Source: Porphyrobacter sp. AAP82 (GTDB lineage: Bacteria; Pseudomonadota; Alphaproteobacteria; Sphingomonadales; Sphingomonadaceae). Taken from it: a stretch of DNA of 64,000 bases. The stretch lies in contig NZ_ANFX01000012.1 in assembly GCF_000331285.1 (NCBI RefSeq), positions 62,001 through 126,000 on the forward strand, in the 5' to 3' direction. Shown here piece after piece: positions 1 through 64,000 of the stretch. Position 1 is the first letter of the stretch, and every line of letters begins with the position of its first letter. The notes under the pieces are model-generated. The model had not been told where the DNA came from. It did not search any database and saw nothing but the letters and a program-made list of their open reading frames with translations. The position numbers were made by a program, and so were the translations under genes.

Positions 1-28
1 CGTCCTTCCGCCCCCTCGTGCCCGCCTC

Positions 29-2164
29 CTACTTGACGCCCATTTCCGCAAGCAGACGGTCCGCACCGTCGACCTTGTCCATGGTCCACATCATGAAGCG
101 GCTGTCGACGTGGATCGTGCGGTTGATCGCCGGATCATACATCCAGTCGCTGACCACGCCCTCGATCGTGCCGTCGAAGGCAAGGCCGACGAACTCGCCG
201 CGCGCATTCAGCGTCGAGGAGCCCGAATTGCCGTTGGTGATGTCGACCGTCGACATGAAGTCGACCGGAAGCGTGCCCAATGCGGGCGCGGTGTAGCCGG
301 CGTAGTCCTTTGCCTTGATGAGATCGATCATGGTGTCGGGCGCATCGAATTCGCCGCGCCCGGTGTGCTTGGCAAGGAGGCCCTCGGCGGTGGTGAAGGC
401 GGTCCAGACCTGCCCGTCGACCGCCTTGCCGGTGACCTTGCCATAGGTGAAGCGCAGCGAGCCGTTGGCATCGGGATACATGGTCTTGCCCTGACTGGTC
501 GCATAGGCGAGCCGCGCGGCCATCACTGCCGAGCGCGCCTTCTGGACAAGCCCGGCGCGTTCCTTGTCGGCGGCTTCGGCAGCCATCGCCTCGTCATAGG
601 TTGCGACCGCGAGCTGGATGAAGGGATCGCTCGACGCCTTGAAGTCGGCGGGGGTCTTGCCCATCCACTCCATGCGCTTGGCCGTGGTGCCAAGTTCACT
701 GGTGGCATAGAGCGACGCGAGGTCCTTGCCTTCCATGAAGGCATCGAAGCTCTTGATGCGCTGGTCGGCGGGCAGGGTGCGGTATTCGGCGATGGCATCG
801 GCGAACAGCGCCTTGTCGATCGCCTCGACATAGCGGCGCTCGATGATCGCCATGCGCTGCGTCATGAAGGCCTTGTCGCGCGCCTGGAAGCCGGGTTCGC
901 GGGCCGCGTCGGGCTTGGCCTGCTCGTTCGCCCAGCGGTAGAGCGTGCGCGCCGCGCCGTAGAGCTGCCCGCGTCCCAGCAGCCCACGCTTGGCATCGGC
1001 GAGCGAGGCCGCGTTGGTTTCGGCCACCAGCTTGTCGAGTTCGGCGAGCGCCGCGCCATATTGCGCCTCGCGCTTAGGATCGGCCTTGATCCATGCGCGG
1101 AAAAGCGCTTCCTCGGCGGCCTTCTTGCCGGTCAGCGAAATCGCGTCGGCGCCTGCCAGCTGGCCGGCGATCTTCTTCTCGTAGTTCTCCACGCCCTGGA
1201 GCGTCGCGGCATAGGCGATTGTCGCGGCCTGGTTGCCTGCGGTCAGCTCGTCGATGCGGTCGCCATATCCGGCGAGCATGCGCTGCTGGTAGGGGTAGAG
1301 CTCCTCGTAATAGAAGCGCGCTTCGTCAGCGGTGCGCAGGCGTTCGGTGGTGCCCGGGAAGCCTGCAACCATCACGAAATCGCCTTCCTTGACGCCTTCC
1401 TTGGCGATGGGCAGCCATGCCTTGGGCTGGAAGGGCACGTTGTCCTTGCTGAACGGCACCGAGGAACCGTCGGGCGCCACATAGGCGCGGTAGAAGGAGA
1501 AATCGCCGGTGTGGCGCGGCCACATCCAGTTGTCCTTCTCGCCGCCGAAATTGCCGACGCCGCGGGCGGGCGCATAGACAAGGCGCACGTCCTGGATTTC
1601 GAGCTGCTGCTGGAGCCAGTATTGCGCGCCGCCGAAATAGGCGCGCACGTCGCAGCGGCGGTTGGCTTGGCGCTCGCAGGCCTCGATCAGCGCGGCGCGA
1701 TTGGCCTGCAACCGGTCATAGCGCGCGCGGCCATCGAGCTTCTCGGCGCCCTTGAGCATCGCTGCGGTCACGTCGCGCAGGTCCTCAATCACGTAGATGC
1801 GGCTGCCGGGCGCGGCGGGGAGTTCATCGCCAAGCGCCTTCGCAAGGAAGCCGTTGGTGAGGTAATCGTTCTCGGGCGAGGAGTTGTACTGGAGCGATCC
1901 CGCGACGCAGTGGTGGTTGGTGGCGACCAGACCCTCGGGCGAGAGGAACGCGGCCGAGCAGCCGCCCAGCGAGGCGATGGCGGTGAGCGGCGGGCGTTGC
2001 AGGTCGCCCAGCGTCTTCGCGTCAAGCTCGAGCCCGGCAGCCTTCATCTCCTCGGCGATCGCGCCGGTCTGGCTCGGCAGCCACATGCCTTCATCGGCTT
2101 GGGCGATAGCGGGTGCGGCGAGCAGCAGAGCGCTGGCCCCGGCGCGCAGAATGGTCTTGGTCAT
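29..2164 (-). CDS. S46 family dipeptidyl peptidase (DPP7-like), periplasmic
   Basis: Serine exopeptidase of family S46 that removes dipeptides from oligopeptide N-termini in the periplasm. The 711-residue protein matches the usual length near 700. It opens with a signal peptide ending in AIAQA. The NHHC motif near residue 83 carries the catalytic His, and TNGNSGSS near residue 647 carries the nucleophilic Ser. The residue 18 positions after that Ser is Gly (GLAFDG). In characterised S46 enzymes Gly here goes with DPP7-like preference for hydrophobic P1, and Arg with DPP11-like acidic preference. The start chosen is the second ATG of ATGCACATG, because GAGAGG lies about 6 nt before it; an open frame continues upstream but looks non-coding. 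It is divergent from the lipoprotein gene at 2425. Confidence 0.93.
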   Translation of the reverse strand: MTKTILRAGASALLLAAPAIAQADEGMWLPSQTGAIAEEMKAAGLELDAKTLGDLQRPPLTAIASLGGCSAAFLSPEGLVATNHHCVAGSLQYNSSPENDYLTNGFLAKALGDELPAAPGSRIYVIEDLRDVTAAMLKGAEKLDGRARYDRLQANRAALIEACERQANRRCDVRAYFGGAQYWLQQQLEIQDVRLVYAPARGVGNFGGEKDNWMWPRHTGDFSFYRAYVAPDGSSVPFSKDNVPFQPKAWLPIAKEGVKEGDFVMVAGFPGTTERLRTADEARFYYEELYPYQQRMLAGYGDRIDELTAGNQAATIAYAATLQGVENYEKKIAGQLAGADAISLTGKKAAEEALFRAWIKADPKREAQYGAALAELDKLVAETNAASLADAKRGLLGRGQLYGAARTLYRWANEQAKPDAAREPGFQARDKAFMTQRMAIIERRYVEAIDKALFADAIAEYRTLPADQRIKSFDAFMEGKDLASLYATSELGTTAKRMEWMGKTPADFKASSDPFIQLAVATYDEAMAAEAADKERAGLVQKARSAVMAARLAYATSQGKTMYPDANGSLRFTYGKVTGKAVDGQVWTAFTTAEGLLAKHTGRGEFDAPDTMIDLIKAKDYAGYTAPALGTLPVDFMSTVDITNGNSGSSTLNARGEFVGLAFDGTIEGVVSDWMYDPAINRTIHVDSRFMMWTMDKVDGADRLLAEMGVK

Positions 2165-2360
2165 GTGCATCCTCTCGAAGATCGCGCCGCGCCGCCACGA
2201 CGGGCGGCGGGCCGAAGGCGGCGCTGTTAGGACAAAGCGCGGCGGGCTGAAAAGGGGCATCGTGCCCCATCGACGAACCGCGCACCGCATCCGGCGGGCG
2301 ACTTTGCGCAAGGGCCGCGGCAGGGCAGGGGGGAGGGCTGCGCGCAAAAGGGCTCTTGCG

Positions 2361-2373
2361 AATGATTATCATT
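2361..2373. promoter_or_regulatory. Candidate Fur box
   Basis: AATGATTATCATT is a perfect palindrome except for its centre base and equals the central 13 positions of the classical 19-bp Fur consensus. It lies about 50 bp before the lipoprotein start at 2425 and about 200 bp from the divergent peptidase start, in an AT-rich island inside GC-rich DNA. Iron control of the lipoprotein gene is inferred. Confidence 0.6.
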
Positions 2374-2424
2374 TAATCCATGAGGCTGGGGCGGACACCA
2401 TCTGACGCCAAGGACCTGCCCCCC

Positions 2425-3279
2425 ATGAACAGCACGCTCAAACTCTGGACCCAGCTTGGCCTCGGAACGGCGCTTGCCGGCGGCTTGCTGGCGGCCTGCG
2501 GGGGCGAGGCGGGCGGCGAGGGCGCGGCGAGCGGCGAGGCGGGCGCTGCGACCACTGCCGCCACTGCTGGCGAAGGCGAGGGCGGCGCGGGCGAGGGCGA
2601 AGCGGCGGCCATGGGCGGCGAAGGCGAAGGCGGCGTTGCGGTCGCCGATGCGGCCAGCGACCCGGTCGCCTACGGCATCGCGCTCGCCGTTGCCGAAGCC
2701 CACGTCACCGCCGCGCGCGATGCCTATGCGGCCGGCAAGAAGGAGGCCGCGGGCGAGATGTTCGCGCACCCGGTCAGCGAGGTGCTGCTCGACATGGACC
2801 CGGTCTTCGCCAAGCTCGGCGTTGCCGATATGAAGCCGCTGTTCACCGCGGCCTCGGATGCGGCGCTGGCGGGCAAGCCGGTTGCGGAAGTCAGCAAGGC
2901 CCATGACGCGATCATCGCCGCGCTGCGCGGTGCGGCGGGCAAGGCACCCAAGGGCGAAGCCAGCGCGGCCAAGGTCTCCGCCGGGGTGATCGCCGACATG
3001 ATCGAGCGCTCCAGCGCGATGTACCGGCAGCTCCCCGCGAACGACAGCTACGAGCCCTATCTCGACGGCTACGGCTTTGCCCGCGTCGCGGCGGGCGCCT
3101 TTGCCGCCTCGGGCGGTGCGATCAAGGCCGAGAACCCCGCGCTCCACGCCAGCATCACAGCGGCGCTGGCGCTGCTCTCCAAGGCCTATCCCGGCGCGGC
3201 CCGTCCGGCCAGGCTCCCGGCCGATCCGGGCGCGCTGTCGGGCGCTTCGGCCAAGGTGATGCTCGCCGCAGGGGGGTGA
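2425..3279 (+). CDS. Putative iron-regulated lipoprotein, helical, function unknown
   Basis: The 284-residue product starts with a lipoprotein signal whose lipobox is LAAC (Cys near residue 22), so it is probably anchored in a membrane facing the periplasm. A low-complexity Gly/Glu/Ala linker follows to about residue 70. The rest is an Ala-rich, mostly helical domain with the motif FAHPVSEVL near residue 115. Start at 2425 was preferred over the frame's earlier ATG at 2380 because it places the signal peptide at the N-terminus and AAGGA precedes it. The Fur-like palindrome upstream and the helical HPxxE-containing body suggest a periplasmic iron- or metal-related role, loosely reminiscent of imelysin-type proteins, but the GxHxxE imelysin motif was not seen. 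The family was not recognised. Confidence 0.75.
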   Translation: MNSTLKLWTQLGLGTALAGGLLAACGGEAGGEGAASGEAGAATTAATAGEGEGGAGEGEAAAMGGEGEGGVAVADAASDPVAYGIALAVAEAHVTAARDAYAAGKKEAAGEMFAHPVSEVLLDMDPVFAKLGVADMKPLFTAASDAALAGKPVAEVSKAHDAIIAALRGAAGKAPKGEASAAKVSAGVIADMIERSSAMYRQLPANDSYEPYLDGYGFARVAAGAFAASGGAIKAENPALHASITAALALLSKAYPGAARPARLPADPGALSGASAKVMLAAGG

Positions 3280-3449
3280 TTCTGCGCGCCCGGCGGCGGC
3301 GGTTCCCGCTTTGAAAGGCGCAGATTCCCGAGCATCGTTGTCCAAACGCGACAATCTTGCCGCAGCAGCCGCAATCGGGCCGCAGCGCGCTTGCCTTTGC
3401 GGCGCGCCGGAGTAGTTTTGCATCACAATGGGGGTCGCCGGTCGCTGGA

Positions 3450-3469
3450 TTGACACTGATGGGTGTCAA
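3450..3469. promoter_or_regulatory. Inverted repeat, candidate operator
   Basis: TTGACAC and GTGTCAA form a perfect 7-bp dyad around a 6-bp spacer, about 95 bp before the TpsB start. The left arm contains TTGACA, a perfect -35 hexamer, but no convincing -10 was seen at the right spacing. It fits a TetR/LuxR-sized operator for the adhesin operon. The regulator is unknown. Confidence 0.4.
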
Positions 3470-3563
3470 GGCTCGGTCGCGTATGCAGGGCCCGTGACCG
3501 CGCAGGTTTCGCCGCACAGGCAGGCCACGCGGGGAGCGGACCAAGAGTTTTTCGGGGGGGACT

Positions 3564-5402
3564 TTGTTGCAATCTCACACCAGCCGGCCGCGCGCGCAGC
3601 TGCGTTCCTGTGCCAGCGTCACCGCCGTGGCGGCCGCCGCGCTTGCCGTCCTGCCCGCGCCGCTTCTGGCGCAGGCCGGACCGCCGCCGGCCGCAGGCGT
3701 CATCCCGCCCAACCGCAGCGATCTCGTGCCCCCCGACCAGCGCGAGCCCGCGCGCACCACGACGCTCACCGTCGACGGCGATTTCGAGCGCCCGCCCTGC
3801 GAGCTCGACCGGCCCGAATATGCCGGCATCAAGTTCACCGTGAAGGGCGCCGCCTTCGATGGCCTCGCCCGCGTGCCCGGCCTCTCGCTCGATAGCGCCT
3901 ATGCCGGTTATGTCGGGCGCGAGTTGCCGGTTTCGGTGCTGTGCGACATCCGCGCCGAGGCCAACGCGATCCTGCGCCGCGCCGGCTATCTCGCCACTGT
4001 CGAGATTCCCGAGCAGAGCCTGGCGGACGGCACCCCCGATTTCAAGGTCGTGTTCGGCCGCCTGACCACGGTGCGGGTGCGCGGCCAGGCGGGAGCTTCG
4101 GAGGCGCTGGTCGCGCGCTATCTCGAAAAGCTCACGGCCGACGAGGTGTTCAACATCAACCGCGCCGAGCGCTACCTGCTGCTTGCCGACGATCTGCCCG
4201 GGTTCGACGTGCGCCTGTCGCTGCGTCCGGCGGCGGGCGGGGCGCCCGGCGATCTGGTCGGCGAGGTCGCGGTGCTGCGCCAGCGCGCGATGGTCGATCT
4301 CAACCTCCAGAACCTCGCCAGCCGCGCGATCGGCCGCTACGGCGGGGTGCTGCGCGGCGAGGTCTATGATCTTACCGGGATGGGCGACCGCACCTCGATG
4401 GCGGTGTTCACCACGCTCGATTTCGTCGAGCAGCAGACGGTCCAGATCGGCCACGATTTCCGGGTCGGCAGCGAAGGGCTGCGGCTGGGCGGCCAGTTCA
4501 CCTGGAGCACCACCAACCCCGATACGGGGATCGCCGGGTTCAACGTCGAATCCGAGACGATCTTCGCATCCGCCTTTGCCAGCTATCCGCTGCTGCGCAC
4601 CCGCGCGCACAGCATCTATGCCGATGCCGGGTTCGACTATGTCGATCAGGACGTGGTGCTGAACGGCTTCAACCTGACGCGCGACCGGGTGCGGGTGGCC
4701 TATCTGCGCCTCTCGGGCGATATCACCGACCTTGGCTCGTTGCAGCGTTCGGCGGGCTATTCACCCTACGAGCCGCGCCTGCGCCTGCGTTACGGGGCAG
4801 AGCTGCGCCAGGGGCTCGACGTGTTTTCGGCGAGCGCGGATTGCCGCCCCAACCTCGTCGGATGCCTTGCCGGCGGCGCCGCCGCGCCAAGCCGGATCGA
4901 GGCCGATCCCACCCCGCTGCTGGTGCGTCTCAACACCGCAGTCGAATATCGTCCGGTGCCCAGGCTGACGCTGGTGCTCAATACCCAGGGGCAATACACC
5001 AAGGACCCGCTGCCCGCCTTCGAGGAACTGGCCGCCGGTTCCTTCTCGATCGGGCGTGGCTATGATCCGGGCGCGGTGCTCGGCGATAGCGGCATCCTCA
5101 ATTCCTTCGAGATGCGCGTCGGATCGATGAGCCCGCCGACCGCCGATGGCCTCGCCTGGCAGCCCTACATGTTCTCCGACATCGCCTTCGTCTGGAACGA
5201 GGACCCGAGCCGCAGCGCCGGCAACCCCGACCGGCTGTGGTCGGCCGGGGCCGGGGTGCGCGTGTCCTGGGGCCGCGGCATCCAGAGCGATCTGGCCATC
5301 GCCGTCCCGCTTTCTACCCCCGACCTCGCCCAGCGCCGGGGCGACGTCAGGTTCCTGTTCTCGCTCACCGCCCGCCTGTTTCCGTGGAGATTTTCGAGAT
5401 GA
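3564..5402 (+). CDS. TpsB-type outer-membrane transporter (ShlB/FhaC/HecB family)
   Basis: Two-partner secretion pore that exports the adjacent TpsA adhesin across the outer membrane. The 612-residue protein has a signal peptide ending near LLAQA (residue 37), a periplasmic POTRA region around residues 65-190 containing VRGQAGASEALVARYLEKL, and a C-terminal beta-barrel ending LFPWRFSR. Translation appears to start at TTG, with TTG codons at both 3564 and 3567; a run of seven G at 3554-3560 is the likely ribosome site and gives better spacing to the second TTG. The stop overlaps the tpsA start as ATGA, so the pair is translationally coupled. It is the first gene of a five-gene operon. Confidence 0.93.
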   Translation: MLQSHTSRPRAQLRSCASVTAVAAAALAVLPAPLLAQAGPPPAAGVIPPNRSDLVPPDQREPARTTTLTVDGDFERPPCELDRPEYAGIKFTVKGAAFDGLARVPGLSLDSAYAGYVGRELPVSVLCDIRAEANAILRRAGYLATVEIPEQSLADGTPDFKVVFGRLTTVRVRGQAGASEALVARYLEKLTADEVFNINRAERYLLLADDLPGFDVRLSLRPAAGGAPGDLVGEVAVLRQRAMVDLNLQNLASRAIGRYGGVLRGEVYDLTGMGDRTSMAVFTTLDFVEQQTVQIGHDFRVGSEGLRLGGQFTWSTTNPDTGIAGFNVESETIFASAFASYPLLRTRAHSIYADAGFDYVDQDVVLNGFNLTRDRVRVAYLRLSGDITDLGSLQRSAGYSPYEPRLRLRYGAELRQGLDVFSASADCRPNLVGCLAGGAAAPSRIEADPTPLLVRLNTAVEYRPVPRLTLVLNTQGQYTKDPLPAFEELAAGSFSIGRGYDPGAVLGDSGILNSFEMRVGSMSPPTADGLAWQPYMFSDIAFVWNEDPSRSAGNPDRLWSAGAGVRVSWGRGIQSDLAIAVPLSTPDLAQRRGDVRFLFSLTARLFPWRFSR

Positions 5403-8400
5403 GCAAAGCCACCAGCAAGCGAACCTCCCTGCTGACCGGCTGCGGCTGCGCAGCGCTGGCCCTGGGTCTGCTCCTCCCCGCCGCGCCGGCGGCCGCGCAG
5501 GCCATCCAGGCCAGCGGCAACGTCAATTTCGGGGCGGCCGAGATCGATCAGTCGGTGCCCAACCAGACCACCGTCGAGGTGTTCACCCAGACCGTGGTGG
5601 TCGATTGGCAGCCGTTTCAGGACGCTGCGGGTAACGCGCTGGTCTTCCTCCCCAACGGCACCACCGCCATCTACCAGAACTCTCCGACCGCCTCGTTCAC
5701 CGGCCAGTTCGCGGTGCTCAACCGCATCCTGCCCTCGACCGGGGGCAATGCCGCGGTCATCAACGGCAGCGTCGTCTCGCAGCTCTTCGATGCGGCCGGC
5801 GGTTCCTCGATCGGCGGGTTTGTCGCCTTCTATTCGCCGACCGGGATCGTCATCGGCAGCACCGCAACCTTCGATGTCGGCCAGCTGCTGCTGACAACCC
5901 TCGATGTGCCCAGCAACGAGGAATTCCAGAGCTTCGTCGAATCCGGCGCCGCGCTGACGCTGGTGGGGGCGATTGACACGCTCGCGCAGATCCGGATCGA
6001 TCCCGGCGCGCAGATCACCGCCACGCGCGACAACGCCTTTTTCGCTGCGGTTGCCGCCGACGTCCGGATGAGCGGGACCGCGCGGGTCAACGGCAGCTCG
6101 GCCTTCGTCGCGGGCGAGGTCGTCAATCTCACCTTCAGCAACGGGCTGTTCAACATCGAGGTGCCGACCGGCACTGCGGCGACCGGGCAGGTGCTGACCG
6201 TCGATGGCACGGTCGGCGGCCCGTCGAGCCTTGGCGTGGGCGACAACCACATGATCTACGGCGTGGCTCGCGCGTCGAAAGATCCGATCAGCATGCTGTT
6301 CAGCGGCAATCTCGGCTTCGATCCGGCGCAGACCGCGGGCGTGATCAACGGCGAGATCATCCTTGCGGCCAATTACGACGTGTCCGGGCGCGTGGTTGAT
6401 GGCAGCTCGATCTCGCAGGGCCTGGCCGCGACCTTCAGCGGCAATACCGGGTTCTTCGGACCGCGCGCGGACATCGTGGTCCAGGATTTCAATGCGTCGA
6501 GCAGCCTTCTGGCGATCAGCACGCACGCGGCCACGGTCTCGGCGGCCGGCACCAACAGCTCGGTTCAGGGCAACCTGCTGGTGGTGGGCCGCGAAACCGC
6601 GACCGTTTCCGCGAGCGCCGGCTTTGACATGCTCATATCGGGCGACGTGCTGGTCGATGCGCGCGATTTCGCCGCGAGCGGTTCCTTCGTGCAAGCGCTC
6701 GCCGTGGTCGATGCGACCGGCGGCAATGCGCTGATCGACGCCGGAGCGGGCAGCGTCATTACCGTCAACGGTTCGGCGCAGGTGCTCGCCGATGCCTTCG
6801 CGGGCGCCGATTTCGGGCAGAGCATCGCCGGCACCGCCACGGGCGGGACGGCCGCGATCAGCGCCAATGGCGGCGCGATCTCGGTGGGCGGCGTGGGATT
6901 CGTCTCCGCCCGCGGGTTCGGCACCGGCACACCCGACATCATCACCGGCGCCGAAGTGCGCGGCGGCAGCGCCGAGATCCGCGCCCGCGCGGGCGGCACC
7001 GTGGGCATCGGGCAACAGGCGAATGTGTTTGCCGGAGCGGGCGGATCGGCCGGCTCGCTCAGCACCGCGTCGACGCTCTCGAACGCCTATGGCGGCACCG
7101 CGCGGATCGCGGTGCTCGATGGCGGCGGGACGATCAATATCGGGGCCAGCACGCAGCTTGACGCGGCCGCCTTTGGCGGTGCGGCCAGGGCAGCGGGCAC
7201 CGGATCGGTCGGCGACGGCGGCGAGGCGACGGTCTCGATCCTCGATTCCGGCCTCATCACGCTGGGCAGCAGCCTGTTCCTCGATGCATCGGGCACCGGC
7301 GGGATCAATGCCGGGGGAACCGGCGGGACCGGGCTGGGCGGGCGGGCCTCGATCAACACGGTGAACGGCGGCACGGTCCAGCTGACCGGCTCGTTGTTTG
7401 CCGACGCCAGCGGGATCGGCGGCGACGGGGTGAACGGCGGCAACGGGCTGGGCGGCATCGCCGGCGCCGGTGCGCGGGTCGGCAGCATTTCGGTCACCAA
7501 TGACGCCTCCGTGACAGCAAACGGCTTTGGCGGCAGCGCGACATTCGACTTTGGCGGCACGGGCGGAACCGGGCGCGGGGGCAATGCCTACGTGCAGGCC
7601 GATGGCACGCTCACGGACACCGCGACGGTCACGGTGAACGGCGCGCTGACGGCACGGGCCAGCGGCACCGGCGGCACTGGCGGCGGATCGGACGGCGTCT
7701 CCATCGCCGCCGGGCGCGGCGGGGACGGCTATGGCGGCGATCTGGGCGTGCCCAACCAGGCCGACCCGAATTTCGGCAGCGGCGCCTTCGCGCTGGCAGG
7801 CGGGGACAATGGCACGCTCGCGATCGCGGGCGTCACGATCAACGTCGACGGCGTCGGTGGCAATGGCGGGAGCAGTGCCGGCACGTTTGTCGGCGGCACG
7901 GGCGGCAACGGGTTCGGCGGCCTTGCCCAGACCGGCCTTGCGCTGCTTGGGCTTGACGGTTCGGTCGGGCTGGGCCTGGCAAACCTGGGAGCTGTCAACG
8001 CCAGCGCGCAGGGCTACGGCGGGCGCAGCGGCCTCAACGGCGCCGACCTTGCCGACGGCACGGGGGGGAACGGCACCGGCGGTCTTGCCGTAGTGAGCCT
8101 GCGCGCAGGCGATGTGACCGCAGCAGGGATGACACTCAACGCCAACGGCACCGGCGGTGCGGGCGCCGCGGCCGGGACTGGCAGCGGGGGCGAGACCGCC
8201 GTGCTCGGCAGCCTCAGCGGGACACTGGTGGCAACCGGTCTGGCGATGACCGCCAACGGGATCGGCGGTCTCTCGGACGGGGGCACCGGCGGCGCGGGCT
8301 TTGGCGGCTCGTCGGGCATTCTCGCCAACGGGGTGAGCGTCACCATCAACGGCGACGTGCTGGCATCGGCCAGTGGCAGCGGCGGCCAATCGAACGACGG

Positions 8401-11400
8401 GCTGGGCGGGAACGGCTCCGGAGGATCGGCCTATATCGCGGTCAACACCTCAACCGTGGGCGGCACCATCAACATCTCCGGCCATGCCGCAGTCTTCGCC
8501 TTTGGCCAGGGCGGCAACACCCTGACCACCTTCAAGGCGGGCGACGGGCTGGGCGGGATCGCCTCGGTCGAGGCAACCGGCGGCACGGTGACGCTGGGCT
8601 CGGTGCAAGCCGCCTCGATCGGGCGCGGCGGGATAGCGGCCACGCACAATGGCGGCAACGGCACCGGCGGCACTGTGCGGCTGCGCGCGCGCGGCAGCAA
8701 CAGCACGCTGACCGTGCTGCGCAACGTCCCGGCGGCAGCGACGGGACGCTCGCCCGCTGGCTTCAACATGCTCAACGCCAACGGCATCGGCGAGAGCGCC
8801 AATGGCGGCGACGGCGTCGGCGGATTCGGCCAGGGCGGGACCTTGCTGGTCAACGCCGCCGAGGGCGGGACCATCAATCTGCCGGTCAACATCCTTGCCG
8901 ATCCCAACCGGGCGGCGGATTCGATGTTCATGGTTTCGCGCGGCTTCGGCGGCAGCAGTTCGGTCGATGGCGGCGCGGGCGGCTCGGCGGTTGGCGGCAC
9001 GGCTACCATGCTGGTCGACGGCGGGACGCTGGTGGCCGGCCCGACGACCATGTCGACCTTCACGCAGGGCGGCAGCTCGGGCAATCCGCTGCTCAATATC
9101 GCGGGCGGCAACGCCACCGGCGGGGCGCGCTCGATCCGGGTGATCAATGGCGGCATCCTGACCATCGAGACCAAGGGCGGCGGCGCGGGCGCGCAGGGCG
9201 GCAATGGTTCGGGCACCGGCAACGGCGGCAGCGCGCGCGGCGGCGCGGTGCTGTTCGAGGTGCTGGGTTCGACCGCGAACCTGCGGGGCGGTTTCGCCCT
9301 GTTCAACAACGCCACCGGCGGCAACGGCTTGCAGGGCGGCTTTGCCGATGCCGCCCTGATCACCTTCAATGCCAACAACGCGACGATCAATCTCTCCGAT
9401 GGCGTAAGCGGGCCGGGCAGGCTGAGCCTTGAATCCATCGTGGTCGGCGGGACCGGTCTCGGCTTTGGCGGCGATGCCGCCTCGGCGCTGGTCAACGTCA
9501 GCATCACCGGCACCTCGCTGACCGGCGGCGGGTTCTCGATCGACAGCTTCGCGCGCGGCGGCGCGGCAACCGATGCAGGCAGCTCCGGCGGCAATGCCAC
9601 GGCCGGTGCGGTCAGCTTGGGCGCGACCAACTCCACGCTCGGCCTGCGCGGCACGCTGCTGGTCAGCAGCAGCGCGATCGGCGGCGATGGCGGTCCGGAT
9701 ACGGGCAGCGGCGGGAGCGGCACCGGCGGCTCGGTGTCGGTGGCGCTCAACGGCACCGGGCTCACGCTCGTCACCGACAGTCTCGGCAGGCCCGGCAATA
9801 TCGAGGTCGTCACCACCGGCTCTGCCGGGCTCGGCCCCCAGGTCGGCAGCGCAAGGGGCGGCACGGCGAGCCTCACCGCCTCAGGCGGTTCGATCAGCGC
9901 AAGCGACGTGCTGATCGATGCGCAGGCCTTCGCGGTCGGACAGACCGGGCAGATCGGCGGCGCGGCGTTCGGCGGCGCGGCCCGGCTGGGCCTGGCCGGC
10001 ACCGCCACCCTTGCCGCGACCAACATCACGATCAACAGCAACGCCAATACCAGCCTGGGCGGAACGTCTTTCGGCGGGACGGCGGAATTCGCGATGGCGA
10101 CCGGCAGCACCGGCTCGCTCACCGCCGATCTGATGTCCGTGCTGGCCGACGGGACCGGCGGCGATCCGACTGACCTTGCCAATACCGCCGGCGTTTTCAA
10201 TATAGAGGTTGCAGGCGGCAACGCCAACCTGCTGACCCTTGACGCCTCGGCGAGCGGCGACCAGCTCGACGCTGACCCGGTCGCTTCGCGCATCTCGGCG
10301 GTTGTAGGCAATCTCAATGTGGCCAATCAGCTCACCGCCTTTACCTTTGGCGATCTCAACGTCGAGCACGGCGAGAACGGGATCATCGGTTCCAATGTCG
10401 TCACCGGGACAACCGCGATCCAGATGGGCGCGCGCGGCACGCTGCGGGTGTTGGGCATTGTCGGCGGCGGCGGCGGCGGCGGCGGGAGCGCGGCCGGTTC
10501 CACCGGCGCGCTGAGCGGCGGTTCGGTCGATCTGCTCGCGGGGCGCTCGATCATTGTCGACGGGAACATCGCCACCAGTAACGGCCCGATCAACCTGAGC
10601 GCGAACCATGGCGGCGGTCAGCCCCTCGCGCAGCCCAATCCCGCGGTCATCGACATGCGGCAGGGCGCGAACATCAATGCCGGCACCGGCAACGTCAGCA
10701 TCGCTCTGATCGACGGCGGTAGCGATCCGCAGCGCCAGACCGGCGAAGTCACGCTGGCAAACATCACGGCGAGCACCATTACCGTGCGCAATGCCGGATC
10801 GAGCGCGGGCAGCAACATCCGCGTGCTGGCCGATGGCGTGCTGAGTGCATCGGGCAGCGCGCGCGCGATCGACCTTGCCTCGTTGAATGGCGAGGTCATC
10901 AACCTCCATGGCGATGCCGGCCTCGATCTGACCGGCACGGGCTATTATTCGATCTTCGCTGCGACCCCCACCGGATCGCAGATCGGCACAGTCACCAATT
11001 ATGCACGCTTCTACAACGTGCAGACCGAGGCCGCCTACCTCGCGGCCAGCCCCGGCAGCAACTACGCCGCCTTCCGCATCACGCCGGTGCTGACCGTCAC
11101 CGCCGATGATGTGGCGCGCTTCTACGGCAGCGCCAACCCGACCTTCAGCTCGACCATTTCCGGCTTCCTGCCGGGCGACGGGTTGAGCGACCTCAGCGGG
11201 CTGTTGCAATATCTCACCGCCGCCGACGGCACCTCGCCGATCGGACAATATGCGCTCAATGTGTCGCAGGGCACGCTGACGAGCGCGCAGGGCTACACCT
11301 TCAGCTTCGTGCCCGGCACGCTGACCGTCACCCCGCGTCCGATCACGGTCACCGCCGATAACCTGTCGCGCTTCTACGGCAACCCCAACCCGGCGCTGAC

Positions 11401-12991
11401 CTTTACGGTCGGCGGGCCGGGGCTGGTGAACGGCGACCAGCTGGGCGGCAGCCTCGCCACCACTGCGGTGAGCACCAGCGGCATCGGCAATTACGCGATC
11501 ACGCAAGGCACGCTGATCGCGAGCAGCAACTACGACCTCACCTTCGTCGGCGGCCAACTGACGATCACGCCGCGCCCGATCACCATCGACGCGAGCAATC
11601 TGTCGCGGGCCTATGGCGATGCCAACCCGGCGCTGACCTATGTCGTGGGCGGGCAGGGCCTCGTCAACGGCGACCAGCTGACCGGCGCCCTCACCACGGT
11701 AGCGGGCGTTACCACCGGGATCGGCAGTTATGCGATCACGCAAGGCACGCTGACGGCGGGCGGCAACTACTCCATCACCTACACCGGCGGCCAGCTGGCC
11801 ATTACCCCGCGCGCGATCACGGTGACTGCGGACAACCTCTCGCGCCTCTACGGCAATGCCAATCCGGCGCTGACTTACGTCGTGGGCGGGCTGGGTCTGG
11901 TGAACGGCGACCAGCTGACCGGTCTCCTGGCGACGCTGGCGGACCAGACGAGCGGCATCGGCAGCTACGCGATCACCCAAGGCACGCTGGCGGCGAGCGC
12001 CAATTACACGCTCAGCTTCGTCGATGGCCAGCTGGCGGTTACCCCGCGCCCGATCACGGTGACGGCGGACATCCTCTCGCGCATCTATGGCAACGCCAAT
12101 CCTGCGCTGACCTTCACGGTCGGCGGGCAGGGCCTCGTCAACGGCGACCAGCTGGGCGGCAGCCTTGCCACCACCGCCGGGCTCACCAGCGGGATCGGCA
12201 ATTATGCGATCACGCAAGGTTCGCTGGTCGCGAGCAGCAATTACGACCTGACCTTCGTGGGCGGCCAGCTGACGGTGACGCCGCGCCCGATCACCATCAC
12301 CGCGAGCGATCTGTCGCGGGTCTATGGCGATGCCAACCCGGCGCTGACCTTCACGGTCGGCGGCCAGGGCCTCGTCAACGGCGACCAGCTCAGCGGCGCG
12401 CTGGCGACCACCGCCGGGGTGACCACGGGTGTCGGCGGGGTCGCGATCACGCAAGGCACGCTCGCGGCCAGCGCCAATTATGCGGTGACCTACAACGCTG
12501 GCGTGCTCACCATCACCCCGCGCCCGCTGACCGTGGCGGCCAACAACCAGTCGAAGACGCTGGGCTTTGCCGATCCGGTGCTGACGTTCCTCGTCACCGG
12601 CGGCGATCTGGTCAACGGCGACCAGTTGACCGGCCTGCTCGCGCGCGATCCCGGCGAGACGATCGGCAACTTAGTGATCCGCCAGGGGACGCTCACGGCG
12701 GGCGCGAATTACGCGCTCACCTACGTGCCCGGCACCTTCACCATCGACCCGCCGCCGGTCTCGCCCGATATCAACAATCCGACCACGATCGAGCCGGCGC
12801 TGGTCGGCGCCGAGACCCCCCCGCCGGTCGAGAGCGAGGAGGAGGAGCGCTTCGGCATCGACTTCCCCGAACGGCCCGATGCGCGGCTGATCGGCGAGGA
12901 TCCGCTGCTCGATGATCCGGTGGCAAGCGGCGGCGACAGCTCGCTCTATGGTAACGGCGCGGGCGCCGCCTCCACCACGGGAGGCCAGTGA
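5399..12991 (+). CDS. TpsA filamentous-haemagglutinin-like secreted adhesin with MBG repeats
   Basis: A giant 2530-residue exoprotein, partner of the upstream TpsB. A signal peptide (ending AAAQA, about residue 37) leads into the TPS/haemagglutination-activity domain needed for recognition by TpsB, roughly residues 38-330. Residues of about 420-1800 are very rich in Gly, Asn, Thr and Ala, with recurring GGTGG/GGNG-type turns expected to fold as a long right-handed beta-helix. From about residue 1898 there are seven MBG-type repeats with YGNANPALT and LVNGDQL signatures. The C-terminus is an acidic tail with a SGGDSSLYG motif. ATG overlaps the tpsB stop (ATGA), which fixes this start rather than upstream in-frame codons. 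It likely mediates adhesion or biofilm formation; the ligand is unknown. Confidence 0.93.
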   Translation: MSKATSKRTSLLTGCGCAALALGLLLPAAPAAAQAIQASGNVNFGAAEIDQSVPNQTTVEVFTQTVVVDWQPFQDAAGNALVFLPNGTTAIYQNSPTASFTGQFAVLNRILPSTGGNAAVINGSVVSQLFDAAGGSSIGGFVAFYSPTGIVIGSTATFDVGQLLLTTLDVPSNEEFQSFVESGAALTLVGAIDTLAQIRIDPGAQITATRDNAFFAAVAADVRMSGTARVNGSSAFVAGEVVNLTFSNGLFNIEVPTGTAATGQVLTVDGTVGGPSSLGVGDNHMIYGVARASKDPISMLFSGNLGFDPAQTAGVINGEIILAANYDVSGRVVDGSSISQGLAATFSGNTGFFGPRADIVVQDFNASSSLLAISTHAATVSAAGTNSSVQGNLLVVGRETATVSASAGFDMLISGDVLVDARDFAASGSFVQALAVVDATGGNALIDAGAGSVITVNGSAQVLADAFAGADFGQSIAGTATGGTAAISANGGAISVGGVGFVSARGFGTGTPDIITGAEVRGGSAEIRARAGGTVGIGQQANVFAGAGGSAGSLSTASTLSNAYGGTARIAVLDGGGTINIGASTQLDAAAFGGAARAAGTGSVGDGGEATVSILDSGLITLGSSLFLDASGTGGINAGGTGGTGLGGRASINTVNGGTVQLTGSLFADASGIGGDGVNGGNGLGGIAGAGARVGSISVTNDASVTANGFGGSATFDFGGTGGTGRGGNAYVQADGTLTDTATVTVNGALTARASGTGGTGGGSDGVSIAAGRGGDGYGGDLGVPNQADPNFGSGAFALAGGDNGTLAIAGVTINVDGVGGNGGSSAGTFVGGTGGNGFGGLAQTGLALLGLDGSVGLGLANLGAVNASAQGYGGRSGLNGADLADGTGGNGTGGLAVVSLRAGDVTAAGMTLNANGTGGAGAAAGTGSGGETAVLGSLSGTLVATGLAMTANGIGGLSDGGTGGAGFGGSSGILANGVSVTINGDVLASASGSGGQSNDGLGGNGSGGSAYIAVNTSTVGGTINISGHAAVFAFGQGGNTLTTFKAGDGLGGIASVEATGGTVTLGSVQAASIGRGGIAATHNGGNGTGGTVRLRARGSNSTLTVLRNVPAAATGRSPAGFNMLNANGIGESANGGDGVGGFGQGGTLLVNAAEGGTINLPVNILADPNRAADSMFMVSRGFGGSSSVDGGAGGSAVGGTATMLVDGGTLVAGPTTMSTFTQGGSSGNPLLNIAGGNATGGARSIRVINGGILTIETKGGGAGAQGGNGSGTGNGGSARGGAVLFEVLGSTANLRGGFALFNNATGGNGLQGGFADAALITFNANNATINLSDGVSGPGRLSLESIVVGGTGLGFGGDAASALVNVSITGTSLTGGGFSIDSFARGGAATDAGSSGGNATAGAVSLGATNSTLGLRGTLLVSSSAIGGDGGPDTGSGGSGTGGSVSVALNGTGLTLVTDSLGRPGNIEVVTTGSAGLGPQVGSARGGTASLTASGGSISASDVLIDAQAFAVGQTGQIGGAAFGGAARLGLAGTATLAATNITINSNANTSLGGTSFGGTAEFAMATGSTGSLTADLMSVLADGTGGDPTDLANTAGVFNIEVAGGNANLLTLDASASGDQLDADPVASRISAVVGNLNVANQLTAFTFGDLNVEHGENGIIGSNVVTGTTAIQMGARGTLRVLGIVGGGGGGGGSAAGSTGALSGGSVDLLAGRSIIVDGNIATSNGPINLSANHGGGQPLAQPNPAVIDMRQGANINAGTGNVSIALIDGGSDPQRQTGEVTLANITASTITVRNAGSSAGSNIRVLADGVLSASGSARAIDLASLNGEVINLHGDAGLDLTGTGYYSIFAATPTGSQIGTVTNYARFYNVQTEAAYLAASPGSNYAAFRITPVLTVTADDVARFYGSANPTFSSTISGFLPGDGLSDLSGLLQYLTAADGTSPIGQYALNVSQGTLTSAQGYTFSFVPGTLTVTPRPITVTADNLSRFYGNPNPALTFTVGGPGLVNGDQLGGSLATTAVSTSGIGNYAITQGTLIASSNYDLTFVGGQLTITPRPITIDASNLSRAYGDANPALTYVVGGQGLVNGDQLTGALTTVAGVTTGIGSYAITQGTLTAGGNYSITYTGGQLAITPRAITVTADNLSRLYGNANPALTYVVGGLGLVNGDQLTGLLATLADQTSGIGSYAITQGTLAASANYTLSFVDGQLAVTPRPITVTADILSRIYGNANPALTFTVGGQGLVNGDQLGGSLATTAGLTSGIGNYAITQGSLVASSNYDLTFVGGQLTVTPRPITITASDLSRVYGDANPALTFTVGGQGLVNGDQLSGALATTAGVTTGVGGVAITQGTLAASANYAVTYNAGVLTITPRPLTVAANNQSKTLGFADPVLTFLVTGGDLVNGDQLTGLLARDPGETIGNLVIRQGTLTAGANYALTYVPGTFTIDPPPVSPDINNPTTIEPALVGAETPPPVESEEEERFGIDFPERPDARLIGEDPLLDDPVASGGDSSLYGNGAGAASTTGGQ
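11090..12750 (+). repeat. Seven in-frame MBG-domain repeats, five with exact 237-bp period
   Basis: Within the adhesin, units begin at 11090, 11342, 11579, 11816, 12053, 12290 and 12527. From 11342 on, successive starts are exactly 237 bp (79 codons) apart; the first unit is 252 bp. Units start with I/L-T-V/I-x-A, contain YG(N/D)ANPALT, GLVNGDQL and YAITQGTL, and end with TPRP. The middle units are most alike, and the first and last are diverged, a pattern typical of expansion by recombination. Confidence 0.95.
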
Positions 12992-12992
12992 C

Positions 12993-15900
12993 ATGATCGT
13001 GCGTCGTCATCGCCTGCTGCGCTCCGCGCTCTCGCTCGCAGCCCTCGGCACGCTGGGTGCAAGCCTTGCCGCAGGGCCGGGCGCGGCCCGCACCGAAGCA
13101 CGCGCCAGCCTCGCGCTGCGCGACACCTTCCCGATCGGCTCGAACGGGCTGTGCGAGGCGCAGATCCTCCCGCCCGAACCGGGCGCCGGACTGTTCGACC
13201 GGCGCTATTCGGTGATCTGCCGCGATGCCGCCGCGCCGGTCGGCACGCTGTGGGTGGTCAAGCCCAAGAGCGGCGAGACCGCCGGGCCGGCGCGCTTTGC
13301 GGGCGCCGATGCCGATTGCCGCGGCGATGCCGCGCGGGCGCCCGGTGCGCTCCCCGGCCTTGCCGCGGTCGAGCGGCTCGGGTGCAAGCGCGCGGGCAGC
13401 ATCCTGGCGACCGACCTCTTGATCGGCAGCCGCGCGGGCCGCACCTATGCCGCAACGGGCCTTGCTGCCTATGCCAAGGCCCTCGAGCTCGGCATCGCCT
13501 CGCTCGCCAGCGACGCGGTGGTGCCCGGCACGGTCGAGATTCCGCTCACCAGCACCACCGATGCCGCCGCCTTCGCGCGCCAGCAGGCCGAAGCGATCGC
13601 CGCCGATCAGGCGCTGGTCGAAGCCTACCGCCGCAGCAATGCCGGCGACTATGCCGAAGCCGCAGAATTCTTCGCGGTCTCGGCCGCCGCGCTCTCGGGC
13701 CCCGGCGCTGCCGAGGCGCAGCTCAACTCCGCGCTCCAGCAATCGAACCTCGGCAGCTTCACCGAAGCCCGCCGGCTGTTCGCCGCCGCCCGTTCCGGCA
13801 GTTCGGGCAGCCCCGTGCTGGCCCGCATGCAGCGCAATTATGAAGGGATGGACGCCCTCAACCAGCGCCAGCCCGCGCGCGCGCTGGCGGTGCTCGATGC
13901 GCCGCTTTCGAGCGAGTTCGGCGATGCCGAGGACGTCCGCGCGCTCACCATCGGTGCGGCGCTCGCCGGCCAGCTGGCGAGCGAGAGCGGGCGGATCATC
14001 GCCGAATATTCCTCCAACCTGACCCCGCTCGAACGCGCGCGGCTGCTCGATGGCCAGAACGCCTATCTCAAGGCCGCCGCGCTGCGCCAGCTGGGCCGCG
14101 GCAGCGAGGCCCCGGCGCTGCTCGCTGCTGCCGAACGCGCCTTTGCCGACGTGCGCGGAGGCCGCGTGGTCTCGGTCGCGTGGCTGCGCGCGCAAGTGCT
14201 GGGCGAGCTCGCCGAGAACGCCGAACGCGCCGGCCAGAGCGCCGAGGCCGAGCGGTTCCACAAGCAGGCGATCGGCTTGCTCGAAGGGGTCTACCCGGAT
14301 TCGCCCGCGCTCGGCAGCGCCCGCGCGCAGCTCGCCGGGCTCTTTGCCCGCACCGGCCGGCGCGATGATGCGCTGGCGATCTATCGCGGCATCATCGGCG
14401 ATGCGGACGGGCGCCCGCTGCCTTCGTTGCGTTCGGTGATGACGCCCTATTTTGCGCTGCTGACCGATACCACGGCGGGCGGCGGCACGGCGGGTGCGGC
14501 GGCCGATGTGTTCGCCGCCAGCCAGCTGTTCCAGCGCCCGGGCCTCGCACAGACCCAGGCCGCGCTCGCCCGCGAGCTTTCGGGCGGATCGGACGAGGCA
14601 TCGCAATTGTTCCGCACCGCCACCAATCTCGGCCGCGGGATCGAACAGCAGCGCGTCTCGCTGCTCGAGCTTGAAAGCCAGCCCGAAGCCAGTACCCGCC
14701 TCGCCAGCCAGATCGCCGAGCGGCGCACACGGCTCGGCCAGCTTGAACAGCAGCAGGCCGAAGTGCTTGTGCGGCTTGCCGAATACCCGCGTTACCGCGC
14801 GGTTGCCGGCGACGCGATCGGCCTTGCCGAACTCCAGGCGGTGCTCGGCGAGGGAGAGGCCTATGTGAAGCTGGTGACGCTCGATCGCGATACCTATGTC
14901 GTCTACGCCACGCGCGATGCCGCGAGGGTGTGGCGCGCCGATGCGACGCCGCGCCAGCTGGAAACGCTCGTCACCCAGATCCGCGAGAGCATCGCGGTGA
15001 TCGAGGGCGGGCAGGTCAATACCTATCCCTTCGACCTCGTCCACGCGCGCGAGCTTTACGTGCGTCTGTTCGGCCCGGTCGCAGGCGAGTTGCCCGGCTT
15101 GAGGCATCTGGTGTTCGAACCCGATGGCGCGCTGCTCAAGCTGCCGGTCAACCTGCTCGTCACCGACGATGCGAGCGTTGCCGCCTATCAGGCGCGGATG
15201 AAGGCCAAGGGCGCGGACGAATATGATTTCCGCGGCACGAAGTGGCTCGGGCGCAGCACGCAGGTGAGCACCTCGGTCGGCCCCTTGGCGTTCCGCGATG
15301 TGCGCGCCGCGCGCCCGTCGGACGGAAAGCGCGCCTATCTCGGGCTCGGGGAGAACACTCCGATCGGCACCGCCAGCCCGGGCGCATCGCGGGTGCGCGC
15401 CGCGCTCGAGGCGGGCGAGCGCTGCACCTGGTCGCCCAATATCTGGGCAAACCCGATCAGGGCCGACGAATTGCGCGGCGCGGCGGCCAAGTTCGGCGGC
15501 ACCGCGCAGGTCCTGACCGGTACGGACTTCACCGACACCGGCATCGCGCGCCTGCCGGACCTTTCGGAATTCCGCATCCTCCACTTCGCCACCCACGGCC
15601 TCGTCACCGCGCCCCAGCCCGGCTGCCCGCCGCGTCCGGCGCTGCTGACCAGCTTCGACAAGGATACGAACTCCGACGGGCTCTTGAGCTTTGCCGAGAT
15701 CTTCGACCTCAGGATCGATGCCGACCTCGTGATCCTTTCGGCCTGCGACACCGCCGGCAGCGCCACCGTCGGCGCCGCGCGCGAGGCGGGGGTGCGGAGC
15801 GGCGGCGAATTCGCGCTCGATGGCCTGGTGCGCGCCTTCGTCGGCGCGGGCGGGCGCACGGTGCTCGCCAGCCACTGGCCGGTGCCTGACGATTTCGACG

Positions 15901-16100
15901 CGACCGGACGCCTCGTCGGCGGCCTGTTCGCCGAGGACGGGCGCAGCACCGCCGAGGCGCTGCGCACCTCGCAGGTCGCACTGATGGACGATGCGGAAAC
16001 CTCGCATCCCTTCTACTGGTCGGCCTTCGCGGTGGTCGGCGACGGCGCGGCTGTCGCGCTGAACGCTGGCCGGGGGGCAGGAAATGGACCAGACCGTTGA
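12993..16100 (+). CDS. Exported TPR-CHAT domain protein (caspase-like peptidase candidate)
   Basis: The 1035-residue protein has an N-terminal signal (LAAGPGAARTEA), a central helical region of TPR-like units (about 190-560), a coiled-coil stretch near 560-600 and a C-terminal CHAT domain (about 700-1030). The CHAT domain has the expected caspase-type dyad: HFATHG near residue 866 supplies His and ILSACDTAG near residue 917 supplies Cys. CHAT proteins cleave or regulate partner proteins. GGAGG lies 8 nt before the ATG, which follows the tpsA stop by one base. Its 3' end overlaps the cyclase gene by 17 nt. Location between adhesin and cyclase suggests it processes the adhesin or senses its export; this is inference. 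With a signal peptide, the peptidase would act in the periplasm. Confidence 0.88.
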   Translation: MIVRRHRLLRSALSLAALGTLGASLAAGPGAARTEARASLALRDTFPIGSNGLCEAQILPPEPGAGLFDRRYSVICRDAAAPVGTLWVVKPKSGETAGPARFAGADADCRGDAARAPGALPGLAAVERLGCKRAGSILATDLLIGSRAGRTYAATGLAAYAKALELGIASLASDAVVPGTVEIPLTSTTDAAAFARQQAEAIAADQALVEAYRRSNAGDYAEAAEFFAVSAAALSGPGAAEAQLNSALQQSNLGSFTEARRLFAAARSGSSGSPVLARMQRNYEGMDALNQRQPARALAVLDAPLSSEFGDAEDVRALTIGAALAGQLASESGRIIAEYSSNLTPLERARLLDGQNAYLKAAALRQLGRGSEAPALLAAAERAFADVRGGRVVSVAWLRAQVLGELAENAERAGQSAEAERFHKQAIGLLEGVYPDSPALGSARAQLAGLFARTGRRDDALAIYRGIIGDADGRPLPSLRSVMTPYFALLTDTTAGGGTAGAAADVFAASQLFQRPGLAQTQAALARELSGGSDEASQLFRTATNLGRGIEQQRVSLLELESQPEASTRLASQIAERRTRLGQLEQQQAEVLVRLAEYPRYRAVAGDAIGLAELQAVLGEGEAYVKLVTLDRDTYVVYATRDAARVWRADATPRQLETLVTQIRESIAVIEGGQVNTYPFDLVHARELYVRLFGPVAGELPGLRHLVFEPDGALLKLPVNLLVTDDASVAAYQARMKAKGADEYDFRGTKWLGRSTQVSTSVGPLAFRDVRAARPSDGKRAYLGLGENTPIGTASPGASRVRAALEAGERCTWSPNIWANPIRADELRGAAAKFGGTAQVLTGTDFTDTGIARLPDLSEFRILHFATHGLVTAPQPGCPPRPALLTSFDKDTNSDGLLSFAEIFDLRIDADLVILSACDTAGSATVGAAREAGVRSGGEFALDGLVRAFVGAGGRTVLASHWPVPDDFDATGRLVGGLFAEDGRSTAEALRTSQVALMDDAETSHPFYWSAFAVVGDGAAVALNAGRGAGNGPDR

Positions 16101-18147
16101 GGCCCGCTCCGGCAAGACGCTGTTCGGCCAGCTCGCGCGCACCTGGCGCAATGTCCGCACGGCGGGAGGGGTGCAGCTCGGCCTGACCCTGATGCTGATG
16201 TGCCTTGCGGTGTTCATCGCGCGCTACGGCTGGATCCTGCCCGGTGCCGCGGTGCCCACCCCGCTGATCAGCGAGGCCGAGCGCGCGCTTTATGACCTCA
16301 GGGCCTATTATGCCGCCGATCTGGTCGAGGAAGACAAGCGGGTGGTGCTGGTGGTCTATACCGACCAGACCCTGATCGCCGCGCGCAAGCGCTCGCCGCT
16401 CGATCGCGGCCTGCTGGCCAAGACCCTGCAAACGCTCGACACCTTCGCGCCCAAGGCGATCGGGATCGACATCCTGTTCGACCAGCCGCAGGATGAGGAC
16501 GAGGAGCTTGTCGCGGCGCTGCGCGGGATGAAGACCCCGGTCGCGGTCGCCTATGCCGCCAAGGCCACCAACCCCGACGATATCGAATACGAGCAGCAGC
16601 AGTTCCTCGAGGCGTTCATGGCGCGGCTCGAGGGCAGCAATGCCCGGCCCGCGAGCATCCGGCTCGACAACACCTTCGGCGCGACCCGGGTGTGGCCCGA
16701 CATCCGCGAGGGCCTGCCGCCGCTGCTCGGCCGGGTGATGCTGGTCGAGGCGGGCGAGCCGGCGCACGGCTTCGAAGGCTACGAGGGGGCAATCGATTAC
16801 CGGCGCGCCAAGTTCGATGATTCGGTGCTCTACCCGCCCGCCCAGATCGACCTTTTCGTCGATCCCGATCCGGAAATCCTGCCGTTCCTCAAGGAACAGT
16901 TCGCGGGCAAGTATATCCTGATCGGCGGCGATATCGTCGATTACGACCGCGTCGAGACGACCTTCACCTCGATCAACGGCGAAGTGCCGGCGGGGATCGC
17001 GGTCCATGCCGAAATCATCGCCCAGATGCTCGATAACCGCGTGTTGCAGCCGATTCCGGAATGGGTGCTGTGGGCGATGGCGATCCTGGTCGTGCTCATC
17101 GCGGTCCTGACCGCGCTCCTGGAATGGCCCGCGCGCTGGCTTGCGCTGTTCGGCATCGCGCAGCTGTTCATCTTCCAGGGCCTTCCGGTGTTCCTGCAAG
17201 TCCGCGATGTCGATACCTACGGCCTGCCGGCGGTCGGCTGGCTGATCGGGTGGATCCTGGTGTTCACCGCCGTCACCGTGACTGCGCGCGCATCGGGGGC
17301 CAAGCAGCGCAACTTCGCGACCGGCGCGCTCGGCAAATACATCCCGCGCGACATTGCCCAGGCGATCATCGACAAGCCCGAGCTGCTCAGCCTCGGGGGC
17401 GAGAAGCGCGCGATCTTCGTGCTGTTCAGCGACCTTGAAGGCTTCACCAAGATGAGCCACGCGATCCCGCCCGAAATGGTCGCCAAGCTGTTGAACCGCT
17501 ATCTCGACATGCTCAGCCAGGTGGTGCTCGATCATGGCGGGGTGATCGACAAGTTCGTGGGCGATGCGGTGGTCGCCTTCTGGGGCGCGCCGATCAGCCG
17601 GCCCGACGACGGGATGCGCGCTGCACGGGCGGGCTATGCGATGTGGCAGGCGGGCGAGGCGTTCCGTGCCGAGGTCGCCGCGATGGACTCCGATCTGCCC
17701 AAGATCGGCAAGACCCGTGTCGGCCTCCACTATGGCGATGCGGTGATCGGCAATTTCGGCGGGGCAACCCGCATCCAGTACACCGCACTGGGCGATTCGA
17801 TGAACACCGCCGCGCGCCTTGAATCCGCCAACAAGGCGCTCGACTCATCGGTCATGGCGAGCCGCGAATTCGCCGAGGCGTCGGGCCTCGACTGGTGGCG
17901 GCAGATGGGCCGGGTGGTGCTGCGCGGCCGGGCGCGGCCGGTCGATCTGTTTGAACCGGCGCCCGATTTTCCGGCAGACGACCGCGCCGAACTGGCCGCG
18001 GCGAGCGCGCTCGCCCTCACCGATCCCGGCGCGGCGCTGCGCATGGCGCAAGCGGTGGCGGCTCGCCACCCGGATGATTCAGCGCTACGCAATCTTGCAA
18101 GGCGCATGGCAGAGATGGACGAGGGAGGAACCTATGTTCTCGGTTAG
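16084..18147 (+). CDS. CHASE2-domain class III adenylate cyclase
   Basis: A 687-residue membrane signalling enzyme making a cyclic nucleotide in the cytoplasm. It has one N-terminal membrane segment (about 32-50), an extracytoplasmic CHASE2 sensor (about 70-310), three further membrane segments (about 325-398) and a catalytic domain from about 435. Metal-binding Asp residues lie in FSDLEGF (about 449) and FVGDAVVAFWG (about 491). The Lys in DKFVGD and the Thr in YTALGD are the adenine-selecting pair of class IIIb cyclases, so cAMP is the likely product. It overlaps the CHAT gene by 17 nt and the next gene by 14 nt, indicating one operon. CHASE2 may read the state of the exported adhesin or its CHAT partner. 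Confidence 0.93.
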   Translation: MDQTVEARSGKTLFGQLARTWRNVRTAGGVQLGLTLMLMCLAVFIARYGWILPGAAVPTPLISEAERALYDLRAYYAADLVEEDKRVVLVVYTDQTLIAARKRSPLDRGLLAKTLQTLDTFAPKAIGIDILFDQPQDEDEELVAALRGMKTPVAVAYAAKATNPDDIEYEQQQFLEAFMARLEGSNARPASIRLDNTFGATRVWPDIREGLPPLLGRVMLVEAGEPAHGFEGYEGAIDYRRAKFDDSVLYPPAQIDLFVDPDPEILPFLKEQFAGKYILIGGDIVDYDRVETTFTSINGEVPAGIAVHAEIIAQMLDNRVLQPIPEWVLWAMAILVVLIAVLTALLEWPARWLALFGIAQLFIFQGLPVFLQVRDVDTYGLPAVGWLIGWILVFTAVTVTARASGAKQRNFATGALGKYIPRDIAQAIIDKPELLSLGGEKRAIFVLFSDLEGFTKMSHAIPPEMVAKLLNRYLDMLSQVVLDHGGVIDKFVGDAVVAFWGAPISRPDDGMRAARAGYAMWQAGEAFRAEVAAMDSDLPKIGKTRVGLHYGDAVIGNFGGATRIQYTALGDSMNTAARLESANKALDSSVMASREFAEASGLDWWRQMGRVVLRGRARPVDLFEPAPDFPADDRAELAAASALALTDPGAALRMAQAVAARHPDDSALRNLARRMAEMDEGGTYVLG

Positions 18148-18880
18148 AATGAAGGCAAGGCTCGGCGCGCTGGCGCTGGCAGGTGCGGCGCTGGCGCTGC
18201 CGGCCGCGGCGATGGCGGGCGTGGTGGTGAAGTCCACCGGTCCTTCGGCGACGCGCTATCCGGTCGGCGCGAAGATCGACGACAATGCCACCATCACCTT
18301 GAAGCCGGGCGATGTGGTGACCGTGCTGACCGCGCAGGGCACCCGCGTCATCAAGGGCGCCGGCACCTTCCGCATCGGTGACCGTCCGCAGGTCGCCGCC
18401 GACCGCTTCGCCTCGCTCACCCGCAAGCGCGCCGCCACCCGCGTGCGCACCGGGGCGGTGCGCGGCGATCTCGAAGGCAACCCGACCAATCCCAGCCTGT
18501 GGTATGTCGACGTGACGCGTTCGGGCACGGTGTGTCTCTATGATCTTGCCTCGGTGCGCCTGTGGCGCCCGGGCGCGCCCGACACCATCACCTACCGGAT
18601 GTTCAACCGCGAGAACGGTGCCGCCGTCGATGTCACCTTCGACGAGACGGTGACCGTCGCCGCGCTTGATCCGATCCGCCTGCCGATCGTCGAGGGCGCG
18701 ACCTATTCGATCACCGGCCCGGACAATTCCACCAGCGCGCAGGTGAGCTTCGTGCTGCTCGAAGGCGATTTCGAAGCGCCCGACGCGCTCGCCGCGGCGC
18801 TGCTCGACAAGGGCTGCACCGTGCAGGTCGACATGCTGGCAGCGGGCCTCGATGACGAGGCTGCGGCGAGCGGCGGCTAA
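18134..18880 (+). CDS. Exported FecR-like protein, last gene of the adhesin operon
   Basis: The 248-residue product has a clear signal peptide ending AAAMA. The first half resembles a FecR-type beta-sandwich: a KPGDVVTVLTAQGTRVIKGAG-like segment with glycine turns, as in FecR domains attached to surface structures. The second half (about 110-230) is unassigned and contains two Cys (VCLYDL, KGCTV) that could pair. GGAGG precedes the ATG at 18134, which lies inside the end of the cyclase gene. Many TpsA/CHASE2 clusters carry a FecR-like partner; the role here could be periplasmic sensing. The family call is moderate. Confidence 0.65.
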   Translation: MFSVRMKARLGALALAGAALALPAAAMAGVVVKSTGPSATRYPVGAKIDDNATITLKPGDVVTVLTAQGTRVIKGAGTFRIGDRPQVAADRFASLTRKRAATRVRTGAVRGDLEGNPTNPSLWYVDVTRSGTVCLYDLASVRLWRPGAPDTITYRMFNRENGAAVDVTFDETVTVAALDPIRLPIVEGATYSITGPDNSTSAQVSFVLLEGDFEAPDALAAALLDKGCTVQVDMLAAGLDDEAAASGG

Positions 18881-19092
18881 ATAGGCGCGCGCTGCCGGCC
18901 TGTTGCCGATTGCCTGTTGCATCGCAGCCCCAAGCTTGGGAGAAGGGGTGACAGGGTCAGCCTGACGGGGGGAATCGGCACGCGGCACATGGCGGGACTT
19001 TTGCCGGATTGCACCATCGGGGCGCGGGGGCGTCTTGAAGGCGTGGCAAGGGGCCGCTAGGATCGGGTGACGAGCATCTCGGGGGGGATGGG

Positions 19093-20490
19093 ATGATACG
19101 AATTCTGGCGGATATGATCGCTGGCCGCGCGGCACCTTCGGGGCCGCGGCGCGTGTTGGCGCGCGTGGCCGCCGTGCTGGCACTGGCCGCGCTCTACCCG
19201 GTCTCCACAGCGCTCGGCGGCGGCACCTTCGAAGGCGTTGCGACCTGCGCCGGATCGACCTGCCACGGCCGCGCCGAAGGCAATGGCGCGGTTGTCAGGC
19301 AGGACGAGATCGCGACCTGGCAGGAACCGTCCTCGCCCTCGGGCGCGCATAGCCGCGCCTATGCCGTGCTCGGCGGGCGCAGGGGCCAGCAGATCGCGGC
19401 GAGCCTCGGGCTCGGCAATGCGCAATCCGCCCCCGCCTGCCTCGGCTGCCACGCGACAAACGCACCCGCCGGCCAGCGCGGCGCGAAGTTTACCCTGACC
19501 GACGGGGTCGGCTGCGAAAGCTGCCACGGCGCGAGCGGTGGCACCTGGCTTGCCGAGCACTATGCGCTGCCCGCCACCCATGCCTCGAACATCGCCGCTG
19601 GCCTGACCCCGCTCGACAATCCGCGCGCGCGGGCGGGCGTGTGCCTCGATTGCCACTACGGATCGAGCAAGCCCGGCCAGTTCGTCACCCACGCGATGAT
19701 GGCCGCGGGTCACCCGCGCGTGTCTTTCGAGCTCGACCTGTTCAGCGCGCTTCAGCAGCACCACCAAATCGACGGCGATTACATCGCCAGGAAGGGCGCG
19801 CCCAGTTCGGTACGGTTCTGGGCGGTCGGCCAGGCCGAGGCGGTGCGGCGCGCGGGCCAACTCTTCGCCCAGCCCAAGCTCGGCTACGAGGGCGCCTTCC
19901 CGCAGTTCTATTTCCTCGATTGCCATTCCTGCCACCGCACCATCGCCGATGGCCCGAACCGCAAGCTCACCTTCGAGACCAATCCGGGCCGCCCGATCCC
20001 CTTCGGCAACCCGCCCTTCAACGACGAGAACATGATCATGCTGTCGGCGGTCGCAGGCGCGCTGGTGCCGGGCGAGGCGGGCGCATTCCAGACCGCCGCG
20101 CGCGACTTCCACAAGGCGTTCGGCGCCGGCCCTGCCGAAGCGCGCGCGGCCGCGCAGGCGCTCTCGGCGCGGGCGGGGGCGCTGGCTGAAAGCCTGTCGG
20201 GCCGCGCCTATGCCGATGCCGACGCCTTCAAGATCATCGCGATCATCGCCGGCGAGGCGACCGCCCCGCGCTTTACCGACTATGCCGGGTCGGTGCAGGC
20301 GGTGATGGCGGTCGACACGCTGCTCAACGCGCTGGTGCGCGAGGGCCGGGTCACGCAGGGCGCGGCGGCGGGCATCCGCGGCGATATCTCCCGCGCCTAC
20401 AAGGCCGTCGAGGAGCCCAATGCCTATCGCCCGGCCGATTTCCGCACGGCGCTCAAATCGGCCTCGACCGCGATTGCACGGCTGAAATAG
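19093..20490 (+). CDS. Periplasmic pentaheme cytochrome c (c554-like)
   Basis: The 465-residue protein has an N-terminal hydrophobic export segment and five heme c attachment sites: an unusual CX4CH (CAGSTCH, about residue 52), then CLGCH (about 116), CESCH (about 141), CLDCH (about 184) and CHSCH (about 277). The arrangement resembles the cytochrome c554 family, which passes electrons between redox partners in the periplasm. The last 150 residues have no heme site and are helical. A G7 tract just before the ATG probably serves the ribosome. It opens a plus-strand operon with two to three bases between genes and the next members, which suggests it works with the beta-barrel and the ten-heme cytochrome. 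Confidence 0.88.
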   Translation: MIRILADMIAGRAAPSGPRRVLARVAAVLALAALYPVSTALGGGTFEGVATCAGSTCHGRAEGNGAVVRQDEIATWQEPSSPSGAHSRAYAVLGGRRGQQIAASLGLGNAQSAPACLGCHATNAPAGQRGAKFTLTDGVGCESCHGASGGTWLAEHYALPATHASNIAAGLTPLDNPRARAGVCLDCHYGSSKPGQFVTHAMMAAGHPRVSFELDLFSALQQHHQIDGDYIARKGAPSSVRFWAVGQAEAVRRAGQLFAQPKLGYEGAFPQFYFLDCHSCHRTIADGPNRKLTFETNPGRPIPFGNPPFNDENMIMLSAVAGALVPGEAGAFQTAARDFHKAFGAGPAEARAAAQALSARAGALAESLSGRAYADADAFKIIAIIAGEATAPRFTDYAGSVQAVMAVDTLLNALVREGRVTQGAAAGIRGDISRAYKAVEEPNAYRPADFRTALKSASTAIARLK

Positions 20491-20492
20491 CG

Positions 20493-22448
20493 ATGCGCGG
20501 GGGGATCACGACGTTCTGGCTGGCCGCGAGCGCGTTGGTGCTGGCTTCCTGCGGGGGCGGAGGGCCTTCGACCAGCGGCGGCGCGACCGGCGGCACCGGG
20601 CCGACACCCACCCCCACCCCGCCGCCGTCCGGACAGGTGTTCGCGGTGCCCGCCGCCGAAAGCCTGTCGAGCGCCGAGGTCGGCACGATCATCGCCCAGG
20701 CCGCCGCCGAGGCGCGCGGGCGGGGCGTGGCGGCGACCATCGCGGTCACCGACCGGGTCGGCAATGTCCTTGGCGTGTTCGCCATGCCGGGCGCAGGTGC
20801 CACCGCGCGCGTCCCGGCCGCCCCCGACGGCACCAGCCGCGACGCGCAGGGCCTGACCATCCCGGCTGCCGGCGCGGCCATCGCCAAGGCGATCACCGGC
20901 GCCTATCTCTCGAGCGGCGGCAATGCCTTTTCGAGCCGCACCGCAAGCTTCATCGTCCAGGAACATTTCCCGCCCGCGCCGACCACGGTGGGGCTGGAGA
21001 GCGGCCCGCTCTACGGGGTGCAGTTCAGCCAGCTGCCGTGTTCGGACCTCGCCGCGCGCGCCGGCGACGGATTGATCGGTCCCAAGCGCTCGCCCCTCGG
21101 GCTCGCCGCGGACCCGGGGGGCTTCCCGCTTTACCAGAACGGCGTGGTCGTCGGCGGCATCGGGGTGATCGCCGACGGGGTCTACGGCCTCGACACCAAT
21201 GTCCTCGACCGCGACAATGACGTCGACGAGGCGATCGCGCTCGCCGGGACGGTCGGCTTCGAGGCGCCAGTCAGCATCCGTGCCGACCGCATCACCGCCG
21301 ACGGCACGAGCCTGCGCTACACCGATGTCGAATATCCGCAACTCGGCGCAGTGGCGGGTGCGAGCTTCGCGGCGACTGCGGGCGCGCTGGTGCCGGTCAC
21401 CGGCTATTATGCCGGCGCGGGCCTGCTGCCGGGCGCGACCTATGGCACCGAGGCCTCGGGCATCCGCGCCTCGAGCGCGGCCGAGTTCGCCAACCGCGAT
21501 GCCTTCGTGCTCACCAACGGCGCGGGCGCGAACCGCTATCCGGTGCGCAGCGGCACCGACGGGGGCGATATCGCCGCGCCGCTGACCGCAACCGAGGCCC
21601 GCGCGATCCTCGAGGAAGCCTTCCTCGTGATGAGCCGCGCCCGCGCGCAGATCCGCCAGCCGCTCGACAGCCGCGCGCAGGTGACGATCAGCCTCGTCGA
21701 CACGCGCGGCGCGGTGCTCGGCATGGTGCGCTCGCCCGATGCGCCGATCTTCGGGATCGACGTGAGCTTGCAGAAGGCGCGCACCGCCAATTTCTTCTCC
21801 GCCCCCTTCGCCGCCGCCGAGCTTTCCGCGGCGAGCGGCGAGGTGCCGCAATTCGTCACGAGGCTGCGCACCTTCCTTGGCGATCCGACCGCGCTGACGG
21901 GGGCCTTCGCGCTGTCCGACCGTGCCCACGGCAACCTTTCGCGGCCCTATTTCCCCGATGGCGAGGTCGGCCAGCCCAACGGGCCCTTCTCGCGCCCGAT
22001 CGGGCAGTTCAGCCCCTTCTCGACCGGCTTGCAGAGCGCGCTGGTGGTCGGCAACCTCGCGCAGCACCTCGGCTTTGTGACGGGTGCGAGCGGGACGGAT
22101 ACCCCGCGCGCCTGCACGAGCCTGCCCAATTCGGCCGGCGGCACGCCGCGGCTCGCCAACGGCATCCAGATCTTCCCCGGCTCGGTCCCGGTCTATCGCG
22201 GCAACGTACTGGTCGGCGGCATCGGCGTTTCGGGCGATGGGATCGACCAGGACGACATGATCAGCTTTCTGGGTCTCCACAACGGCGCCGCGCGCGCCGG
22301 CGGGGGCCTCGGCAATGCGCCCGCCGCGATCCGCGCGGACCGGATCGTGGTGCAGGTCGGCAGCCGCCAGGTGCGGCTGCGCTACGTCAATTGCCCCTTC
22401 GCGCCGTTCATCGGCAGCAGCGAACAAAACGTGTGTCAGGGGCTGTAG
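20493..22448 (+). CDS. Lipoprotein with two HbpS/GlcG-like heme-binding domains
   Basis: The 651-residue protein begins with a lipoprotein signal (LASCGG, Cys near residue 20) and a Gly/Thr/Pro linker. It contains two copies of a HbpS/GlcG-type (DUF336) fold, at about 55-280 and 365-640. Each has a V-x-D-(R/T)-x-G-x-V/L-L-G strand pair and a GGIGV(I/S) strand (VVVGGIGV, VLVGGIGV). Members of this family bind heme or heme-related ligands. The duplicated, lipid-anchored form inside a cytochrome operon suggests heme supply or a redox-sensing accessory role. It starts 2 nt after the pentaheme gene and ends 3 nt before the barrel gene. The family call is good; the function is inferred. Confidence 0.78.
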   Translation: MRGGITTFWLAASALVLASCGGGGPSTSGGATGGTGPTPTPTPPPSGQVFAVPAAESLSSAEVGTIIAQAAAEARGRGVAATIAVTDRVGNVLGVFAMPGAGATARVPAAPDGTSRDAQGLTIPAAGAAIAKAITGAYLSSGGNAFSSRTASFIVQEHFPPAPTTVGLESGPLYGVQFSQLPCSDLAARAGDGLIGPKRSPLGLAADPGGFPLYQNGVVVGGIGVIADGVYGLDTNVLDRDNDVDEAIALAGTVGFEAPVSIRADRITADGTSLRYTDVEYPQLGAVAGASFAATAGALVPVTGYYAGAGLLPGATYGTEASGIRASSAAEFANRDAFVLTNGAGANRYPVRSGTDGGDIAAPLTATEARAILEEAFLVMSRARAQIRQPLDSRAQVTISLVDTRGAVLGMVRSPDAPIFGIDVSLQKARTANFFSAPFAAAELSAASGEVPQFVTRLRTFLGDPTALTGAFALSDRAHGNLSRPYFPDGEVGQPNGPFSRPIGQFSPFSTGLQSALVVGNLAQHLGFVTGASGTDTPRACTSLPNSAGGTPRLANGIQIFPGSVPVYRGNVLVGGIGVSGDGIDQDDMISFLGLHNGAARAGGGLGNAPAAIRADRIVVQVGSRQVRLRYVNCPFAPFIGSSEQNVCQGL

Positions 22449-22451
22449 CGC

Positions 22452-24305
22452 ATGACCCCGCTCATCCCCGCCCTGCTGCTGCTCCAGGCTGCCCCTCCCG
22501 AAGAGGCGACACCCCCGGTCGTGCCGCCCGGCGAGGCGCCCGCCGCGCAGGACTGGGAGCAGGACGCGCCTCCTGTCGATCCGCAGATCATCGAGGGCCG
22601 CGAGCGCCCGGGCTACACCGCGCCGCTGCCTGACAAGATCGAGCAGAACAACCAAGGCGCCGTGCGCGCGCCGCCTCCGCAGGCCTTCCCGGCCGAACAG
22701 GTGCCAATCCCCGATCGCTGGCGGCTCATCCAGAGCCTCGGGTTGGTGAAGGAAAACCTGCTCGATCCCTACAATCAGAACACGCTCAAGGGCGACCGCC
22801 CGATCGACCGCGCCAAGGTGCCGTGGCTGCCGATCAAGGAGGACGATTGGTTTTTCGTCGCCAACCTGATCAGCGACACCGTTTACGAGCCGCGCAGTTT
22901 CCCGATCCCTGTCGGCGTCCAGACCACCGAGGATCCGGACCGCAACGACGTGTTCGGCAACGCCTTCAGCCAGGTCTTCAGCCAGACCTTCATCGCCGGC
23001 TTTGCGCTGCTCAAGGGGTCGACCACCTTCAAGCCGCCGGTCGTCGAATACCGCCTGACGCTGGCCTACAACGTCAACTATGTCGATGTGCCCGAGCGCC
23101 GCGTGCTGTTTGTCGAGCCGACGCGGCCCAGCCATCGCCTCGACCATTTCCTCGGGGTGCAGGAGGCTTTCGTCGACTATCACCTCGCGCGGTTCGACAA
23201 TGACCGGTTCGATTTCATCTCGCTGCGCGCCGGGATCCAGCCCTTCCAGTCGGACTTCCGCGGCTTTCTGTTCAACGACCAGCAGCTTGGCGTGCGGTTG
23301 TTCGGGTCGCGCGACAACAACCGCTTCCAGTTCAACCTGGGCGCCTTCTGGCGGCTGGAGAAGGATACCAACTCGGGCCTCAACGATGTGACGCAGGCCC
23401 CGCGCGACGATTTCGTGTTCGTCGCCAACGCCTACCGGCAGGATTTCCTGATCCCGGCCCTCACCAGCCAGATCACCGTCGTCTACAACCGCAACCGCGA
23501 GTCGGGCGATATCGAGATCGACGACAACGGCTTCCCGGTGCGCCCGGCGCTGCTCGGCACCTTGCGGGGCCGCGAATACGACGCTTTCTACCTCGGCTAC
23601 AACCTCGATGGCCGCATCGGCCGCGTGAACCTGACGGGGAGCTTCTACTGGGCGCTCGGCAAGGACCGCAACAGCTTCCTCACCGATCGTCCGGCGGACA
23701 TCAATGCGCAGTTCGCCGCGGTGGAAGCGAGCTATGACCGCGACTGGATGCGCTTCCGGCTCTCGGCCGCCTATGCCAGCGGCGACGAGGACCCCTATGA
23801 CGACACCGAGGGCGGGTTCGATGCGATTTTCGAGAACCCGGTGTTCGCAGGCGCCGACACCTCCTACTGGATCCGCCAGACCATTCCCTTTGCAGGCGGC
23901 GGGCGGGTCATCAGCGTCAATGGCCGCAACGGGCTCCTCAACTCGCTGCGAAGCTCGAAAGAGCAGGGGCAGAGCAATTTCAACAACCCCGGCCTGATGC
24001 TGGTCGGCGCGGGCGCGGATTTCGATCTGACGCCCGAGTTCCGGCTGACCGCCAACGCCAACCACCTGTGGTTCGAGAACACCTCGGTGCTCGAGGTGCT
24101 GCGCAACGAGGGCTCGATCCCCAAGGAGATCGGCTTCGACCTTTCGGCTTCGGCGATCTGGCGGCCCCATGCCAACCAGAACCTCGTCTTCCGCCTGTCC
24201 GCCGCGACCCTGCTGGCGGGCGACGGCTTCCGCGACCTGTTCACTTCCCGCGGGGGTGGAAAGGAATTCGTCTCGATCCTCGCCAACGTGGTGCTGACCT
24301 ACTGA
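22452..24305 (+). CDS. Outer-membrane beta-barrel protein of the cytochrome island
   Basis: The 617-residue protein has a short N-terminal hydrophobic segment, a Pro/Glu-rich stretch to about residue 90, then alternating strands with many aromatic and charged residues typical of a large outer-membrane barrel, ending VLTY. No TonB plug, porin loop or known substrate motif was recognised. It resembles a DUF1302/alginate-type porin only in style. Its place between a five-heme and a ten-heme cytochrome is the arrangement seen in porin-cytochrome conduits such as MtrAB, although it is not recognisably MtrB. It follows the lipoprotein gene by 3 nt, and its stop overlaps the next ATG (TGATG). Confidence 0.7.
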   Translation: MTPLIPALLLLQAAPPEEATPPVVPPGEAPAAQDWEQDAPPVDPQIIEGRERPGYTAPLPDKIEQNNQGAVRAPPPQAFPAEQVPIPDRWRLIQSLGLVKENLLDPYNQNTLKGDRPIDRAKVPWLPIKEDDWFFVANLISDTVYEPRSFPIPVGVQTTEDPDRNDVFGNAFSQVFSQTFIAGFALLKGSTTFKPPVVEYRLTLAYNVNYVDVPERRVLFVEPTRPSHRLDHFLGVQEAFVDYHLARFDNDRFDFISLRAGIQPFQSDFRGFLFNDQQLGVRLFGSRDNNRFQFNLGAFWRLEKDTNSGLNDVTQAPRDDFVFVANAYRQDFLIPALTSQITVVYNRNRESGDIEIDDNGFPVRPALLGTLRGREYDAFYLGYNLDGRIGRVNLTGSFYWALGKDRNSFLTDRPADINAQFAAVEASYDRDWMRFRLSAAYASGDEDPYDDTEGGFDAIFENPVFAGADTSYWIRQTIPFAGGGRVISVNGRNGLLNSLRSSKEQGQSNFNNPGLMLVGAGADFDLTPEFRLTANANHLWFENTSVLEVLRNEGSIPKEIGFDLSASAIWRPHANQNLVFRLSAATLLAGDGFRDLFTSRGGGKEFVSILANVVLTY

Positions 24306-27300
24306 TGCGCGCGCTCACCCAGCCTTTCGCCCGCCACTTCGCGCTGCTTGCCGCCGCCTTCGTGATCGCCGCGACGATGTTCGCAGGCAGCCCGATGGCC
24401 TCGGACGAGGAGAAACCGGTCAAGCGCGACTACAGCCTCGTCATCGCGGCCCCCGCGCCGCAGCGGCAATCGGTCGCCGAGATGGACGCCAAATCCGCAG
24501 GCTGCCTCACCTGTCACGTCAAGACCGATGCGCCGACGATGCACGTCTCGCCTGCGGTGCGATTGGGCTGCACCGATTGCCATGGCGGCAATGAGGCCGT
24601 GCGCGGCAATTCCGAACTGCCGCACGATCACCCCGATTACGTCGCCGCGCGCGATGCCGCGCATGTGCTGCCCAAGTACCCCAATTCCTGGCACTTCCCT
24701 TCCTCGGCGAACCCCAAGCGCTCCTACGCGCTGCTCAACAAGGAATCGCCGGAGTTCGTGAAGTTCATCAACCCGTCCGACTACCGCGTCGCGCGCGATG
24801 CCTGCGGGGCGTGCCACATCCAGTCGATCGAGAGCGCCGAACGCTCGATCATGGCGACCGGCGCGATGCTGTGGGGCGGGGCGAGCTACAATAACGGCAT
24901 CCTGCCCTTCAAGAACTACCTCCTTGGCGAGGCCTACACGCGCGAGGGCGATCCGGCGCATATCACGACGCCGGGCGCGGGGCCGGGGGGCAAGCTGTCC
25001 GGCGATCAGGTCGCGCGCGGCGTGCTTGCCGAGATGTATCCGCTGCCGACCTGGCACGTGATCCCGCCGGGCGATGTGTTCCGCGTGTTCGAGCGCGGCG
25101 GGCGCACGATCAACTCGCAGTTCCCGGAAATCGGCCTGCCCAACCCTTCGGGCTCGATCCAGCGCCTCGACGAGCCCGGGCGGCCCGATTTGAAGCAATC
25201 GAACCGCGGCCCGGGCACCGGCCTGCGCGTGGCGATCCCCGCGCTTAACATCCACAAGACCCGCCTCAACGATCCCTTCACCTGGTTCATGGGCACCAAC
25301 GACCAGCCGGGCGACTACCGCCATTCGGGCTGCGCGAGCTGCCACGTGGTCTATGCCAACGACCGCGAGCCGCGCCATTCGCTGACCTATGCGCAGTTCG
25401 GGCGCGACGGGCAGTCGATCACCGCCGATCCCACCATCGCCGAGAAGATCGCACATCTGGCCGGTGCGGATGACGGCCACGGCGGCCACGGCGCGGTCAA
25501 GCAGCCGGGCGATGACCACCATGCTGATGCGCTCAGGCAGCAAAGCGGTAGCGCAGACAAGGACTCTGACGGAGCGCTGCGCACGGCCTCGGGCGAGGTC
25601 AAGGAAAGCGGCCACCCGCTCCAGCACGTCTTCACCCGCGCGATCCCTACAGCTCAGTGCATGAACTGCCACATGCACCAGCCGAACATCTTCCTGAATT
25701 CGTTCCTCGGATACACCATGTGGGACTACGAGAGCGACGCGCCCTTCATGTGGCCCAAGCAGCAGAAGTACCCGACCGCCGAGGAAGTGCGCGCTGTCAC
25801 CGACCGCAACCCCGAAGGCGCCGCGCCGCGCGGGAACTGGGCCGACCTCGATTTCCTGCGCAATGTCTACGATCTCAACCCGCAGCTGAAGGACACCCAG
25901 TTCGCCGACTATCACGGCCACGGCTGGAACTTCCGCGCGATCTTCAAGCGCGACCGCGAGGGCAATCTGCTCGATGCGCAAGGGCAGATCGTCGACCCCG
26001 ACGATCCGGAGAAGTGGCGCCGCGAGGGCGAGGGCAAGTTCGTGCCTGCCGGCGTCAACCCCGGCAAGGCGGTCCACCTCATGGATATCCATGCCGAGAA
26101 GGGCATGCAGTGCGCCGATTGCCACTTCGAGCAGGACAGCCACGGCAATGGCCTGATCTATGGCGAGGTGGCGAACGCGATCGAGATCACCTGCAAGGAT
26201 TGCCACGGCACGGCCGACGCCTACCCCACCTTGCGCACCAGCGGCCCGGCCGCGCCGCCCGAGGGGCATAACCTCGCCCTGCTGCGCAACCCGGACGGCA
26301 AGCGCCGCTTCGAATGGCTCGAGGGTCCGGACGGCAGGCAACGTCTGATCCAGCGCTCGATCGTCGACCCGAACCTCCAGTGGGAGATGAGCCTCGTCAA
26401 GGATTCGGTCGATCCCGCCACCCCGACCTTCAACGCCAAGGCCGCGCGCGCCAAGCTCGTCAGCCGTTACGGCGCGGAGACCGGCAATTTCGAATTCGGC
26501 ACCGGCATCTCCGAGGGCGACCGCGCGCACCGCGAGCCGGAGATGGCCTGCTTCACCTGCCACCTGTCATGGACGACAAGTTGCGGCGGGTGTCACCTGC
26601 CGATCGAGGCCAACTGGAAGACCCCCGTCCACCGCTATGAAGGCGGCGAGACGCGCAACTTTGCGACCTACAACCCGCAGGTCGCGCGCGATGAGATGTT
26701 CCAGCTCGGCAAGCACATGACCACCAAGGGCAACCAGGTCGCCCCGGTCCGGTCGTCCTCGGCGCTGGTGCTGTCCTCGACCAACATCAACCGCGAGCGG
26801 ATCTATGTGCAGCAGCCGCCGATCAGCGCGATCGGTTTCTCCAGCCAGGCCTTCGCGCCGCACTTCCCGCACACCGTGCGCCTGACCGAGACCAAGACCT
26901 GCACCGATTGCCACTTGTCCGCCAAGGAAGACAACAACGCGATCATGGCGCAGCTGTTCCTGCTGGGCACCAACTACGTCAACTTCGTCGGTCTCAACGC
27001 GTGGAGCGGGCTGGAGGGCGGCTTCCAGGCGACGCGGGTGACCGAGTATGACGAGCCCCAGGCGGTGATCGGCTCCTACCTTCACCGCTATGCCTATCCC
27101 GATTACTGGGGTCTCCACGTCAACCAGAACGGCCGCGAGCTGAAGAACTGGACACGTGGGCGCACCTTCGATGGGGAGATGTCGGGCGAGACTCACCCGC
27201 TCGAACAGTTCCTCAATGTCCACGAAGGCACGCCGGGCCGCGTCGGCTGTCTCCAGCTGCGCGGCGAATACATGTTCGTCGCCGAGGGCAAGGGCGGGTT

Positions 27301-28441
27301 TGCGGTCTATGACGTCGCCAGCATCGCCAACAAGGGCACTTCCGAGCGGATTCTCAAGGGACCGTTCTCCGCGCTCGGCCACGACACGCAGGTCAAGACC
27401 GCCAACGCAACCTGCATGGCGCTCGCCACCAACCAGCCGATCGCGCCGACCCGCAACACCGAAGCGATGCGCGAGGCCAATCAGGAACAGGCCTTCAAGC
27501 CGATCTACAATTTTGCCGCAGTGACCGATGCTTCGGAGGGCCTGATCCTCGTCAACGTCAACACGCTGGCCGACGGCGAATTCCGCAACAATAAGCTGCG
27601 CCGCCACACCTATGCCGACGGCTCGAACGCATGGAACCCGGGCGGCGTGCTGAACGGCGCGCGGCACATCGTGCTGGCGGGCGAGGTCGCCTATATCACC
27701 GCGGCCAAGGGGCTGGTGGTGGTCGACCTCAGCGACCCCGACACACCCAGACTGGCGGCGGTCCGCGAGCTGCGCGATGCGCGGGCGAGCGCGGTGCAGT
27801 TCCGCTACCTTTGGGTGACCGACGCCGACGGGGTGAAGCTGTTCGACATCACGAGCCTGCGCAATCCGGTCGCCGTGCCCGAGGCGACCGTGCCGCTGGC
27901 CGATGCGCGGCGCACGTATATCGCGCGCACCTATGCCTATGTCGCGGCCAAGGGCGATGGCCTCGTCATCCTCAATGTGACCAACCCGCGCAGTCCCAAG
28001 GTCTACCAGAAGGTGACGCTGGACGGGGCGCTGAACGATGCCGAGGACGTGATCGTCGGCACCACCAACGCCTCGCTGTTCGCCTATGTCGCGGACGGGA
28101 AGAACGGGGTGAAGGTGCTCCAGCTCACCAGCCCCGAAAGCCAGCGCGGCTTCTACGGTTTCAGCCCGGCGCCCAAGCCCGAACTGGTCGCCTGGGCCAG
28201 GACTCCGACGCCGGCGATCGCCATGTCGAAGGGCCTCGACCGCGACCGTGCGGTGGACGAGACCGGCGGGCAGATGGCGGTCTTCGGCCGCTTGGGCTCA
28301 CGCCCCTTCACCCGCGATGAGATGGAGCGGATGTTCATGACCCGCAGCGGCGTGCCGTGGAAGGTTACGGACGATGTTGACATGAAGCGCTGGGTCGGGC
28401 TGGCACCGACAGGAGCGCAGCGGGCGAGCGCGCGGAAGTAA
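24305..28441 (+). CDS. Decaheme cytochrome c fused to LVIVD beta-propeller
   Basis: The 1378-residue exported protein has a signal segment (about 12-32) and ten CXXCH sites: CLTCH (about 66), CTDCH (88), CGACH (167), CASCH (343), CMNCH (452), CADCH (602), CKDCH (630), CFTCH (749), CGGCH (760) and CTDCH (866). The C-terminal part (about 980-1300) holds LVIVD-type repeats such as [13 protein letters not shown] and [13 protein letters not shown], expected to form a beta-propeller, often an extracellular interaction module. A His-rich insert lies at about 395-425 ([13 protein letters not shown]). The start overlaps the preceding stop by one base. It is the probable main electron carrier of the plus-strand unit. 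Confidence 0.92.
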
Positions 28442-28470
28442 AAACCGGCGCCTCATGCTTGCAGGGAATC

Positions 28471-28571
28471 GGCCCGCCGCAGGACGGGCCGCAAGGGCGA
28501 ACGCCCGCCCGCAGGCGCCCGGAGCGAAGCGGAGAAGCAGCGCCGAGGACGTGCCCGCGCAAGGCGGGCAC
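28471..28571. repeat. Intergenic hairpin cluster between convergent genes
   Basis: Between the two cytochrome units lie several dyads: GGCCCG/CGGGCC (28471-28490), GGGCG/CGCCC near 28495, and GTGCCCGC/GCGGGCAC with a 5-base loop (28551-28571). The last is flanked by A6 on its plus-strand 3' side, so it is not a canonical terminator on either strand. The makeup resembles a dispersed palindromic repeat. A related GCCCGC/GCGGGC palindrome is at 34795. Confidence 0.45.
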
Positions 28572-28587
28572 GCAAAAAAGGGAAACC

Positions 28588-29457
28588 TTACTCGCGCTCG
28601 GCGAACATGCCCTCGATCATGCCCTGCAAGGCGGGCGTGAAGCGCGCCAGCACCTGCCAGTCGCCGGCCCGCTCGTAGTGCGAGACGAGGGCCTCGCCGT
28701 CCCAGCGGTGGATCGCATAGGTCGGCGGCTCGGTCGTGATGAGCTCGCGCTCGTCGGGCACATGCTGGTCGATCGGCGTCAGGTCCATCGCCACCAGCGG
28801 CGCGACCGAGGGGGTGACCCCGAGCGGAATGCCGGCGAAGCTGGTGCTGATCTGGCGGTGGAGATGCCCGCAATGGATCGCCAGCACCTGTGATTGCCCC
28901 TCGAGCACCGTGTGCAGCCGGGTGATCCAGTCTTCGCCCGGGGCAGGGTCCATCCAGTCGATTCCGGCGACCACCGGCGGGTGATGCATGAAGATCAGCG
29001 TCGGCGTATCGGGCGCCTCGGCCAGCCGCGCGGCAAGCCATGCGGCGCGCGCCTCGCAGAAGGCTCCACCGTGGCGGCCGTCTTCCAGCGTGTCGAGGCA
29101 GATGATCCTTAGGCCCAGTCCGGCATCGACGACATAGTGGAGAAAGCCGCCTTCGGCCGGCACGACCTGCGGAAAGGCGCCAAGCAGGCCTTCGCGGCTG
29201 TCGTGGTTGCCGACCATCGGCAGGATCGGGATCGGGCAATCGGCGAGCAGTGCGACCGTCTTGGAAAAGCTCTCCGCATCGCCGTGATCGGTGATGTCGC
29301 CCGAAAGCACCAGCAGATCGGGGCGGTTGGGCCCTTCGATCAGGCGCTTGAGAGTGGCGCGGAAGCGGGTGAGGTTCAGCTCCTCGGGCTTTTCATCAGG
29401 GGCGAATCCGACATGGATGTCGGTCATCTGCGCGATCAGAACCGCCTTGCCCGTCAT
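28588..29457 (-). CDS. CpdA-like metallophosphoesterase (cAMP phosphodiesterase candidate)
   Basis: A 289-residue cytoplasmic enzyme with all signature motifs of calcineurin-type phosphoesterases of the CpdA group: TDIHVG (about 13), SGDITDHG (about 53), GNHDSR (about 83), MHHPP (about 158) and CGHLH (about 197). CpdA-type enzymes hydrolyse 3',5'-cAMP. The start was placed at the ATG preceded by GGGGGG rather than an upstream in-frame codon. It lies 19 nt downstream of the FHA-cytochrome gene on the same strand, so it is probably cotranscribed with the cNMP-binding flavoprotein. Close linkage to a cAMP-making cyclase and a cNMP-binding oxidoreductase supports a cAMP role, but other phosphodiesters are possible. 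Confidence 0.85.
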   Translation of the reverse strand: MTGKAVLIAQMTDIHVGFAPDEKPEELNLTRFRATLKRLIEGPNRPDLLVLSGDITDHGDAESFSKTVALLADCPIPILPMVGNHDSREGLLGAFPQVVPAEGGFLHYVVDAGLGLRIICLDTLEDGRHGGAFCEARAAWLAARLAEAPDTPTLIFMHHPPVVAGIDWMDPAPGEDWITRLHTVLEGQSQVLAIHCGHLHRQISTSFAGIPLGVTPSVAPLVAMDLTPIDQHVPDERELITTEPPTYAIHRWDGEALVSHYERAGDWQVLARFTPALQGMIEGMFAERE

Positions 29458-29476
29458 GAAATCCCCCCGCCGATTG

Positions 29477-31282
29477 CTATGGTCTAGCCCGTGCGATCTT
29501 TGCCGCAACCTTTGATTTTTCAGGCGGCGGCGGCTTGTAGTGCGGGGCGGCAGGCTGGATCAACTTCAGACCCTGCCATTGGCCCGAGGGCACGTGGTAG
29601 GCGTGGCACATCGCGCAGTCGCTCGGCACGATCTTGGCGGTCTTGACCGCGCTCGCGCCCAGGTGGCACGTCCGGCAGCTCTTGAGATCGGGCATCAAGA
29701 GATCGCTCGCCAGCTTCGAGGTCTCGGCCGCGTGGCAGTCCGAGCACTTCTGCTTGGTGTGCGCAGCGTGGCTGAAATAGCCGCCAGTGAGGAAGCGCTC
29801 GGGGAAATTGACCGGCATGAGGTCGGCCTGCCCCGTCGGCCCGCGGGTCGGCAGGTGGCATTCGGTGCACACGCCCCCGGTGGAGAGCGCGTTCGAGATC
29901 CCGATATAGGCGCGCACCGGCCGGCCGAAATCGGCGCGGTAGGGCGATGCGCTGCCGATCTGTCCGGGACGCTGGCGGCTGGGTGCGAGTGCGGGGCGCG
30001 GGCCCGAGGTGATCCGCGCGAGATCCTCGGCAAGGTTCTTGACGCTGCCGTGGCGCAGTTTCCCGAACCCGCCACCGGCCGTGCGGCCCGAGACCAGGCT
30101 GTGGCACGCCTCGCAGGCCTGCTCCATCTCGACCGGCTTGAAGGTCACCTTGTCGGCGGTTGGCGCGTGGCAGTCCTTGCATTCGAGCGGGGCTCCGTAT
30201 TGCGCGAGGCTCACCGCCATGCGCGCCGCCCCGCCGCGCGGGTTCATGTGGACATCATGCGGGAAGACCAGGCCCGAACGCTCGAGAGGCATGGTCCCGG
30301 CGCTCGCCCGCACGGGCTTGGCCGCGCCGAAGCTTGCGAAATAGAGCGGGCGGAACTGCGGGTGATCCTTGCCGAAATCATGCGCATTGGCGAGGTCGGT
30401 GTCGGCGAGGCGGGTCTTGAGATCCTTGTGGCAATCGCCGCAGAAGGCCTCGCTCGCCGCCTGGGTGCGCACCGGCCCTTCGTGCTCGGAATGGCAGGCG
30501 ACGCAGCCCAAGGGGCCTTCCTTGCCGAAACCCTCGGCGATGGACCATTGCAGCGCATCGCCTTGCGAGAGCGGCGGCATGCCCTTGGCAAGACGCGGCT
30601 TTTGCGCATGATCGGCGATGTCCTTGTGGCACGACAGGCAGGTCTCGTCCTGGACGCTTTCAAAAGCCGCGACGTGGCAGCTTTCGCAATTGTTCTCGAG
30701 GCTGTGGTGCTTCAGCGACAGCTCGCCCGATGACCAGGCGCTGTCCATCAGCACCGCGCCCTCGGTCTTGCCGGTCGGATCGGGCTTGGCGGGGGTGCAC
30801 AGCAGGTGCGAGGCGATCGGCAGGGCCAGCAGCAGCAGGACGATCGCCGCGGCAAAAATCCAGCTCATCGCGCGCTTGCTGGGCAGCTTGGAGGCGAGCG
30901 CAAAGCCGCGCAGCGCGTCCATCTTGCCCTCGTCGGCGATCACCTGGCGGATGGTGATGGCGATATTGCCATCCGCCTCGCGCGTGACAGCGAGCCGCGC
31001 CGCGCCCAGCGCGATCTCGCCGCCGGTGCGCGGGTCGATGGTGCCTTCGGTGACCACCCGGCCATCGAGCCCGAAGCCCAATGTGCCGAGCGCCCTGACG
31101 CCAAGCGTGCCGTCCGCGGCAAGATCGATGCCGACATGGCGCTGCTCCACCGCAAGGTCGGGCAGGTGGATGTCGTTCTCGGCCGCACGGCCCACGGTGA
31201 GGCGCGGCTGGTCGACCACGCGGTCGCGCACGATCTCGCGGCCGGCGGCGGTGAAGTCGATGGTGCGGATCAGGAAAGCCAT
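29477..31282 (-). CDS. FHA domain - transmembrane - decaheme cytochrome c fusion
   Basis: The 601-residue protein has an N-terminal FHA-like domain (about 1-110) with VGRAAENDIHL followed by QRHVGI, close to the GR...S/N..H pattern of phosphothreonine-binding FHA folds. One membrane helix follows (about 139-161). A periplasmic region carries ten CXXCH sites: CESCH (about 199), CLSCH, CVACH, CGDCH, CKDCH, CEACH, CTECH, CSDCH, CRTCH and CAMCH (about 556). Topology would put FHA in the cytoplasm and the hemes in the periplasm. It follows the b-type cytochrome gene by 10 nt. The likely role is to accept electrons from the membrane cytochrome, with the cytoplasmic FHA docking a partner or giving phospho-control. 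The C-terminus is Lys/Pro-rich. Confidence 0.9.
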   Translation of the reverse strand: MAFLIRTIDFTAAGREIVRDRVVDQPRLTVGRAAENDIHLPDLAVEQRHVGIDLAADGTLGVRALGTLGFGLDGRVVTEGTIDPRTGGEIALGAARLAVTREADGNIAITIRQVIADEGKMDALRGFALASKLPSKRAMSWIFAAAIVLLLLALPIASHLLCTPAKPDPTGKTEGAVLMDSAWSSGELSLKHHSLENNCESCHVAAFESVQDETCLSCHKDIADHAQKPRLAKGMPPLSQGDALQWSIAEGFGKEGPLGCVACHSEHEGPVRTQAASEAFCGDCHKDLKTRLADTDLANAHDFGKDHPQFRPLYFASFGAAKPVRASAGTMPLERSGLVFPHDVHMNPRGGAARMAVSLAQYGAPLECKDCHAPTADKVTFKPVEMEQACEACHSLVSGRTAGGGFGKLRHGSVKNLAEDLARITSGPRPALAPSRQRPGQIGSASPYRADFGRPVRAYIGISNALSTGGVCTECHLPTRGPTGQADLMPVNFPERFLTGGYFSHAAHTKQKCSDCHAAETSKLASDLLMPDLKSCRTCHLGASAVKTAKIVPSDCAMCHAYHVPSGQWQGLKLIQPAAPHYKPPPPEKSKVAAKIARARP

Positions 31283-31292
31283 CGCCGCCCCC

Positions 31293-32171
31293 TCACCAGT
31301 AGTAGAACACGCTGATCACATGCGCGGTAAGCGCGGCGATCAGGGCGATTGTCAGCGGGATGTGGATGAACAGCCAGATCTCCAGCAGCGCGCGGATGCG
31401 CAGCGCGCCGCGGATCTGGGCGAGCTGTTCGCGGCGTTTTTCGAGCAGGCTCGCCACCCGCGCCTCGGCCTCGCTGCCGGTGCCCATGCCCGCCAGCGCG
31501 CGAGCGGTCTTGCAGCCGGGATAGCTCCCCGTGAGCCGCGCCAGCGCGCTGCCGTAGAACACGTCCTGGCCGAGCGCGGCGATCACCAGATCGGATTCGG
31601 CGCGCGCCAGCGGCTGCGCGGCGCTCTCCAACTGGCGGTCGAGCGCGGTCAGCGCGTCGAGCATCTGCGCGCGGGTCATTTCCTTGCGATTGGCGCTGAG
31701 GCTCTGCGGCAAGGTCGCATAGACGATCACGCCATAGATGCCGGTCGCGATCACCAGCAGCATCAGGACATAGGCGAGCGTGTGGACGTTCCAGCCGATC
31801 TGGAAGCCGGTGTGAAGCGTGCCCACCACGATCAGCGCAAGGCCGAGGTAGACGTGGGCGCTGGTCCACGCTTTGAGGCTCCACACGCCGGGATTGATGC
31901 GCCGCTTCCTCACGCCGAGCAGCGAAAGCCACAGGATGAGCCCGAAGCCGATGGTGCCGAGCGTATAGCCGTACCACGTGCCGCCATTGGGGCGCGGGTC
32001 CTGGTCGATCATCAGATAGCCCGCGATCGAGGCCGCGCACAGGGCAAGCGCGATCCACAGCCAGCGGAAGCCCTTGTGCTTCAGGAAGCTCACATGGTCG
32101 CTGTCGCGCCGCCGCTCGTCCTGGCTGAAACGTCCCGTGCCGCCCGCCTTTGCCCCCGCTTTGGTCGCCAT
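31293..32171 (-). CDS. Membrane b-type cytochrome-like protein
   Basis: The 292-residue integral membrane protein has about five helices: two near residues 34-90, two at 105-160, and one at 264-290. Several helices contain His suited to bis-His heme b binding: SAHVYLG, GTLHTGF, NVHTLAY, FIHIPLT and TAHVISV. A cytoplasmic-looking helical loop (about 165-255) separates the last helix. It resembles cytochrome b561/ferric-reductase-type electron carriers but was not assigned to a named family. The ATG overlaps the flavoprotein stop by one base (TAATG), so the two are translationally coupled. It probably moves electrons from the cytoplasmic iron-sulfur flavoprotein to the periplasmic hemes. Confidence 0.78.
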   Translation of the reverse strand: MATKAGAKAGGTGRFSQDERRRDSDHVSFLKHKGFRWLWIALALCAASIAGYLMIDQDPRPNGGTWYGYTLGTIGFGLILWLSLLGVRKRRINPGVWSLKAWTSAHVYLGLALIVVGTLHTGFQIGWNVHTLAYVLMLLVIATGIYGVIVYATLPQSLSANRKEMTRAQMLDALTALDRQLESAAQPLARAESDLVIAALGQDVFYGSALARLTGSYPGCKTARALAGMGTGSEAEARVASLLEKRREQLAQIRGALRIRALLEIWLFIHIPLTIALIAALTAHVISVFYYW

Positions 32172-34708
32172 TATTCGACGTCCTCGGTAAGCTTGGCGAA
32201 GGTCAGGAACTTGTCGGGGCTGACGCGGATCGCGGCGCCTGTCGGGCAGGCGCGCACGCAGGCAGGGCCCCCGTCGATGCCGGAGCACATGTCGCACTTG
32301 ATCGCCTGCTTGGCCTTCTGCCCGCCGTCCTTCTCGGCCGCCTTCTTGCGCCAGCTATAGGACGCCTCGCCGGGCCCGGGGCCCGTGCCGAACAGCATCC
32401 ACTGGAGGAGGCTCGGCTTCTTGGGGGGCTTGGCGTCCATGCGGATCACGCCGTAGGGGCAGTTCCTCTGGCAATTGCCGCAGCCGATGCAGGTCTCGTC
32501 GATGAACACCTCGCCGTCGGGCCCGCGCTTGATCGCGTTGGGCGGACAGTCGGCCATGCAGTGCGGGTGTTCGCAGTGGCGGCAGGATGTAGGCACGTGG
32601 AGGTGCGCGTAGGTCTTGCCCGCCTCGCGATCCAATCGCGACAGGCCGTCATGGCTGTCGGCGCAGGCTTTCTCGCAATTGTCGCAGCCGATGCACAGCT
32701 TCTCGTCGATGAGCAGCACGTCGGTCGCCTCGCCGATGCCGTTGTCGACGAGGAACTGCGCGGTCTGCGAATAGAGATCGACCGCGCCCGAAAACTCGTC
32801 CTTGCGGCTTTCGATGAAGGAATTGGTGGCGCGCCGGCCCGACATGTCCTTCAGGGCGCGCTCGCGCAGCGCGGGGTTGCGGTCGAGCAGCGCGAGGAAG
32901 CCTTCGCCCGGCAGGCGGATCACCTCGGACTTGATCGCGGCCTTGACGGTCGCGGTGCGCGCCGATCCGTCGATCACCGCCATCTCGCCGAAATAGGAGC
33001 CCGCCGGCAGGTAGGAGAGGAACACCGGCTTTTCGCCGATCGCCTTCTCGACGATCATCGAGCCGCGGCGGATGATGAAGATGTCCTTGTCGTCCGCGCC
33101 CTCGGTGACGACCACCTCGCCCGCACGCTTTTCCTCGACGCGCGCAGCCTCGACCAGAGGGGCGACATCCTCGCGGGTCAGGCCCGATCCGAACATCTGG
33201 AGCAATTGCCGCTCGATCGAGATGCGCTGAATCGCCGTCTTGGCGCTCGGCACCTGCGATTGCAGCTTCAGCGCGGCAAGACGCGAGATCTCGACGACGA
33301 TGGTGTCCTCTGCCGCGCGGATCGTCGCCCCGCGCCGGCGGCCCGAAATGAGGCCGACCTCGCCGAAGATCGATCCGGCTTCGATGGGAATGGTGATCGA
33401 GGGGTCGGCCGGGTTCACTTCCACCGCCACCGAACCGCTGGCGATCCCGAACAGCGATGACCCGGGGGCATTGCGCTCGAAGATCACTTCGCCCGGCGCG
33501 AAGAACTTCGCCTCCGAATCGAGCATGAATTCGCGCATTTGCAGCGGGTTCATGCCATTGAGGATCGAGACATTGGCGCGCAGGAATTCGAGCCATTCCT
33601 CGGTCGAACGGTTGCCCGGGAGCTTGGCGAACTTGGCGGCGATGATCGGCTCGTCGGCAGGCTTCAATGCGGTGTTGCCGTTGATGAACTCGATGACGTC
33701 GTGGCCCTGGTTCATGCAGTGCTTGATCAGCGGGTAGCCCGCCAGCGCGCCGATCACGAAGATGCCGGGCGCGGTCGATTCGAACACCGGCGACAGGCGC
33801 GGGAAGGCGCCGCGGTCCTCGCTGGTGAACTCGATCCCGCATTCCTCGACAAAGGCGCGCGGCGGGGCCGAGCCGATGCGGGCGATGATCCGGTCGCAGG
33901 GGATGCGAATCTCCCCGTCGCGCGTGGCCAGCGTGATCCAGCCGGGCTCGATCGCCTTGGTCTCGCTTTCGTTCCTGACGGTAAGCTTGCCCGCTTCGTG
34001 ATCGGCCATCAGCGCGCTGACGTTGGCGGCCTTGGCGGTCGGGAATTCGGTGCCGCGGTTGAGGATCGACACGGTGTTGCGCTGCGCCGGGTCCTCGGCA
34101 AGGCCGCGCGCGTTCTCGATGCCTGCGTCCCCGGTGCCGACGATGATGATGTGCTCGTCGACATATTCGGTGGGGTCGTCGAGCTGGTATTGCACATGCG
34201 GCAGGTCCGCGCCCGGGCAGCGCATCAGGTTGGGGTTGCCCTGCGTGCCGATGGCAAGGATGACGTTTTCCGCCATCACCGTCTCGCCATTCGTCAGTTC
34301 GATGGCATAGGGCGGGGCGTGGCGCTGCAACTCCTTGATATTCTTGGTGCCGTCACGCGCGCGGGTGACGATCTGCTGGATACTCCCGGCAATCGCCTCG
34401 CCGGTGCCGCGGATCGCCCTGGCTTCGGCGTGATACTTCACGTTGACCTTGTGGCCCGCGATCTGGTCGTCCCAGATCCCGAGGATCGTCTCGCGCTTGC
34501 CCGCGTCGAAATCGATGTCGCTGCGCAGCACCAGATTGCTGGGCGTCGCCATGACGTGCTTGCCCTTCTGGTACTTGTAGATCGTGTCCGACAAGTGGTC
34601 GGTCTTTTCGAGCAGCACATGGCTCAAGCCCAGCGCCGCCGCCCGCGCAGCCGCACTGAGCCCTGCCGGGCCCGAACCGATGATTGCGACTTTAAAAATC
34701 CCGCTCAC
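32171..34708 (-). CDS. Flavoprotein oxidoreductase - two cNMP-binding domains - 4x[4Fe-4S] ferredoxin fusion
   Basis: An 845-residue soluble fusion. Residues 1-340 form a two-dinucleotide-fold oxidoreductase with FAD motif GSGPAGLSA (about 10) and NAD(P) motif GTGDAGIE (about 190), resembling YpdA/thioredoxin-reductase-like enzymes but without a CxxC redox pair. Two cyclic-nucleotide-binding domains follow (about 405-505 and 520-640). The second has a canonical FGEMAV...SARTATV pocket; the first, FGEVGL...GRRRGAT, is less standard. The C-terminal ferredoxin unit (about 665-830) has four Cys clusters, including CIGCDNCEKAC, CIGCGNCQRNCP and CVRACP, of the HybA/DmsB electron-transfer type. Start is GTG. 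The gene is first in the minus-strand unit. It likely feeds NAD(P)H electrons to the membrane cytochrome, gated by cAMP or cGMP. Confidence 0.93.
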   Translation of the reverse strand: MSGIFKVAIIGSGPAGLSAAARAAALGLSHVLLEKTDHLSDTIYKYQKGKHVMATPSNLVLRSDIDFDAGKRETILGIWDDQIAGHKVNVKYHAEARAIRGTGEAIAGSIQQIVTRARDGTKNIKELQRHAPPYAIELTNGETVMAENVILAIGTQGNPNLMRCPGADLPHVQYQLDDPTEYVDEHIIIVGTGDAGIENARGLAEDPAQRNTVSILNRGTEFPTAKAANVSALMADHEAGKLTVRNESETKAIEPGWITLATRDGEIRIPCDRIIARIGSAPPRAFVEECGIEFTSEDRGAFPRLSPVFESTAPGIFVIGALAGYPLIKHCMNQGHDVIEFINGNTALKPADEPIIAAKFAKLPGNRSTEEWLEFLRANVSILNGMNPLQMREFMLDSEAKFFAPGEVIFERNAPGSSLFGIASGSVAVEVNPADPSITIPIEAGSIFGEVGLISGRRRGATIRAAEDTIVVEISRLAALKLQSQVPSAKTAIQRISIERQLLQMFGSGLTREDVAPLVEAARVEEKRAGEVVVTEGADDKDIFIIRRGSMIVEKAIGEKPVFLSYLPAGSYFGEMAVIDGSARTATVKAAIKSEVIRLPGEGFLALLDRNPALRERALKDMSGRRATNSFIESRKDEFSGAVDLYSQTAQFLVDNGIGEATDVLLIDEKLCIGCDNCEKACADSHDGLSRLDREAGKTYAHLHVPTSCRHCEHPHCMADCPPNAIKRGPDGEVFIDETCIGCGNCQRNCPYGVIRMDAKPPKKPSLLQWMLFGTGPGPGEASYSWRKKAAEKDGGQKAKQAIKCDMCSGIDGGPACVRACPTGAAIRVSPDKFLTFAKLTEDVE

Positions 34709-34712
34709 CTAT

Positions 34713-34723
34713 CCCCCCCCCCC
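34713..34723. repeat. Homopolymeric C11/G11 tract at the flavoprotein ribosome-binding site
   Basis: Eleven consecutive C on the plus strand read as G11 on the minus strand, ending 4 bases before the GTG start of the flavoprotein gene at 34708. It occupies the Shine-Dalgarno position. G6-G7 runs also precede several other starts here (3564, 19093, 29457, 43126), but this run is clearly longer and prone to slippage. Confidence 0.9.
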
Positions 34724-34794
34724 TCGCGGATAGATCGCCCCCTGTGATGCACAATAACCAAAACCGGCTCCGATGCCAGAGCGAATTGCCCCGT

Positions 34795-34824
34795 CATGCC
34801 CGCAGTGCTAGCGAAGCGGGCATG
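34795..34824. repeat. Palindrome overlapping the TPR-gene start
   Basis: CATGCCCGC and GCGGGCATG form a perfect 9-bp dyad separated by 12 bases (AGTGCTAGCGAA). The right arm contains the ATG at 34822 used here as a start. The makeup is that of a dispersed intergenic palindromic element; the alternative is that it encodes residues PRHARSASEAGM if translation begins upstream. Confidence 0.7.
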
Positions 34825-35772
34825 GGACAGGGCGAAAAGCTGCCTCAGGGCGGATCATCGAAGGCGGGGTGGGTGTTGCTGGGGGCGGCATTGCTGCTCG
34901 CGGCAGGCTCGATCGGGTTCAACATCTACCAGGGTTCCGGCGGTGCGGGCGAGCCGGCAGCGGCGGCGAGCGGCGATGCCTCGATCGAGCAACTGCGCGC
35001 CGCAGCCGAGGCGTCCACCGACGATGCCGGCCCATGGGGCGATCTGGCCTTCGCCTATTTCAACCAGGGCCAGTATGACGAGGCCGCCGCCGCCTATCGC
35101 CGCGCGGTCGCAATCGCGCCGGGCGAGGCGGTGCTGTGGTCGGCACTGGGCGAGACGCTGGTGCTGGCAAGCAAGCGCGAGCCGCTCCCCGCAGAGGCAT
35201 TGCAGGCCTTCGAAAAGGCGCTGGCTCTCGATGCCGAAGACCCGCGCGCGCGCTATTTCCTCGCCGCCAAGAAGGACCTCGACAAGGACCACGAGGGCGC
35301 GATTGCGGCATGGCTCGATCTGCTCGCCGATTCGCCGCAGGGCGCGCCGTGGGAGGCGGATCTGGTGCGCACCATCGAACAGGTCGGGCAGATCAACAAG
35401 ATCGATGTCGCGCCGCGCATTGCCAAGGCGCAGGAAGGCCGCAAGCCGGCGATGATCGCACCGGGATCGGGCGCGGTGGCGGGCGCCGGCGCCTCGGACA
35501 ACCTGCGCGGGCCGACCGCGGCCGACGTTGCCGCGGCGGGCGCCATGAAGCCCTCCGAACAGCGCACCATGGCCGAAGGCATGGTCGAACAGCTCGAAGG
35601 GCGGCTCGCCAAGGAGCCGGCGAATATCGACGGCTGGATCATGCTGATGCGCAGCCGCATGACACTGGGCGAACCGGCCAAGGCGAAGGCGGCGCTCGAT
35701 GCGGCGGTCAAGGCCAACCCGGGCGCGGCATCGCGGCTGCGCGAGGCGGCGGCGCAGCTCGGGGTGACCTGA
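34822..35772 (+). CDS. CcmI/CycH-like TPR protein, cytochrome c maturation candidate
   Basis: The 316-residue protein has one N-terminal membrane helix (about 16-36) and TPR units at about 60-150, then a Gly/Ala linker and a C-terminal section beginning MVEQLEGRLAKEP followed by DGWIMLMRSRMTLG. That segment closely resembles CcmI/CycH, the TPR protein that presents apocytochromes c for heme ligation. Divergent placement beside genes encoding 25 heme sites supports a maturation role. The start is uncertain: the chosen ATG lies in the right arm of a palindrome with a poor ribosome site, while GTG at 34744 or ATG at 34747 would add 25-26 residues. Confidence 0.72.
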   Translation: MGQGEKLPQGGSSKAGWVLLGAALLLAAGSIGFNIYQGSGGAGEPAAAASGDASIEQLRAAAEASTDDAGPWGDLAFAYFNQGQYDEAAAAYRRAVAIAPGEAVLWSALGETLVLASKREPLPAEALQAFEKALALDAEDPRARYFLAAKKDLDKDHEGAIAAWLDLLADSPQGAPWEADLVRTIEQVGQINKIDVAPRIAKAQEGRKPAMIAPGSGAVAGAGASDNLRGPTAADVAAAGAMKPSEQRTMAEGMVEQLEGRLAKEPANIDGWIMLMRSRMTLGEPAKAKAALDAAVKANPGAASRLREAAAQLGVT

Positions 35773-35839
35773 GCGCGGCCCGGCCGGGCGATCAGCGCCA
35801 GCTGGTCCGCTTGCGATTCGCCTGCGAAGGCCGCGCCGT

Positions 35840-36751
35840 TCAGGCCGGATCGGTGAGGTTGGCGATGATCGCCTGCTTCATGGCCGGCGTGACGCCAAGC
35901 TCCTTCTCGATGAAGGCGTCGACCGAACCGTGCTTCGCCTCGATCGCGCCGAGCGCCGCCTCGATATAGGCCGGGTCGGAGGCGAGCAGCGGGGCAACCA
36001 CCTCGCGCGGCAGCCGGGCGAGCGCTGCATAGGGGCCGTCCTTGGGGCCTTGCGAGAGCTTGCCCATGTAATCGACCAGATCGTCCGACAGGGCGTAATC
36101 GGCCACCACCGTCTCGCGCGGCACGCCGAGCAGCGTCAGCACCAGCGCCGCAGCCGTGCCGGTGCGGTCCTTGCCGGCCGAACAGTTGAAGGCGAGCGGC
36201 ACCTTGCCCTCGGCAAGGAAGGCGAACATCTGGCGGAAGGCGGGCGCATGCTGTTCGGGCAGCGCGCGGTAGAAGCCGGTCATCGCCGCGCGCGATTTCT
36301 GCGCGCTCGCATCGGGTCCGCCCAGCACCTTCATCAGGTCCCCGGCATCGGCGGCATAGTCGCGCGTCCAGTAGGTGACATCGGCGTTGGCAGCGACATA
36401 GGGGTTGGGTTCGGCCTTGCGCTCTTCGCTCGCCCGCAGGTCGCAAACGGTGCGGATGCCGCGCCGGGCGAGTTCGGCCTGGTCCTTCGCCGTCAGGCCC
36501 GCAGGGTTCCCGGCGCGGTAGAGCACGTCCCATTTTGTCACCCGGCCATCGGCGGTCATGTAGCCGCCGAGGTCGCGGAAATTGACCCCGCCTTCAAGCG
36601 GAAGCACGCGGCGCGGGTCCTTGATTGCGGCCGCATTGGCGGCAACGGGATCGCGGCTGGCGGTGGCCGCAGCGCCGGGTGTGCCGACGTCCTTGCAGCC
36701 CGGAAGAAGGGCAAGAGCGGCAAGCGGCAGCAGCAGGGCGGGTGCGCGCAT
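35840..36751 (-). CDS. Secreted tyrosine-phosphatase-like lipoprotein (MptpB type)
   Basis: A 303-residue phosphatase of the Y_phosphatase3 group. A lipobox (LLPGC, Cys near 19) suggests a lipid anchor facing the periplasm. The N-terminal substrate segment contains GGVNFRDLGGY (about 53). The P-loop NCSAGKDRTG (nucleophile Cys near 189) has Asn before the Cys where His is usual in the classical HCxxGxxR loop. Catalytic Cys and Arg are intact. It starts 3 nt after the SurE stop, so it is the last gene of the TonB receptor/SurE operon. It may release phosphate from extracellular phosphoesters or phosphoinositide-like substrates rather than act on proteins. Confidence 0.88.
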   Translation of the reverse strand: MRAPALLLPLAALALLPGCKDVGTPGAAATASRDPVAANAAAIKDPRRVLPLEGGVNFRDLGGYMTADGRVTKWDVLYRAGNPAGLTAKDQAELARRGIRTVCDLRASEERKAEPNPYVAANADVTYWTRDYAADAGDLMKVLGGPDASAQKSRAAMTGFYRALPEQHAPAFRQMFAFLAEGKVPLAFNCSAGKDRTGTAAALVLTLLGVPRETVVADYALSDDLVDYMGKLSQGPKDGPYAALARLPREVVAPLLASDPAYIEAALGAIEAKHGSVDAFIEKELGVTPAMKQAIIANLTDPA

Positions 36752-36754
36752 CGT

Positions 36755-37759
36755 CTATTCCCCCTCTGCCGGCAGCAGCGCGGCCAGCTGTTCACGGGTC
36801 AGCACGCTCGCCCCTGCCGGATAGGCATAGCCCGCCTGCATCGGGCTCACCGCGATCGCCTTGCGGTAGACCACGCTTTCATCGTCCATCTGCTCCGGCG
36901 TGGGCGCGGCGGTGCCGATGTCGAAGCTCACGCCGGGATAAGGCGGAAGCTCGCCCCCGCGCGATTTGGCCATCATCTGCATCACCGGCGAGGCGCTGGC
37001 AGCAATGTTGGCGACAAACCCGACCTTGTAGGCGTTATAGGTGCCGATTTCGGACATCTGCCAGCGCGCGCCATCCAGCCGGTCGGGGAAATTGACGTTG
37101 AGCGCGAGGCCGGCGGGCAGCAGCGCGGCCCCTTCGGCGCGGGCGTCGAGATGGGCGAGAAGTTCGACCGAGCGGCGGGCGACCTCATCGGACTGCGGAT
37201 TGTCGAGGCTCGCCGCTTCGGTCCCCGCCCCGGCGCTCAGCGCAATCGCCGGAATGCCGAGCACGGCTGCCACCTGGGCCGCGCTGACCGTGCCCGATGA
37301 CAGGATGATCGCGCCCACGTTCTGCCCCTCGTTGGGGCCGGAGAGCACCAGATCGGGCGCCTTGCCCCAGCGCGCCATGGCGACCACCTCGATCCCGTGG
37401 AGCAGCGATGCGACCGGGGTGCCGTCGACATAGTGGAAATCGCGGCCCTCGCCGGGCAGGCCCTTGCGGGTCATCGGTCCGGCCCCCGGCGCGCCGGCAT
37501 CGGCGGCACCGTTGAGGCAGGGCGCCTTCAAGGGCGCGATCGGCCGCGCGATCCCGAGCGCCGCACCTTGCCCCGACTGGTTCTGGCACGGCACCGAGAC
37601 CACCACGTCGTGCCCCGCCGCCTTCAGCGCCTCGTAGAGCGCAACCACATTGCTGGTGAGGCCATCGTCGTTGGTGAGGACGATGTTGCGCGCCTCGGCA
37701 GAGGTGGCGGCGAGCGCAAGACAGGTGGCGGCCGCGAGCAGGGTGGTACGGATTGCCAT
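36755..37759 (-). CDS. Exported SurE-type 5'/3'-nucleotidase
   Basis: A 334-residue SurE-fold phosphatase that dephosphorylates nucleoside monophosphates. The metal site LTNDDG is near residue 29, and SGPNEGQN near 145 matches the conserved SGxNxGxN motif. Unlike cytoplasmic SurE (about 250 residues) it has a signal peptide (ends SAEA) and about 80 extra residues, including a longer C-terminus, so it probably works in the periplasm. AGAGGA precedes the ATG. It sits 19 nt downstream of the TonB receptor gene, consistent with processing of phosphorylated compounds brought in by that receptor. Confidence 0.9.
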   Translation of the reverse strand: MAIRTTLLAAATCLALAATSAEARNIVLTNDDGLTSNVVALYEALKAAGHDVVVSVPCQNQSGQGAALGIARPIAPLKAPCLNGAADAGAPGAGPMTRKGLPGEGRDFHYVDGTPVASLLHGIEVVAMARWGKAPDLVLSGPNEGQNVGAIILSSGTVSAAQVAAVLGIPAIALSAGAGTEAASLDNPQSDEVARRSVELLAHLDARAEGAALLPAGLALNVNFPDRLDGARWQMSEIGTYNAYKVGFVANIAASASPVMQMMAKSRGGELPPYPGVSFDIGTAAPTPEQMDDESVVYRKAIAVSPMQAGYAYPAGASVLTREQLAALLPAEGE

Positions 37760-37778
37760 GCCGGGTCCTCTCGAAAGA

Positions 37779-40370
37779 TCAGAAGTTGAAACGCACGCCG
37801 AACAGGTAGCGTTCGCCGATCCGTTCGACTTCCGAAGGCGTCGCGGGCGAGCCTTCGTATGCCACATAGGTCTCGTCGGTGAGGTTGGCGAGATCGGCGA
37901 ACAGGGTGATGTTCGGCGTGATGGCATAGCGCGCGGTCACATCGAGGTTCTCGAAGCCCTGCCGGAACTCGCCTGCGCCAAGGCCGCCGAGGGTGTCGAG
38001 GAAGTCCGAACGCTTCTGGTAGGCGACCCGCAGCGACAGCCCGGCATATTCATAGAACACCGAGGCATTGAGCACGGTGTCCGACAGGCCCTGGAAGTCG
38101 AAGGTCTGGAGCGCGCCAGCGGCGTTCCTCGCGTCGAAATCCCCGCCCAGCAGGGTGAGATTGCCCTGCACGCCCAGCCCTGCGAGCGCCCCGGGGAGGA
38201 AATCGAACTGGGTCTCGATATTGAATTCGACCCCGTAGAGCTTGCCGCTCTCGCCGTTGAAGGTCGAGCCGAGCAGGTAGTTGGAACGATCGATCTCATT
38301 GCTGTCATAAAGGTCCGAGCCGACCCGCTGCTGGCTCTGGTAGAGCACGTCCTCGACCCAGCGGTGGAAGCCCGTGACCGAGGCGATGCCGTTGCTGGCG
38401 AAGTAGTATTCGGCCGAGACATCGAGGCCCCAGGTATATTCAGGGGCAAGGAAGGGGTTGCCGCCGTTGATCGTCGCGGCGGTATCGCTGATCGAGGCGC
38501 CGACGCGGATCGCGGCATAGGCGGGGCGCGACACGCCGCGCTGGCCGCCGAGGCGCAGCACGAGGTTCTCGGTCGCCTCGTAGCGGATGTTGAGGCTGGG
38601 GAAGAGGTCGAAGAAATCCTGCGAGACGGCAAGCGGCGCGGGCGCGGCGCCGACCAGCACCGTGCCGGCGTTCTCGATCTCGTACTGCTCGGCGCGCACC
38701 CCGGCGACGATCTGGAGCGGGCCCGAATTCCACTGCGCCATGACGTAGCCGGCGTAGATCCGCTCTTCCTGAGCGTAGAACGAGGTCGGCAGCACGAAGT
38801 TGGCCGGGTTGATGTTGGCTCGCGTCAACGCTTCCTGGAGCGAGCGGTTCATCGCCCGCGTGTCGACATAGTTGATGCTCACGCCGAGCGGGAACTGGGT
38901 GTCCCAGGTGCGGTCCGTGGCAAAGCCGTTGGTGGTGAAACCTGTCGCGGCGAGCGGCACAACGCCGCCGATGCCGATATTGTTGCCCGAGATGTCGCGC
39001 GTCGTTGCATAGAGCCCGCCGCTCACCTTGAGGTCGCCGAGCTGCTTCCAGCCATCGAGCCGCCCCGACCAGGCATCCGAGGTCACGCCCTGGATGATCG
39101 GGATGAGCAGGGTGCGCGGCAGGTTCTGCTCGTTGACCGGGATCGACGTGAGTTCGGCCCCGCGCGAGAGGACGCCGGCAGTGTTGACGGTGCGGAACAG
39201 GCGCACGACCGGGAAGCGCGCATCGTTGGTGCGGTCATAGTCGACGCTGATACCCCGGATCGAGGACTGGATCAGCGGCAGATCGGTGGTGTTCTCGGTG
39301 CGGGTGTAGCCGACGATGCCCTTCAGCCCGCCTTCGTCGGTCTGCCAGTCGAAGCCGGCCGAACCGATGTAGTTCTGGTTGATGTAGAGCCCGTCGTTGT
39401 AATTGGTGGTGATCGAGACGTTGTCGAGGCTGCCGGTCAGCAGCCCGCGGGTGCCGCGCGCGGCGGCTTCGCCGATCTCGATCTCGTAGGCGTGGCGTTC
39501 CTCGCGGTCGCGGAATTCGGTGAAGATGCCGGTCACGAAGAACTTGAGGTCGTTGCTCAGACGGAACTCGAAGGCGCCGAACAGGCCGTTGTTCTGGCGG
39601 GTCAGCTCGTAATTGCGGATGTCGATGTCGATCGGGATGCCGTTGGCGTCATACCCCGCCTCGCGGTTGTCGGTGACCTGTTCGCGCAGGTAGTGCGAGC
39701 CGCCGAGCGCAAAGCCGATGCGGTCATTGGTCCACGAGACGCGCAGCGAGCCCGAGCGCTGCTGACCTTCGCCAAGGCTCATCAACCCGTAACCCGCATC
39801 GCCGGTAACGCCGAAGCCGGCCTTGCCGTCATCGATCGGCGAGAAGGTCTGGAGGTCGACCAGCGCGGTGATCGCCTCGGCGGTGATGTCGGGGGTGAGG
39901 GTCTTGTTGACCACCAGCTGCTGGAGCAGCACCGCAGGCACGGCATCGAAGCGGAAGGCGCGCTCGCCGCCGCCTTCATCGGTGCCGGTCTGGGGCAGGC
40001 CGTCGATGCTCACCGAGGTCCAGCGGTTGGGCGCACCGCGCACCTGGATGTAGCGCGCCTGGCCCTGGTCGAGCTGCACCGCGACGCCCGGCAGGCGGGC
40101 GAGGGCGGCGGCGACGTTTTCATCGGGGAAGCGTCCGACGGAATCGGCGGTGGCGACATCGACGAGATTGACCGCCTGACGCTTGGTTTCGGTCGCGTTG
40201 TCGAGCGAGTCGCGGATCGACCCGGTGACGATGATTTCGTCCCCTTCCTCGGCGGCGGGCTCTGCCGTGGCGGTGTCCTGCGCCTGCAAGGGTGCGGCGA
40301 TTGCAAAAGCCGCCAGGCCTGCGCCGGCGAGCCAGAAATTGCGCGGGAAACGGGTGGTATCGGTAAACAT
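37779..40370 (-). CDS. TonB-dependent outer-membrane receptor
   Basis: The 863-residue protein has a signal peptide ending PLQAQ, a plug domain (about 45-170) with IIVTGSIR and SVGRFPDENVAAALARLPGV, and a 22-strand-type barrel ending YLFGVRFNF with the terminal Phe expected of outer-membrane barrels. TonB-powered import of a scarce substrate is expected; the ligand cannot be read from sequence. AAGGGGG lies about 10 nt before the start. It leads the operon with secreted SurE and phosphatase genes and is divergent from the double-TetR regulator. Nucleotides or another phosphorylated substrate are the likely cargo by context. Confidence 0.93.
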   Translation of the reverse strand: MFTDTTRFPRNFWLAGAGLAAFAIAAPLQAQDTATAEPAAEEGDEIIVTGSIRDSLDNATETKRQAVNLVDVATADSVGRFPDENVAAALARLPGVAVQLDQGQARYIQVRGAPNRWTSVSIDGLPQTGTDEGGGERAFRFDAVPAVLLQQLVVNKTLTPDITAEAITALVDLQTFSPIDDGKAGFGVTGDAGYGLMSLGEGQQRSGSLRVSWTNDRIGFALGGSHYLREQVTDNREAGYDANGIPIDIDIRNYELTRQNNGLFGAFEFRLSNDLKFFVTGIFTEFRDREERHAYEIEIGEAAARGTRGLLTGSLDNVSITTNYNDGLYINQNYIGSAGFDWQTDEGGLKGIVGYTRTENTTDLPLIQSSIRGISVDYDRTNDARFPVVRLFRTVNTAGVLSRGAELTSIPVNEQNLPRTLLIPIIQGVTSDAWSGRLDGWKQLGDLKVSGGLYATTRDISGNNIGIGGVVPLAATGFTTNGFATDRTWDTQFPLGVSINYVDTRAMNRSLQEALTRANINPANFVLPTSFYAQEERIYAGYVMAQWNSGPLQIVAGVRAEQYEIENAGTVLVGAAPAPLAVSQDFFDLFPSLNIRYEATENLVLRLGGQRGVSRPAYAAIRVGASISDTAATINGGNPFLAPEYTWGLDVSAEYYFASNGIASVTGFHRWVEDVLYQSQQRVGSDLYDSNEIDRSNYLLGSTFNGESGKLYGVEFNIETQFDFLPGALAGLGVQGNLTLLGGDFDARNAAGALQTFDFQGLSDTVLNASVFYEYAGLSLRVAYQKRSDFLDTLGGLGAGEFRQGFENLDVTARYAITPNITLFADLANLTDETYVAYEGSPATPSEVERIGERYLFGVRFNF

Positions 40371-40411
40371 CGGCAAGCGCCCCCTTGATCGGATTTGGGG
40401 CCGCGTTAGAA

Positions 40412-40427
40412 CGCTTGTAAGTAAGCG
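40412..40427. promoter_or_regulatory. Candidate TetR operator between receptor and regulator
   Basis: CGCTT and AAGCG form a dyad around GTAAGT in the divergent intergenic region, 42 bp before the TonB receptor start and about 63 bp before the regulator. Position and size suit a TetR-family operator. Only 5-bp arms are present, so the call is tentative. Confidence 0.35.
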
Positions 40428-40489
40428 ATATGACAAAGGCCTGGCAGCGGCTTGATGCGTGCCGAGGTGAGCGAAGGTGTTGCCTTTCC

Positions 40490-41713
40490 ATGAGCAAGTC
40501 GCAGGAAATTGTCGCAGTACGATCAGATTACCGACGTGAAACTGCCATGAAATCGACAGAATTACGCCTGATTGACGCATTGCTCGACATGTGGGCCGGA
40601 ATGCCGATCGACCAGATCTCCGCCCGCGCGCTGGTGCACGAGGCGCATTCGGCGCAGGCGGCGATCCATTATCACTTTGGCGATATGGAACGTTTGTATG
40701 CGGCCGCATCGGCAGCGGCACTGACCCAGGCAGAGGGGTGGATGGCAGAACGGCTGGCAGCGCTTGCGCCGCTCGCGCAGGTGGCAGTCACGCCCGCCTT
40801 GCAGTGCGCGGTCATCAGCGCCACCATCGCCGATTGGGCCGTGTTCCAGCGCCCTCTCGCCATGGCCGCGCGCCATGCGCCGGGGCCGCAATGGGAGCGC
40901 AGCCACCGCGCGTTCTGGACCCGGCTCGCCGCTCTGATCGGCCTCGGCGATCATGCCGATACGCTCGCCTGCTACGCGCATGGCGAGGGGGCGCGGCACC
41001 TTCTCGTCTGGAATCCGGTGCTCGACCGCGCACTGCTGGAGGAGACCACCGCCGCGCTCGTCACCTGGCTCGCCGCAAGGCGCTTCGGGGACGAGGGCGT
41101 GCGCATGGTGCACCGCACGCTGGCCCGCGCCGACTACCGCGAGCCGCTGCATCCGGGCGCGGGCGAGCGTGCGGGAATAGCCGAGGCGGCGGCCCATTTG
41201 CTGGCCGCGCAGGGGCACGCAGGGGTAACCTTCCGCGCCGTCGCCGCGCGCGCCGGGGTGACGCTGGGCAAGGTCGTCCACCTCGTCGGCACCAAGAGCC
41301 AGTTGCTCGCCCTCGCGCTCCACCGGCTCTACGAGCGCGAGGCGCTGGGGGGCGATCCGGAACAGTTCCAGGCCCAGCGCTTCGCGCCGCAGGCCATGCT
41401 CGCGATGGTGCTCGAGGCGGTCCTCGCCGGGAGCCAGCCGGTGCTCGCGGCCTATCACGAGATCGAGCGGGCGATTTACAATGGTGCCGATCATGCCCCG
41501 TTGCGCGGTGTGGTGCGGGCGATGGAGGATCCGAGCGGGACCTGGGCGCTCACCCAGCTCATGGGCGGGCAGGTGCCGACCGCCTCGCTGGTTGCGGCCT
41601 TCTCGGCGATCCTGAGGGGCATCGGCCACCGCGCCGTCCATGCTGCCGATCCGCCCGAGGCCCTGCGCGCTGCGGCACAGGCTGCGCTGCGCCCGTTCCT
41701 CGCGCCCGCATGA
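40490..41713 (+). CDS. TetR-family regulator with two tandem TetR modules
   Basis: The 407-residue protein contains two TetR-like units. The first HTH is at about 25-70 (IDQISARALVHEA..AIHYHFG); the second at about 235-285 (VTFRAVAARAGVTLGKVVHLVGTK). Each is followed by a helical ligand-type domain. Usual TetR proteins are near 200 residues, so this looks like an in-frame duplication or fusion. It is divergent from the TonB receptor operon and probably controls it. Start is uncertain between ATG at 40490 (GAAGGTG upstream) and ATG at 40547. It ends at a strong bidirectional terminator shared with gdhA. Confidence 0.85.
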   Translation: MSKSQEIVAVRSDYRRETAMKSTELRLIDALLDMWAGMPIDQISARALVHEAHSAQAAIHYHFGDMERLYAAASAAALTQAEGWMAERLAALAPLAQVAVTPALQCAVISATIADWAVFQRPLAMAARHAPGPQWERSHRAFWTRLAALIGLGDHADTLACYAHGEGARHLLVWNPVLDRALLEETTAALVTWLAARRFGDEGVRMVHRTLARADYREPLHPGAGERAGIAEAAAHLLAAQGHAGVTFRAVAARAGVTLGKVVHLVGTKSQLLALALHRLYEREALGGDPEQFQAQRFAPQAMLAMVLEAVLAGSQPVLAAYHEIERAIYNGADHAPLRGVVRAMEDPSGTWALTQLMGGQVPTASLVAAFSAILRGIGHRAVHAADPPEALRAAAQAALRPFLAPA

Positions 41714-41752
41714 AAAAGGGGCCCCGCACCCGGCCGGGTGCGGGGCCCTTTT
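41714..41752. terminator. Bidirectional rho-independent terminator
   Basis: An almost perfect hairpin of about 16 GC-rich pairs, with one bulged G, has AAAA on its 5' side and TTTT on its 3' side. It begins at the TetR stop codon and ends before the gdhA stop on the other strand, so it serves both converging genes. Confidence 0.92.
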
Positions 41753-41770
41753 GGCGGGCCGGTTCCAGGC

Positions 41771-43126
41771 TTACACCACGCCGAAGGCCAACATCGCGTC
41801 GGCGACCTTCTTGAAGCCCGCGATATTCGCGCCCTTCACATAGTCGATGTAGCCGCCGCCCTGGTTGCCGTACTGGATGCAGGAATTGTGGATGCCCGAC
41901 ATGATGTCCTTGAGCATCTGCTGGAGTTCCTCCTCCTTCCACGAACGGCGCTCGGAGTTCTGGCTCATCTCGAGGCCCGAAACCGCAACCCCGCCCGCGT
42001 TGCTCGCCTTGCCCGGCGCATAGAGGATCTTGGCGTGCTTGAAGGTGTGCACGCCATCCAGATCGGTCGGCATGTTGGCGCCTTCCGACACTGCCTTGCA
42101 GCCGTTGGCAACGAGGGTTTTCGCGTCTTCGCCGAGCAGTTCGTTCTGGGTCGCACAGGGCAGGGCCACGTCGCAGGGCACGCCCCACGGAGTCTTGCCG
42201 GCATGGAAGGTCGCGTTCGGGAAGGCCTCGACATATTCTTCGATGCGCCCGCGGCGGTGGGTCTTGTGGGTCTTCACCCAGTAGATCTTTTCCTGATCGA
42301 TGCCATCGGGATCATGGATGAAGCCGCCCGAATCCGACAGGGTCAGCACCTTGCCGCCCAGCTGCACGATCTTCTCCGCCGCATGGGTCGCAACGTTGCC
42401 CGAGCCCGATATGACGGCGGTCTTGCCTTCGAGGTTCTCGCCCTTGGTGGCGAGCATGTTCTCGAGGAAATAGACCGCGCCATAGCCGGTCGCCTCGGTG
42501 CGGATCAGCGAGCCGCCCCATTCGAGGCCCTTGCCGGTCAAGACGCCGGTGAAGTTGTTGGTGATGCGCTTGTACTGGCCGAACATGAAGCCGATCTCGC
42601 GCCCGCCCACGCCGATGTCGCCCGCCGGCACGTCGATGTCGGCGCCGATGTGGCGGTAAAGCTCGGTCATGAAGGACTGGCAGAAGCGCATGATTTCGCG
42701 CACGCTCTTGCCCTTGGGATTGAAGTTCGAGCCGCCCTTGCCGCCGCCCATCGGCAGGCCCGTCAGCGCGTTCTTGAAGGTCTGTTCGAAGGCCAGGAAC
42801 TTCAGCACCGATTCGGTCACGCTCGGGTGGAAGCGGATCCCGCCCTTGTAGGGGCCGATCGCGTTGTTGTTCTGGACGCGCCAGCCGCGCTGCACGCGGA
42901 TGTTGCCGGCATCGTCTTCCCAGCACACGCGGAAGCTCACCACGCGGTCGGGCTCGGCGATGCGGCGCAGGATCTGCTGGGAGTGGTATTCCTCCTTATC
43001 CTGCATGAATTCAAAGATGTCCTCGGCCACTTCCTGGACCGCCTGGACGAATTCCGGCTGGTAGGGATTGCGCTTCTTCACGCCCTCCATGAAGCCGTTG
43101 AGGTCAACGTGATCGGTAACTGCCAT
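41771..43126 (-). CDS. gdhA: NADP-type glutamate dehydrogenase
   Basis: Cytoplasmic enzyme interconverting 2-oxoglutarate plus ammonia and glutamate. The 451-residue length fits the hexameric 450-residue class (GdhA). The substrate-binding GGGKGG (PMGGGKGGSNFNPKGKS, about 120-136), catalytic region DIDVPAGDIGVGGREI (about 163) and the Rossmann motif SGSGNVA (about 237) are all present. The start was placed at MAVTDHV, after a GGGGGG ribosome site, rather than 33 codons upstream where the frame stays open. It lies 126 bp downstream of hemN on the same strand, and shares a terminator with the TetR gene. Confidence 0.95.
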   Translation of the reverse strand: MAVTDHVDLNGFMEGVKKRNPYQPEFVQAVQEVAEDIFEFMQDKEEYHSQQILRRIAEPDRVVSFRVCWEDDAGNIRVQRGWRVQNNNAIGPYKGGIRFHPSVTESVLKFLAFEQTFKNALTGLPMGGGKGGSNFNPKGKSVREIMRFCQSFMTELYRHIGADIDVPAGDIGVGGREIGFMFGQYKRITNNFTGVLTGKGLEWGGSLIRTEATGYGAVYFLENMLATKGENLEGKTAVISGSGNVATHAAEKIVQLGGKVLTLSDSGGFIHDPDGIDQEKIYWVKTHKTHRRGRIEEYVEAFPNATFHAGKTPWGVPCDVALPCATQNELLGEDAKTLVANGCKAVSEGANMPTDLDGVHTFKHAKILYAPGKASNAGGVAVSGLEMSQNSERRSWKEEELQQMLKDIMSGIHNSCIQYGNQGGGYIDYVKGANIAGFKKVADAMLAFGVV

Positions 43127-43252
43127 GATGTATTCCCCCCATTCGCATTCGACTATAGGCGCCCCTGATGCGCCTCGCTTGTCGATTTGCGGCAGATACA
43201 TCTTCTCAAATAATGGCACTTCCATGGCAAGCGTGATCGCAAGCGGGCGCTT

Positions 43253-44563
43253 TCAGATCGCCGAGGAGAACGTGCGCGGGGTAGCGGCGCGGTAGGCGTC
43301 GAACAGCGCGGCGATGACGCGGGCATAGGGCAGGCCGTGCGGCGGGATGGCGAGGTGATTGCCGCGCAACTGGGCAAGGCCCTCGTCGGTGAAGGCGGCA
43401 AGGCGGCCGGCAACCTGTGCGAGGAGGTCATCGGGCACCACCGCTTCGCCCTGGCACAGCAGCGCTTCGATGAGCGCGCCGCGCCGCTGGTCCTCGGCCG
43501 AACGGGCGATGCCGTGGCTTGCCGAAAGCCGCCCGACCTCGCTCAGCTGGCGATAGGTGGCGGTGTGCTTCTCGTTCTGGGCGTGGAGCCCGGGAAAGCC
43601 GCTGATCGCGCTCGCCCCCATGCCGATCAGCACCTCGGAGGGGTCATCGGTGAAGCCCTGGAAATTGCGCCGCAGCCGCCCGGCCCGCGCGGCGAGCGCC
43701 ATGGAATCGTGGGGCAGGGCGAAGTGATCGAAGCCGATCGCCCGATAGCCGCCTGCGGTGAGGATCCGGTGCGCTTCGCCCGCCATCGTGAAACGCGCCG
43801 CAGCGCCCGGCAGATCGGCCTCGCGGATCATCGTCTGGCGCGGCACGAGGTGGGGCACGTGGGCATAGCCGAACACCGCGATCCGGTCCGCACCCAGCTT
43901 GCGGGTCATCTCGAGACTGTCTTCCAGATCGGCCTCGCTCTGGTGGGGCAGGCCATACATCAGGTCGAAGTTCAGCGAGGTGACGCCGCCCTTCCTCAGC
44001 CAGTCGGTGCTGCGGCAGATCATGGTCAGCGATTGCTCGCGCCCGATCGCCTTCTGGCAGTGCGCGGCGAAGGTCTGCACTCCCATGCTCGCCCGGGTGA
44101 TGCCGGCGCTGGCGAGCACGCCGCTCCATTCGGCGGTGAGGCTGCGCGGATCGAGCTCGATCGACCATTCGGGCGCGGCGAGCGGCAGGTGCGCGTGGAG
44201 CGCATCGACCAGGCCGAGGAACTCGCCGGTCAGGATCGCATTGGGGCTGCCTCCGCCAAAGGCGATGCGCCGCACCTTCGTGCCCTGCGGCAACAGGCTG
44301 CCGACCGTGGCGATTTCCTGATGGAGCGCGGCCAGATAGGCTGCGACCCGCGCGCGCTTGCCCGAAACCGCGGTGTTGCAGCCGCAGTAGAAGCAGATCG
44401 CCTCGCAGAACGGGATATGCAGGTACAGCGAAATGTCGCCCTCTGCCGAGGCGACGGCGCGCTCGATGGTGCCGGGCTCGAGCGGGCCGAAATCGGCCGC
44501 GGTGGGGTAGCTGGTGTAGCGCGGCACGGGGGTCGCGAGCAGCGTTGGGTGATAGGTCCACAT
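43253..44563 (-). CDS. hemN: Oxygen-independent coproporphyrinogen III oxidase
   Basis: Radical-SAM enzyme that converts coproporphyrinogen III to protoporphyrinogen IX without oxygen, supplying heme in low oxygen. The 436-residue protein has the radical-SAM cluster CEAICFYCGC (CxxxCxxC, about 58-66), with the Cys following as in HemN, GGGSPN (about 108) and a YTSYPTA substrate region near the N-terminus. A FixK/FNR box is centred 41.5 bp upstream of the A of the ATG. It follows the cbb3 assembly genes, matching demand for heme by the oxidase. No Shine-Dalgarno sequence is obvious within 12 bases of the start. Confidence 0.95.
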   Translation of the reverse strand: MWTYHPTLLATPVPRYTSYPTAADFGPLEPGTIERAVASAEGDISLYLHIPFCEAICFYCGCNTAVSGKRARVAAYLAALHQEIATVGSLLPQGTKVRRIAFGGGSPNAILTGEFLGLVDALHAHLPLAAPEWSIELDPRSLTAEWSGVLASAGITRASMGVQTFAAHCQKAIGREQSLTMICRSTDWLRKGGVTSLNFDLMYGLPHQSEADLEDSLEMTRKLGADRIAVFGYAHVPHLVPRQTMIREADLPGAAARFTMAGEAHRILTAGGYRAIGFDHFALPHDSMALAARAGRLRRNFQGFTDDPSEVLIGMGASAISGFPGLHAQNEKHTATYRQLSEVGRLSASHGIARSAEDQRRGALIEALLCQGEAVVPDDLLAQVAGRLAAFTDEGLAQLRGNHLAIPPHGLPYARVIAALFDAYRAATPRTFSSAI

Positions 44564-44597
44564 GAGGCGCTTAAAGCGCTCCCGCCGCAGACCGTCT

Positions 44598-44611
44598 TTG
44601 CGCGAGATCAA
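44598..44611 (-). promoter_or_regulatory. FNR/FixK box before hemN
   Basis: On the minus strand it reads TTGATCTCGCGCAA: a perfect TTGAT half-site and a relaxed second half-site preserving the TTG-N8-CAA core. It overlaps the stop of the 75-residue gene and is centred 41.5 bp from the hemN start. TTTAAG occupies the -10 position for a transcript starting at the ATG itself. Confidence 0.75.
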
Positions 44612-44835
44612 TTTGCCCGTTTGGGATGTTTTGCCTCGTCCTTTGCCCGGCAGGTGCCCGCGTGGCAGCCCTTGGGGTGGCAGTCGCGGTCGGGCGCGGG
44701 CGTGCCGCCGCCGACCGGAATGGTGATTGCGCCGCCGCCACACAGGTGCATCGTCAGCGTCTTGCCGGGCGCAGCGGGGAGCGGACCGATCATCACCGGC
44801 AGCAGCGCCCCAAGGCCGAGAGCGAGAAGCTTCAT
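44608..44835 (-). CDS. Small exported Cys/His protein of the cbb3 locus, unknown function
   Basis: A 75-residue protein with an N-terminal signal-like segment (LLALGLGALLPVMIG) and a hydrophilic tail rich in Cys, His and Lys. It has Cys in LCGGG and a DCHPKGCHAGTC cluster near residues 52-63. The ATG overlaps the ccoS stop (ATGA), so it is translated as part of the cbb3 assembly operon. The Cys/His cluster could bind copper or form disulfides, which would suit oxidase assembly. No family was recognised. It ends inside the FixK/FNR box of hemN. Confidence 0.72.
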   Translation of the reverse strand: MKLLALGLGALLPVMIGPLPAAPGKTLTMHLCGGGAITIPVGGGTPAPDRDCHPKGCHAGTCRAKDEAKHPKRAN

Positions 44836-44981
44836 GGCGCGTCCTCCTCGTCGATGAGGATGCGGGCTGCGGCACCGTCCATGTCGTCATATTGCCCGGC
44901 GCGCATCGACCACAGGAAGGCGCAAAGGCCGAGCAGGCCCATGCCCAATGCAATGGGGATGAGGAGCGCAAGGCCGGTCAT
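44832..44981 (-). CDS. ccoS: cbb3 oxidase assembly protein CcoS
   Basis: A 49-residue membrane protein with one helix (about 3-25) and the typical FLWSMRAGQYDD motif followed by an acidic tail. CcoS is required for cofactor insertion into cbb3 oxidase. Its start overlaps the ccoI stop by four bases and its stop overlaps the next gene by four bases, so both junctions are translationally coupled. Confidence 0.93.
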   Translation of the reverse strand: MTGLALLIPIALGMGLLGLCAFLWSMRAGQYDDMDGAAARILIDEEDAP

Positions 44982-47104
44982 CGTGTCGCTCCTGCCAGCC
45001 GCAACGAATTGGCGATCACCACCAGCGAGGATGCCGACATGGCGATGGCCGCGACCAGCGGGGTGACCTGTCCGGTCAGCGCGAGCGGCACGGCGAGCGC
45101 GTTGTAGACAATCGAAAAGCCGAAATTCTGGCGCACGATCCGCATCGTTGCCCTGGCCACCCGCACTGCGAGCGCGACCGGCATCAGGCTGTCGCCGATG
45201 AACACGGCATCGGCGGCCTGCTGGCTGGCGTCGGAGGCGGTGCCGGGCGCGATCGAGGCGTGGGCGGCGGCGAGCGCGGGGCCATCGTTGAGCCCGTCGC
45301 CGACCATCAGCGGGCGGTGCCCCCGTGCCTTGAGGGCTTCGAGTGCGGCGAGTTTTCCGCGCGGATCGGCCTCGGCCTCGGCAGGGATGCCGAGCGCGCG
45401 GGCCATCGCCGCGACCGGCGCGGCACGGTCGCCCGAGAGGATGCGGGCCGGCAGGCCCTCCCGCGCGAGCGCGGCGATGGTCGCGGCGGCATCGGCGCGC
45501 AGCGGGTCGCTGAAGGGGATCGTCCGGCGGGTCTCGCCGATCCGCAGCATCGTGGCGAGGAGCGCGCCGTCCCCGCCGCCATCGGGCTTTTCGAGCGCCA
45601 CCGTCACCCCCTGCCAGCGCCCTTCGAGGCCCGTGCCGCCGGTCTCTCGGATATCCGCAACCTCGGCCGGGGTGACGCCCTCGCGCAGGGCCGCAGCGGC
45701 AAGGCCGCGGCTCAGCGGATGGCGGCTGGTCTGGGCGAGCGCGAGCGCGATGGCGCGCGCCGCCGGACCCAGCGCGGCGATATCGGCGCGCGGGGTGCCG
45801 AGCGTCAGCGTGCCGGTCTTGTCGAGCACCGCGACATCGCATTCGGCAAGGCGCTCCAATGCGCTCCCGTCCTTCACCATCAGCCCCCGCCGCATCAGCG
45901 CGCCCGCGGCGACGACCTGTGCGGCCGGCACCGCCAGCCCCATCGCGCAGGGGCAGGTGATGATGAGGACGGCAATCGCGATGGTGATCGAGGCGTGCCA
46001 GCCCGCGCCTGCGATCATCCACCCCGCAAAGGCGGCGAGCGCCAGCGCGTGGACCACCGGCGCATATGCCTGCGAGGCGCGGTCGGCGATCCGCACATAG
46101 GCCGAGCGCGATTGCCCCGCCTCGTCCATCGCCCGCGCGATCTCGGCCAGCGCAGTGTCCTCGGCCACGCGGGTGAGCCGCACCCGCAATGCCGCGCCAA
46201 GGTTGATCGCGCCCGCGTACACCAGCGATCCGGGGGTGACCGGTTCGGGCGCGCTTTCCCCGGTGAGCATGGCATTGTCGATCGCCGAGCGGCCCTCCAC
46301 CACCTCGCCGTCCGCCGCCAGCGCCTCGCCGGCCGCGACCAGCACCAGCATGCCGGGCGCAAGGTCCCTGGCCGCGACGCGCCGCGCGGTGCCATCGGGG
46401 CCGATCACGCTTGCGCTCTTGCCCATCCGCCCGAGCAGCGCGCCGATCCCGGCGCGGGTGCGGGTGCGCATCTCGGCATCGAGCGCGCGACCGGCGAGGA
46501 GGAAGAACAGCAGCATCACCGCCGAATCGAAAAAGGCATGCGCCCCGCCGGTCACGGTCTCGTAAAGCGACATGCACGTCGCCAGGATCACGCCGATGGA
46601 GATCGGCACGTCCATGTTGGTGCGCCTGTGCTTCAGGGCCATCCATGCGCTGGCAAAGAATGGGCGGCCGGCATAGGCGACCACCGGCAGGGCGATCGCG
46701 GCCGAAAGCCAGTGGAACAGCGCCCGCGTCGCCCCCTCGGCGCCCGACCAGACGCTGACCGAGAGCAGCATGATGTTCATCATCCCGAACCCCGCGACCC
46801 CCAAGGCGCGGGTCAGGCGGCGACGTTCGGCATCGTCGCTGGCGAGGGGATTGTCCGCCACGGGCTGAGATTCGAAGCCGAGCGCGAGCAGGGCATCTGC
46901 GAGCGCCCCCTCATCAAGGCCCGGATCGTGGCTGATCGCGACGCGCTTGGCCGAAAGGTTCGCGCGGGCGGTGGCGATGCCGGGGGTCTTGGCCAGCTCG
47001 CGCTCGATCTTGCCGATGCAGCCGGCGCATTTCATGCCCGGCACGGTCAGCCGCGTGGTGACGAGCGGGGTGTGCCCGGCAAGGAGGGGGGAGGGCGCGT
47101 TCAC
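44978..47104 (-). CDS. ccoI: Copper-transporting P1B-type ATPase CcoI (FixI)
   Basis: A 708-residue copper exporter that supplies copper for assembly of the CcoN CuB centre. It has an N-terminal heavy-metal-associated domain (GMKCAGCIGK, about 24-33), eight membrane helices, the ion-site motif CPC (ITCPCAMG, about 380), the phosphorylated Asp in DKTGTL (about 425) and the hinge GDGLNDGPAL (about 605). GTG is the start, overlapping the ccoH stop as GTGA. No in-frame ATG gives a better ribosome site. Confidence 0.96.
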   Translation of the reverse strand: MNAPSPLLAGHTPLVTTRLTVPGMKCAGCIGKIERELAKTPGIATARANLSAKRVAISHDPGLDEGALADALLALGFESQPVADNPLASDDAERRRLTRALGVAGFGMMNIMLLSVSVWSGAEGATRALFHWLSAAIALPVVAYAGRPFFASAWMALKHRRTNMDVPISIGVILATCMSLYETVTGGAHAFFDSAVMLLFFLLAGRALDAEMRTRTRAGIGALLGRMGKSASVIGPDGTARRVAARDLAPGMLVLVAAGEALAADGEVVEGRSAIDNAMLTGESAPEPVTPGSLVYAGAINLGAALRVRLTRVAEDTALAEIARAMDEAGQSRSAYVRIADRASQAYAPVVHALALAAFAGWMIAGAGWHASITIAIAVLIITCPCAMGLAVPAAQVVAAGALMRRGLMVKDGSALERLAECDVAVLDKTGTLTLGTPRADIAALGPAARAIALALAQTSRHPLSRGLAAAALREGVTPAEVADIRETGGTGLEGRWQGVTVALEKPDGGGDGALLATMLRIGETRRTIPFSDPLRADAAATIAALAREGLPARILSGDRAAPVAAMARALGIPAEAEADPRGKLAALEALKARGHRPLMVGDGLNDGPALAAAHASIAPGTASDASQQAADAVFIGDSLMPVALAVRVARATMRIVRQNFGFSIVYNALAVPLALTGQVTPLVAAIAMSASSLVVIANSLRLAGATR

Positions 47105-47556
47105 CTGAGGTCGGCCTCGCCCGCCCAGGCCTGATTCCCGGCGCGGACCGCGAGGCGTAACCGCCAGCGGCCCGGTGCCAGCGTCTCGTCGGAGAGCCAG
47201 CGGCCCTGCCCGGCAGGGGCGAAGGTCAGCGGCGTATCGGCGCGCGTGCCCAGGGGGTGTTCGGCGGTGCCGGTGATGCGCGCGCCGGCCGGCACGGCGA
47301 GCGTCTCCACCACCACCCGCCCATCGGCCCGGCGATGCGGCACGGCCTGCCAGCCCAGGGCCTTGGAGGCGGCAGCCTGCTTGAGCCAGCCGTTGTAGTT
47401 CTGGCTGGCGACATAGGAATTGTCGACCACCGTGCCGTGGAAGCTCCCGACCGCGATGCTCGCCATCAGCATATTGACCGCGATGACGATGGCAAAGCCG
47501 CCGACGAAGATGCCGGCCATGTGCTTGCCGGTGAAGCTGCTGCCTGCGCGGGCCAT
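47101..47556 (-). CDS. ccoH: CcoH/FixH family oxidase assembly protein
   Basis: A 151-residue single-span membrane protein with a short cytoplasmic N-terminus, one helix (about 12-35) and a periplasmic beta-rich FixH domain containing YVASQNYNGWLKQA. CcoH assists stable assembly of cbb3 oxidase with CcoGIS. It overlaps ccoG by one base and ccoI by four. Confidence 0.93.
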   Translation of the reverse strand: MARAGSSFTGKHMAGIFVGGFAIVIAVNMLMASIAVGSFHGTVVDNSYVASQNYNGWLKQAAASKALGWQAVPHRRADGRVVVETLAVPAGARITGTAEHPLGTRADTPLTFAPAGQGRWLSDETLAPGRWRLRLAVRAGNQAWAGEADLR

Positions 47557-49124
47557 CAGTCGTCCTCCGGCATCGAGAAGGTGGTGGGAGCAACGTCGCT
47601 TTCGTGCTGTTCGTCGCTGCTGGTGAGGCGGAAGGCGAAGGCGAGGCCATCATCATCGCCACGGATGCCCGGCGGCAGCATCACATAGGCGCGCAGCACC
47701 TTCGTGGCGTTGGCGGCGACGGTGACGGTCTGGGTCGGGCCCGCGTTCTCGAGGCGGACCGCCTCGGTCCACATCACCGCTCCGGCAGGCAGGCCTTCGA
47801 GCGAGACCACCATGGTGCGCGGGCGGGCCTCCATGTTCCTGAGGCGCAGTGTGTAGGCGTTCCTGACCGAGCCGTCCTTCAAGAGCATGAACGGCGGATT
47901 GCGATCGGGGGCGACGGTGAGGTCGGTGTGGGTGCGGGTGCCGAGCGCGAACAGCAGGCCGGCGCCGATGGCCGCCCAGACGCCGAAATAGATGAACACG
48001 CGCGGCCGCAGCAGGGCCTTCCATGCCGGGCTCGCCGGAGCGCCGGCGCGTTCGGCATCGCATTGTTCGAGCGTTGCATAGTCGATGAGGCCCCGCGCCC
48101 GGCCGGTCTCCTTCATCACCCGGTCGCAGGCATCGATGCACAGCCCGCAGGTGATGCAGCCGATCTGCTGCCCATCGCGGATGTCGACCCCGGTCGGACA
48201 CACCGCCACGCACAGCCGGCAATCGATGCAGTCGCCGTATTTGTCGGGGTTCTTGGCTGCCTTCTTGACGCTGCCGCGCTGTTCGCCGCGCCAGTCCTTG
48301 TAGGTGACGATCAGCGACTTCTCGTCGAGCATCGCGGCCTGGATGCGCGGCCAGGGGCACATATAGATGCACACCTGTTCGCGCATGAACCCGCCAAGCC
48401 AGAAGGTCGTGCCGGTCAGCACCGCCACGCAGGCATAGGCGATCGGATCGGCGGTCCCGTGCCAGAAATCGTAGGTCAGCGTCGGCGCGTCGGCGAAATA
48501 CATGATCCACGCGCCACCGGTCCAGAAGGCGATGGCAAGGTAGACGGCCCATTTGGCGAGCCGCCTTAGGGTCTTGGCCGCGCCCCACGGCGCCTTGTCG
48601 AGCCGCGCGCGGGCGTTGCGGTCGCCGTCGAAGAAGCGGTCGACATGCTGGAACAGATCGGTCCACACCGTCTGGGGGCAGGCATAGCCGCACCACGCGC
48701 GGCCCACGGCGGAGGTGACGAGGAACAGACCGATCCCCGCCATGATGAGGAGGCCCGCCACGAAGTAGAATTCGTGCGGCCAGATCTCGATGTCGAACAT
48801 GTAGAAGCGGCGGTGCGCCAGATCGACCAGCACCGCCTGGTCGGGGGCATAGGGCCCGCGGTCCCACCGGATCCACGGGGTGGCGTAATAGACCGTGAGG
48901 GTGATCGCCATGATCGCCCACTTGAAGCGCCGGAAGGGGCCGTCGATCCGCTTGTTGTGGACCGTGCGCCCGGCCTCGTAGAGGCCCGCGCCCATCAAGC
49001 CCGCGCTCTCCTCGAGAGCAGGCGGGGGCGCCTTGGCCCCCTCGGCCCCGAGCGCGCCTGCCCAGTCGCGCCTGGGCTTTTGCGCGTCCGGAACAGGGCG
49101 ATCGAGTTCGTCGGCTTGCGCCAT
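47556..49124 (-). CDS. ccoG: cbb3 oxidase accessory iron-sulfur protein CcoG (FixG)
   Basis: A 522-residue membrane protein with five to six helices (about 75-260 and 400-420), two ferredoxin-type [4Fe-4S] motifs near residues 270-320 (CIDCRLCVAVCP and CITCGLCIDACD), further Cys in WCGYACPQ and CIYMCPW, and a C-terminal Ig-like domain (about 425-515). CcoG is proposed to reduce copper for the CcoN centre. It follows ccoP by 11 nt. An open frame runs upstream of the chosen ATG, but it overlaps ccoP out of frame. Confidence 0.95.
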   Translation of the reverse strand: MAQADELDRPVPDAQKPRRDWAGALGAEGAKAPPPALEESAGLMGAGLYEAGRTVHNKRIDGPFRRFKWAIMAITLTVYYATPWIRWDRGPYAPDQAVLVDLAHRRFYMFDIEIWPHEFYFVAGLLIMAGIGLFLVTSAVGRAWCGYACPQTVWTDLFQHVDRFFDGDRNARARLDKAPWGAAKTLRRLAKWAVYLAIAFWTGGAWIMYFADAPTLTYDFWHGTADPIAYACVAVLTGTTFWLGGFMREQVCIYMCPWPRIQAAMLDEKSLIVTYKDWRGEQRGSVKKAAKNPDKYGDCIDCRLCVAVCPTGVDIRDGQQIGCITCGLCIDACDRVMKETGRARGLIDYATLEQCDAERAGAPASPAWKALLRPRVFIYFGVWAAIGAGLLFALGTRTHTDLTVAPDRNPPFMLLKDGSVRNAYTLRLRNMEARPRTMVVSLEGLPAGAVMWTEAVRLENAGPTQTVTVAANATKVLRAYVMLPPGIRGDDDGLAFAFRLTSSDEQHESDVAPTTFSMPEDD

Positions 49125-49135
49125 TTTGCGGTGTC

Positions 49136-50038
49136 CTACTTGGCGGCGACTTGCGCCGCTTCCGGTTGGGCGGCGGCGGGCGCAGAAGCCTGCCCGCCGC
49201 CGCGGGCGTGGACATAGGCGGCGAGCATCTTGATCGTCACCGGATCGAGCCGCCCCTGCCATGCGGGCATCACGCCGTGGCGGGGGGCGAGGATCTGCTT
49301 GCCGATCTCGGCCGCGCTGCCGCCGTAGAGCCAGATGGCATCGTTGAGCGCCGGGCCGCCGACCGCGGGCAGCCCCTCGCCGCCCGCGCCGTGGCAGGCC
49401 GCGCAATTGTCGGCGAACATCTGCGCGCCGGCCGCACTGGGCTTGGCCTTGCCCGAGAGCGAGAGCACGTGGCCGGCAAGCGCGCTCACCTGCATGGCAT
49501 CGAAGCTGCCCTGAAAGGCAGGCATGAAGTTGCTGCGCGTCTCGGCCGCGCTGTCCCAGCGGATGCCGTGGGTGAGGGTGTATTCGATGTCGGTGAGAGT
49601 GCCGCCCCAGATCCAGTCGTCATCGTTGAGGTTGGGGTAGCCCGGCGATCCCGCCGCGCCCGCGCCGTGGCACTGGACGCAGTTGACCTTGAACGCCGCC
49701 GCCCCGCCTGCGACCGCGGCCTGCATCAGCGCGGGATCGGACGGCAGGGCTTCGATCGGGGTTGCGGCGATCTTCGCCACCACCCCGGCCCGCGCGGCAT
49801 CGGCGGCGCGCAGCTCGGCGGCAAGATCGCCCCTGCTCGACCAGCCCAGCGTGCCCGCCGTCGCCCGGTCGATCAGCGGCCAGGCGGGGTAGAGCACGAC
49901 GTAGACAGCCGCGAACAGGATCGTCGCGTAGAAGGTGTAGAGCCACCAGCGCGGGAGAGGGGTGTTGAGTTCCTTGATCCCGTCCCATTCATGGCCGACG
50001 AATTCGGTGCCGGTGGGCTCGTCAATCCTGTTAGTCAT
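49136..50038 (-). CDS. ccoP: cbb3 cytochrome c oxidase diheme subunit CcoP
   Basis: A 300-residue subunit that passes electrons from soluble cytochrome to CcoO/CcoN. It has one membrane helix (about 31-53) preceded by HEWDGIKELNTPLPRWW, a CcoP hallmark, and two heme c sites, CVQCH (about 121) and CAACH (about 209). The C-terminus is Ala/Gln-rich. ATG at 50038 overlaps ccoQ by 8 nt and has GGGAT about 8 nt upstream; ATG at 50047 would add three residues. Confidence 0.96.
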   Translation of the reverse strand: MTNRIDEPTGTEFVGHEWDGIKELNTPLPRWWLYTFYATILFAAVYVVLYPAWPLIDRATAGTLGWSSRGDLAAELRAADAARAGVVAKIAATPIEALPSDPALMQAAVAGGAAAFKVNCVQCHGAGAAGSPGYPNLNDDDWIWGGTLTDIEYTLTHGIRWDSAAETRSNFMPAFQGSFDAMQVSALAGHVLSLSGKAKPSAAGAQMFADNCAACHGAGGEGLPAVGGPALNDAIWLYGGSAAEIGKQILAPRHGVMPAWQGRLDPVTIKMLAAYVHARGGGQASAPAAAQPEAAQVAAK

Positions 50039-50192
50039 TGTCGTCATCCCTGAAGATCGAGTGCTTGGCATCGGCCACGAAGCGCCGCGCGCCCGGGCGC
50101 AAGTGCCACAGGCACAGCATCAGATAGAGCGCGAGGAGCGCGGCGAGGCCGTAGCTGTCGGCCATGTGGCGCAGGAGCGTGTAGAGGGTCAT
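50031..50192 (-). CDS. ccoQ: cbb3 oxidase small subunit CcoQ
   Basis: A 53-residue single-span protein (helix about 13-31) with a basic and then acidic cytoplasmic tail, the typical CcoQ layout. It lies between ccoO and ccoP, overlapping ccoO by four bases and ccoP by eight. CcoQ stabilises the assembled complex. Confidence 0.92.
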
Positions 50193-50953
50193 CGCCCGGC
50201 CTCCGCCTTGGTCAGCTCTTCCTGCGCGGCCGCACTGTTCACATCGACCAGCGTGCCGAGCATCTGGAGATAGGCGACCAGCGCATCCATCTCGGTCACG
50301 CGCGCCGGATCGCCGTCGAAATCGCGGATCTGCGCCTTGGGATAGCGCGCCGCGAGATCGCCCGCTTGCGCCTGGGGATTGGCCTGCGCCTCGAGGTCGG
50401 CCTCGGCCCTGGCAAGATCGGCATCGGAGTAGGGCACGCCCACTTGGCGTAGCGCGGCGAGGTTCGCGGCCACATCGGGCACGCGCAGTTCGGTCTCGGC
50501 GAGGAACGCGTAGCTCGGCATGATGCTTTCGGGCACCACGCTGCGCGGGGCCTTGAGGTGCTCGACGTGCCAGGCATCCGAATACTTGCCCCCGACCCGC
50601 GCCAGATCGGGCCCGGTGCGCTTGCTGCCCCACTGGAAGGGGTGGTCATACATGCTCTCGGCGGCGAGGCTGTAATGGCCGTAGCGTTCGACCTCGTCGC
50701 GGAAGGGCCGGATCATCTGGCTGTGGCAGACGTAGCAGCCCTCGCGGATGTAGATGTCGCGACCCGCCTGCTCCAATGGGGTGTAGGGCCGCATCCCGGC
50801 GACCTTCTCGATGGTGTTGTCGATCCAGAACAGCGGGGCAATCTCGACGATCCCGCCGATCGTCACCACGCCCAATGTCAGCGCGGCGAGAAGGGTGACG
50901 TTGCGTTCGAGCTTCTTGTGGCCCTCGAAGGCTCCGGTGGTGGTTGTGTTCAT
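50189..50953 (-). CDS. ccoO: cbb3 cytochrome c oxidase monoheme subunit CcoO
   Basis: A 254-residue membrane-anchored cytochrome: one helix (about 19-42) then a periplasmic domain with heme site CYVCHSQ (about 73) and the axial Met region [10 protein letters not shown] (about 144). It hands electrons from CcoP to the binuclear centre in CcoN. It starts 24 nt after the ccoN stop. Confidence 0.97.
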
Positions 50954-50977
50954 GGTGTCAGGCTCCCTGTCTGACGA

Positions 50978-52642
50978 TCATTCGGCCGGTTCGGCGGTAA
51001 GGGGCGGCAGCGGCCGGTCGGCGGCATCGTCGTGCCGGGTCTCGCCCAGCGGTGCCTCGTCGCGTGAACGGCCGGCGATGGTCATGGCGATGTTGAAGAC
51101 CATGATGAGCGCGCCGGCGAGGTACATGAGGCCTCCGCCCATGCGCAGGACATACATCGGGTGGAGCGCCGCGACGGTGTCGACGAAGCTGTTCACGAGG
51201 TAGCCGTCCGCGCCGTATTCGCGCCACATCAGCCCCTGGGTGATCCCTGCCACCCACATCGAGGAGGCGTAGAACACGATCCCCAGCGTCGCGAGCCAGA
51301 AGTGCCAGTTGATCATGCGCAGCGAATAGAGCCGCTCGCGCTGCCACAGGCGGGGGGTGAGATAGTAGATGCAGGCGAAGGTGATCATCCCGTTCCACCC
51401 CAGCGCGCCGGAGTGGACATGGCCGATGGTCCAGTCGGTGTAGTGAGAGAGCGAGTTGACGGCCTTGATCGACAGCATCGGCCCCTCGAAGGTGCTCATC
51501 CCGTAGAAGGCGAGCGCCAGCACCATCATGCGGATGATCGGATCGGTGCGCACCTTGTCCCACGCGCCGTTCAGGGTCATCAGCCCGTTGATCATCCCGC
51601 CCCAGCTGGGCATCCACAGCATCACCGAAAACACCATGCCCAGTGTCTGGGCCCAGTCGGGCAGCGCGGTGTAGTGGAGGTGGTGGGGCCCGGCCCAGAT
51701 GTAGAGGAAGATCAGCGACCAGAAGTGGATGATCGACAGGCGGTAGGAATAGACGGGCCGCCCGGCCTGCTTGGGCACGAAGTAATACATCATCGCGAGG
51801 AAGCCGGCGGTCAGGAAGAAGCCGACCGCATTATGGCCATACCACCACTGGGTCAGCGCATCCTGCACGCCGGCAAAGGCGCTGTAGCTCTTGGTGCCGA
51901 GCAGCGAGACCGGCAGCGACAGGTTGTTGACCACGTGCAGCATCGCCACGGTGATGATGAAGGCGAGGTAGAACCAGTTGGCGACATAGATGTGCGGTTC
52001 GCGCCGGTTGAGGATCGTGCCGACGAACACCGCGAGATAGGCCAGCCACACCACGGTCAGCCACAGATCGACATACCATTCCGGCTCGGCATATTCCTTG
52101 CCCTGGCTGATGCCGAGCAGGTAGCCGGTCGCGGCCAGCACGATGAACAGCTGGTAGCCCCAGAACACGAAGCGCGCGACGCCCGGCAGCGCCAGTGTGG
52201 TGCGGCAGGTGCGCTGCACGACATAGAAGCTGGTGGCGAGCAGCGCATTGCCGCCGAAGGCGAAGATCACCGCGCTGGTGTGCAGCGGGCGCAGCCGGCC
52301 GAAGTTGAGCCAGGGCTCGATATTGAGCTCGGGAAAGGCCATCTGCGCGGCGATGAACACGCCCGCAAGCAGCCCTGCGATACCCCAGAACATCGTCGCG
52401 ATCACGCCCCAGCGGATCGGGTCGTCATCATAGCGGCCCGCGCCCGGGGGCATGCGGAAGATGCCCTGTGCCCTCGCCAGCGGATCATAGCTGGTGGCCG
52501 TGGCGATAATCAGGATCACCGCCACAAGGCCGACGATCCCCATGTGGATCGCAAAGCCCTTGTCAGGGGTGAGCGCGATGGCAGCGATACTGGCCATGAG
52601 GACGCACGCCCACACGCCCAGCCGCTTAACGACTGTTTCCAT
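50978..52642 (-). CDS. ccoN: cbb3 cytochrome c oxidase catalytic subunit CcoN
   Basis: The 554-residue heme-copper oxidase core of C-family type has 12 or more helices. Ligand motifs seen are LHTSAV (about 122, low-spin heme), [11 protein letters not shown] (about 263, CuB His), [11 protein letters not shown] (about 313, CuB His pair) and [11 protein letters not shown] (about 405, heme ligands). The gene heads the ccoNOQP-GHIS operon. AAGGGAT lies upstream of the ATG, and an FNR/FixK box is centred 63 bp before it. It is the high-affinity oxidase for low-oxygen respiration. Confidence 0.97.
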
Positions 52643-52698
52643 GTTGATTTATCCCTTCCGTCGGAGCGATCCCTACCGCGCCCGGTTGCCTCGTGTGT

Positions 52699-52712
52699 TT
52701 GACCGAAATCAA
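52699..52712 (-). promoter_or_regulatory. FNR/FixK box before ccoN
   Basis: TTGACCGAAATCAA (either strand) matches the TTGAY-N4-RTCAA consensus at all defined positions. It lies between the regulator gene stop and the ccoN start, centred about 63 bp from the ATG. Activation of the oxidase operon at low oxygen is expected. Confidence 0.88.
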
Positions 52713-52719
52713 AAATGGT

Positions 52720-53475
52720 TCAGTTTTTCGGCTCCCCGGTGCGGCCCGCGATCCGCGCGAGCGCGCCGACATCGGTGAGCGATACCCCGGAGCGGCCCTC
52801 GGTCTCGACCAGCCCGGCCTCGCGCAGCTCGGTGAGCTGGCGACTGACGGTCTCGATCGTCAGGCCGAGCGAATCACCGATGTCGCGGCGGCTCATCGGC
52901 AGCGCGAAGGCGCAGGTGCCGGTGGTGCAACCGGCCAGCCGCTCGGCCATCGAGACGAGGAAATCGGCAATCCGCGCCGCGGCCGACTTGTGGCCCAGCT
53001 GCATCATCCGCGTGCGGCTGCGGTGCAGCGCCTGAAGGCTGCGCGTCAGCACCGATCGCAGCACGGCGGGATCGCCCTGTGCTGCATCGAGGAACGCGTC
53101 CGAGGGGAAGATCACCAGATCGCACGCGGTGAGCGCGACCAGCCGGAAGTCGCCATCCTTCTGGCGCAGCACCGAGACCAGATCGCCTGCAAAGTGGAAG
53201 GCGAGCACCTGTCCGCCGGGGGGCGGCGCGGCCAGGTTCGAGGCCGGCGGACGCGCGACGAGCTTGGCCGCGCCGCTTGCCAGCCACACCAGCCGGTCGG
53301 ACCCGGGGTCGGGCGCGAGCTCCTCGCCGCGGACGAGCGCGGCGGTCCGCCCGAGCGCGCACAGACCGTCGGCCACGCGTCCCTCGCCCGTTCCGGCCGG
53401 CAGTGCGGCGCGGAATGCGGCAAGCCCCGGGTCGGGAGCCGGAGAGGATCGGGGCGGGGGGCTGAGTGTCGCCAT
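52720..53475 (-). CDS. CRP/FNR-family regulator (FixK-like, lacks FNR iron-sulfur cysteines)
   Basis: A 251-residue regulator with a cyclic-nucleotide-like sensor fold (about 45-140), a dimer helix and a C-terminal winged HTH (about 185-235) containing LPMSRRDIGDSLGLTIETVSRQL. The ETVSR recognition helix is the FNR/FixK type that reads TTGAT half-sites. The N-terminal Cys cluster that ligates the oxygen-sensing [4Fe-4S] in FNR is absent: only one Cys (DGLC) lies there. Two Cys sit at GCTTGTC just before the HTH. It is probably controlled by another sensor or by its own expression. A perfect box precedes it. Function as the cco/hemN activator is inferred from position. Confidence 0.9.
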   Translation of the reverse strand: MATLSPPPRSSPAPDPGLAAFRAALPAGTGEGRVADGLCALGRTAALVRGEELAPDPGSDRLVWLASGAAKLVARPPASNLAAPPPGGQVLAFHFAGDLVSVLRQKDGDFRLVALTACDLVIFPSDAFLDAAQGDPAVLRSVLTRSLQALHRSRTRMMQLGHKSAAARIADFLVSMAERLAGCTTGTCAFALPMSRRDIGDSLGLTIETVSRQLTELREAGLVETEGRSGVSLTDVGALARIAGRTGEPKN

Positions 53476-53513
53476 GATGGATGCCGCAATGGCCGGACTT
53501 CCCGCAATGGTCT

Positions 53514-53527
53514 TTGATTCCGATCAA
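53514..53527. promoter_or_regulatory. Perfect FNR/FixK box, shared by regulator and ompW
   Basis: TTGATTCCGATCAA has perfect TTGAT and ATCAA half-sites around four bases. It is centred about 45 bp before the regulator start on the minus strand and about 96 bp before the ompW start on the plus strand, so it can serve autoregulation and ompW control together. Confidence 0.9.
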
Positions 53528-53616
53528 TGAGGCGCGGGCGGGAAGCGGCCTATCCGGCCCCCACAGGCAGCAACCATCCTGGGCCGCGGAGGGCGGCCAC
53601 TGCTGCCGGTGAGGAC

Positions 53617-54309
53617 ATGAAAATGAAGCGAATTCTGATGCTTGGCGGCGCCTTGCTGGCGCTCGCCGCGACGCCTGCCATGGCTGATGACGGCAACGAG
53701 AGCGATCGTGCCGGCGATATCCAGATCAAGGTGCTCGGCACCTATGTCGCGCCCGACGGGGCGATCACCGACATCACCGTCAATCTGCCGGGCCTGCCTG
53801 CCACGACCCAGACCAAGGCCAACGACAATGTGACGCCCACAATCGCGATCGAATGGTTCGTGACCGACAATGTCTCGATCGAGACCATCGCCGGGATCAC
53901 CCAGCACGATGTCGATGCGACCGCCGGGCTTGCCGCAGGGGCCGAGCTGGTCTCGGACGCCAAGCTGATCCCGGCCACGGTGACCGCGAAGGTTCACTTC
54001 GACCTCGGCGGCGTCAAGCCCTATGTCGGCGCAGGGCCGGCGCTGTTCCTGTGGGTCGGCGATGATCCGGGTGCGGCGACCGTGCCGCTGGGCGTGACCG
54101 AGACCAACCTGTCGAATGAACTCGGCCTCGCGCTACAGGCGGGGATCGATGTGCCGGTCGGCGACAAGGGCTTCGGCCTCAGCCTCGATGTGAAGCGCTA
54201 TTTCATCGACACCACCGCGCGCTGGTACGTTGGCAACACGCTGGCGATCGAGACCGAACACCAGCTCGATCCCTGGGTGATCAGCGCAGGGATCGCCTAC
54301 CGCTTCTGA
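53617..54309 (+). CDS. ompW: OmpW family outer-membrane protein
   Basis: A 230-residue protein with a signal peptide (ends PAMA) and an eight-stranded barrel pattern, including GDIQIKVLGTYVAP, the central KPYVGAGPA strand and a C-terminal IAYRF ending in Phe. GAGGA precedes the ATG. OmpW forms a narrow channel for small hydrophobic molecules and is FNR-controlled in enterobacteria. The shared FNR box upstream fits that pattern. It is convergent with dcaP across the parS palindrome. Confidence 0.92.
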   Translation: MKMKRILMLGGALLALAATPAMADDGNESDRAGDIQIKVLGTYVAPDGAITDITVNLPGLPATTQTKANDNVTPTIAIEWFVTDNVSIETIAGITQHDVDATAGLAAGAELVSDAKLIPATVTAKVHFDLGGVKPYVGAGPALFLWVGDDPGAATVPLGVTETNLSNELGLALQAGIDVPVGDKGFGLSLDVKRYFIDTTARWYVGNTLAIETEHQLDPWVISAGIAYRF

Positions 54310-54330
54310 GACGAGTCTCGGTTACGAAGA

Positions 54331-54368
54331 CAAAATGGCAATGTTTCACGTGAAACATTGCCATTTTG
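54331..54368. other. parS centromere site in a 38-bp perfect palindrome
   Basis: Positions 54342-54357 read TGTTTCACGTGAAACA, an exact match to the ParB-binding parS 16-mer. It is extended outward to a perfect 38-bp palindrome (arms continue as CAAAATGGCAA and TTGCCATTTTG). Located between the stops of convergent ompW and dcaP, it could also act as a bidirectional terminator because the outer arms give A4 and T4 tracts. ParB loading at such sites organises origin-proximal DNA in alphaproteobacteria. Confidence 0.9.
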
Positions 54369-54391
54369 GTTATCAGTGCCGGAGGGGGCGC

Positions 54392-55801
54392 TCAGAAATT
54401 GTAGCGGGTCGAAATCATCATCCGCCTGAGATCCCCCGTCCGCCCGTCTTCCAGAGAGCGCTCGGCATAGAGCAGTTCGATCCCGATATCGAGCGGGTCG
54501 ACCGGGGTCCAGATGAGGTTGACGAGCGCGTTCCAGCTCTCGTCGGTGACCTGCCGGGTCGTCAGCATGACCGGGTTATCGGCCTTGAAATAGGAGGCCG
54601 CCACGCTCGATCGCAGCCGCGTGCTCCAGCCGTGCTGGTAAGCGGCAAAGCCCGACCAGGTGAAGATCGGATCGAGCTTGCCGGTGGCGGTCACCGCCGC
54701 GTCGTTGACGATGTTGAGCCCGATATAGCGCCCGAGGCCATCGCCTGCCGTCGCCATGAAGCGCAGGTCGTCATGCGCACCGACAATGATCTTGCCCGAC
54801 AGGCTGAGCCCATAGCCCAGCGCGCTGTCGCTGCCCGTCCCGAAATCGTCGTCCGAGACCTTGAGGGTCCGCCCGATCCCCGCCAGCGACAGCGAGCCCC
54901 AGGGCTTGGCAAGATTGTAACGCACCACCACATCGGGGATGGTATCATCGCCCGCCATGATCCGCGCCCCGCTGCGGGTGGTGACGGTGGTCTCGGGCTG
55001 TTCGAGCGCGATCTGCCAACCGTTCTTGCTGTAGCGGATCATCGGCTGCCGATCGAACACAGTTCCCGGTGTTACGCCAATGAAATCAAGGCTATCCGGC
55101 AAAGCGGCGATGTTCTGGAAGGTCGACCATGCCTGACCGAAAAGCCAGTCATCATAGGTGATGAAGGCCTGGCGCAGGCGCGGGACATAGGAATTGGTGG
55201 TCCGCTCGTCGCCCCCGTCGGTGACGTTGAAATCCATCTCGATATGCGAATTGAGCGTATGCCCGGCGCCGACATCGGTGGCGGTCTTGAGGATGAAGCG
55301 GGTCTGGCGCGCCGAATAGTCGGTGTCATATCCCGAATCCGTGCCTCCCACCGGGATCAGCGCCGGGATCAGGAAGTCGCGCCCGATCGAATTGTCGGGG
55401 ATCTGCCCGCCGCTGGTCGCCTGCACCAGCGCATCGAGCTTGACGTAGCCGGCATAGCCGACTGTGGTCTTGCCGATGCGGAAGCCCTTGTCTTCCTGGG
55501 CTTGGGGCACCGCGATTTGCGCGGCGAGTTCGGCCTGGCGATCCTTGAGATCGCGGGTCGCAGCGAGCAGCGCGGTGCTCTGCTCGCGTACCGCCGCCTG
55601 CTCGGCGCGGATCGCCGCATCGCCCTCGGCCTGGCTGGACTGGTCGGCATCGAGCCGCGCGATCAGCCCCTCGACCAGCTTCTCGAGCCGGTCGAGCCGT
55701 GCATTGACGCTCTGTTCCTGCGCCAGCGCCGGAGCGGACGTCAGCACGCTTGCTGCCAGCAGTGCCGCGCGCAAGGCACGGGCCATTCCCGATAGGACCA
55801 T
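54392..55801 (-). CDS. DcaP family trimeric outer-membrane channel
   Basis: The 469-residue protein has a signal peptide ending PALAQ, an N-terminal coiled-coil (about 38-95) predicted to trimerise in the periplasm, and a barrel (about 100-469) ending ISTRYNF. DcaP-type porins take up small anionic compounds such as dicarboxylates. The chosen ATG has GGGAAAG about 5 nt upstream; MARAL, five residues later, is an alternative. It is divergent from acs, so it may serve entry of short carboxylates for the acetate module. Confidence 0.9.
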   Translation of the reverse strand: MVLSGMARALRAALLAASVLTSAPALAQEQSVNARLDRLEKLVEGLIARLDADQSSQAEGDAAIRAEQAAVREQSTALLAATRDLKDRQAELAAQIAVPQAQEDKGFRIGKTTVGYAGYVKLDALVQATSGGQIPDNSIGRDFLIPALIPVGGTDSGYDTDYSARQTRFILKTATDVGAGHTLNSHIEMDFNVTDGGDERTTNSYVPRLRQAFITYDDWLFGQAWSTFQNIAALPDSLDFIGVTPGTVFDRQPMIRYSKNGWQIALEQPETTVTTRSGARIMAGDDTIPDVVVRYNLAKPWGSLSLAGIGRTLKVSDDDFGTGSDSALGYGLSLSGKIIVGAHDDLRFMATAGDGLGRYIGLNIVNDAAVTATGKLDPIFTWSGFAAYQHGWSTRLRSSVAASYFKADNPVMLTTRQVTDESWNALVNLIWTPVDPLDIGIELLYAERSLEDGRTGDLRRMMISTRYNF

Positions 55802-55947
55802 GTGACTTTCCCATCCTCTCTTTTCTCCCGCGAATCTGCGCCCAAGCGCGGGCGGCGGACAGCTAGCGGATGGTCGTAAGACCTTTGTCTGATGGGGCGC
55901 GGCGTGTAGCCTGATGTAGAACGGGGTCAGAACAAGGGAGAGTCGAG

Positions 55948-57879
<1,932 letters not shown>

Positions 57880-57886
57880 GGCGCGC

Positions 57887-58525
57887 ATGACGGGGCGTAT
57901 CGTCATCGCCGATGACCACCCGCTGTTCCGCAGCGCGCTCGCCCATGCGGTGGGCAAGGTGTGGGAGCGGGCCGCGATCATCGAGGCCAGCACCGCCGCC
58001 GAGGCCCGCGCCGCGCTCGAAGCGGGCGAGGCCGAGGCGCTGCTGCTCGACCTGCACATGGCGGATTCCTCGGGGCTCTCGGTGCTGATGGACCTGCGCC
58101 AGGATTACCCCGCGCTGCCGATCGTCATCGTCTCGGCTTCGGAAGAGCCGCGCGTGGCGGCCGCGGCGGCGCAGCTGGGGGCGGCAGGGTTCATCCCCAA
58201 GTCGGCAAGCCTCGAGGCGATGCGCGAGGGGCTCGCGGCGGTGCAGGGCGGCGACGCGTGGTTCCCCCAAAGCGCCGCCGGCGAGGACAATGACCTCGCC
58301 CGCATCGCCAGCCTGACGCCCGCCCAGCGGCGCATTCTGGCGGGCATCCGGCAGGGGTTTTTGAACAAGCAGATTGCCTATGAACTCGCCATATCCGAGG
58401 CGACGGTGAAGGCGCATATCACCGCGATCCTGCGGAAGCTCGGCGTCGGCAGCCGCACGCAGGCGGTGCTGCTCGCGGCCAAGCTCGACGTCGATCAGCC
58501 GGTCGCCGATCCCGCAAGGGCCTGA
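57887..58525 (+). CDS. LuxR-type response regulator, acetate/C2 regulation
   Basis: A 212-residue NarL/FixJ-type regulator: receiver domain (1-120) with acidic DD (about 9-10), phosphoacceptor Asp in LLLDLHM (about 55) and Lys in IPKSAS (about 105), then a LuxR HTH (about 145-205) containing LNKQIAYELAISEATVKAHI. It is just downstream of acs and convergent with the symporter-kinase, resembling CrbR/ErdR regulators of acetyl-CoA synthetase. Its last 31 bases overlap the end of the kinase gene. Confidence 0.92.
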   Translation: MTGRIVIADDHPLFRSALAHAVGKVWERAAIIEASTAAEARAALEAGEAEALLLDLHMADSSGLSVLMDLRQDYPALPIVIVSASEEPRVAAAAAQLGAAGFIPKSASLEAMREGLAAVQGGDAWFPQSAAGEDNDLARIASLTPAQRRILAGIRQGFLNKQIAYELAISEATVKAHITAILRKLGVGSRTQAVLLAAKLDVDQPVADPARA

Positions 58526-61500
58526 CCGGCAGCCTCGCGGCCCTCAGCCAGCGCGGTCGCGACGAGGGCGCGCAGGGCGGCAGGGGCGGCGGGCTTGAGC
58601 AGGCGGTTCGCGCCCATCCGCGCGGCGGCCGCTTCGGTTTCTGCCGAGGCTTCCGCAGTCAGCAGGATCGCCGGACAGCGCGCGCCCCATCCCTCGCACA
58701 GCAGCGCGAAGGCCGCATCGCCGCGTTCGGCATCATCGAGCCGGTAGTCCATGATCGCCGCATCGGGCGCCTGCGGCATGGCGGCGCGTGCTTCAGCGGG
58801 ACTCGCCGCGGTCGTCACGGACAGCCCCCAGCGGGCGAGCAGCGCAGCGGTGGCGGCGAGCGCGGCGGGATCATTGTCGACCACCAGCACCCGCGCCTCG
58901 CCCAGCCCCGACGCCCTGCGCTGCGGCACGATCCGCAGGGCAGGCGCGGCCTCGCGACGCAGCACCGGCAGGGCCAGCGCAAAGCGGCTGCCGCGCCCCG
59001 GCGTCGAGGTGGTCTCGACCTCCACCTCCAGCAGCCGGCCCGCGCGCCGGACGATGGCAAGGCCCAATCCCAGCCCCTCGCGGTCGGTCGAGGCACCGCG
59101 TTCGAACTCGCCGAAGATACGCTCGATATCCTCAGGCGCGATCCCCCGGCCGGTGTCGTGGATCGCGATCACCGCCTCGCCCCCGCGGCGCCGCACTCCG
59201 ATCAGGACGCCGCCCCTGGCGGTATAGCGCACCGCGTTGCCGAGGAGGTTGCGCAAGGCGGCAGTCAGCAACGCGCGGTCGGCCATCACCCAGACGCTCG
59301 TTCGCGCGCGCTTCAGTCTCAGCCCCTTCGCCTGCGCCTGAAGCGTGAACTCGCGCGCCACATCCTCGAACAGCTGGTCGAGCGCGATCGGTTCGGGCTT
59401 GGGCACCACCCCGCCGCTGTCGAGCTTGGAGATTTCCAGCAGGACCCGGATCAGGCGGTCGGCCGCGACGATCGACCCGTCGAGATCGGCGACCAGCCGC
59501 TCCAGCGCGGCCTGCCCTTGCACTTCCTCGCCCAGCGCCGAGGCGAACAGGCGCGCCGCGTTGAGGGGCTGGATGAGATCGTGGCTGGCGGCGGCAAGGA
59601 AGCGGGTCTTGGACTGCGTCGCCTGCGCCAGCAGCGCGTTCGCCTCGGAAAGCTGGCGGGTGCGCTCGGCAACCTTGCTTTCGAGCGCTTGCTCGGCCCG
59701 GCGATCCAGCGTAATGTCGGTGTAGGAGGTGGTGTAGCCGCCGCCCGGCGTGGGCGCCCCGACGATCCTCAGCACGCGGCCATCGTGCTGCACGCGCTCG
59801 ATGCGGTGCTCGGTGCCCGCGCGCATATAGGCGAGGCGGCGCGCGACCTGCGCGTCGATCTCGGCTCCGGAAAGGTGCCCGCGCGCCAGATTGAAGCGGA
59901 TCAGATCGGCAATCGGCGTGCCGACGCTGACGAGATGGTCAGGCAGGTCGAAGAGCTGCTGGTAGCGGCTGTTCCACGCCACCAGCCGCATCTCGCTATC
60001 GACCAGCGCAATGCCCTGGTCAATGCTCTCGATCGCGGTCTGGAGCAGCTCGGCGGAGAAGGACAGGCGGCGCTGGGTCTCGTCGAACATGGCGACGACC
60101 TCGGGCAGCGGGATCGGATCGCCCCCCGCCCAAGACCCCACCAGCATCCGCGCCGAAGAGGTGCCGATCACCCCCGCGATCACCCGCTCGGCCAGCTCCA
60201 GCGCCGCCGCGCCTGCCGTATCGCCGTTGCGCAGGCCAAGCGGGGCGAGCGCGGCATCGGCCCGTTCGCGCCCGACGAACTGGGCGAGCAGCGCGCGCAC
60301 ATCGCCCACCCGCTTGGCGGTGGCGTGGCGGGGCAGATCTCCGGGCATCGGCGTGCCCACGAAGGCCGCCGCTTGCGCCTGGTCGAGCAGCGAGGGCCGC
60401 ACCACTGCCGAGACCAGCCAGTAAAGGGCGGCATTGATCCCGAGGCTGAGGATGACGCCCGAGACCAGCGGGTCGGGGTGGATGCTGACGAGCGGCGCGG
60501 TGTCGCTCGCCGCGGGCCAGATGAGGAGCGCGAGCCACAGGACAAAGCCGGTCGCAAGGCCGGTCAGCATTCCGGCGCGGTTGCCGTGCTGGCTCACCAT
60601 GCCGAGCACGAGGCCCGGCGCGAACTGGGCGGCGGCGGCAAAGGCGAGGGTGCCCATCCCGGCAAGGTTGGTGATCCCGGCAAAGCCGCGGTAGAAGGCA
60701 TATGCCGCCGCGAGCAGGCCTGCGATGACCACGCGGCGGACCAGCAGCAACCGCCCTGCGATGCGGCTGCGGTCGCCGCGTCCGGCCAGCGCGCGGCGCA
60801 GCAGCAGGGGGGCGACAAGGTCGTTGGTGATCATGATCGACAGCGCCACGCAGGCGATCACGATCATGCCGGTCGCCGCCGAAAACCCGCCGAGGAACAC
60901 CAGCACCGCGAGCCACGGCGCCTCGCGTGCCAAGGGCAGGGCAAGCACGATGGTGTCGGGATCGGTCCCCGCCGGCAGCAGCGCGAGGCCGGCAAGCACA
61001 ATCGGGACGATCACCGCCGCGGTCGCTGCGAGATAGGCCGGGAACACCCAGCGCATCGCCCGCCCGGCGCGCTCGCCCGGGGCCTCGATGAAGGCCATGT
61101 GGAACTGGCGCGGCAGGCACAGGATTGCGGCCGCCGCGATTCCGGTGAGGACCGCAAAGCGCGCGTCGAGCTGGCCGGGTGCCAGCAGCATCGGCCGCGC
61201 CGGCAGCGGAGCGCCGCCGCCCGTCGCCAGCCACCACACCGCGAGCGCTGCCACCGCGAGCAGCGCGGCAAGCTTGACCACCGCCTCGAGCGCGATGGTG
61301 AGGACCAGCCCGGCATTTTCCCCCGGCCGGTCTGCACGGCGCGAACCGAACAGGATCGCAAACAGCCCCATCAGCGCGGCAACGATCAGCACCAGCTGGT
61401 CGGCCGCCACCCGGGTGCGCAGGTCCGGCGCCAACAGCAGCAGGCTCGTGCCCACCGATTGCAGCTGCAACGCCATATAGGGGAGCGTCCCCGCGCTCGC

Positions 61501-61869
61501 GATCACGGTAACCAGCGCGGCGAGGCTGGCGCTCTTGCCGTAGCGGGCCGATAGGAAGTCGGCGATCGAGGTCGAATGCTGGGCCTTGACCTGCGCGAGG
61601 ATCTTGCGGACCAGCCCGAAGCCGAGCGTGAAGACGAGGATCGGGCCGAGGTAGATCGCGAGGTAATCGAGCCCCGTCGTGGCCGCGGTGCCCACCCCGC
61701 CGAAGAAGGTCCAGCTCGAACAATAGACCGCAAGGCTGAGGCCGTAGATCACGCCGGCGCGGCGTTGGAGCCAGCCACCGGGCGTCTCCTGCCGGTCGCG
61801 CCACGCAGCGAGCCAGAACAGCGCCCCCAGATAAAGTGTCGCGGCCGCCAGTGCCGCGCCGAGCATCAT
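58495..61869 (-). CDS. Hybrid sensor kinase with N-terminal Na+/solute symporter (CrbS/NahK-like)
   Basis: A 1124-residue sensor. A sodium:solute-symporter domain with about 13 helices fills residues 1-500. A PAS domain (about 615-700, AIESIDQGIALVDSEMRLVAW), a HisKA domain with AASHDLIQP (about 760), a HATPase domain (about 870-980, including NLLGNAVRYT and GLGLGLAIV) and a C-terminal receiver (about 1000-1110, Asp in AIMDYRL) follow. It senses and possibly transports a small carboxylate and phosphorylates the neighbouring LuxR-type regulator. GTG at 61872 or ATG at 61866 are alternative starts, with GGGGAG upstream. Confidence 0.93.
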   Translation of the reverse strand: MMLGAALAAATLYLGALFWLAAWRDRQETPGGWLQRRAGVIYGLSLAVYCSSWTFFGGVGTAATTGLDYLAIYLGPILVFTLGFGLVRKILAQVKAQHSTSIADFLSARYGKSASLAALVTVIASAGTLPYMALQLQSVGTSLLLLAPDLRTRVAADQLVLIVAALMGLFAILFGSRRADRPGENAGLVLTIALEAVVKLAALLAVAALAVWWLATGGGAPLPARPMLLAPGQLDARFAVLTGIAAAAILCLPRQFHMAFIEAPGERAGRAMRWVFPAYLAATAAVIVPIVLAGLALLPAGTDPDTIVLALPLAREAPWLAVLVFLGGFSAATGMIVIACVALSIMITNDLVAPLLLRRALAGRGDRSRIAGRLLLVRRVVIAGLLAAAYAFYRGFAGITNLAGMGTLAFAAAAQFAPGLVLGMVSQHGNRAGMLTGLATGFVLWLALLIWPAASDTAPLVSIHPDPLVSGVILSLGINAALYWLVSAVVRPSLLDQAQAAAFVGTPMPGDLPRHATAKRVGDVRALLAQFVGRERADAALAPLGLRNGDTAGAAALELAERVIAGVIGTSSARMLVGSWAGGDPIPLPEVVAMFDETQRRLSFSAELLQTAIESIDQGIALVDSEMRLVAWNSRYQQLFDLPDHLVSVGTPIADLIRFNLARGHLSGAEIDAQVARRLAYMRAGTEHRIERVQHDGRVLRIVGAPTPGGGYTTSYTDITLDRRAEQALESKVAERTRQLSEANALLAQATQSKTRFLAAASHDLIQPLNAARLFASALGEEVQGQAALERLVADLDGSIVAADRLIRVLLEISKLDSGGVVPKPEPIALDQLFEDVAREFTLQAQAKGLRLKRARTSVWVMADRALLTAALRNLLGNAVRYTARGGVLIGVRRRGGEAVIAIHDTGRGIAPEDIERIFGEFERGASTDREGLGLGLAIVRRAGRLLEVEVETTSTPGRGSRFALALPVLRREAAPALRIVPQRRASGLGEARVLVVDNDPAALAATAALLARWGLSVTTAASPAEARAAMPQAPDAAIMDYRLDDAERGDAAFALLCEGWGARCPAILLTAEASAETEAAAARMGANRLLKPAAPAALRALVATALAEGREAAGQALAGSATG

Positions 61870-61921
61870 CACCTGCGTTCTCCCCCTCGCGACGAAACTA
61901 CTGCAAGGCCGGGGATAAGCA

Positions 61922-61953
61922 AAGGGGCCGCGCCCCTGCGGACGCCGCCCCTT
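61922..61953 (-). terminator. Weak candidate terminator after MFS gene
   Basis: Arms AAGGGGC and GCCCCTT flank an 18-base spacer that itself holds a small GC dyad. On the minus strand the hairpin follows the MFS stop and leads into TT. The stem is short with a large loop and the T-run is poor, so support is limited. Confidence 0.35.
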
Positions 61954-61977
61954 CCTTGCGACCCTTGCGGGCTGGTT

Positions 61978-63648
61978 TTACGCGTCGATGTTGCGGCGGT
62001 GTGTTTCGGGCAGGAACACCAGACCCACGACCACGGTGAGGGCGCAGATCCCGATAGGGTACCAGAGGCCGTAGTAGATATCCCCCGTCGCCGCGACCAT
62101 CGCGAAGGCGGTGGTCGGCAGGAACCCGCCGAACCAGCCGTTGCCGATGTGGTAGGGCAGGCTCATCGCGGTGTAGCGGATGCGGGTCGGGAACAGCTCC
62201 ACCAGCAGCGCGGCGATCGGGCCGTAGACCATCGTCACCAGCAGCACGAGGTAGGTCAGCACCGCCACGACGAGGCCGGTGTTCATCGCCTCGGGATCGG
62301 CCTTGGCGGGGTAGCCGGCGGCGGCGAGCGCGGCCTTCACCTCGCCCTGGAAGGCGTCGATGGCGGCCTTGCGCTGATCGCCTGTGACCTTGGCCGGATC
62401 GGGCGCGGTGAAGGTGGCATTGCCGACCCTGACCACGGCGATGGCCCCTGCGGCGGCGTCCACATTGGTATAGCTGACCGCGCTCTTGGCGAGGAACGAC
62501 TTGGCGATGTCGCAGCTCCTGGCGTCAAACTTGTTCTTGCCGATGGGGTCGAACTGGACCGAGCATTCGGCATTGTCGACGACCACGCTGACGGGGGCCG
62601 CGACCTGCGCCCTGGCGAGCGCCGGGTTGGCGGCTTCGGCGAGCAGGTGGAAGGCGGGGAAGTAGGTCACCGCCGCCAGCGCGCAGCCTGCAAGGATGAT
62701 CTTCTTCCTTCCGATGCGGTCCGACAGCCAGCCGAAGAACACGAAGAACGGTGTGCCGATGGCGAGCGCGACGGCGATCAGGATATTGGTCGTCGCCCCG
62801 TCGACGAGCAGCATTTTCTCGAGGAAGAACAGCGCGTAGAACTGGCCGGTGTACCACACCACTGCCTGCCCCGCGACCGCGCCGAGCAGCGCGACGAGCG
62901 CCCACTTGCCGTTCTTCCAGTTGCCGAAGGCTTCCGAGATCGGCGCCTTGGAATTGGTGCCTTCCTCCTTCATCTTCTGGAAGACCGGGCTTTCCTGAAG
63001 CTGCATGCGGATCCACATCGACACCCCCAGGAGGATCGCCGAGACGAGGAACGGCACGCGCCAGCCCCACTCCTTGAAGGCGTCCTCGCCGATTGCGGTG
63101 CGCGTGCCGATCACCACCAGCAGCGCCGCGAACAGGCCGAGGGTGGCGGTGGTCTGGATGAAGCTTGTATAGAGCCCGCGCTTGTTGTCGGGCGCGTGTT
63201 CGGCAACATAGGTCGCAGCCCCGCCATATTCGCCGCCCAGCGCCAGACCCTGCATCAGCCGCAGCAGCACCAGCATGATCGGCGCGGCAACGCCGATGCT
63301 CGCATAGGAGGGCAGCACGCCGACGGTGAAGGTCGATGCGCCCATCAGGCCCATCGTCACCAGGAAGGTGTATTTGCGCCCGACCAGATCGCCCAGCCGC
63401 CCGAACACCAGCGCGCCAAAGGGCCGCACCGCGAACCCGGCCGCAAAGGCCGCCAGCGCGAAGATGAAGCCGGTGGTCTCGTTCACCCCCGAAAAGAACT
63501 GCGCCGAGATGATCGTGGCCAGAAGGCCGTAGAGGTAGAAATCGTACCACTCGAACACCGTCCCCAGCGACGAGGCGAGGATGACCCGCTTTTCGGTCCC
63601 CGTGGCCTCGTGGTGCTTGGGCAGCGCGCCTTCATATGTCGTTGCCAT
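61978..63648 (-). CDS. MFS transporter, metabolite:H+ symporter (MHS) family
   Basis: The 556-residue permease has about 12 helices and MHS hallmarks: GTVFEWYDFYLYG (about 30), GRLGDLVGRKYTFL (about 85), RLMQGLALGGEYGGA (about 130) and LFPTRIRYTAMSL (about 485). It resembles carboxylate/osmolyte:proton symporters (ShiA/KgtP/ProP-like). It is about 110 residues longer than usual because of a soluble insert near residues 335-455 with two Cys (AECSVQF, ARSCDIA) between late helices. Proximity to acs and its sensor suggests carboxylate uptake. Confidence 0.93.
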   Translation of the reverse strand: MATTYEGALPKHHEATGTEKRVILASSLGTVFEWYDFYLYGLLATIISAQFFSGVNETTGFIFALAAFAAGFAVRPFGALVFGRLGDLVGRKYTFLVTMGLMGASTFTVGVLPSYASIGVAAPIMLVLLRLMQGLALGGEYGGAATYVAEHAPDNKRGLYTSFIQTTATLGLFAALLVVIGTRTAIGEDAFKEWGWRVPFLVSAILLGVSMWIRMQLQESPVFQKMKEEGTNSKAPISEAFGNWKNGKWALVALLGAVAGQAVVWYTGQFYALFFLEKMLLVDGATTNILIAVALAIGTPFFVFFGWLSDRIGRKKIILAGCALAAVTYFPAFHLLAEAANPALARAQVAAPVSVVVDNAECSVQFDPIGKNKFDARSCDIAKSFLAKSAVSYTNVDAAAGAIAVVRVGNATFTAPDPAKVTGDQRKAAIDAFQGEVKAALAAAGYPAKADPEAMNTGLVVAVLTYLVLLVTMVYGPIAALLVELFPTRIRYTAMSLPYHIGNGWFGGFLPTTAFAMVAATGDIYYGLWYPIGICALTVVVGLVFLPETHRRNIDA

Positions 63649-63783
63649 GCCTGCTCTCCCGCTTGTGCGCCCGGTCCGCAGCAGCAATCATGCCGCAACA
63701 GCCGAGGCGTGCAAAGTCGCGCGTAATGCCGCGCGGGGATAGCTAGACCTTGGTCGGATGGGGGCGGAGGGGACGGGCACGAA

Positions 63784-63815
63784 AAAGCCGCCGGGGCACG
63801 AACCCCGGCGGCTTT
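63784..63815 (-). terminator. Rho-independent terminator for the right-edge gene
   Basis: A 13-bp stem (AAAGCCGCCGGGG with CCCCGGCGGCTTT) with a 6-base loop ends in T5 on the minus strand. It lies 24 bases past the stop of the truncated gene and separates it from the MFS gene. Confidence 0.9.
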
Positions 63816-63838
63816 CGAAAACCCGTGGCGGGAGCCAA

Positions 63839-64000
63839 TCAGCCCTCGCGGGTGCCCGACAGCGGCATCGCGCCGAAAGCGCCGGCATTGACCGAGCCGG
63901 TCAGGGTGTCGCCGTCGATGGTCGCTTCGCAATCGAGCGTCATCGGCATGGGGACGACCATGTTCATCTTCCACTTGATGGTGTTGCCTTCGATCGTGCC
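63839..64000 (-). CDS. Partial gene, C-terminal 53 residues of an unknown protein
   Basis: Only the 3' end is in the window; the gene continues past 64000. The visible 53 residues are beta-rich, with KWKMNMVVPMPMTLDCEA, then TIDGDTLTGSVNAGAFGAMPLSGTR, like the C-terminal beta-sandwich found in several sphingomonad proteins. No function can be given. The frame runs without stops to the window edge and ends with TGA followed by a strong terminator. Confidence 0.6.
   Translation of the reverse strand, partial: GTIEGNTIKWKMNMVVPMPMTLDCEATIDGDTLTGSVNAGAFGAMPLSGTREG

Follow-up and report, generated by a model that had tools for sequence, protein, structure and literature searches.

A conserved gene unit of a two-partner secretion pair, a TPR-CHAT protein and a CHASE2 cyclase as a candidate route from protein export to cAMP

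The finding of a two-partner secretion (TPS) pair, a TPR-CHAT protein, a CHASE2 cyclase and a further secreted protein in one run of genes of Porphyrobacter sp. AAP82 has led us to ask whether these genes belong together and, if so, how the fate of an exported giant protein could be tied to cAMP. The original prediction had read the five genes as a single functional unit that could couple export or cleavage of the adhesin to cAMP. We have followed it up in the window, i.e., the 64,000-nucleotide stretch of DNA analysed here (Table 1), and across other genomes.

Extent and distribution of the gene unit

The four junctions are indeed overlapping or one base apart: TpsB and TpsA share an ATGA overlap (-4 nt), the CHAT gene follows TpsA at +1 nt, CHAT and cyclase overlap (-17 nt) and so do cyclase and fifth gene (-14 nt), the last two being one base apart if the alternative start ATG 18149 is taken. 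While the five genes and their junctions are thus borne out, the unit extends beyond 18880 by four more genes, which run on along the same strand after gaps of 212, 2, 3 and -1 nt and are conserved together with the five-gene part. Neither 3200-3700 nor 18800-19150 yielded a promoter of the sigma-70 type or a terminator. The original prediction had overlooked these four genes as well as the converging redox cluster with its cNMP-binding oxidoreductase, which adjoins TPS or cyclase genes in the window and at the loci L129, L146/L101, L123 and L215. The barrel candidate matches neither Pfam nor PDB entries, nor MtrB models or solved barrels, and the decaheme gene stands directly 3' of it in 22/22 loci; two minus-strand frames (24299-26563 and 26567-27667) look gene-like and were set aside as shadows of that decaheme gene. 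A Crp/Fnr gene lying directly 5' of CHAT in Sphingobium herbicidovorans (L153) might have been a conserved cAMP receptor, but the idea was discarded, since among the ORFs of the loci compared it has matches only in L153 and L243.

Table 1. Features of the window, with positions counted from its first letter.
Feature	Position	Strand	Basis or remark
TpsB outer-membrane transporter, ShlB/FhaC type, POTRA_2	3564..5402	+	Pfam; TTG start uncertain
TpsA exported giant protein, 2530 aa	5399..12991	+	signal-peptide-like N terminus; seven MBG_2 stretches (Pfam)
TpsA C-terminal signature, 27 aa, core LLDDPVASGGDSSLYG	12872..12952	+	ends 13 aa before C terminus
TPR-CHAT protein, 1035 aa, signal-peptide-like start	12993..16100	+	Pfam, dyad, model
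CHASE2 receptor-type class III cyclase	16084..18147	+	Pfam; aligned with known adenylate cyclases
Fifth gene: secreted two-domain protein paired with cyclase	18134..18880	+	no Pfam FecR match
Multiheme c-type cytochrome (pentaheme), c554-like	19093..20490	+	4 CXXCH + 1 CX4CH
Lipoprotein-like protein, HbpS-like heme-binding domains	20493..22448	+	Pfam
Conserved probable outer-membrane barrel protein	22452..24305	+	barrel nature putative
Decaheme protein, 1378 aa, 10 CXXCH, LVIVD repeats	24305..28441	+	ORF and heme motif count
Calcineurin-like phosphoesterase, converging redox cluster	28588..29457	-	ATG start taken at 29457
Decaheme cytochrome, 10 CXXCH, weak FHA-like N-terminal match	29477..31282	-	
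Cytochrome b561-like membrane protein	31293..32171	-	below Pfam cut-off; ATG start taken at 32171
FAD/NAD oxidoreductase, 845 aa, two cNMP-binding domains and 4Fe-4S domains	32171..34708	-	

Of 149 genomes of the host's family, 47 have a full-length CHAT gene and 48 the CHASE2 cyclase, with 47 genomes having both, and the fifth gene accompanies the cyclase in 48/48. The cytochrome, HbpS and barrel genes (the redox triple) are found in the same 53 genomes, which include 45 of the 48 cyclase genomes. Three genomes (G011, G084 and G145) lack the triple although CHAT, cyclase and TPS genes are all there, and eight others carry the triple while lacking the close cyclase; the triple and the TPS part are therefore separable. 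The cyclase has no CHAT gene beside it in 22/48 genomes (two of these near a contig end), and its link with CHAT is for that reason not mere hitchhiking; at such sites the cyclase is followed by the fifth gene in 22/22, and directly after that by the triple in 14/22. Changes in the linkage between cyclase and CHAT number at least 3 when counted on the CHAT tree and 7 to 10 when counted on that of the cyclase, and seven genera (g1, g35, g37, g38, g47, g78 and g79) mix genomes having the whole set with genomes having none of it. A divergent version in the order CHAT, fifth gene, CHASE2 exists in other Alpha- and Betaproteobacteria. Outside the family, CHAT and the fifth gene come together in 22 genomes versus about 4.6 expected, and of the 54 genomes there whose CHAT match reaches E<=1e-60, 32 have none for the fifth gene; the co-occurrence statistics are Fisher tests, which ignore shared ancestry. 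These observations support the view that the genes form a functional unit, coming and going together even when they are not neighbours. The claim of a single unit is also supported by their re-linking in other orders and by a signature at the TpsA tail that tracks the CHAT gene.

The TpsA tail and the TPR-CHAT protein

The assignment of TpsB relies on matches to ShlB (1.1e-12) and POTRA_2 (1.4e-5), both above the Pfam cut-off. The TpsA of the window has no match to the Pfam TPS domain (PF05860) at E<=0.1; among 8 TpsAs tested, two exceed the cut-off (L230, 1e-33; L154, 7.5e-16), one falls just under it (L121, 1.2e-7) and five have none. At their other end, in tails made of disordered linkers and a short signature, the TpsA proteins share this C-terminal signature, PLIDEPVTGAGNDDLW in its typical form and LLDDPVASGGDSSLYG in the window, of which we found no description in the literature searched.

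A strict pattern of this signature occurs in 55/91 tails versus 0/1820 internal windows, the 91 tails including at least 3 ORFs that are not TpsA and were kept in the count (L050 and L211, which are in the wrong frame, and L232, which is a different protein). A looser nine-residue pattern (71/91 tails versus 285/1820 control windows) is not informative alone, and the pattern for distant tails (19/21 versus 472/4200) was picked after inspection of those very tails. The main control is the whole-genome search, in which the motif profile matches 44/149 genomes of the family at E<=1e-5, all 44 carrying the cyclase, and 0/37 genomes that have TpsB but lack full-length CHAT. In a small control of 12 plasmid loci with TpsAs and no CHAT, few tails were readable and the signature was seen by eye in none. 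Two genomes (G038 and G103) keep the signature and have CHAT, with no match for cyclase, fifth gene or triple. Genome by genome, the TpsA C-terminal signature thus tracks the CHAT gene. A profile built from 28 tails of one group and searched against 9394 other ORFs gave 4 matches at E<=0.01, one of them (L153) from the training group, and 6 at E<=1, all being TpsA tails, and none in reversed decoys. Detection across classes is weak on these sequence profiles, and the two main tail types are therefore related but diverged.

The CHAT domain of the partner is clear (PF12770, 4.3e-45). Its dyad, His868/Cys918 (codons 15594-15596 and 15744-15746), is invariant in 61/61 and also in 36/36 sequences, and the latter keep seven cysteines, the catalytic one and six non-catalytic. 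The fold of the model resembles Csx29 (Z 25.3, 582 residues) and separase (Z 22.3, 310 residues, 3.2 A), and the model predicts an extra N-terminal beta domain. The protein looks periplasmic, and it probably acts on the short tag at the TpsA tail.

From export to cAMP: a reading and its alternatives

The cyclase matches CHASE2 (PF05226, 7.6e-23) and Guanylate_cyc (PF00211, 3.4e-13) and aligns with P. aeruginosa CyaB, with the metal Asp and IDKFVGD segments retained; its residues at the aligned sites match those of adenylate cyclases, which predicts that it uses ATP and makes cAMP. As the genes co-occur when unlinked, become linked anew and share a tail signature that follows CHAT, a circuit from export or processing state to cAMP is plausible. 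The reading that we tentatively put first, at somewhat less than an even chance, is an envelope system around the TPS pair in which a periplasmic CHAT protein recognises and probably cuts the TpsA tail, the CHASE2 pair responds with cAMP and the cNMP-binding oxidoreductase is a possible target. TpsA would be exported by TpsB with its tail signature leaving the periplasm last, and in the periplasm the TPR-CHAT protein would hold this signature and most likely cleave it through His868/Cys918, so that retention or release is decided. The fifth protein and the CHASE2 domain might sense the state of the tail, or else the redox state of the cytochrome, heme-protein and barrel module; the output of the cyclase would be cAMP, and its likely target the FAD/4Fe-4S oxidoreductase of the converging cluster, which together with cytochrome b and the multiheme proteins could bring electrons to the outer membrane. 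A bolder form, in which the tag is held and cut by the periplasmic CHAT and the export or contact state, relayed to cAMP by the CHASE2 cyclase, gates an outward electron chain of cNMP-binding flavoprotein, cytochrome b, decaheme proteins and outer-membrane conduit with TpsA as its surface part, is distinctly unlikely in all its detail. If the envelope reading is true, two-partner secretion would have a caspase-like partner of its own and a C-terminal tag by which it can be recognised. For CHASE2 receptor cyclases, few of whose signals have been identified, it would offer a natural ligand hypothesis, and in many environmental bacteria the export of surface proteins would be tied to cAMP and to redox chemistry of the envelope; tag and gene set are simple enough for testing in non-pathogenic sphingomonads.

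The signature could instead be read by TpsB or by the fifth protein, or act by binding alone. The credible, if rather unlikely, idea that CHAT is a binding sensor or scaffold, whose TPR part holds the tail and signals its export state to the CHASE2 pair while cutting does not occur or is a side effect, draws on a PDB sequence search of the TPR part, where kinesin light chain TPRs come out best (E 8.9e-10). Several of the matched structures carry tryptophan-acidic peptides, judging by their PDB titles, and the common TpsA tail N-D/E-D-L-W is one; the signalling protein DdvA (PDB 8rot, a transmembrane anti-sigma factor) is moreover the best Foldseek match to the TPR-CHAT part (E 3.9e-10). A pure scaffold, however, would have no need of both the His and the Cys that every sequence compared retains.

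Another account gives the redox genes the leading part, with an outer-membrane electron or heme conduit as the main role, TpsA as a surface scaffold and cAMP as a separate input, for example through redox sensing by CHASE2. The triple and the decaheme gene do stay behind the cyclase pair even when the TPS genes are elsewhere, and genes for a cNMP-binding flavoprotein, a cytochrome b and a decaheme cytochrome lie in the converging cluster, but the three triple-less genomes and the TpsA signature, which a conduit leaves unexplained, make this account quite unlikely. We consider it improbable that TpsA is a contact-dependent weapon, or a phage or kin sensor, with CHAT as the suicide or defence protease that it triggers: CHAT proteases work in Craspase and DdvA controls a defence island, but the TpsA tails are linkers and signature, the operon showed neither a toxin-like domain nor a gene of the immunity type, and CHAT has a periplasmic look. 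That the genes are mere neighbours inherited together with separate functions is very improbable, dense packing of small genomes and tests uncorrected for ancestry notwithstanding, given co-occurrence in 47/48 despite 22 unlinked cases, the linkage changes on both trees (at least 3 and 7), seven switches of the whole set within genera and an independent order in distant lineages.

Relation to known systems

Parts of the envelope system that we favour have counterparts elsewhere. Sortase, exosortase and rhombosortase systems pair C-terminal sorting signals with a dedicated peptidase, and here too a short conserved C-terminal signature is paired, genome by genome, with one peptidase-fold protein; unlike those signals, the signature has no following transmembrane helix or basic tail, and each locus has one substrate, not many. 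The CHAT protein is like Csx29 of Craspase (type III-E CRISPR) and like separase in the fold of its model and in having a TPR part followed by a CHAT domain with a His/Cys dyad. Those two act intracellularly, whereas the present protein has a signal-peptide-like start, the extra beta domain at its N terminus and, besides the catalytic Cys, six cysteines that are invariant, and no Cas match, such as a Cas7-11/gRAMP partner, was found among the nine operon proteins. DdvA offers an extracytoplasmic CHAT-like part serving signalling, but there everything sits in one membrane protein that works on a sigma factor; the present unit divides CHAT and receptor between two proteins, and its predicted output is cAMP. 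In MtrCAB-type porin-cytochrome conduits a barrel is encoded with periplasmic or exported multiheme cytochromes, as is the putative barrel here, although heme numbers differ, HbpS and LVIVD parts are added and no sequence match to MtrB models was found. The open-licence literature gave no relevant paper on DdvA, nothing related that joins CHASE2 with hemagglutinin, and nothing joining the CHAT domain with CHASE2, filamentous hemagglutinin, two-partner secretion or hemagglutinin.

According to the accessible part of the account, the C-terminal prodomain of Bordetella FhaB is kept in the periplasm, and the periplasmic proteases DegP and CtpA start to trim it from its C-terminal end and govern release (PMC8263021). 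As with FhaB/FhaC, a giant TpsA would pass through a POTRA barrel; in place of general HtrA and tail-specific proteases (PMC8263021) the present operon has a dedicated CHAT gene, a short linear tail signature and an attached cyclase and cytochromes, retention or cutting of the tail being predicted. In Sinorhizobium meliloti, the accessible parts of two studies describe CyaD1, CyaD2 and CyaK acting with NsrA and Clr, cAMP synthesis by the CHASE2 cyclases being switched on through an outer-membrane barrel. Near cyaD1 lie smc02177, which has a FecR domain, and smc02178, the targets include the large TPR protein SMb20495, and the mutants of each of these three genes still perceive the plant signal (PMC13001267, PMC5498481). 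Neither a TPS pair nor a CHAT protein is described in those parts, and the original label of the fifth gene here, FecR-like, finds no support in Pfam, as 0/16 family members match FecR (PF04773) at E<=0.1. The model of the fifth protein (pLDDT 83) retrieved nothing by Foldseek at E<=0.001, and FecR entries are absent among the structural matches listed for it, which does not speak against a FecR fold. Further structural comparison gave weak VIA rows with a best Z of 7.2. One weak row, 5ix9, a 'cell surface anchoring domain', aligns with residues 25-85 of the model at Z 6.9.

A gene unit extending into redox genes

The original prediction of five genes with tight junctions forming a coupled operon was confirmed, the gaps between successive gene coordinates being -4, +1, -17 and -14 nt. 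Four more genes follow on the same strand, making the unit larger and more redox-related than proposed. The FecR label once given to the fifth protein did not survive, as no Pfam match to FecR was found at E<=0.1 in any of 16 family members.

Genes of the operon and its surroundings (window positions)
Gene	Position	Strand	Remarks
Peptidase S46	29-2347	-	opposite strand, upstream
Small Ala/Gly-rich lipoprotein-like	2380-3279	+	immediately 5' of TpsB; homologue in none of the loci compared
TpsB	3564-5402	+	ORF, Pfam support
TpsA	5399-12991	+	MBG repeats by Pfam
TPR-CHAT	12993-16100	+	CHAT by Pfam
CHASE2 cyclase	16084-18147	+	CHASE2 and cyclase domains by Pfam
Fifth gene	18134-18880	+	without Pfam FecR match
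Multiheme c554-like cytochrome	19093-20490	+	gap 212 nt after fifth gene
Lipoprotein-like, HbpS-like domains	20493-22448	+	gap 2 nt
Probable barrel protein	22452-24305	+	gap 3 nt
Decaheme protein (1378 aa), LVIVD repeats	24305-28441	+	gap -1 nt
CcmH/CycH-like TPR protein (cytochrome c biogenesis)	34744-35772	+	beside redox cluster; also L146/L101, L215

Wherever 400 nt or more of downstream sequence was available (22 of 22 loci), the decaheme LVIVD gene comes after the barrel gene. L170, L172 and L180 share the window's order up to and including the barrel gene, and L171 and L200 keep it over the part covered by their sequence, the decaheme gene coming next in all five. A second cluster converges on the operon and encodes a phosphoesterase, a decaheme cytochrome, a cytochrome b561-like protein, whose match falls short of the Pfam cut-off, and a FAD/NAD oxidoreductase of 845 aa that carries 4Fe-4S domains and two cNMP-binding domains. 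In L129, L146/L101, L123 and L215, too, this cluster adjoins TPS or cyclase genes, in whole or part. Five cNMP-binding matches occur in the source genome (2.9 Mb, 52 contigs; nearest named relatives of the window, Porphyrobacter and Erythrobacter), and this oxidoreductase, 4 kb past the operon, accounts for two of the five. The genome also encodes a second, distant TpsB (C35:5463-6839, minus strand; 29% identity). The S46 peptidase is of the dipeptidyl-peptidase 7/11 type.

Co-occurrence across the family

The same 149 family genomes were surveyed for all genes. Full-length CHAT (E<=1e-150) occurs in 47, a close cyclase (E<=1e-160) in 48 and both together in 47; the fifth gene is present in 52, among them all 48 with the cyclase. 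The cytochrome, HbpS and barrel genes (the triple) each occur in one identical set of 53 genomes; eight, including G012, G022, G050 and G106, have the triple without a close cyclase, and the triple is missing from G011, G084 and G145. The sole cyclase genome without a CHAT match, G018, is 85% complete and carries the cyclase pair, the triple and a TpsA with the C-terminal signature described below (C114:16563-16637 and C62); its CHAT is predicted to lie in the missing portion of the genome.

The co-occurrence Fisher values (1e-22 to 1e-38) ignore shared ancestry, an objection countered by three observations: no CHAT adjoins the cyclase in 22 of the 48 genomes (L073-L094, two of them close to a contig end), seven genera contain both a set-bearing genome and one with none, and linkage to CHAT changed repeatedly, at least three times on the CHAT tree (99 rows) and between 7 and 10 times on that of the cyclase (77 rows). 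The fifth gene follows all 22 unlinked cyclases, with the triple directly after it in 14. Outside its own small group, the closest relatives of the window CHAT are CHATs that have no cyclase beside them, and those of the window cyclase are mostly cyclases unlinked to CHAT; two separate loci thus appear to have been united into one operon in the window lineage. The fifth gene is a tandem pair in L021, L046/L130, L178, L197, L198 and L090.

The TpsA signature and the CHAT protein

TpsA bodies differ in length (about 1,400 to more than 7,000 aa) and their tails are nonetheless alike, the common one reading PL[IL]D[ED]PVTG[AS]GN[DE]DLW and that of the window group [DE]PV[TAS]SGG[ND]xxL[YW]. Of 91 linked long ORFs, 55 carry the strict pattern within their final 80 aa; it is absent from all 1820 internal windows taken from these proteins, and most of the other tails show visible variants. 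When searched in all 149 genomes at E<=1e-5, a 27-column profile matched 44, namely 43 with full-length CHAT and G018, and none of the 37 with TpsB but without full-length CHAT; four of the 47 CHAT genomes missed the cut-off (G031, 0.0018; G114, 0.445; G127, 0.008; G143, 0.25). CHAT was found in G038 and G103 with no cyclase, fifth-gene or triple match, and because their TpsA tails still finish in related signatures (VDLFTGSSNESLW, FNPLVGRGNEGLI), the signature goes with CHAT and not with the cyclase. TpsB, also present, is a possible reader of the signature. Altered repeats of the signature (QQVTGTRNENLDEPVTGTRNENLD), with loss of the Trp, occur in the TpsA tails of L114 (12899-13039) and L115 (9630-9734).

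The His868/Cys918 dyad is unchanged in 61 of 61 CHAT sequences, and all seven window cysteines, the catalytic one and six others, in 36 of 36. The N terminus is signal-peptide-like by inspection, and the six non-catalytic cysteines would suit an oxidising compartment. Structural matches to the model (pLDDT 84.8, pTM 0.83) include the Craspase protein Csx29 (Z 25.3, 7.2 A over 582 residues), separase (Z 22.3, 3.2 A over 310) and the transmembrane anti-sigma factor DdvA. By sequence, the TPR part is closest to kinesin light chains, some structures of which were solved, going by entry titles, with tryptophan-acidic peptides; the common TpsA tail is likewise such a peptide, and the analogy offers a lead that it may be the ligand of the TPR part.

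Proposed circuit and divergent loci

The system is a conserved, hitherto undescribed one assembled from known parts. Beside the observed gene unit, co-occurrence, signature and dyad, we infer every step of the likeliest mechanism. According to PMC8263021, FhaB is exported N terminus first and its tail stays behind in the periplasm, its release being controlled there by proteases; TpsA would, by analogy, be exported likewise and keep its tail periplasmic. It would be the dedicated CHAT protein that binds the signature and cuts or holds it, and the cyclase with its fifth-gene partner would signal the state of TpsA, or envelope redox state, as cAMP. S. meliloti CHASE2 cyclases can signal outer-membrane barrel events as cAMP, according to PMC13001267 and PMC5498481. 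The 845-aa oxidoreductase is a plausible cAMP target. The earlier idea of a circuit from adhesin export or cleavage to cAMP is plausible, and the signature gives it a specific testable handle.

Distant homologues take the order CHAT, fifth gene, CHASE2 in G012, G031, G050 and G106 (L098-L101), as well as in records from Niveispirillum, Phenylobacterium and Burkholderiaceae (L152, L236, L230, L232), TpsB being present in some such loci and absent in others; some signature variants of this version stand at the extreme protein end (SGSGNPSQW, SVGNSSNW). Outside the family, the fifth gene occurs in 31 of 362 class genomes and a CHAT match (E<=1e-60) in 54, with 22 genomes having both; two CHAT candidates were scored per genome, so further CHATs may be missed. 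Over the 20 kb covered, nine family CHAT loci of another type (L104-L112) contain no TpsB, cyclase or fifth gene. CHAT is broken into two frames in the MAG Erythrobacter SCN 62-14 (L200, 4245-7351), as is the G139 TpsB (L017/L114) into two ORFs, in each case by decay or sequence error. In Azospirillum oryzae (L250, NZ_CP054616.1, 8917-13533), a hypothetical protein, a CHASE2-type cyclase and TpsB are consecutive, without CHAT. In Qingshengfaniella alkalisoli (L257, NZ_CP042263.1, 11698-19881), TpsB, an MBG-domain TpsA whose tail is without the signature, and a caspase family protein are consecutive, the last being another clan CD-type protein attached to a TPS pair.

Follow-up and report, generated by a model that had tools for sequence, protein, structure and literature searches.

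The window, a 64,000-nucleotide stretch of the Porphyrobacter sp. AAP82 genome, held two convergent units between positions 19093 and 34708, with seven core genes: A, B, C and D on the plus strand and F, G and H on the minus strand. The plus-strand unit opened with A (19093–20490), encoding a periplasmic, c554-like five-heme cytochrome (PF13435, 45.4 bits) with four CXXCH motifs and one CX4CH motif, followed by B (20493–22448), a lipoprotein with HbpS-like domains in three stretches (PF03928, E 1.2e-20) and no heme c motif. C (22452–24305) encoded a predicted 18-stranded, AlgE/OprD-like outer-membrane barrel, and D (24305–28441) a ten-heme cytochrome with CXXCH motifs and C-terminal LVIVD repeats (PF08309), whose start codon overlaps the stop codon of C. 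The minus-strand unit consisted of F (29477–31282), a ten-heme cytochrome (10 CXXCH) with an inner-membrane anchor and an N-terminal FHA-like domain; G (31293–32171), a b561-like membrane b-type cytochrome that scored just below its family cut-off (PF01292, 26.5 bits, cut-off 30.1); and H (32171–34708), an NAD(P)H-type flavoprotein (PF07992) with two cyclic-nucleotide-binding domains (PF00027) and a four-cluster ferredoxin domain (Fer4 families). The earlier note had placed these seven proteins in two convergent units with 25 heme c sites, and both statements held: D and F contributed ten sites each and A five, 24 of them CXXCH and one CX4CH. The motifs are not chance occurrences, since the CX4CH of A (C52–H58) was invariant in 85 of 85 homologues, F kept ten motifs in 78 of 82, and all ten in D were invariant across 52 aligned homologues.

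Two features within the same span were absent from that note, namely the paired cyclic-nucleotide-binding domains of H and gene E (28588–29508, minus strand), which lies between the units and encodes a putative associated regulator, an SpdA-like cyclic-nucleotide phosphodiesterase (PF00149; NF050112 at 134.6 bits, below the cut-off of 400). On the plus strand, 5' of A, a CHASE2 adenylate/guanylate cyclase (16084–18147; PF05226, PF00211) is a candidate source of cyclic nucleotide for H. The cyclase was present in 22 of 112 loci and an SpdA-like phosphodiesterase adjoined the set in 10 of these; the three CHASE2 domains in this genome weigh against a link between the cyclase and the set. Gene I (34744–35772, plus strand), associated with the set in 25 of 112 loci, encoded a CcmH/NrfG-like TPR protein (PF23914, 47.7 bits, above the cut-off of 42) and is possibly a heme-attachment helper. 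Farther downstream, a TonB-receptor-like gene was recognized from sequence alone (37779–40721).

The two cyclic-nucleotide-binding-type domains of H matched PF00027 with an E of 6e-30, and the 16 iron–sulfur cysteines were invariant in 79 homologues. At site 1, E450 was conserved in 78 of the 79 and R459 in all of them; at site 2, R584 was present in every homologue and the Glu in 62. Judged from these residues, the phosphate-binding cassettes (Gly-Glu ... Arg) appear intact at both sites. Individually, the domains of H resemble those of the four-cluster ferredoxin proteins AegA/YgfT, HydN, DmsB and HybA and of YpdA/TrxR-type flavoproteins; H differs from these in its fusion to two cyclic-nucleotide-binding domains and its partnership with multiheme cytochromes. 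To our knowledge, no envelope electron pathway has been described whose entry point is a flavoprotein that binds cyclic nucleotides and takes electrons from NAD(P)H.

Candidate heme ligands were also conserved in the putative wiring proteins. Beyond the motifs, five His were invariant in the 85 homologues of A and ten were conserved at ≥0.98 in the 82 homologues of F, one extra His per heme in each, which fits an all bis-His wire. F had a single transmembrane segment (residues 138–156), and G had five His (106, 120, 130, 270 and 284) invariant in 81 homologues. The FHA-like domain of F matched Pfam Yop-YscD_cpl only below the cut-off. The Arg of its GR motif was found in 59 of 82 homologues, and the phosphothreonine-binding FHA serine was not conserved among them (column 46, where the alignment is gappy, is mostly Ala, Pro or Glu). 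A phosphothreonine switch on F was rejected, as this serine is not conserved and no protein kinase in the genome scored above the Pfam cut-off, although a PP2C-like phosphatase lay near the set in 26 loci of other lineages.

D carries fourteen invariant extra His, a number that allows for a catalytic heme, and its hemes are distributed across ~800 residues. It lacked a lipobox and any known surface-export signal. By hhalign, its heme region aligned to a 12-heme ExtM-like protein with a probability of 99.9; against the ExtM model itself it scored 67.6 bits (cut-off 800) over a single 52-residue stretch. On these alignments, the region is a distant relative of the Geobacter ExtM superfamily and not an ExtM equivalog. 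In public annotation the central protein of the set is listed as hypothetical or simply as a multiheme cytochrome. A structure model of its heme region was set aside (mean pLDDT 57, no Foldseek match below E 1), and PDB sequence searches with profiles of C and D returned nothing useful. B carried the lipobox LASC in the window protein, with a lipobox-like site in 73 of 97 homologues, and its family is HbpS-like (heme and iron binding).

Barrel C was modelled with AlphaFold2 (mean pLDDT 78, strands mostly >90), giving 18 strands that superposed on AlgE with a Z of 27.0 and an rmsd of 3.0 over 363 aligned residues at ~13% identity. Alginate_exp was matched by 9 of 57 C homologues, C had no NCBIfam match, and MtrB was not among the 50 structural matches listed for it. 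C is accordingly best described as a predicted AlgE/OprD-type porin with a solute-channel fold. MtrB has 26–28 strands and, judging by MtrAB, an 18-stranded barrel is too narrow to sheathe a decaheme. The likeness to Mtr-type porin–cytochrome conduits that had been suggested for this locus is thus not borne out by the model, whereas the companion statement that no MtrABC homologue is recognizable was confirmed, no MtrA, MtrB or MtrC family model coming near its cut-off. For the MtrA/DmsE family (TIGR03508) the best score was 25.1 bits for F against 192.2, with no score listed for D, and for the MtrC/OmcA family (TIGR03507) it was 17.4 bits for A against 209.3.

Co-occurrence was assessed in 200 genomes from the window's family. 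C and D were found in the identical 72 genomes, so the barrel was always accompanied by its cytochrome and was absent from the other 128, which is not the distribution of a plain porin. H was present in 71 of the 72 genomes with D and in none of the 128 without it, a pattern that also held where the genes lie far apart (e.g., genomes G001, G023, G032, G034, G088 and G120). In most relatives the genes were linked, and most of 41 long-flanked loci had them as a single operon, H-G-F-B-C-D-A. Among these 41, C was present in 41, B in 40 and F, G and H in 39 each, counts that are inflated by vertical descent; A was present in 29 and not within 10 kb in the other 12, which weighs against the pathway preferred below. 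The earlier note had not expected such a set in an aerobic-type alphaproteobacterium, yet it is common, occurring in 68 of the family's 188 good genomes and in at least 594 relatives, with the loci read spanning Alpha-, Beta- and Gammaproteobacteria. In two genomes (G258, G303) the neighbours of H-G-F-A were another kind of five-heme cytochrome and another barrel-like protein, and two others (G454, G250) carried H-G-F-A without any barrel–cytochrome end. Two-partner secretion and CHAT genes upstream recurred in the window's relatives and were rejected as members, being absent from the long-flanked loci of other lineages. Overall, these comparisons support the seven genes as forming one conserved electron-transfer system; this part of the earlier note stands alongside the lack of MtrABC, while its Mtr likeness and its view of the set as unexpected do not, and the putative cyclic-nucleotide switch had been missed.

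The closest published counterpart is the extHIJKLMNOPQS cluster of Geobacter sulfurreducens, with the ExtI porin, 12-heme ExtM, five-heme ExtKL, ten-heme ExtN and the cytochrome b ExtP (PMC5877670). Each set has a porin-like barrel, a membrane cytochrome b and cytochromes with five and with ten to twelve hemes (here C, G, A, D and F). The ext cluster as published lacks a cyclic-nucleotide-domain NAD(P)H flavoprotein, an FHA-like cytochrome, an HbpS lipoprotein and an LVIVD region; conversely, it has a Rieske/b pair, and neither the Rieske protein ExtO nor the rhodanese ExtH turned up in the Pfam and NCBIfam scans of window genes. With MtrCAB of Shewanella and related conduits the set shares the barrel–decaheme pairing and, if our reading holds, outward electron flow; it differs in the predicted 18-stranded AlgE-type barrel, an NAD(P)H donor rather than quinol via CymA, and cyclic-nucleotide domains in the enzyme that would feed it. 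AlgE and the OprD/Occ porins share the fold of C, which occurs solely alongside D.

Drawing on gene content, conservation, linkage, co-occurrence, the predicted fold of C, the conserved binding pockets and the alternative ends, we infer an order and direction of electron flow, its gating, a location for D and a route to an acceptor. Cytoplasmic H would draw electrons from NAD(P)H via flavin and four iron–sulfur clusters, and G would move them over the inner membrane by its b hemes to F, an inner-membrane-anchored ten-heme wire. Soluble five-heme A would then ferry them through the periplasm as far as the outer membrane, where D, with its dedicated barrel C and lipoprotein B, would receive them and pass them to an acceptor entering via C or met at the surface. 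Cyclic nucleotide on H would turn the flow on or off, and such gating would prevent an NAD(P)H drain. H-G-F-A would serve as the trunk, with an exchangeable barrel-plus-cytochrome end. We give this NAD(P)H-driven, cyclic-nucleotide-gated export across the envelope about an even chance; the solute-channel fold of the C model and the lack in D of a lipobox or known surface-export signal count against it. Flow to an extracellular acceptor, as the earlier note had it, would agree with the data, and a soluble acceptor reached via C fits equally.

That fold is the natural starting point for a competing account, possible if rather unlikely, in which C is a selective porin for an oxyanion or small organic compound and D a dedicated periplasmic reductase, with no electrons crossing the outer membrane. 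The distant homology of D to the ExtM superfamily favors it, although the match is confined to 67.6 of 800 bits in one short stretch. A similar role has been proposed for the Geobacter porin ExtI and the cytochromes that go with it, and cells that lose ExtI reduce less selenite and tellurite (PMC5877670). Against it are the lipoprotein nature of B and the large LVIVD region of D. Large LVIVD repeat regions are often found on surfaces. An Mtr-like conduit, with D or another decaheme threaded through C to deliver electrons to minerals or electrodes, would explain the strict pairing of barrel and multiheme, the ten hemes each in D and F and the C–D start/stop overlap. We consider it improbable, given 18 strands in C as opposed to the 26–28 of MtrB, the lack of any near-cut-off match to the MtrA, MtrB and MtrC family models, and hemes in D spread over ~800 residues rather than packed in ~300.

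Similarly improbable is a role in iron or heme acquisition, with the chain reducing B-bound ferric iron or heme at the outer membrane for uptake; B belongs to a heme- and iron-binding family and is conserved in the cluster about as well as C and D, and the TonB-receptor-like gene lies downstream, but outside the conserved cluster. Reversal of the pathway, with an external donor oxidized at D and electrons passing inward until H reduces NAD(P)+, appears very unlikely. Sequence leaves the direction unfixed, flavoproteins of the H-type fold work in both directions, and one relative (L112) is titled as a biocathode bin; however, at most multiheme potentials electron uptake would run uphill unless energy were supplied, and no subunit for energy coupling was seen.

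Scans for regulatory signals found no FNR-type boxes at either operon, the window's two lying by cbb3 oxidase genes (52699 and 53514); CRP-type boxes were not above chance, and promoter and terminator scans were near chance. In the open-access literature, no paper was found on LVIVD multiheme proteins, on FHA domains with multihemes or on such sets in sphingomonads, and none describing the seven-gene set, although the tables supplementing the MHCscan survey (PMC11475568) may list it.

More broadly, we tentatively propose, while judging it somewhat short of probable, that aerobic Proteobacteria widely share a hitherto unnamed pathway, respiratory or detoxifying, whose NAD(P)H-driven electron line to the outer membrane would be gated directly by cAMP or cGMP and built from a common H-G-F-A trunk and plug-in barrel–cytochrome ends. 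A defined seven-gene set is now available for testing. If the proposal is true, many bacteria now taken for plain aerobes would possess a conserved multiheme route, with a dedicated switch, that links NAD(P)H to the outer membrane. This would bear on the ways in which sphingomonads, marine gammaproteobacteria and soil betaproteobacteria cope with low oxygen, toxic oxyanions or iron.

All seven genes that the earlier note had assigned to two convergent units were found where it had placed them. These are, on the forward strand, the five-heme cytochrome A (19093–20490), the lipoprotein B (20493–22448), the outer-membrane barrel C (22452–24305) and the ten-heme LVIVD cytochrome D (24305–28441) and, on the reverse strand, the FHA-like, membrane-anchored ten-heme cytochrome F (29477–31282), the membrane b-type cytochrome G (31293–32171) and the flavin/iron-sulfur oxidoreductase H (32171–34708). 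Its count of 25 heme c sites also held: A, D and F contain four, ten and ten CXXCH motifs, and a CX4CH at residue 52 of A, the same in all 85 aligned homologues, supplies the last. The note had missed E, an SpdA-like phosphodiesterase gene (28588–29508), and two cyclic-nucleotide-binding domains in H. No PF13435 or PF14522 multiheme proteins, the two families tested, were identified elsewhere in the genome.

Co-occurrence, which the note had proposed as a check, was borne out for C, D and H in a sample of 200 genomes from the window's family (probably Sphingomonadaceae, judging by the closest named matches). D and C were present in the same 72 genomes, and H was found in 71 of these versus 0 of the 128 lacking D; the sole exception was 67% complete. 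The association (Fisher 4e-54, overstated since genomes of common ancestry are not independent) spans 39 genera and persists where D and H are apart. A, B, C and D were neighbours in 22/22 loci of a first reading. Near D in 41 long-flanked loci were C (41), B (40), F, G and H (39 each) and A (29), usually ordered H-G-F-B-C-D-A. In 17 loci (e.g., L133, L135, L136, L148 and L169), F and B are separated by the gene for a small, conserved and probably secreted protein of ~150 residues; the window lacks it.

A species-genome scan with the D alignment recovered at least 594 relatives. The 80 retained loci are titled Alpha-, Beta- and Gammaproteobacteria, including Colwellia, Thalassotalea, Parahaliea, Steroidobacter, Duganella and one Nitrosomonas bin, and are skewed away from the window's own relatives because the first query sequence came from outside its class. 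The closest named matches were Sphingobium and Sphingopyxis, with the genes on plasmid records in both; in Sphingobium herbicidovorans and Sphingopyxis indica (L022 and L023), the records that carry either the cluster or just A-B-C-D are typed as conjugative plasmids.

Five class-level genomes contained H without D. Two (G454, G250) had only H-G-F plus A, one (G318) had H by itself, and in two (G258, G303) H-G-F-A adjoins a different five-heme cytochrome (PF13435 match) and a different protein resembling an outer-membrane barrel by sequence. We infer from such genomes that the barrel-cytochrome ends are exchangeable. In a sixth case (G223), B adjoins F at a contig end, so D may merely be missing from the assembly.

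H is a Pyr_redox-type flavoprotein without a conserved CXXC disulphide, with 16 invariant cysteines for four Fe-S clusters and conserved binding residues in both cyclic-nucleotide domains. These pockets, rather than neighbouring genes, suggest cyclic-nucleotide gating. A CHASE2 cyclase was nearby in 22/112 loci and E in 10/112; 26 loci had a PP2C-like phosphatase in the vicinity and 7 an MBL-fold hydrolase, all varying by lineage. In other lineages (L110–L120, L137, L156), the operon is followed, just downstream of A, by genes for a PP2C-like phosphatase and an FHA protein, to which some loci add a Ser/Thr kinase or CHASE2 cyclase. Immediately upstream of the window's cyclase, the stretch 3564–16100 encodes a two-partner secretion pair, in which a ShlB-type transporter accompanies an MBG-repeat exoprotein of 2584 residues, and then a CHAT-TPR protein; comparable pairs adjoin the cluster in several relatives, including S. 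herbicidovorans. A low-oxygen respiration set lies ~10 kb from the cluster (43253–53527), with cbb3-type oxidase genes, FixS, a possibly HemN-like radical SAM protein and FNR-type boxes at 52699 and 53514.

G is b561-like with five invariant histidines, and B carries HbpS-like domains. F has one membrane segment and ten conserved histidines beyond its ten hemes, and A five invariant ones beyond its motifs (86, 156, 200, 207, 223), counts that point to full bis-His ligation in both. D combines ten invariant hemes and LVIVD repeats with fourteen further invariant histidines. A 12-heme protein of another alphaproteobacterium (G703; L200, 10047–12431), whose surrounding 19 kb hold no other multiheme genes, scored 226.6 bits against the model of ExtM, the 12-heme cytochrome of the Geobacter ext cluster. 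D aligned collinearly with it over 348 columns (probability 99.9); heme motifs inflate these scores, and the region of hemes six and seven agrees well beyond the motifs. By this match D is a distant ExtM-superfamily member with an added LVIVD part; it does not qualify as ExtM proper.

AlphaFold2 (57 homologues) predicted C as an 18-stranded barrel, with pLDDT >90 in most strands. The model superposed best on AlgE (Z 27, rmsd 3.0, 363 residues), followed by OprD/Occ porins, and Alginate_exp matched 9/57 members (best E 1e-6); the predicted fold is that of a solute channel. MtrB, the barrel of the MtrCAB conduit, encloses a decaheme with 26 strands, whereas C has a predicted 18, and C is therefore unlikely to sheathe D.

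Domain chemistry makes one electron order natural, with each transfer step inferred: NAD(P)H would reduce the flavin and then the Fe-S clusters within H, followed by the b hemes of G, the ten-heme wire F, the five-heme carrier A and finally D, which would sit next to C and B in the outer-membrane region. The final acceptor may lie outside the cell. It may instead be a small molecule admitted by C, a possibility that deserves serious attention in view of the predicted barrel fold and of D's distant relationship to ExtM. The set is real, conserved and widespread and, as far as our literature and database searches reach, undescribed as a system. It is best read as a putative cyclic-nucleotide-gated electron line that may start at NAD(P)H and end at a decaheme associated with the outer membrane.

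Follow-up and report, generated by a model that had tools for sequence, protein, structure and literature searches.

Porphyrobacter sp. AAP82 encodes a predicted oxidoreductase with tandem cyclic-nucleotide-binding domains that may gate electron flow in response to cyclic AMP

Gene content of the locus

The window analyzed here is a 64,000-nucleotide stretch of the Porphyrobacter sp. AAP82 genome (contig NZ_ANFX01000012.1). It contains an operon that begins with an oxidoreductase gene (OXR), a convergent set of genes for multihaem and envelope proteins, and a class III cyclase gene (CYC). Features are listed below by window coordinates and strand.

16084..18147, plus strand: CYC, CHASE2 and class III cyclase catalytic domain (Pfam, catalytic-residue check)
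19093..20490, plus strand: C554, member of the c554 cytochrome family, multihaem and exported (four CxxCH motifs and one CX4CH)
20493..22448, plus strand: HBPS, exported, lipoprotein-like, with HbpS-like domains
22452..24305, plus strand: POR, exported, 617 amino acids, predicted outer-membrane barrel (judged by eye on its composition and C-terminus)
24305..28441, plus strand: OMC, decahaem cytochrome containing LVIVD repeats, exported; gene convergent with the OXR operon
28588..29457, minus strand: CPDA, SpdA/CpdA-like metallophosphoesterase, last gene of the operon
29477..31282, minus strand: FHAC, FHA-like N-terminal domain, one transmembrane helix, and 10 CxxCH haem sites, probably on the periplasmic side
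31293..32171, minus strand: CYTB, b561-like membrane cytochrome (four predicted transmembrane helices, conserved His)
32171..34708, minus strand: OXR, oxidoreductase with two cNMP domains (845 amino acids, GTG start), first gene of the operon
33674..34708, minus strand: OXR residues 1-345, FAD/NAD(P) part with two dinucleotide folds (Pfam, predicted model, VIA-align)
33209..33571, minus strand: OXR residues 380-500, cNMP domain 1 (Pfam, homologue alignment)
33323-33367, minus strand: phosphate-binding cassette 1, FGEVGLISGRRRGAT (Glu450, Arg459)
32834..33196, minus strand: OXR residues 505-625, cNMP domain 2 (Pfam, homologue alignment)
32948-32992, minus strand: phosphate-binding cassette 2, FGEMAVIDGSARTAT (Glu575, Arg584)
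32204..32716, minus strand: OXR residues 665-835, HydN/AegA/DmsB-like ferredoxin part (Pfam, NCBIfam, homologue alignment)
34744..35772, plus strand: TPR protein of the CcmH/CycH type, transcribed divergently from OXR and close by in most loci, with a putative role in cytochrome c maturation

The OXR stop and CYTB start codons overlap (TAATG), about 10 bases separate CYTB from FHAC, and the metallophosphoesterase gene follows. CYTB scored 25.5 bits against PF01292 (prokaryotic cytochrome b561), below the gathering cutoff of 30.1, and POR had no Pfam match. Of 100 genomes of the genus, 63 carried OXR homologues, which also occurred in other classes of Pseudomonadota at identities down to 43 to 49%. 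The order OXR-CYTB-FHAC-CPDA was found in nearly all of 80 Sphingomonadales loci with enough flanking sequence, and the convergent set (C554, HBPS, POR, and OMC) was kept in about half of them. Loci from other classes of Pseudomonadota retained OXR-CYTB-FHAC, often with the envelope genes present and the phosphoesterase absent. In two distant relatives (L151 and L154), OXR and CYTB are fused into one chain of 1,118 to 1,123 residues, the best evidence that electrons pass between the two proteins, in either direction. Two further relatives (L155 and L156) are without the flavin part; their cNMP domain is still fused to a ferredoxin, and cytochrome b and decahaem genes lie alongside.

Domains and nucleotide pockets of OXR

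The predicted order of flavin, two cNMP, and ferredoxin modules was borne out by Pfam (Pyr_redox_2 at residues 5 to 335; two cNMP_binding stretches, whole-protein E value 6e-30; 4Fe-4S dicluster domains at approximately residues 665 to 835), which places the sensing domains, as proposed, in an electron-transfer protein and not in a transcription factor. The ferredoxin part holds 16 cysteines, invariant in 101 homologues and spaced as in four-cluster electron-transfer subunits (HydN, AegA, and DmsB), and is predicted from them to carry four [4Fe-4S] clusters. An AlphaFold2 model built with 30 homologues (mean pLDDT, 67.5; pTM, 0.53; ferredoxin part below 50) was usable for the flavin part, fair for the cNMP domains, and unreliable for the ferredoxin part and the arrangement of domains, so we claim no gating geometry. 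The flavin part of the model aligned with 7a7b (VIA-align; Z, 26.9; rmsd, 5.0; 307 residues), and its nearest folds were YpdA/Bdr and thioredoxin reductases.

The cNMP domains of OXR scored 103.5 bits against PF00027 (gathering cutoff, 27.5), each being above the cutoff singly, and sequence matches spanned both cNMP domains of protein kinase A (PKA) regulatory subunits. In known cNMP domains, the cyclic phosphate is gripped by one Glu and one Arg within the phosphate-binding cassette; cNMP-type domains that do not bind cyclic nucleotides also exist. Both residue pairs of OXR (E450/R459 and E575/R584) were kept without exception in 101 of 101 homologues, the most distant at 43% identity. Conservation was scanned in 231 windows of 15 residues over both domains, using eight distant homologues at 43 to 66% identity. 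Cassette 1 averaged 85% identity to OXR of AAP82 and ranked top (0 of 231 windows higher), against a mean of only 40 to 44% for the two domains overall, whereas cassette 2 kept its Glu and Arg with the remainder only moderately conserved (52 of 231 windows higher). As judged from these residues, OXR appears to have two intact cyclic-AMP pockets, with cAMP as the putative ligand. An RTAT motif in domain 2 raised cGMP as a candidate; the linked cyclases look adenylate-type.

Linkage and co-occurrence with class III cyclases

CYC, the sole class III cyclase detected in the AAP82 genome, scored 50 bits against PF00211 (cutoff, 21.9), and its catalytic residues are intact: the metal-binding Asp pair, the Lys and Thr of the adenine signature, and the transition-state Asn and Arg (D, K, D, T, N, R). 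The original prediction had pointed to this cyclase in the neighborhood of OXR, and the proximity recurs. A class III cyclase lay within 25 kb of OXR, a limit set after the first distances had been seen, in 41 of 68 OXR-carrying genomes, versus 2.2 expected from cyclase numbers and genome sizes with genomes treated as independent; the other 27 had no cyclase inside 25 kb. The proximity is far above chance; given the independence assumption and the way the limit was set, we quote no exact P value. Those neighboring cyclases that were examined (sequences extracted by HMM, including G526, whose cyclase is 32.5 kb away) fall into eight subfamilies with less than 50% identity in the catalytic domain, and all except that of G041 have the adenylate-type Lys and Thr/Ser signature. 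CHAT-like genes adjoin other cyclases as well.

Presence and absence agree with linkage, so that the proposed association of synthesis with sensing is real, conserved, and repeated. In the order sample (246 genomes), a class III cyclase was found in 55 of 55 genomes with OXR versus 34 of 191 without it. Across 81 good genomes of the genus (at least 90% complete, at most 5% contaminated), 51 had both genes, 30 had neither, and none had one alone. On an rpoB tree (71 good rows), 11 of 11 independent pairs were concordant for OXR and cyclase (P = 0.001).

Among the other cNMP proteins of AAP82, FNR-like and thioredoxin-reductase-like proteins do not keep the cassette, and a CRP-like regulator does; cAMP may therefore act on genes as well. 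All 34 genomes carrying the CRP-like orthologue, which served as a positive control, have a cyclase. The orthologue was absent from 27 of the 55 OXR-carrying genomes of the order sample, some of which encode different CRP-family members that retain part of the cassette. That OXR is the sole cAMP receptor in some genomes was considered and rejected, since those genomes encode the CRP-like protein or further members of the CRP family whose cassettes are complete or partial.

Phosphoesterase of the operon

A CpdA-like phosphodiesterase had been placed next to OXR. The gene is present in the operon, but it is fourth, with CYTB and FHAC between, and its product is not clearly CpdA. It scored 56.2 bits against PF00149 (calcineurin-like; gathering cutoff, 21.5) and fell below the cutoffs for both SpdA (NF050112; 134.6 bits, cutoff 400) and CpdA (NF008359; 75.8 bits, cutoff 225). 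Identification as CpdA was thus not upheld, the protein being nearer to SpdA. The case for the degradation step that had been proposed alongside synthesis and sensing is weakened: the metal motifs are intact (DIH, GNHD, HH, and GHLH, with histidines invariant in 69 sequences) and the place in the operon is conserved, but SpdA of Sinorhizobium meliloti, the founder of the nearer family, cleaves 2',3'-cAMP and 2',3'-cGMP, with undetectable activity on 3',5'-cAMP (PMC4222275). In an alphaproteobacterium outside the family (L145), phosphoesterase and CHASE2 cyclase genes lie 3 bp apart just past the operon, and the phosphoesterase scores alike (136.5 of 400 bits for SpdA, 97.7 of 225 bits for CpdA). 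Because of the operon place and this cyclase neighbor, the enzyme possibly degrades 3',5'-cAMP.

Relation to known systems

The modules of OXR are each known already; no description of their combination was found in the open-access papers searched. AegA/YgfT of Escherichia coli formate-dependent uric acid utilization likewise join a four-cluster HydN-like ferredoxin and a pyridine-nucleotide flavoprotein in one chain, but they have no cNMP domains and, in keeping with the positions of the matches, the opposite domain order. The ferredoxin part of OXR matched NF009408 (AegA) with an E value of 2.3e-21 (75.6 bits; cutoff, 1,003), and OXR scored 52.8 of 1,154 bits against a second AegA/YgfT model, below the cutoff in both cases. 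YpdA/Bdr bacillithiol disulfide reductase and thioredoxin reductases have a fold in common with the flavin part (TIGR04018 [YpdA]; E value, 1.2e-32; 113 bits, below the cutoff of 339.9). In OXR, unlike YpdA/Bdr, cNMP and FeS domains follow, so the electron acceptor is very likely FeS and not a disulfide. Formate dehydrogenase N and dimethyl sulfoxide (DMSO) reductase (beta with membrane gamma subunits) have a four-cluster ferredoxin feeding a membrane subunit, as proposed for OXR (TIGR02951, E value 8.7e-15; TIGR01582, E value 2.9e-10), with a molybdenum subunit where OXR has a flavoprotein.

Tandem cNMP domains with intact cassettes are also found in the PKA regulatory subunit and PKG, where they control a kinase, whereas those of OXR sit inside a redox chain. 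The mycobacterial cAMP-dependent acetyltransferase Pat offers a bacterial precedent for direct enzyme control through a fused cNMP domain; it differs from OXR in being an acetyltransferase with a single cNMP domain (NF058543; 51.5 bits, cutoff 460). OXR would thus extend fused cyclic-nucleotide-binding-domain effector enzymes to a respiratory-type chain. The phosphoesterase has class III phosphoesterase motifs in common with SpdA and CpdA, its best NCBIfam matches, and differs in scoring under both cutoffs. As in Mtr/Pcc porin-cytochrome conduits, the locus brings together an inner-membrane cytochrome, periplasmic and exported multihaem proteins, and a barrel-like gene; this likeness is one of gene content, with no membership in MtrA, MtrB, or MtrC claimed, and export outside the cell is a proposal.

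Proposed function and alternatives

We propose that OXR acts as an NAD(P)H dehydrogenase in the cytoplasm, where its FAD would pass electrons through four [4Fe-4S] clusters to membrane-bound CYTB and from there to the FHA-anchored decahaem protein FHAC. Where OMC, POR, HBPS, and C554 genes exist, FHAC could hand them on to the cell envelope or the cell exterior. A path from NAD(P)H through FAD, four [4Fe-4S] clusters, and haem b to haem c is most likely from what is known of these families. The tandem cNMP domains between flavin and ferredoxin would bind 3',5'-cAMP made by a membrane class III adenylate cyclase, the gene for which is usually nearby, and binding would alter the contact between the flavin and ferredoxin parts, switching electron flow on or off. 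A signaling molecule best known for gene switching thus probably controls electron flow at OXR. In this scheme, we infer the cofactor content of OXR, the direction of electron flow, cAMP as the ligand, the gating, the sign of its effect, and the final acceptor. We hold a cAMP-gated chain from NAD(P)H through FeS and CYTB to FHAC to be the best explanation and somewhat probable. The wider statement, that cAMP directly and allosterically gates the entry of NAD(P)H electrons into a membrane-to-envelope multihaem chain across many Sphingomonadales and sporadically elsewhere in the Pseudomonadota, is put forward tentatively, as plausible but just short of probable.

Ranking close behind gating, though unlikely in itself, is the reading that OXR binds cAMP and its cNMP domains govern assembly, membrane docking, stability, or oligomeric state and not the electron path. 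The invariant contact residues of both domains agree with it, the cytoplasmic FHA-like domain of FHAC could aid docking, and a cNMP domain that stays with ferredoxin, cytochrome b, and decahaem genes when the flavin part is missing (L155 and L156) fits a role on the ferredoxin or membrane side; sequence alone cannot tell docking from gating. Less likely still, the cNMP domains may be structural or serve another ligand (a nucleotide or metabolite), in which case the cyclase would supply a CRP-like regulator or some other target. The cNMP fold is shared by CRP/FNR proteins that have other ligands, the CRP-like protein of AAP82 has its cassette intact, and the CHAT-like genes beside other cyclases also fit. 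The invariant Glu and Arg and the eight cyclase subfamilies are nonetheless hard to account for without a cyclic nucleotide, and the CRP-like orthologue is missing from the 27 OXR-carrying genomes mentioned above, though other CRP-family proteins occur in some.

Linkage and co-occurrence could instead reflect a genomic block that is moved and lost together, with cyclase and OXR functionally unconnected. Co-occurrence is mostly in linked genomes and, with unlinked cyclases only (more than 100 kb away), two to three independent pairs are left on the tree, so joint gain or loss of a linked block can explain much of it. Against this, both genes persist in nine good genomes of the genus at a separation of more than 100 kb, and a passenger gene should not be re-acquired, yet the cyclases near OXR, across several classes of Pseudomonadota, represent eight subfamilies; we consider a mere block quite improbable.

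If gating by cAMP is correct, control of electron disposal would be direct, fast, and post-translational, a respiratory-type enzyme would be a bacterial cAMP effector with a cyclase gene usually nearby, and many Sphingomonadales class III cyclases would gain a target. The locus would also offer an off-the-shelf electron module switched by cAMP. A review names CRP as the only route by which cAMP is believed to have global effects in most bacteria (PMC11139211). In S. meliloti, respiratory redox state influences a membrane cyclase, CyaC (PMC10463352), a link from redox to cAMP; the one proposed for OXR would run the opposite way. The original prediction had left out the membrane cytochrome b, the multihaem cytochromes, and the barrel-like gene, which would provide a destination for the electrons.

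Relatives of the oxidoreductase (OXR)

At loci L151 and L154, from two genomes that belong to another class, a single protein of ~1120 residues combines OXR with the b-type cytochrome. At loci L155 and L156, a fusion of a cNMP domain with a four-cluster-type ferredoxin is followed in gene order by a cytochrome b and a ten-CxxCH protein; this gene group is a flavin-less module of related type.

L151:3052-6423, OXR and b-type cytochrome in a single chain
L154:6849-10205, the same arrangement
L155:8302-10002, cNMP domain-ferredoxin fusion without the flavin part
L156:8623-10404, the same arrangement

Cyclase neighbors and other candidate cAMP effectors

12912-16100, CHAT-type protein gene (assigned by eye), within which the cyclase gene begins
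L150:5526-7052, mechanosensitive-channel-type protein with a cNMP domain, adjoining the cyclase gene of the same genome

Genes resembling the CHAT-type gene adjoin other cyclases (loci L158, L160, L161, and L163). The L150 channel-type protein is possibly another cAMP effector. The CRP-like regulator of locus L165 has an intact phosphate-binding cassette, and a class III cyclase was present in all 34 genomes carrying its orthologue among 246 Sphingomonadales genomes.

Cytochrome-associated proteins

20493-22448, lipoprotein-like exported protein with HbpS-like domains (haem-degrading family), encoded between the cytochrome genes

The FHA-like domain of the decahaem protein (29477-31282) retains Gly-Arg and His, lacks the Ser that usually contacts phosphothreonine, and may serve in docking or else be degenerate.

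Follow-up and report, generated by a model that had tools for sequence, protein, structure and literature searches.

The window, by which is meant the whole 64-kb stretch of DNA analysed (G000:C12:62001-126000), comes from an assembly of 2.9 Mb in 52 contigs. Within it the porin genes ompW and dcaP are convergent, and between their stop codons sits a perfect palindrome of 38 bp (Table 1). This is by a wide margin the longest perfect palindrome of the window and, by our own arithmetic, a 19-bp perfect palindrome would be expected by chance only about 2e-6 times per 64 kb at 68% GC. Its core, TGTTTCACGTGAAACA, has no other match in the 64 kb, even when three mismatches are allowed. The original prediction had described such a palindrome between ompW and dcaP, with an exact parS core and arms running 11 bp further on each side without mismatch, and in this it was accurate. 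A more ordinary hairpin, a 36-nt imperfect inverted repeat (75%), lies near gene ends at 41698-41769.

Table 1. Features of the ompW/dcaP locus and of the parS cluster in the same genome (coordinates are those of the window unless preceded by a contig)
Feature	Coordinates	Strand	Remarks
ompW (OmpW family porin)	53617-54309	+	Pfam PF03922, E 6e-46; stop codon ends at 54309
Perfect palindrome, 38 bp	54331-54368	.	two 19-nt arms, 100% complementary, 0 spacer
Outer 11-bp arms of the palindrome	54331-54341 and 54358-54368		pairing, not sequence, kept across species
Exact 16-bp parS word TGTTTCACGTGAAACA, predicted ParB-binding site	54342-54357	.	0 mismatches; kept at the orthologous place in relatives
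dcaP-like outer membrane porin gene (DcaP)	54392-55789	-	PF19577, E 6e-20; stop codon 54392-54394; start codon approximate
parA and parB	C5:36904-38711		directly beside the parS cluster
Ori-proximal parS cluster	C5:38780-43656		7 copies in and beside rsmG, mnmG and mnmE

The genome from which the window comes has 16 matches to the core when one mismatch is allowed, seven of them in 5 kb of contig C5 and nine scattered, while the reversed pattern, itself palindromic, was found once. As had been predicted, parAB lie outside the window, both genes being on C5. Some of the C5 copies fall within coding sequence, where they are seen as MFHVKH peptides, and the seven together are the ordinary ori-proximal centromere of this genome. 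The palindrome extends to no more than 22 bp in cluster copies, against 38 bp at the window copy. Several of the nine dispersed sites are at gene starts. At three of these (L009, L010 and L011) the parS word overlaps or touches a predicted gene start rather than a gene end, and ParB, if bound there, could influence expression. At some dispersed sites (L011, L014, L137, L167 and L171, i.e. C15:19605 and C33:5868 of this genome and orthologues) the parS word overlaps a direct repeat, GTTC-N7-GTTC/T, near gene starts or ends; this repeat resembles the alphaproteobacterial LexA box.

Behind ompW, at a distance of 28-186 bp, or directly behind dcaP, a parS word or one-base variant is found in a number of relatives, namely E. 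oryzae, E. donghaensis, E. colymbi, Porphyrobacter IPPAS B-1204, Erythrobacter MSM4 and WG, several MAGs and the genomes G003, G011, G034 and G039. The site is kept in at least nine relatives, and over 15 orthologous sequences the 16-bp core is nearly invariant; it is absent from this locus in Altererythrobacter, Qipengyuania and other relatives with few parS words. Among the relatives that have both loci on one contig, the dcaP/ompW site or gene lies 895 kb from parB in G003, 825 kb in G022 (on the ompW side), 897 kb in G001, 772 kb in G026, 801 kb in G018, 803 kb in G004 and 600 kb in G021. The suggestion that the window might be origin-proximal did not hold, since in every such relative checked the orthologous site or gene was 0.6-0.9 Mb from parB. 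By synteny with these relatives, the window's own assembly being fragmented, the window is therefore probably mid-arm, and the site is not near oriC or parAB, a position that is usual for parS though not strictly defining.

Across 41 genomes of the genus the number of copies of TGTTYCACGTGRAACA was 1-5 in about half and 7-59 in the other half, figures that may fall short of the true number in draft genomes; the reversed control was found in none of the 41. A survey of 397 genomes of the family gave 0-4 parS words in nearly all, the exceptions being this clade, the genus g95 (G140, G201, G250, G288, G322 and G353, with 5-13 per genome) and three single genomes. In a tree of ParB, a branch with support of 100/98, the longest inner branch (0.35), separates the 19 high-parS genomes with a usable ParB from the rest. 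The best reading of these phylogenetic data is that the expansion had a single origin in the Erythrobacter/Porphyrobacter clade. Two other alphaproteobacteria (G808 and G626; L251-L266) carry 154 exact parS words in 0.9 Mb and 79 in 1.8 Mb. In the former these are mostly TGTTCCACGTGGAACA among the matches listed, often in an ACATAAA...TTTATGT setting, and are scattered as well as being at contig ends; in the latter some are in tandem with a 37-bp spacing. Both are apparently independent expansions of a different form.

The two relatives assembled as one contig allow the whole chromosome to be considered. G003 (3.09 Mb) has 54 sites, 46 of them outside the cluster, and their distances from the cluster do not differ from uniform (KS P 0.33); G022 (2.98 Mb) has 55, with 47 outside. 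Dispersed sites are never closer together than 8.3 kb in G003 (P 0.003) and 11.6 kb in G022 (P 1e-4), and in G022 they are spread more evenly than random sites would be (CV 0.74, P 0.02). Most lie between genes, and they favour convergent intergenic gaps, which, with a crude GC-position gene caller and a background taken from the window's own genome, contain 21/46 sites in G003 (P 7e-21) and 24/47 in G022 (P 3e-25), compared with 2.8% of random positions. The parS word accounts for 34 of the 92 perfect 16-bp palindromes in 1.6 Mb of G022, the next commonest being seen twice. Many copies scattered uniformly round the chromosome, if not bound by ParB, had been put forward as the mark of an ordinary palindromic terminator repeat. 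Uniform scatter is indeed what both complete relatives have, but it does not carry that meaning here, since all the copies have the parS word in common and its sequence changes jointly with that of the ori cluster. A search for a dif site with an E. coli-like pattern found none. Whether the loss of SMC lets distant sites be tolerated was also asked, and a motif scan of 1.6 of the 2.98 Mb of G022 found no Smc-like gene.

The joint change is seen in G022, where 52 of the 55 sites, cluster and dispersed alike, are TGTTCCACGTGGAACA, while 52 of the 54 in G003 are TGTTTCACGTGAAACA and the other high-parS genomes have 0-2 copies of the C/G form TGTTCCACGTGGAACA. By neighbouring gene and geometry, 28 of the 46 dispersed sites of G003 match a dispersed site of G022, and it follows from these common loci that the same symmetric double substitution took place at dozens of inherited loci and in the ori cluster. 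Dispersed and ori-cluster sites are therefore under a common sequence constraint, as expected if all are parS. Exactly one ParB match (E<1e-6, a limit that may miss very distant paralogues) was found in each of nine high-parS genomes (G000, G001, G003, G011, G016, G032, G034, G035 and G039); G022 has two additional, distant ParB-like proteins (E 1.6e-11 and 7e-7). The best explanation, and the simplest reading, would be that a single ParB reads the cluster and the dispersed sites. Positions 205/206 of the recognition helix (numbered as in the window genome's own ParB) are M/M in the clade, M/H in G022 and L-I-T/Q in the low group, the H at 206 being confined to G022. Matching by motif equates them with residues 179/180 of C. 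crescentus ParB, and a role in specificity has been reported for the first of these, 179 (PMC7383237). The clade and G022 residues are suggestive of a tie between ParB and the change in its site. For the window site itself, the 16-bp palindrome TGTTNCACGTGNAACA is present without mismatch and parA and parB are in the same genome, and the exact core, the parAB genes and the co-evolution of dispersed and ori-cluster sites together support its predicted identity as parS.

The arms of the palindrome behave differently from its core. Over the 15 sequences the outer pairs (9-19) vary, yet they pair in 129 of 165 cells compared with 38-69 (about 35%) when slid, and several outer-arm positions show three or four standard pair types. 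Given a nearly invariant core and covarying outer pairs, it can be concluded from these alignments that the core is constrained by its letters and the arms by their pairing. The palindrome folds with -24.8 kcal/mol (z -7), so that the ompW/dcaP locus has a stable stem-loop with conserved pairing between convergent genes, which is what a terminator would be expected to have. All this would also suit a palindrome that is mainly a bidirectional terminator for ompW and dcaP and that contains a parS word by happenstance or was built round one. This seems improbable, as the core letters are kept exactly while the arms change, the stem is followed on either strand by a run of only four T, a terminator scan made no call at the palindrome, arm pairing at the other dispersed sites is 36% against about 29% when slid, and terminators would not be expected to switch their core together with the ori cluster. 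The original proposal that one element might work as both centromere and bidirectional terminator survives in part, since the arms are covarying and stable, but at this locus only; the short T run and the lack of a terminator call count against it, as does the finding that dispersed sites in general are without long arms. A terminator role is plausible for the ompW/dcaP locus only, because the window copy lacks the repeat array described below and has long covarying arms. Terminators were also considered as the explanation of the dispersed set as a whole and rejected, arms pairing no better than background and array orientation being independent of transcription.

Two or more units of an 11-bp direct repeat flank parS on one side at 33 dispersed sites in G003 and 40 in G022, the two genomes from which, with scattered loci of others, the array statistics were drawn. 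The consensus of the unit is GGGGGTCTRRA, with GGGGGTCTAGA/AAG in G022 and GGGGGTCTGGA in G003. Its G-rich strand points outward in 73/75 cases, the step from unit to unit is 11 bp in 131/164 and the first unit starts mostly 12, 23 or 34 bp past the core, with a phase of 0-2 mod 11 in 66/73; judging by these spacings, array and parS share a helical register. Of the 78 array units in 1.6 Mb of G022, 51 were within 150 bp of a parS word, compared with 0.5 expected. No array was found at the ori-cluster sites, nor at those dispersed sites that were examined in the window's own genome, and beyond about 20 bp there is no conserved sequence on the side of parS opposite the array. The array side was identical in 19/19 orthologous pairs between G003 and G022, while the likeness of the array letters was 0.42 in orthologous pairs and 0.40 between unrelated sites; the comparison indicates that register and side are kept while the letters turn over. 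The register could reflect one copied ancestral element. Two of five orphan arrays in 1.6 Mb of G022 (G022:C1:967912-967945 and 1325416-1325438) adjoin half of a parS word (GTGGAACA) or a parS with one mismatch (TGTTCCACATGGAACA), and are probably decayed elements. Array orientation bears no relation to transcription, and a KOPS-like polarity was rejected, orientation being independent of replichore (Fisher P 0.30 and 0.75). Rfam gave no match at the elements, its sole match being the tmRNA gene in L172. E. colymbi, WG and several others have the array at ompW/dcaP, and the window, E. oryzae, E. donghaensis and MSM4 are without it there. In the window the ompW stop and the parS core are just 32 bp apart, compared with 120-186 bp in array-bearing relatives, and it appears from this spacing that the array was probably deleted there, a long hairpin now being in its place.

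The composite form of these elements raises the possibility of a mobile or REP-like repeat carrying parS, of which the dispersed sites would be copies, passively kept and homogenised by conversion, with no chromosomal role. One-sided composites with a fixed register, a common spacer tendency and an array in about 40 copies, and array variants specific to a lineage, would fit such a repeat, and a check for REP or MITE sequence beyond the palindrome found array and spacer in common in G003 and G022 and neither in the window copy. Such an origin for the set is nevertheless unlikely, since 28 loci and all 19 array sides are kept between the two genomes despite array letters near background, nearly all cores are letter-perfect, the sites keep a minimum spacing without clustering, and the other side of parS has no conserved flank. 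It is very unlikely that the dispersed sites are read by a second DNA-binding protein of parS-like specificity, acting in nucleoid occlusion in the manner of Noc. There is a precedent in B. subtilis Noc, a relative of ParB whose 16-bp site is two positions off parS (PMC7383237), but G003, G011 and the window's own genome have one ParB match only, the recognition-helix SRS motif retains the ParB-type arginine (numbering from PMC7383237), and the sites are the parS word and not NBS, where a Noc system would call for a paralogue with Noc-type residues together with the NBS word. Exclusion from the terminus, also considered, was absent in G022 and slight and non-significant in G003. That the window palindrome is a product of chance with no connection to ParB is scarcely credible, having been refuted already by its orthologous conservation, and the genome-wide enrichment of parS argues against it as well.

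The window site is thus probably a functional parS, belonging to a chromosome-wide set of predicted ParB-nucleation sites that arose once in the clade on top of an ordinary ori cluster. A more specific reading, which is put forward tentatively, is that of a distributed centromere in which some 46 conserved composite elements, each a parS with a phased 11-bp array read by a putative partner, may load ParB along both arms and organise the chromosome, site and ParB specificity having changed together. On the main reading, ParB most likely nucleates at each dispersed site as at any parS and spreads locally; the chromosome would then have, in place of one centromere, many ParB zones spaced some 65 kb apart, with a minimum distance of 8-12 kb. 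The spreading zone of ParB in Caulobacter is about 10 kb per cluster (PMC5815017), a size that the minimum spacing of 8.3-11.6 kb fits. These zones would probably anchor, compact or segregate the chromosome arms, and SMC loading is a possible role. The array may bind a second protein or confine the sliding of ParB to one side; most simply it would offer a second protein several sites in line, on the helix face that ParB occupies, with DNA curvature or a G-quadruplex as alternatives. At the window locus the array would have been lost and the palindrome lengthened into a hairpin that may help to end the ompW and dcaP transcripts.

Known parS sites are close to ori; a range of one to 20 per genome is cited in PMC10197239, and Streptomyces coelicolor and Listeria innocua have 22 near ori (PMC5815017). 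The accepted view is that they must stay in the origin region, since distant sites disturb segregation (PMC5815017, PMC5098823), and a clade with about 46 exact sites round the chromosome, up to about 50 copies against 2-3 in relatives, conflicts with this rule. C. crescentus tolerates extra parS clusters no farther than about 500 kb from the native one (PMC5815017), and P. aeruginosa parS is effective only in a zone of about 650 kb round oriC (PMC5098823); by these limits 46 active sites at a distance should do harm. This counts against the main reading, as do the small number of dispersed sites in the window's own genome, the lack of an array at those examined there, the placing of several at gene starts and the two additional ParB-like proteins of G022. 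The high clade and its low relatives amount to a natural experiment on the number and placing of centromere sites that a bacterium can use, and the G022 switch provides a ready example of joint change in a DNA-binding protein and in dozens of its sites. A putative partner protein of ParB is suggested by the phased 11-bp array. No prior report of a dispersed set of full parS sites was found in the literature searched, which is not proof of absence.

The chromosomal ParABS systems of C. crescentus, P. aeruginosa and B. subtilis share with this clade the 16-bp palindrome, the position of parAB beside rsmG-mnmG and a normal ori-proximal cluster partly within coding genes, but the clade adds dozens of exact intergenic sites all round the chromosome. 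Nucleoid occlusion by Noc at NBS and by SlmA at SBS involves tens of dispersed sites per protein. The likeness lies in those numbers, whereas most members of the clade that were checked have no ParB paralogue, the site is parS and G022 has no terminus gap. The parS of plasmid P1 consists of box A heptamers and box B hexamers, and so likewise joins a centromere word to a second repeated motif; the elements of the clade are chromosomal, and their phased 11-bp array, of unrelated sequence, is on one side and at dispersed sites only. A parallel in extent is P. aeruginosa, whose ParB binds scattered half-parS over the whole chromosome (PMC10419367). The contacts there are 7-bp half sites in their hundreds, whereas the sites of the clade are complete, conserved 16-bp words at fixed positions.
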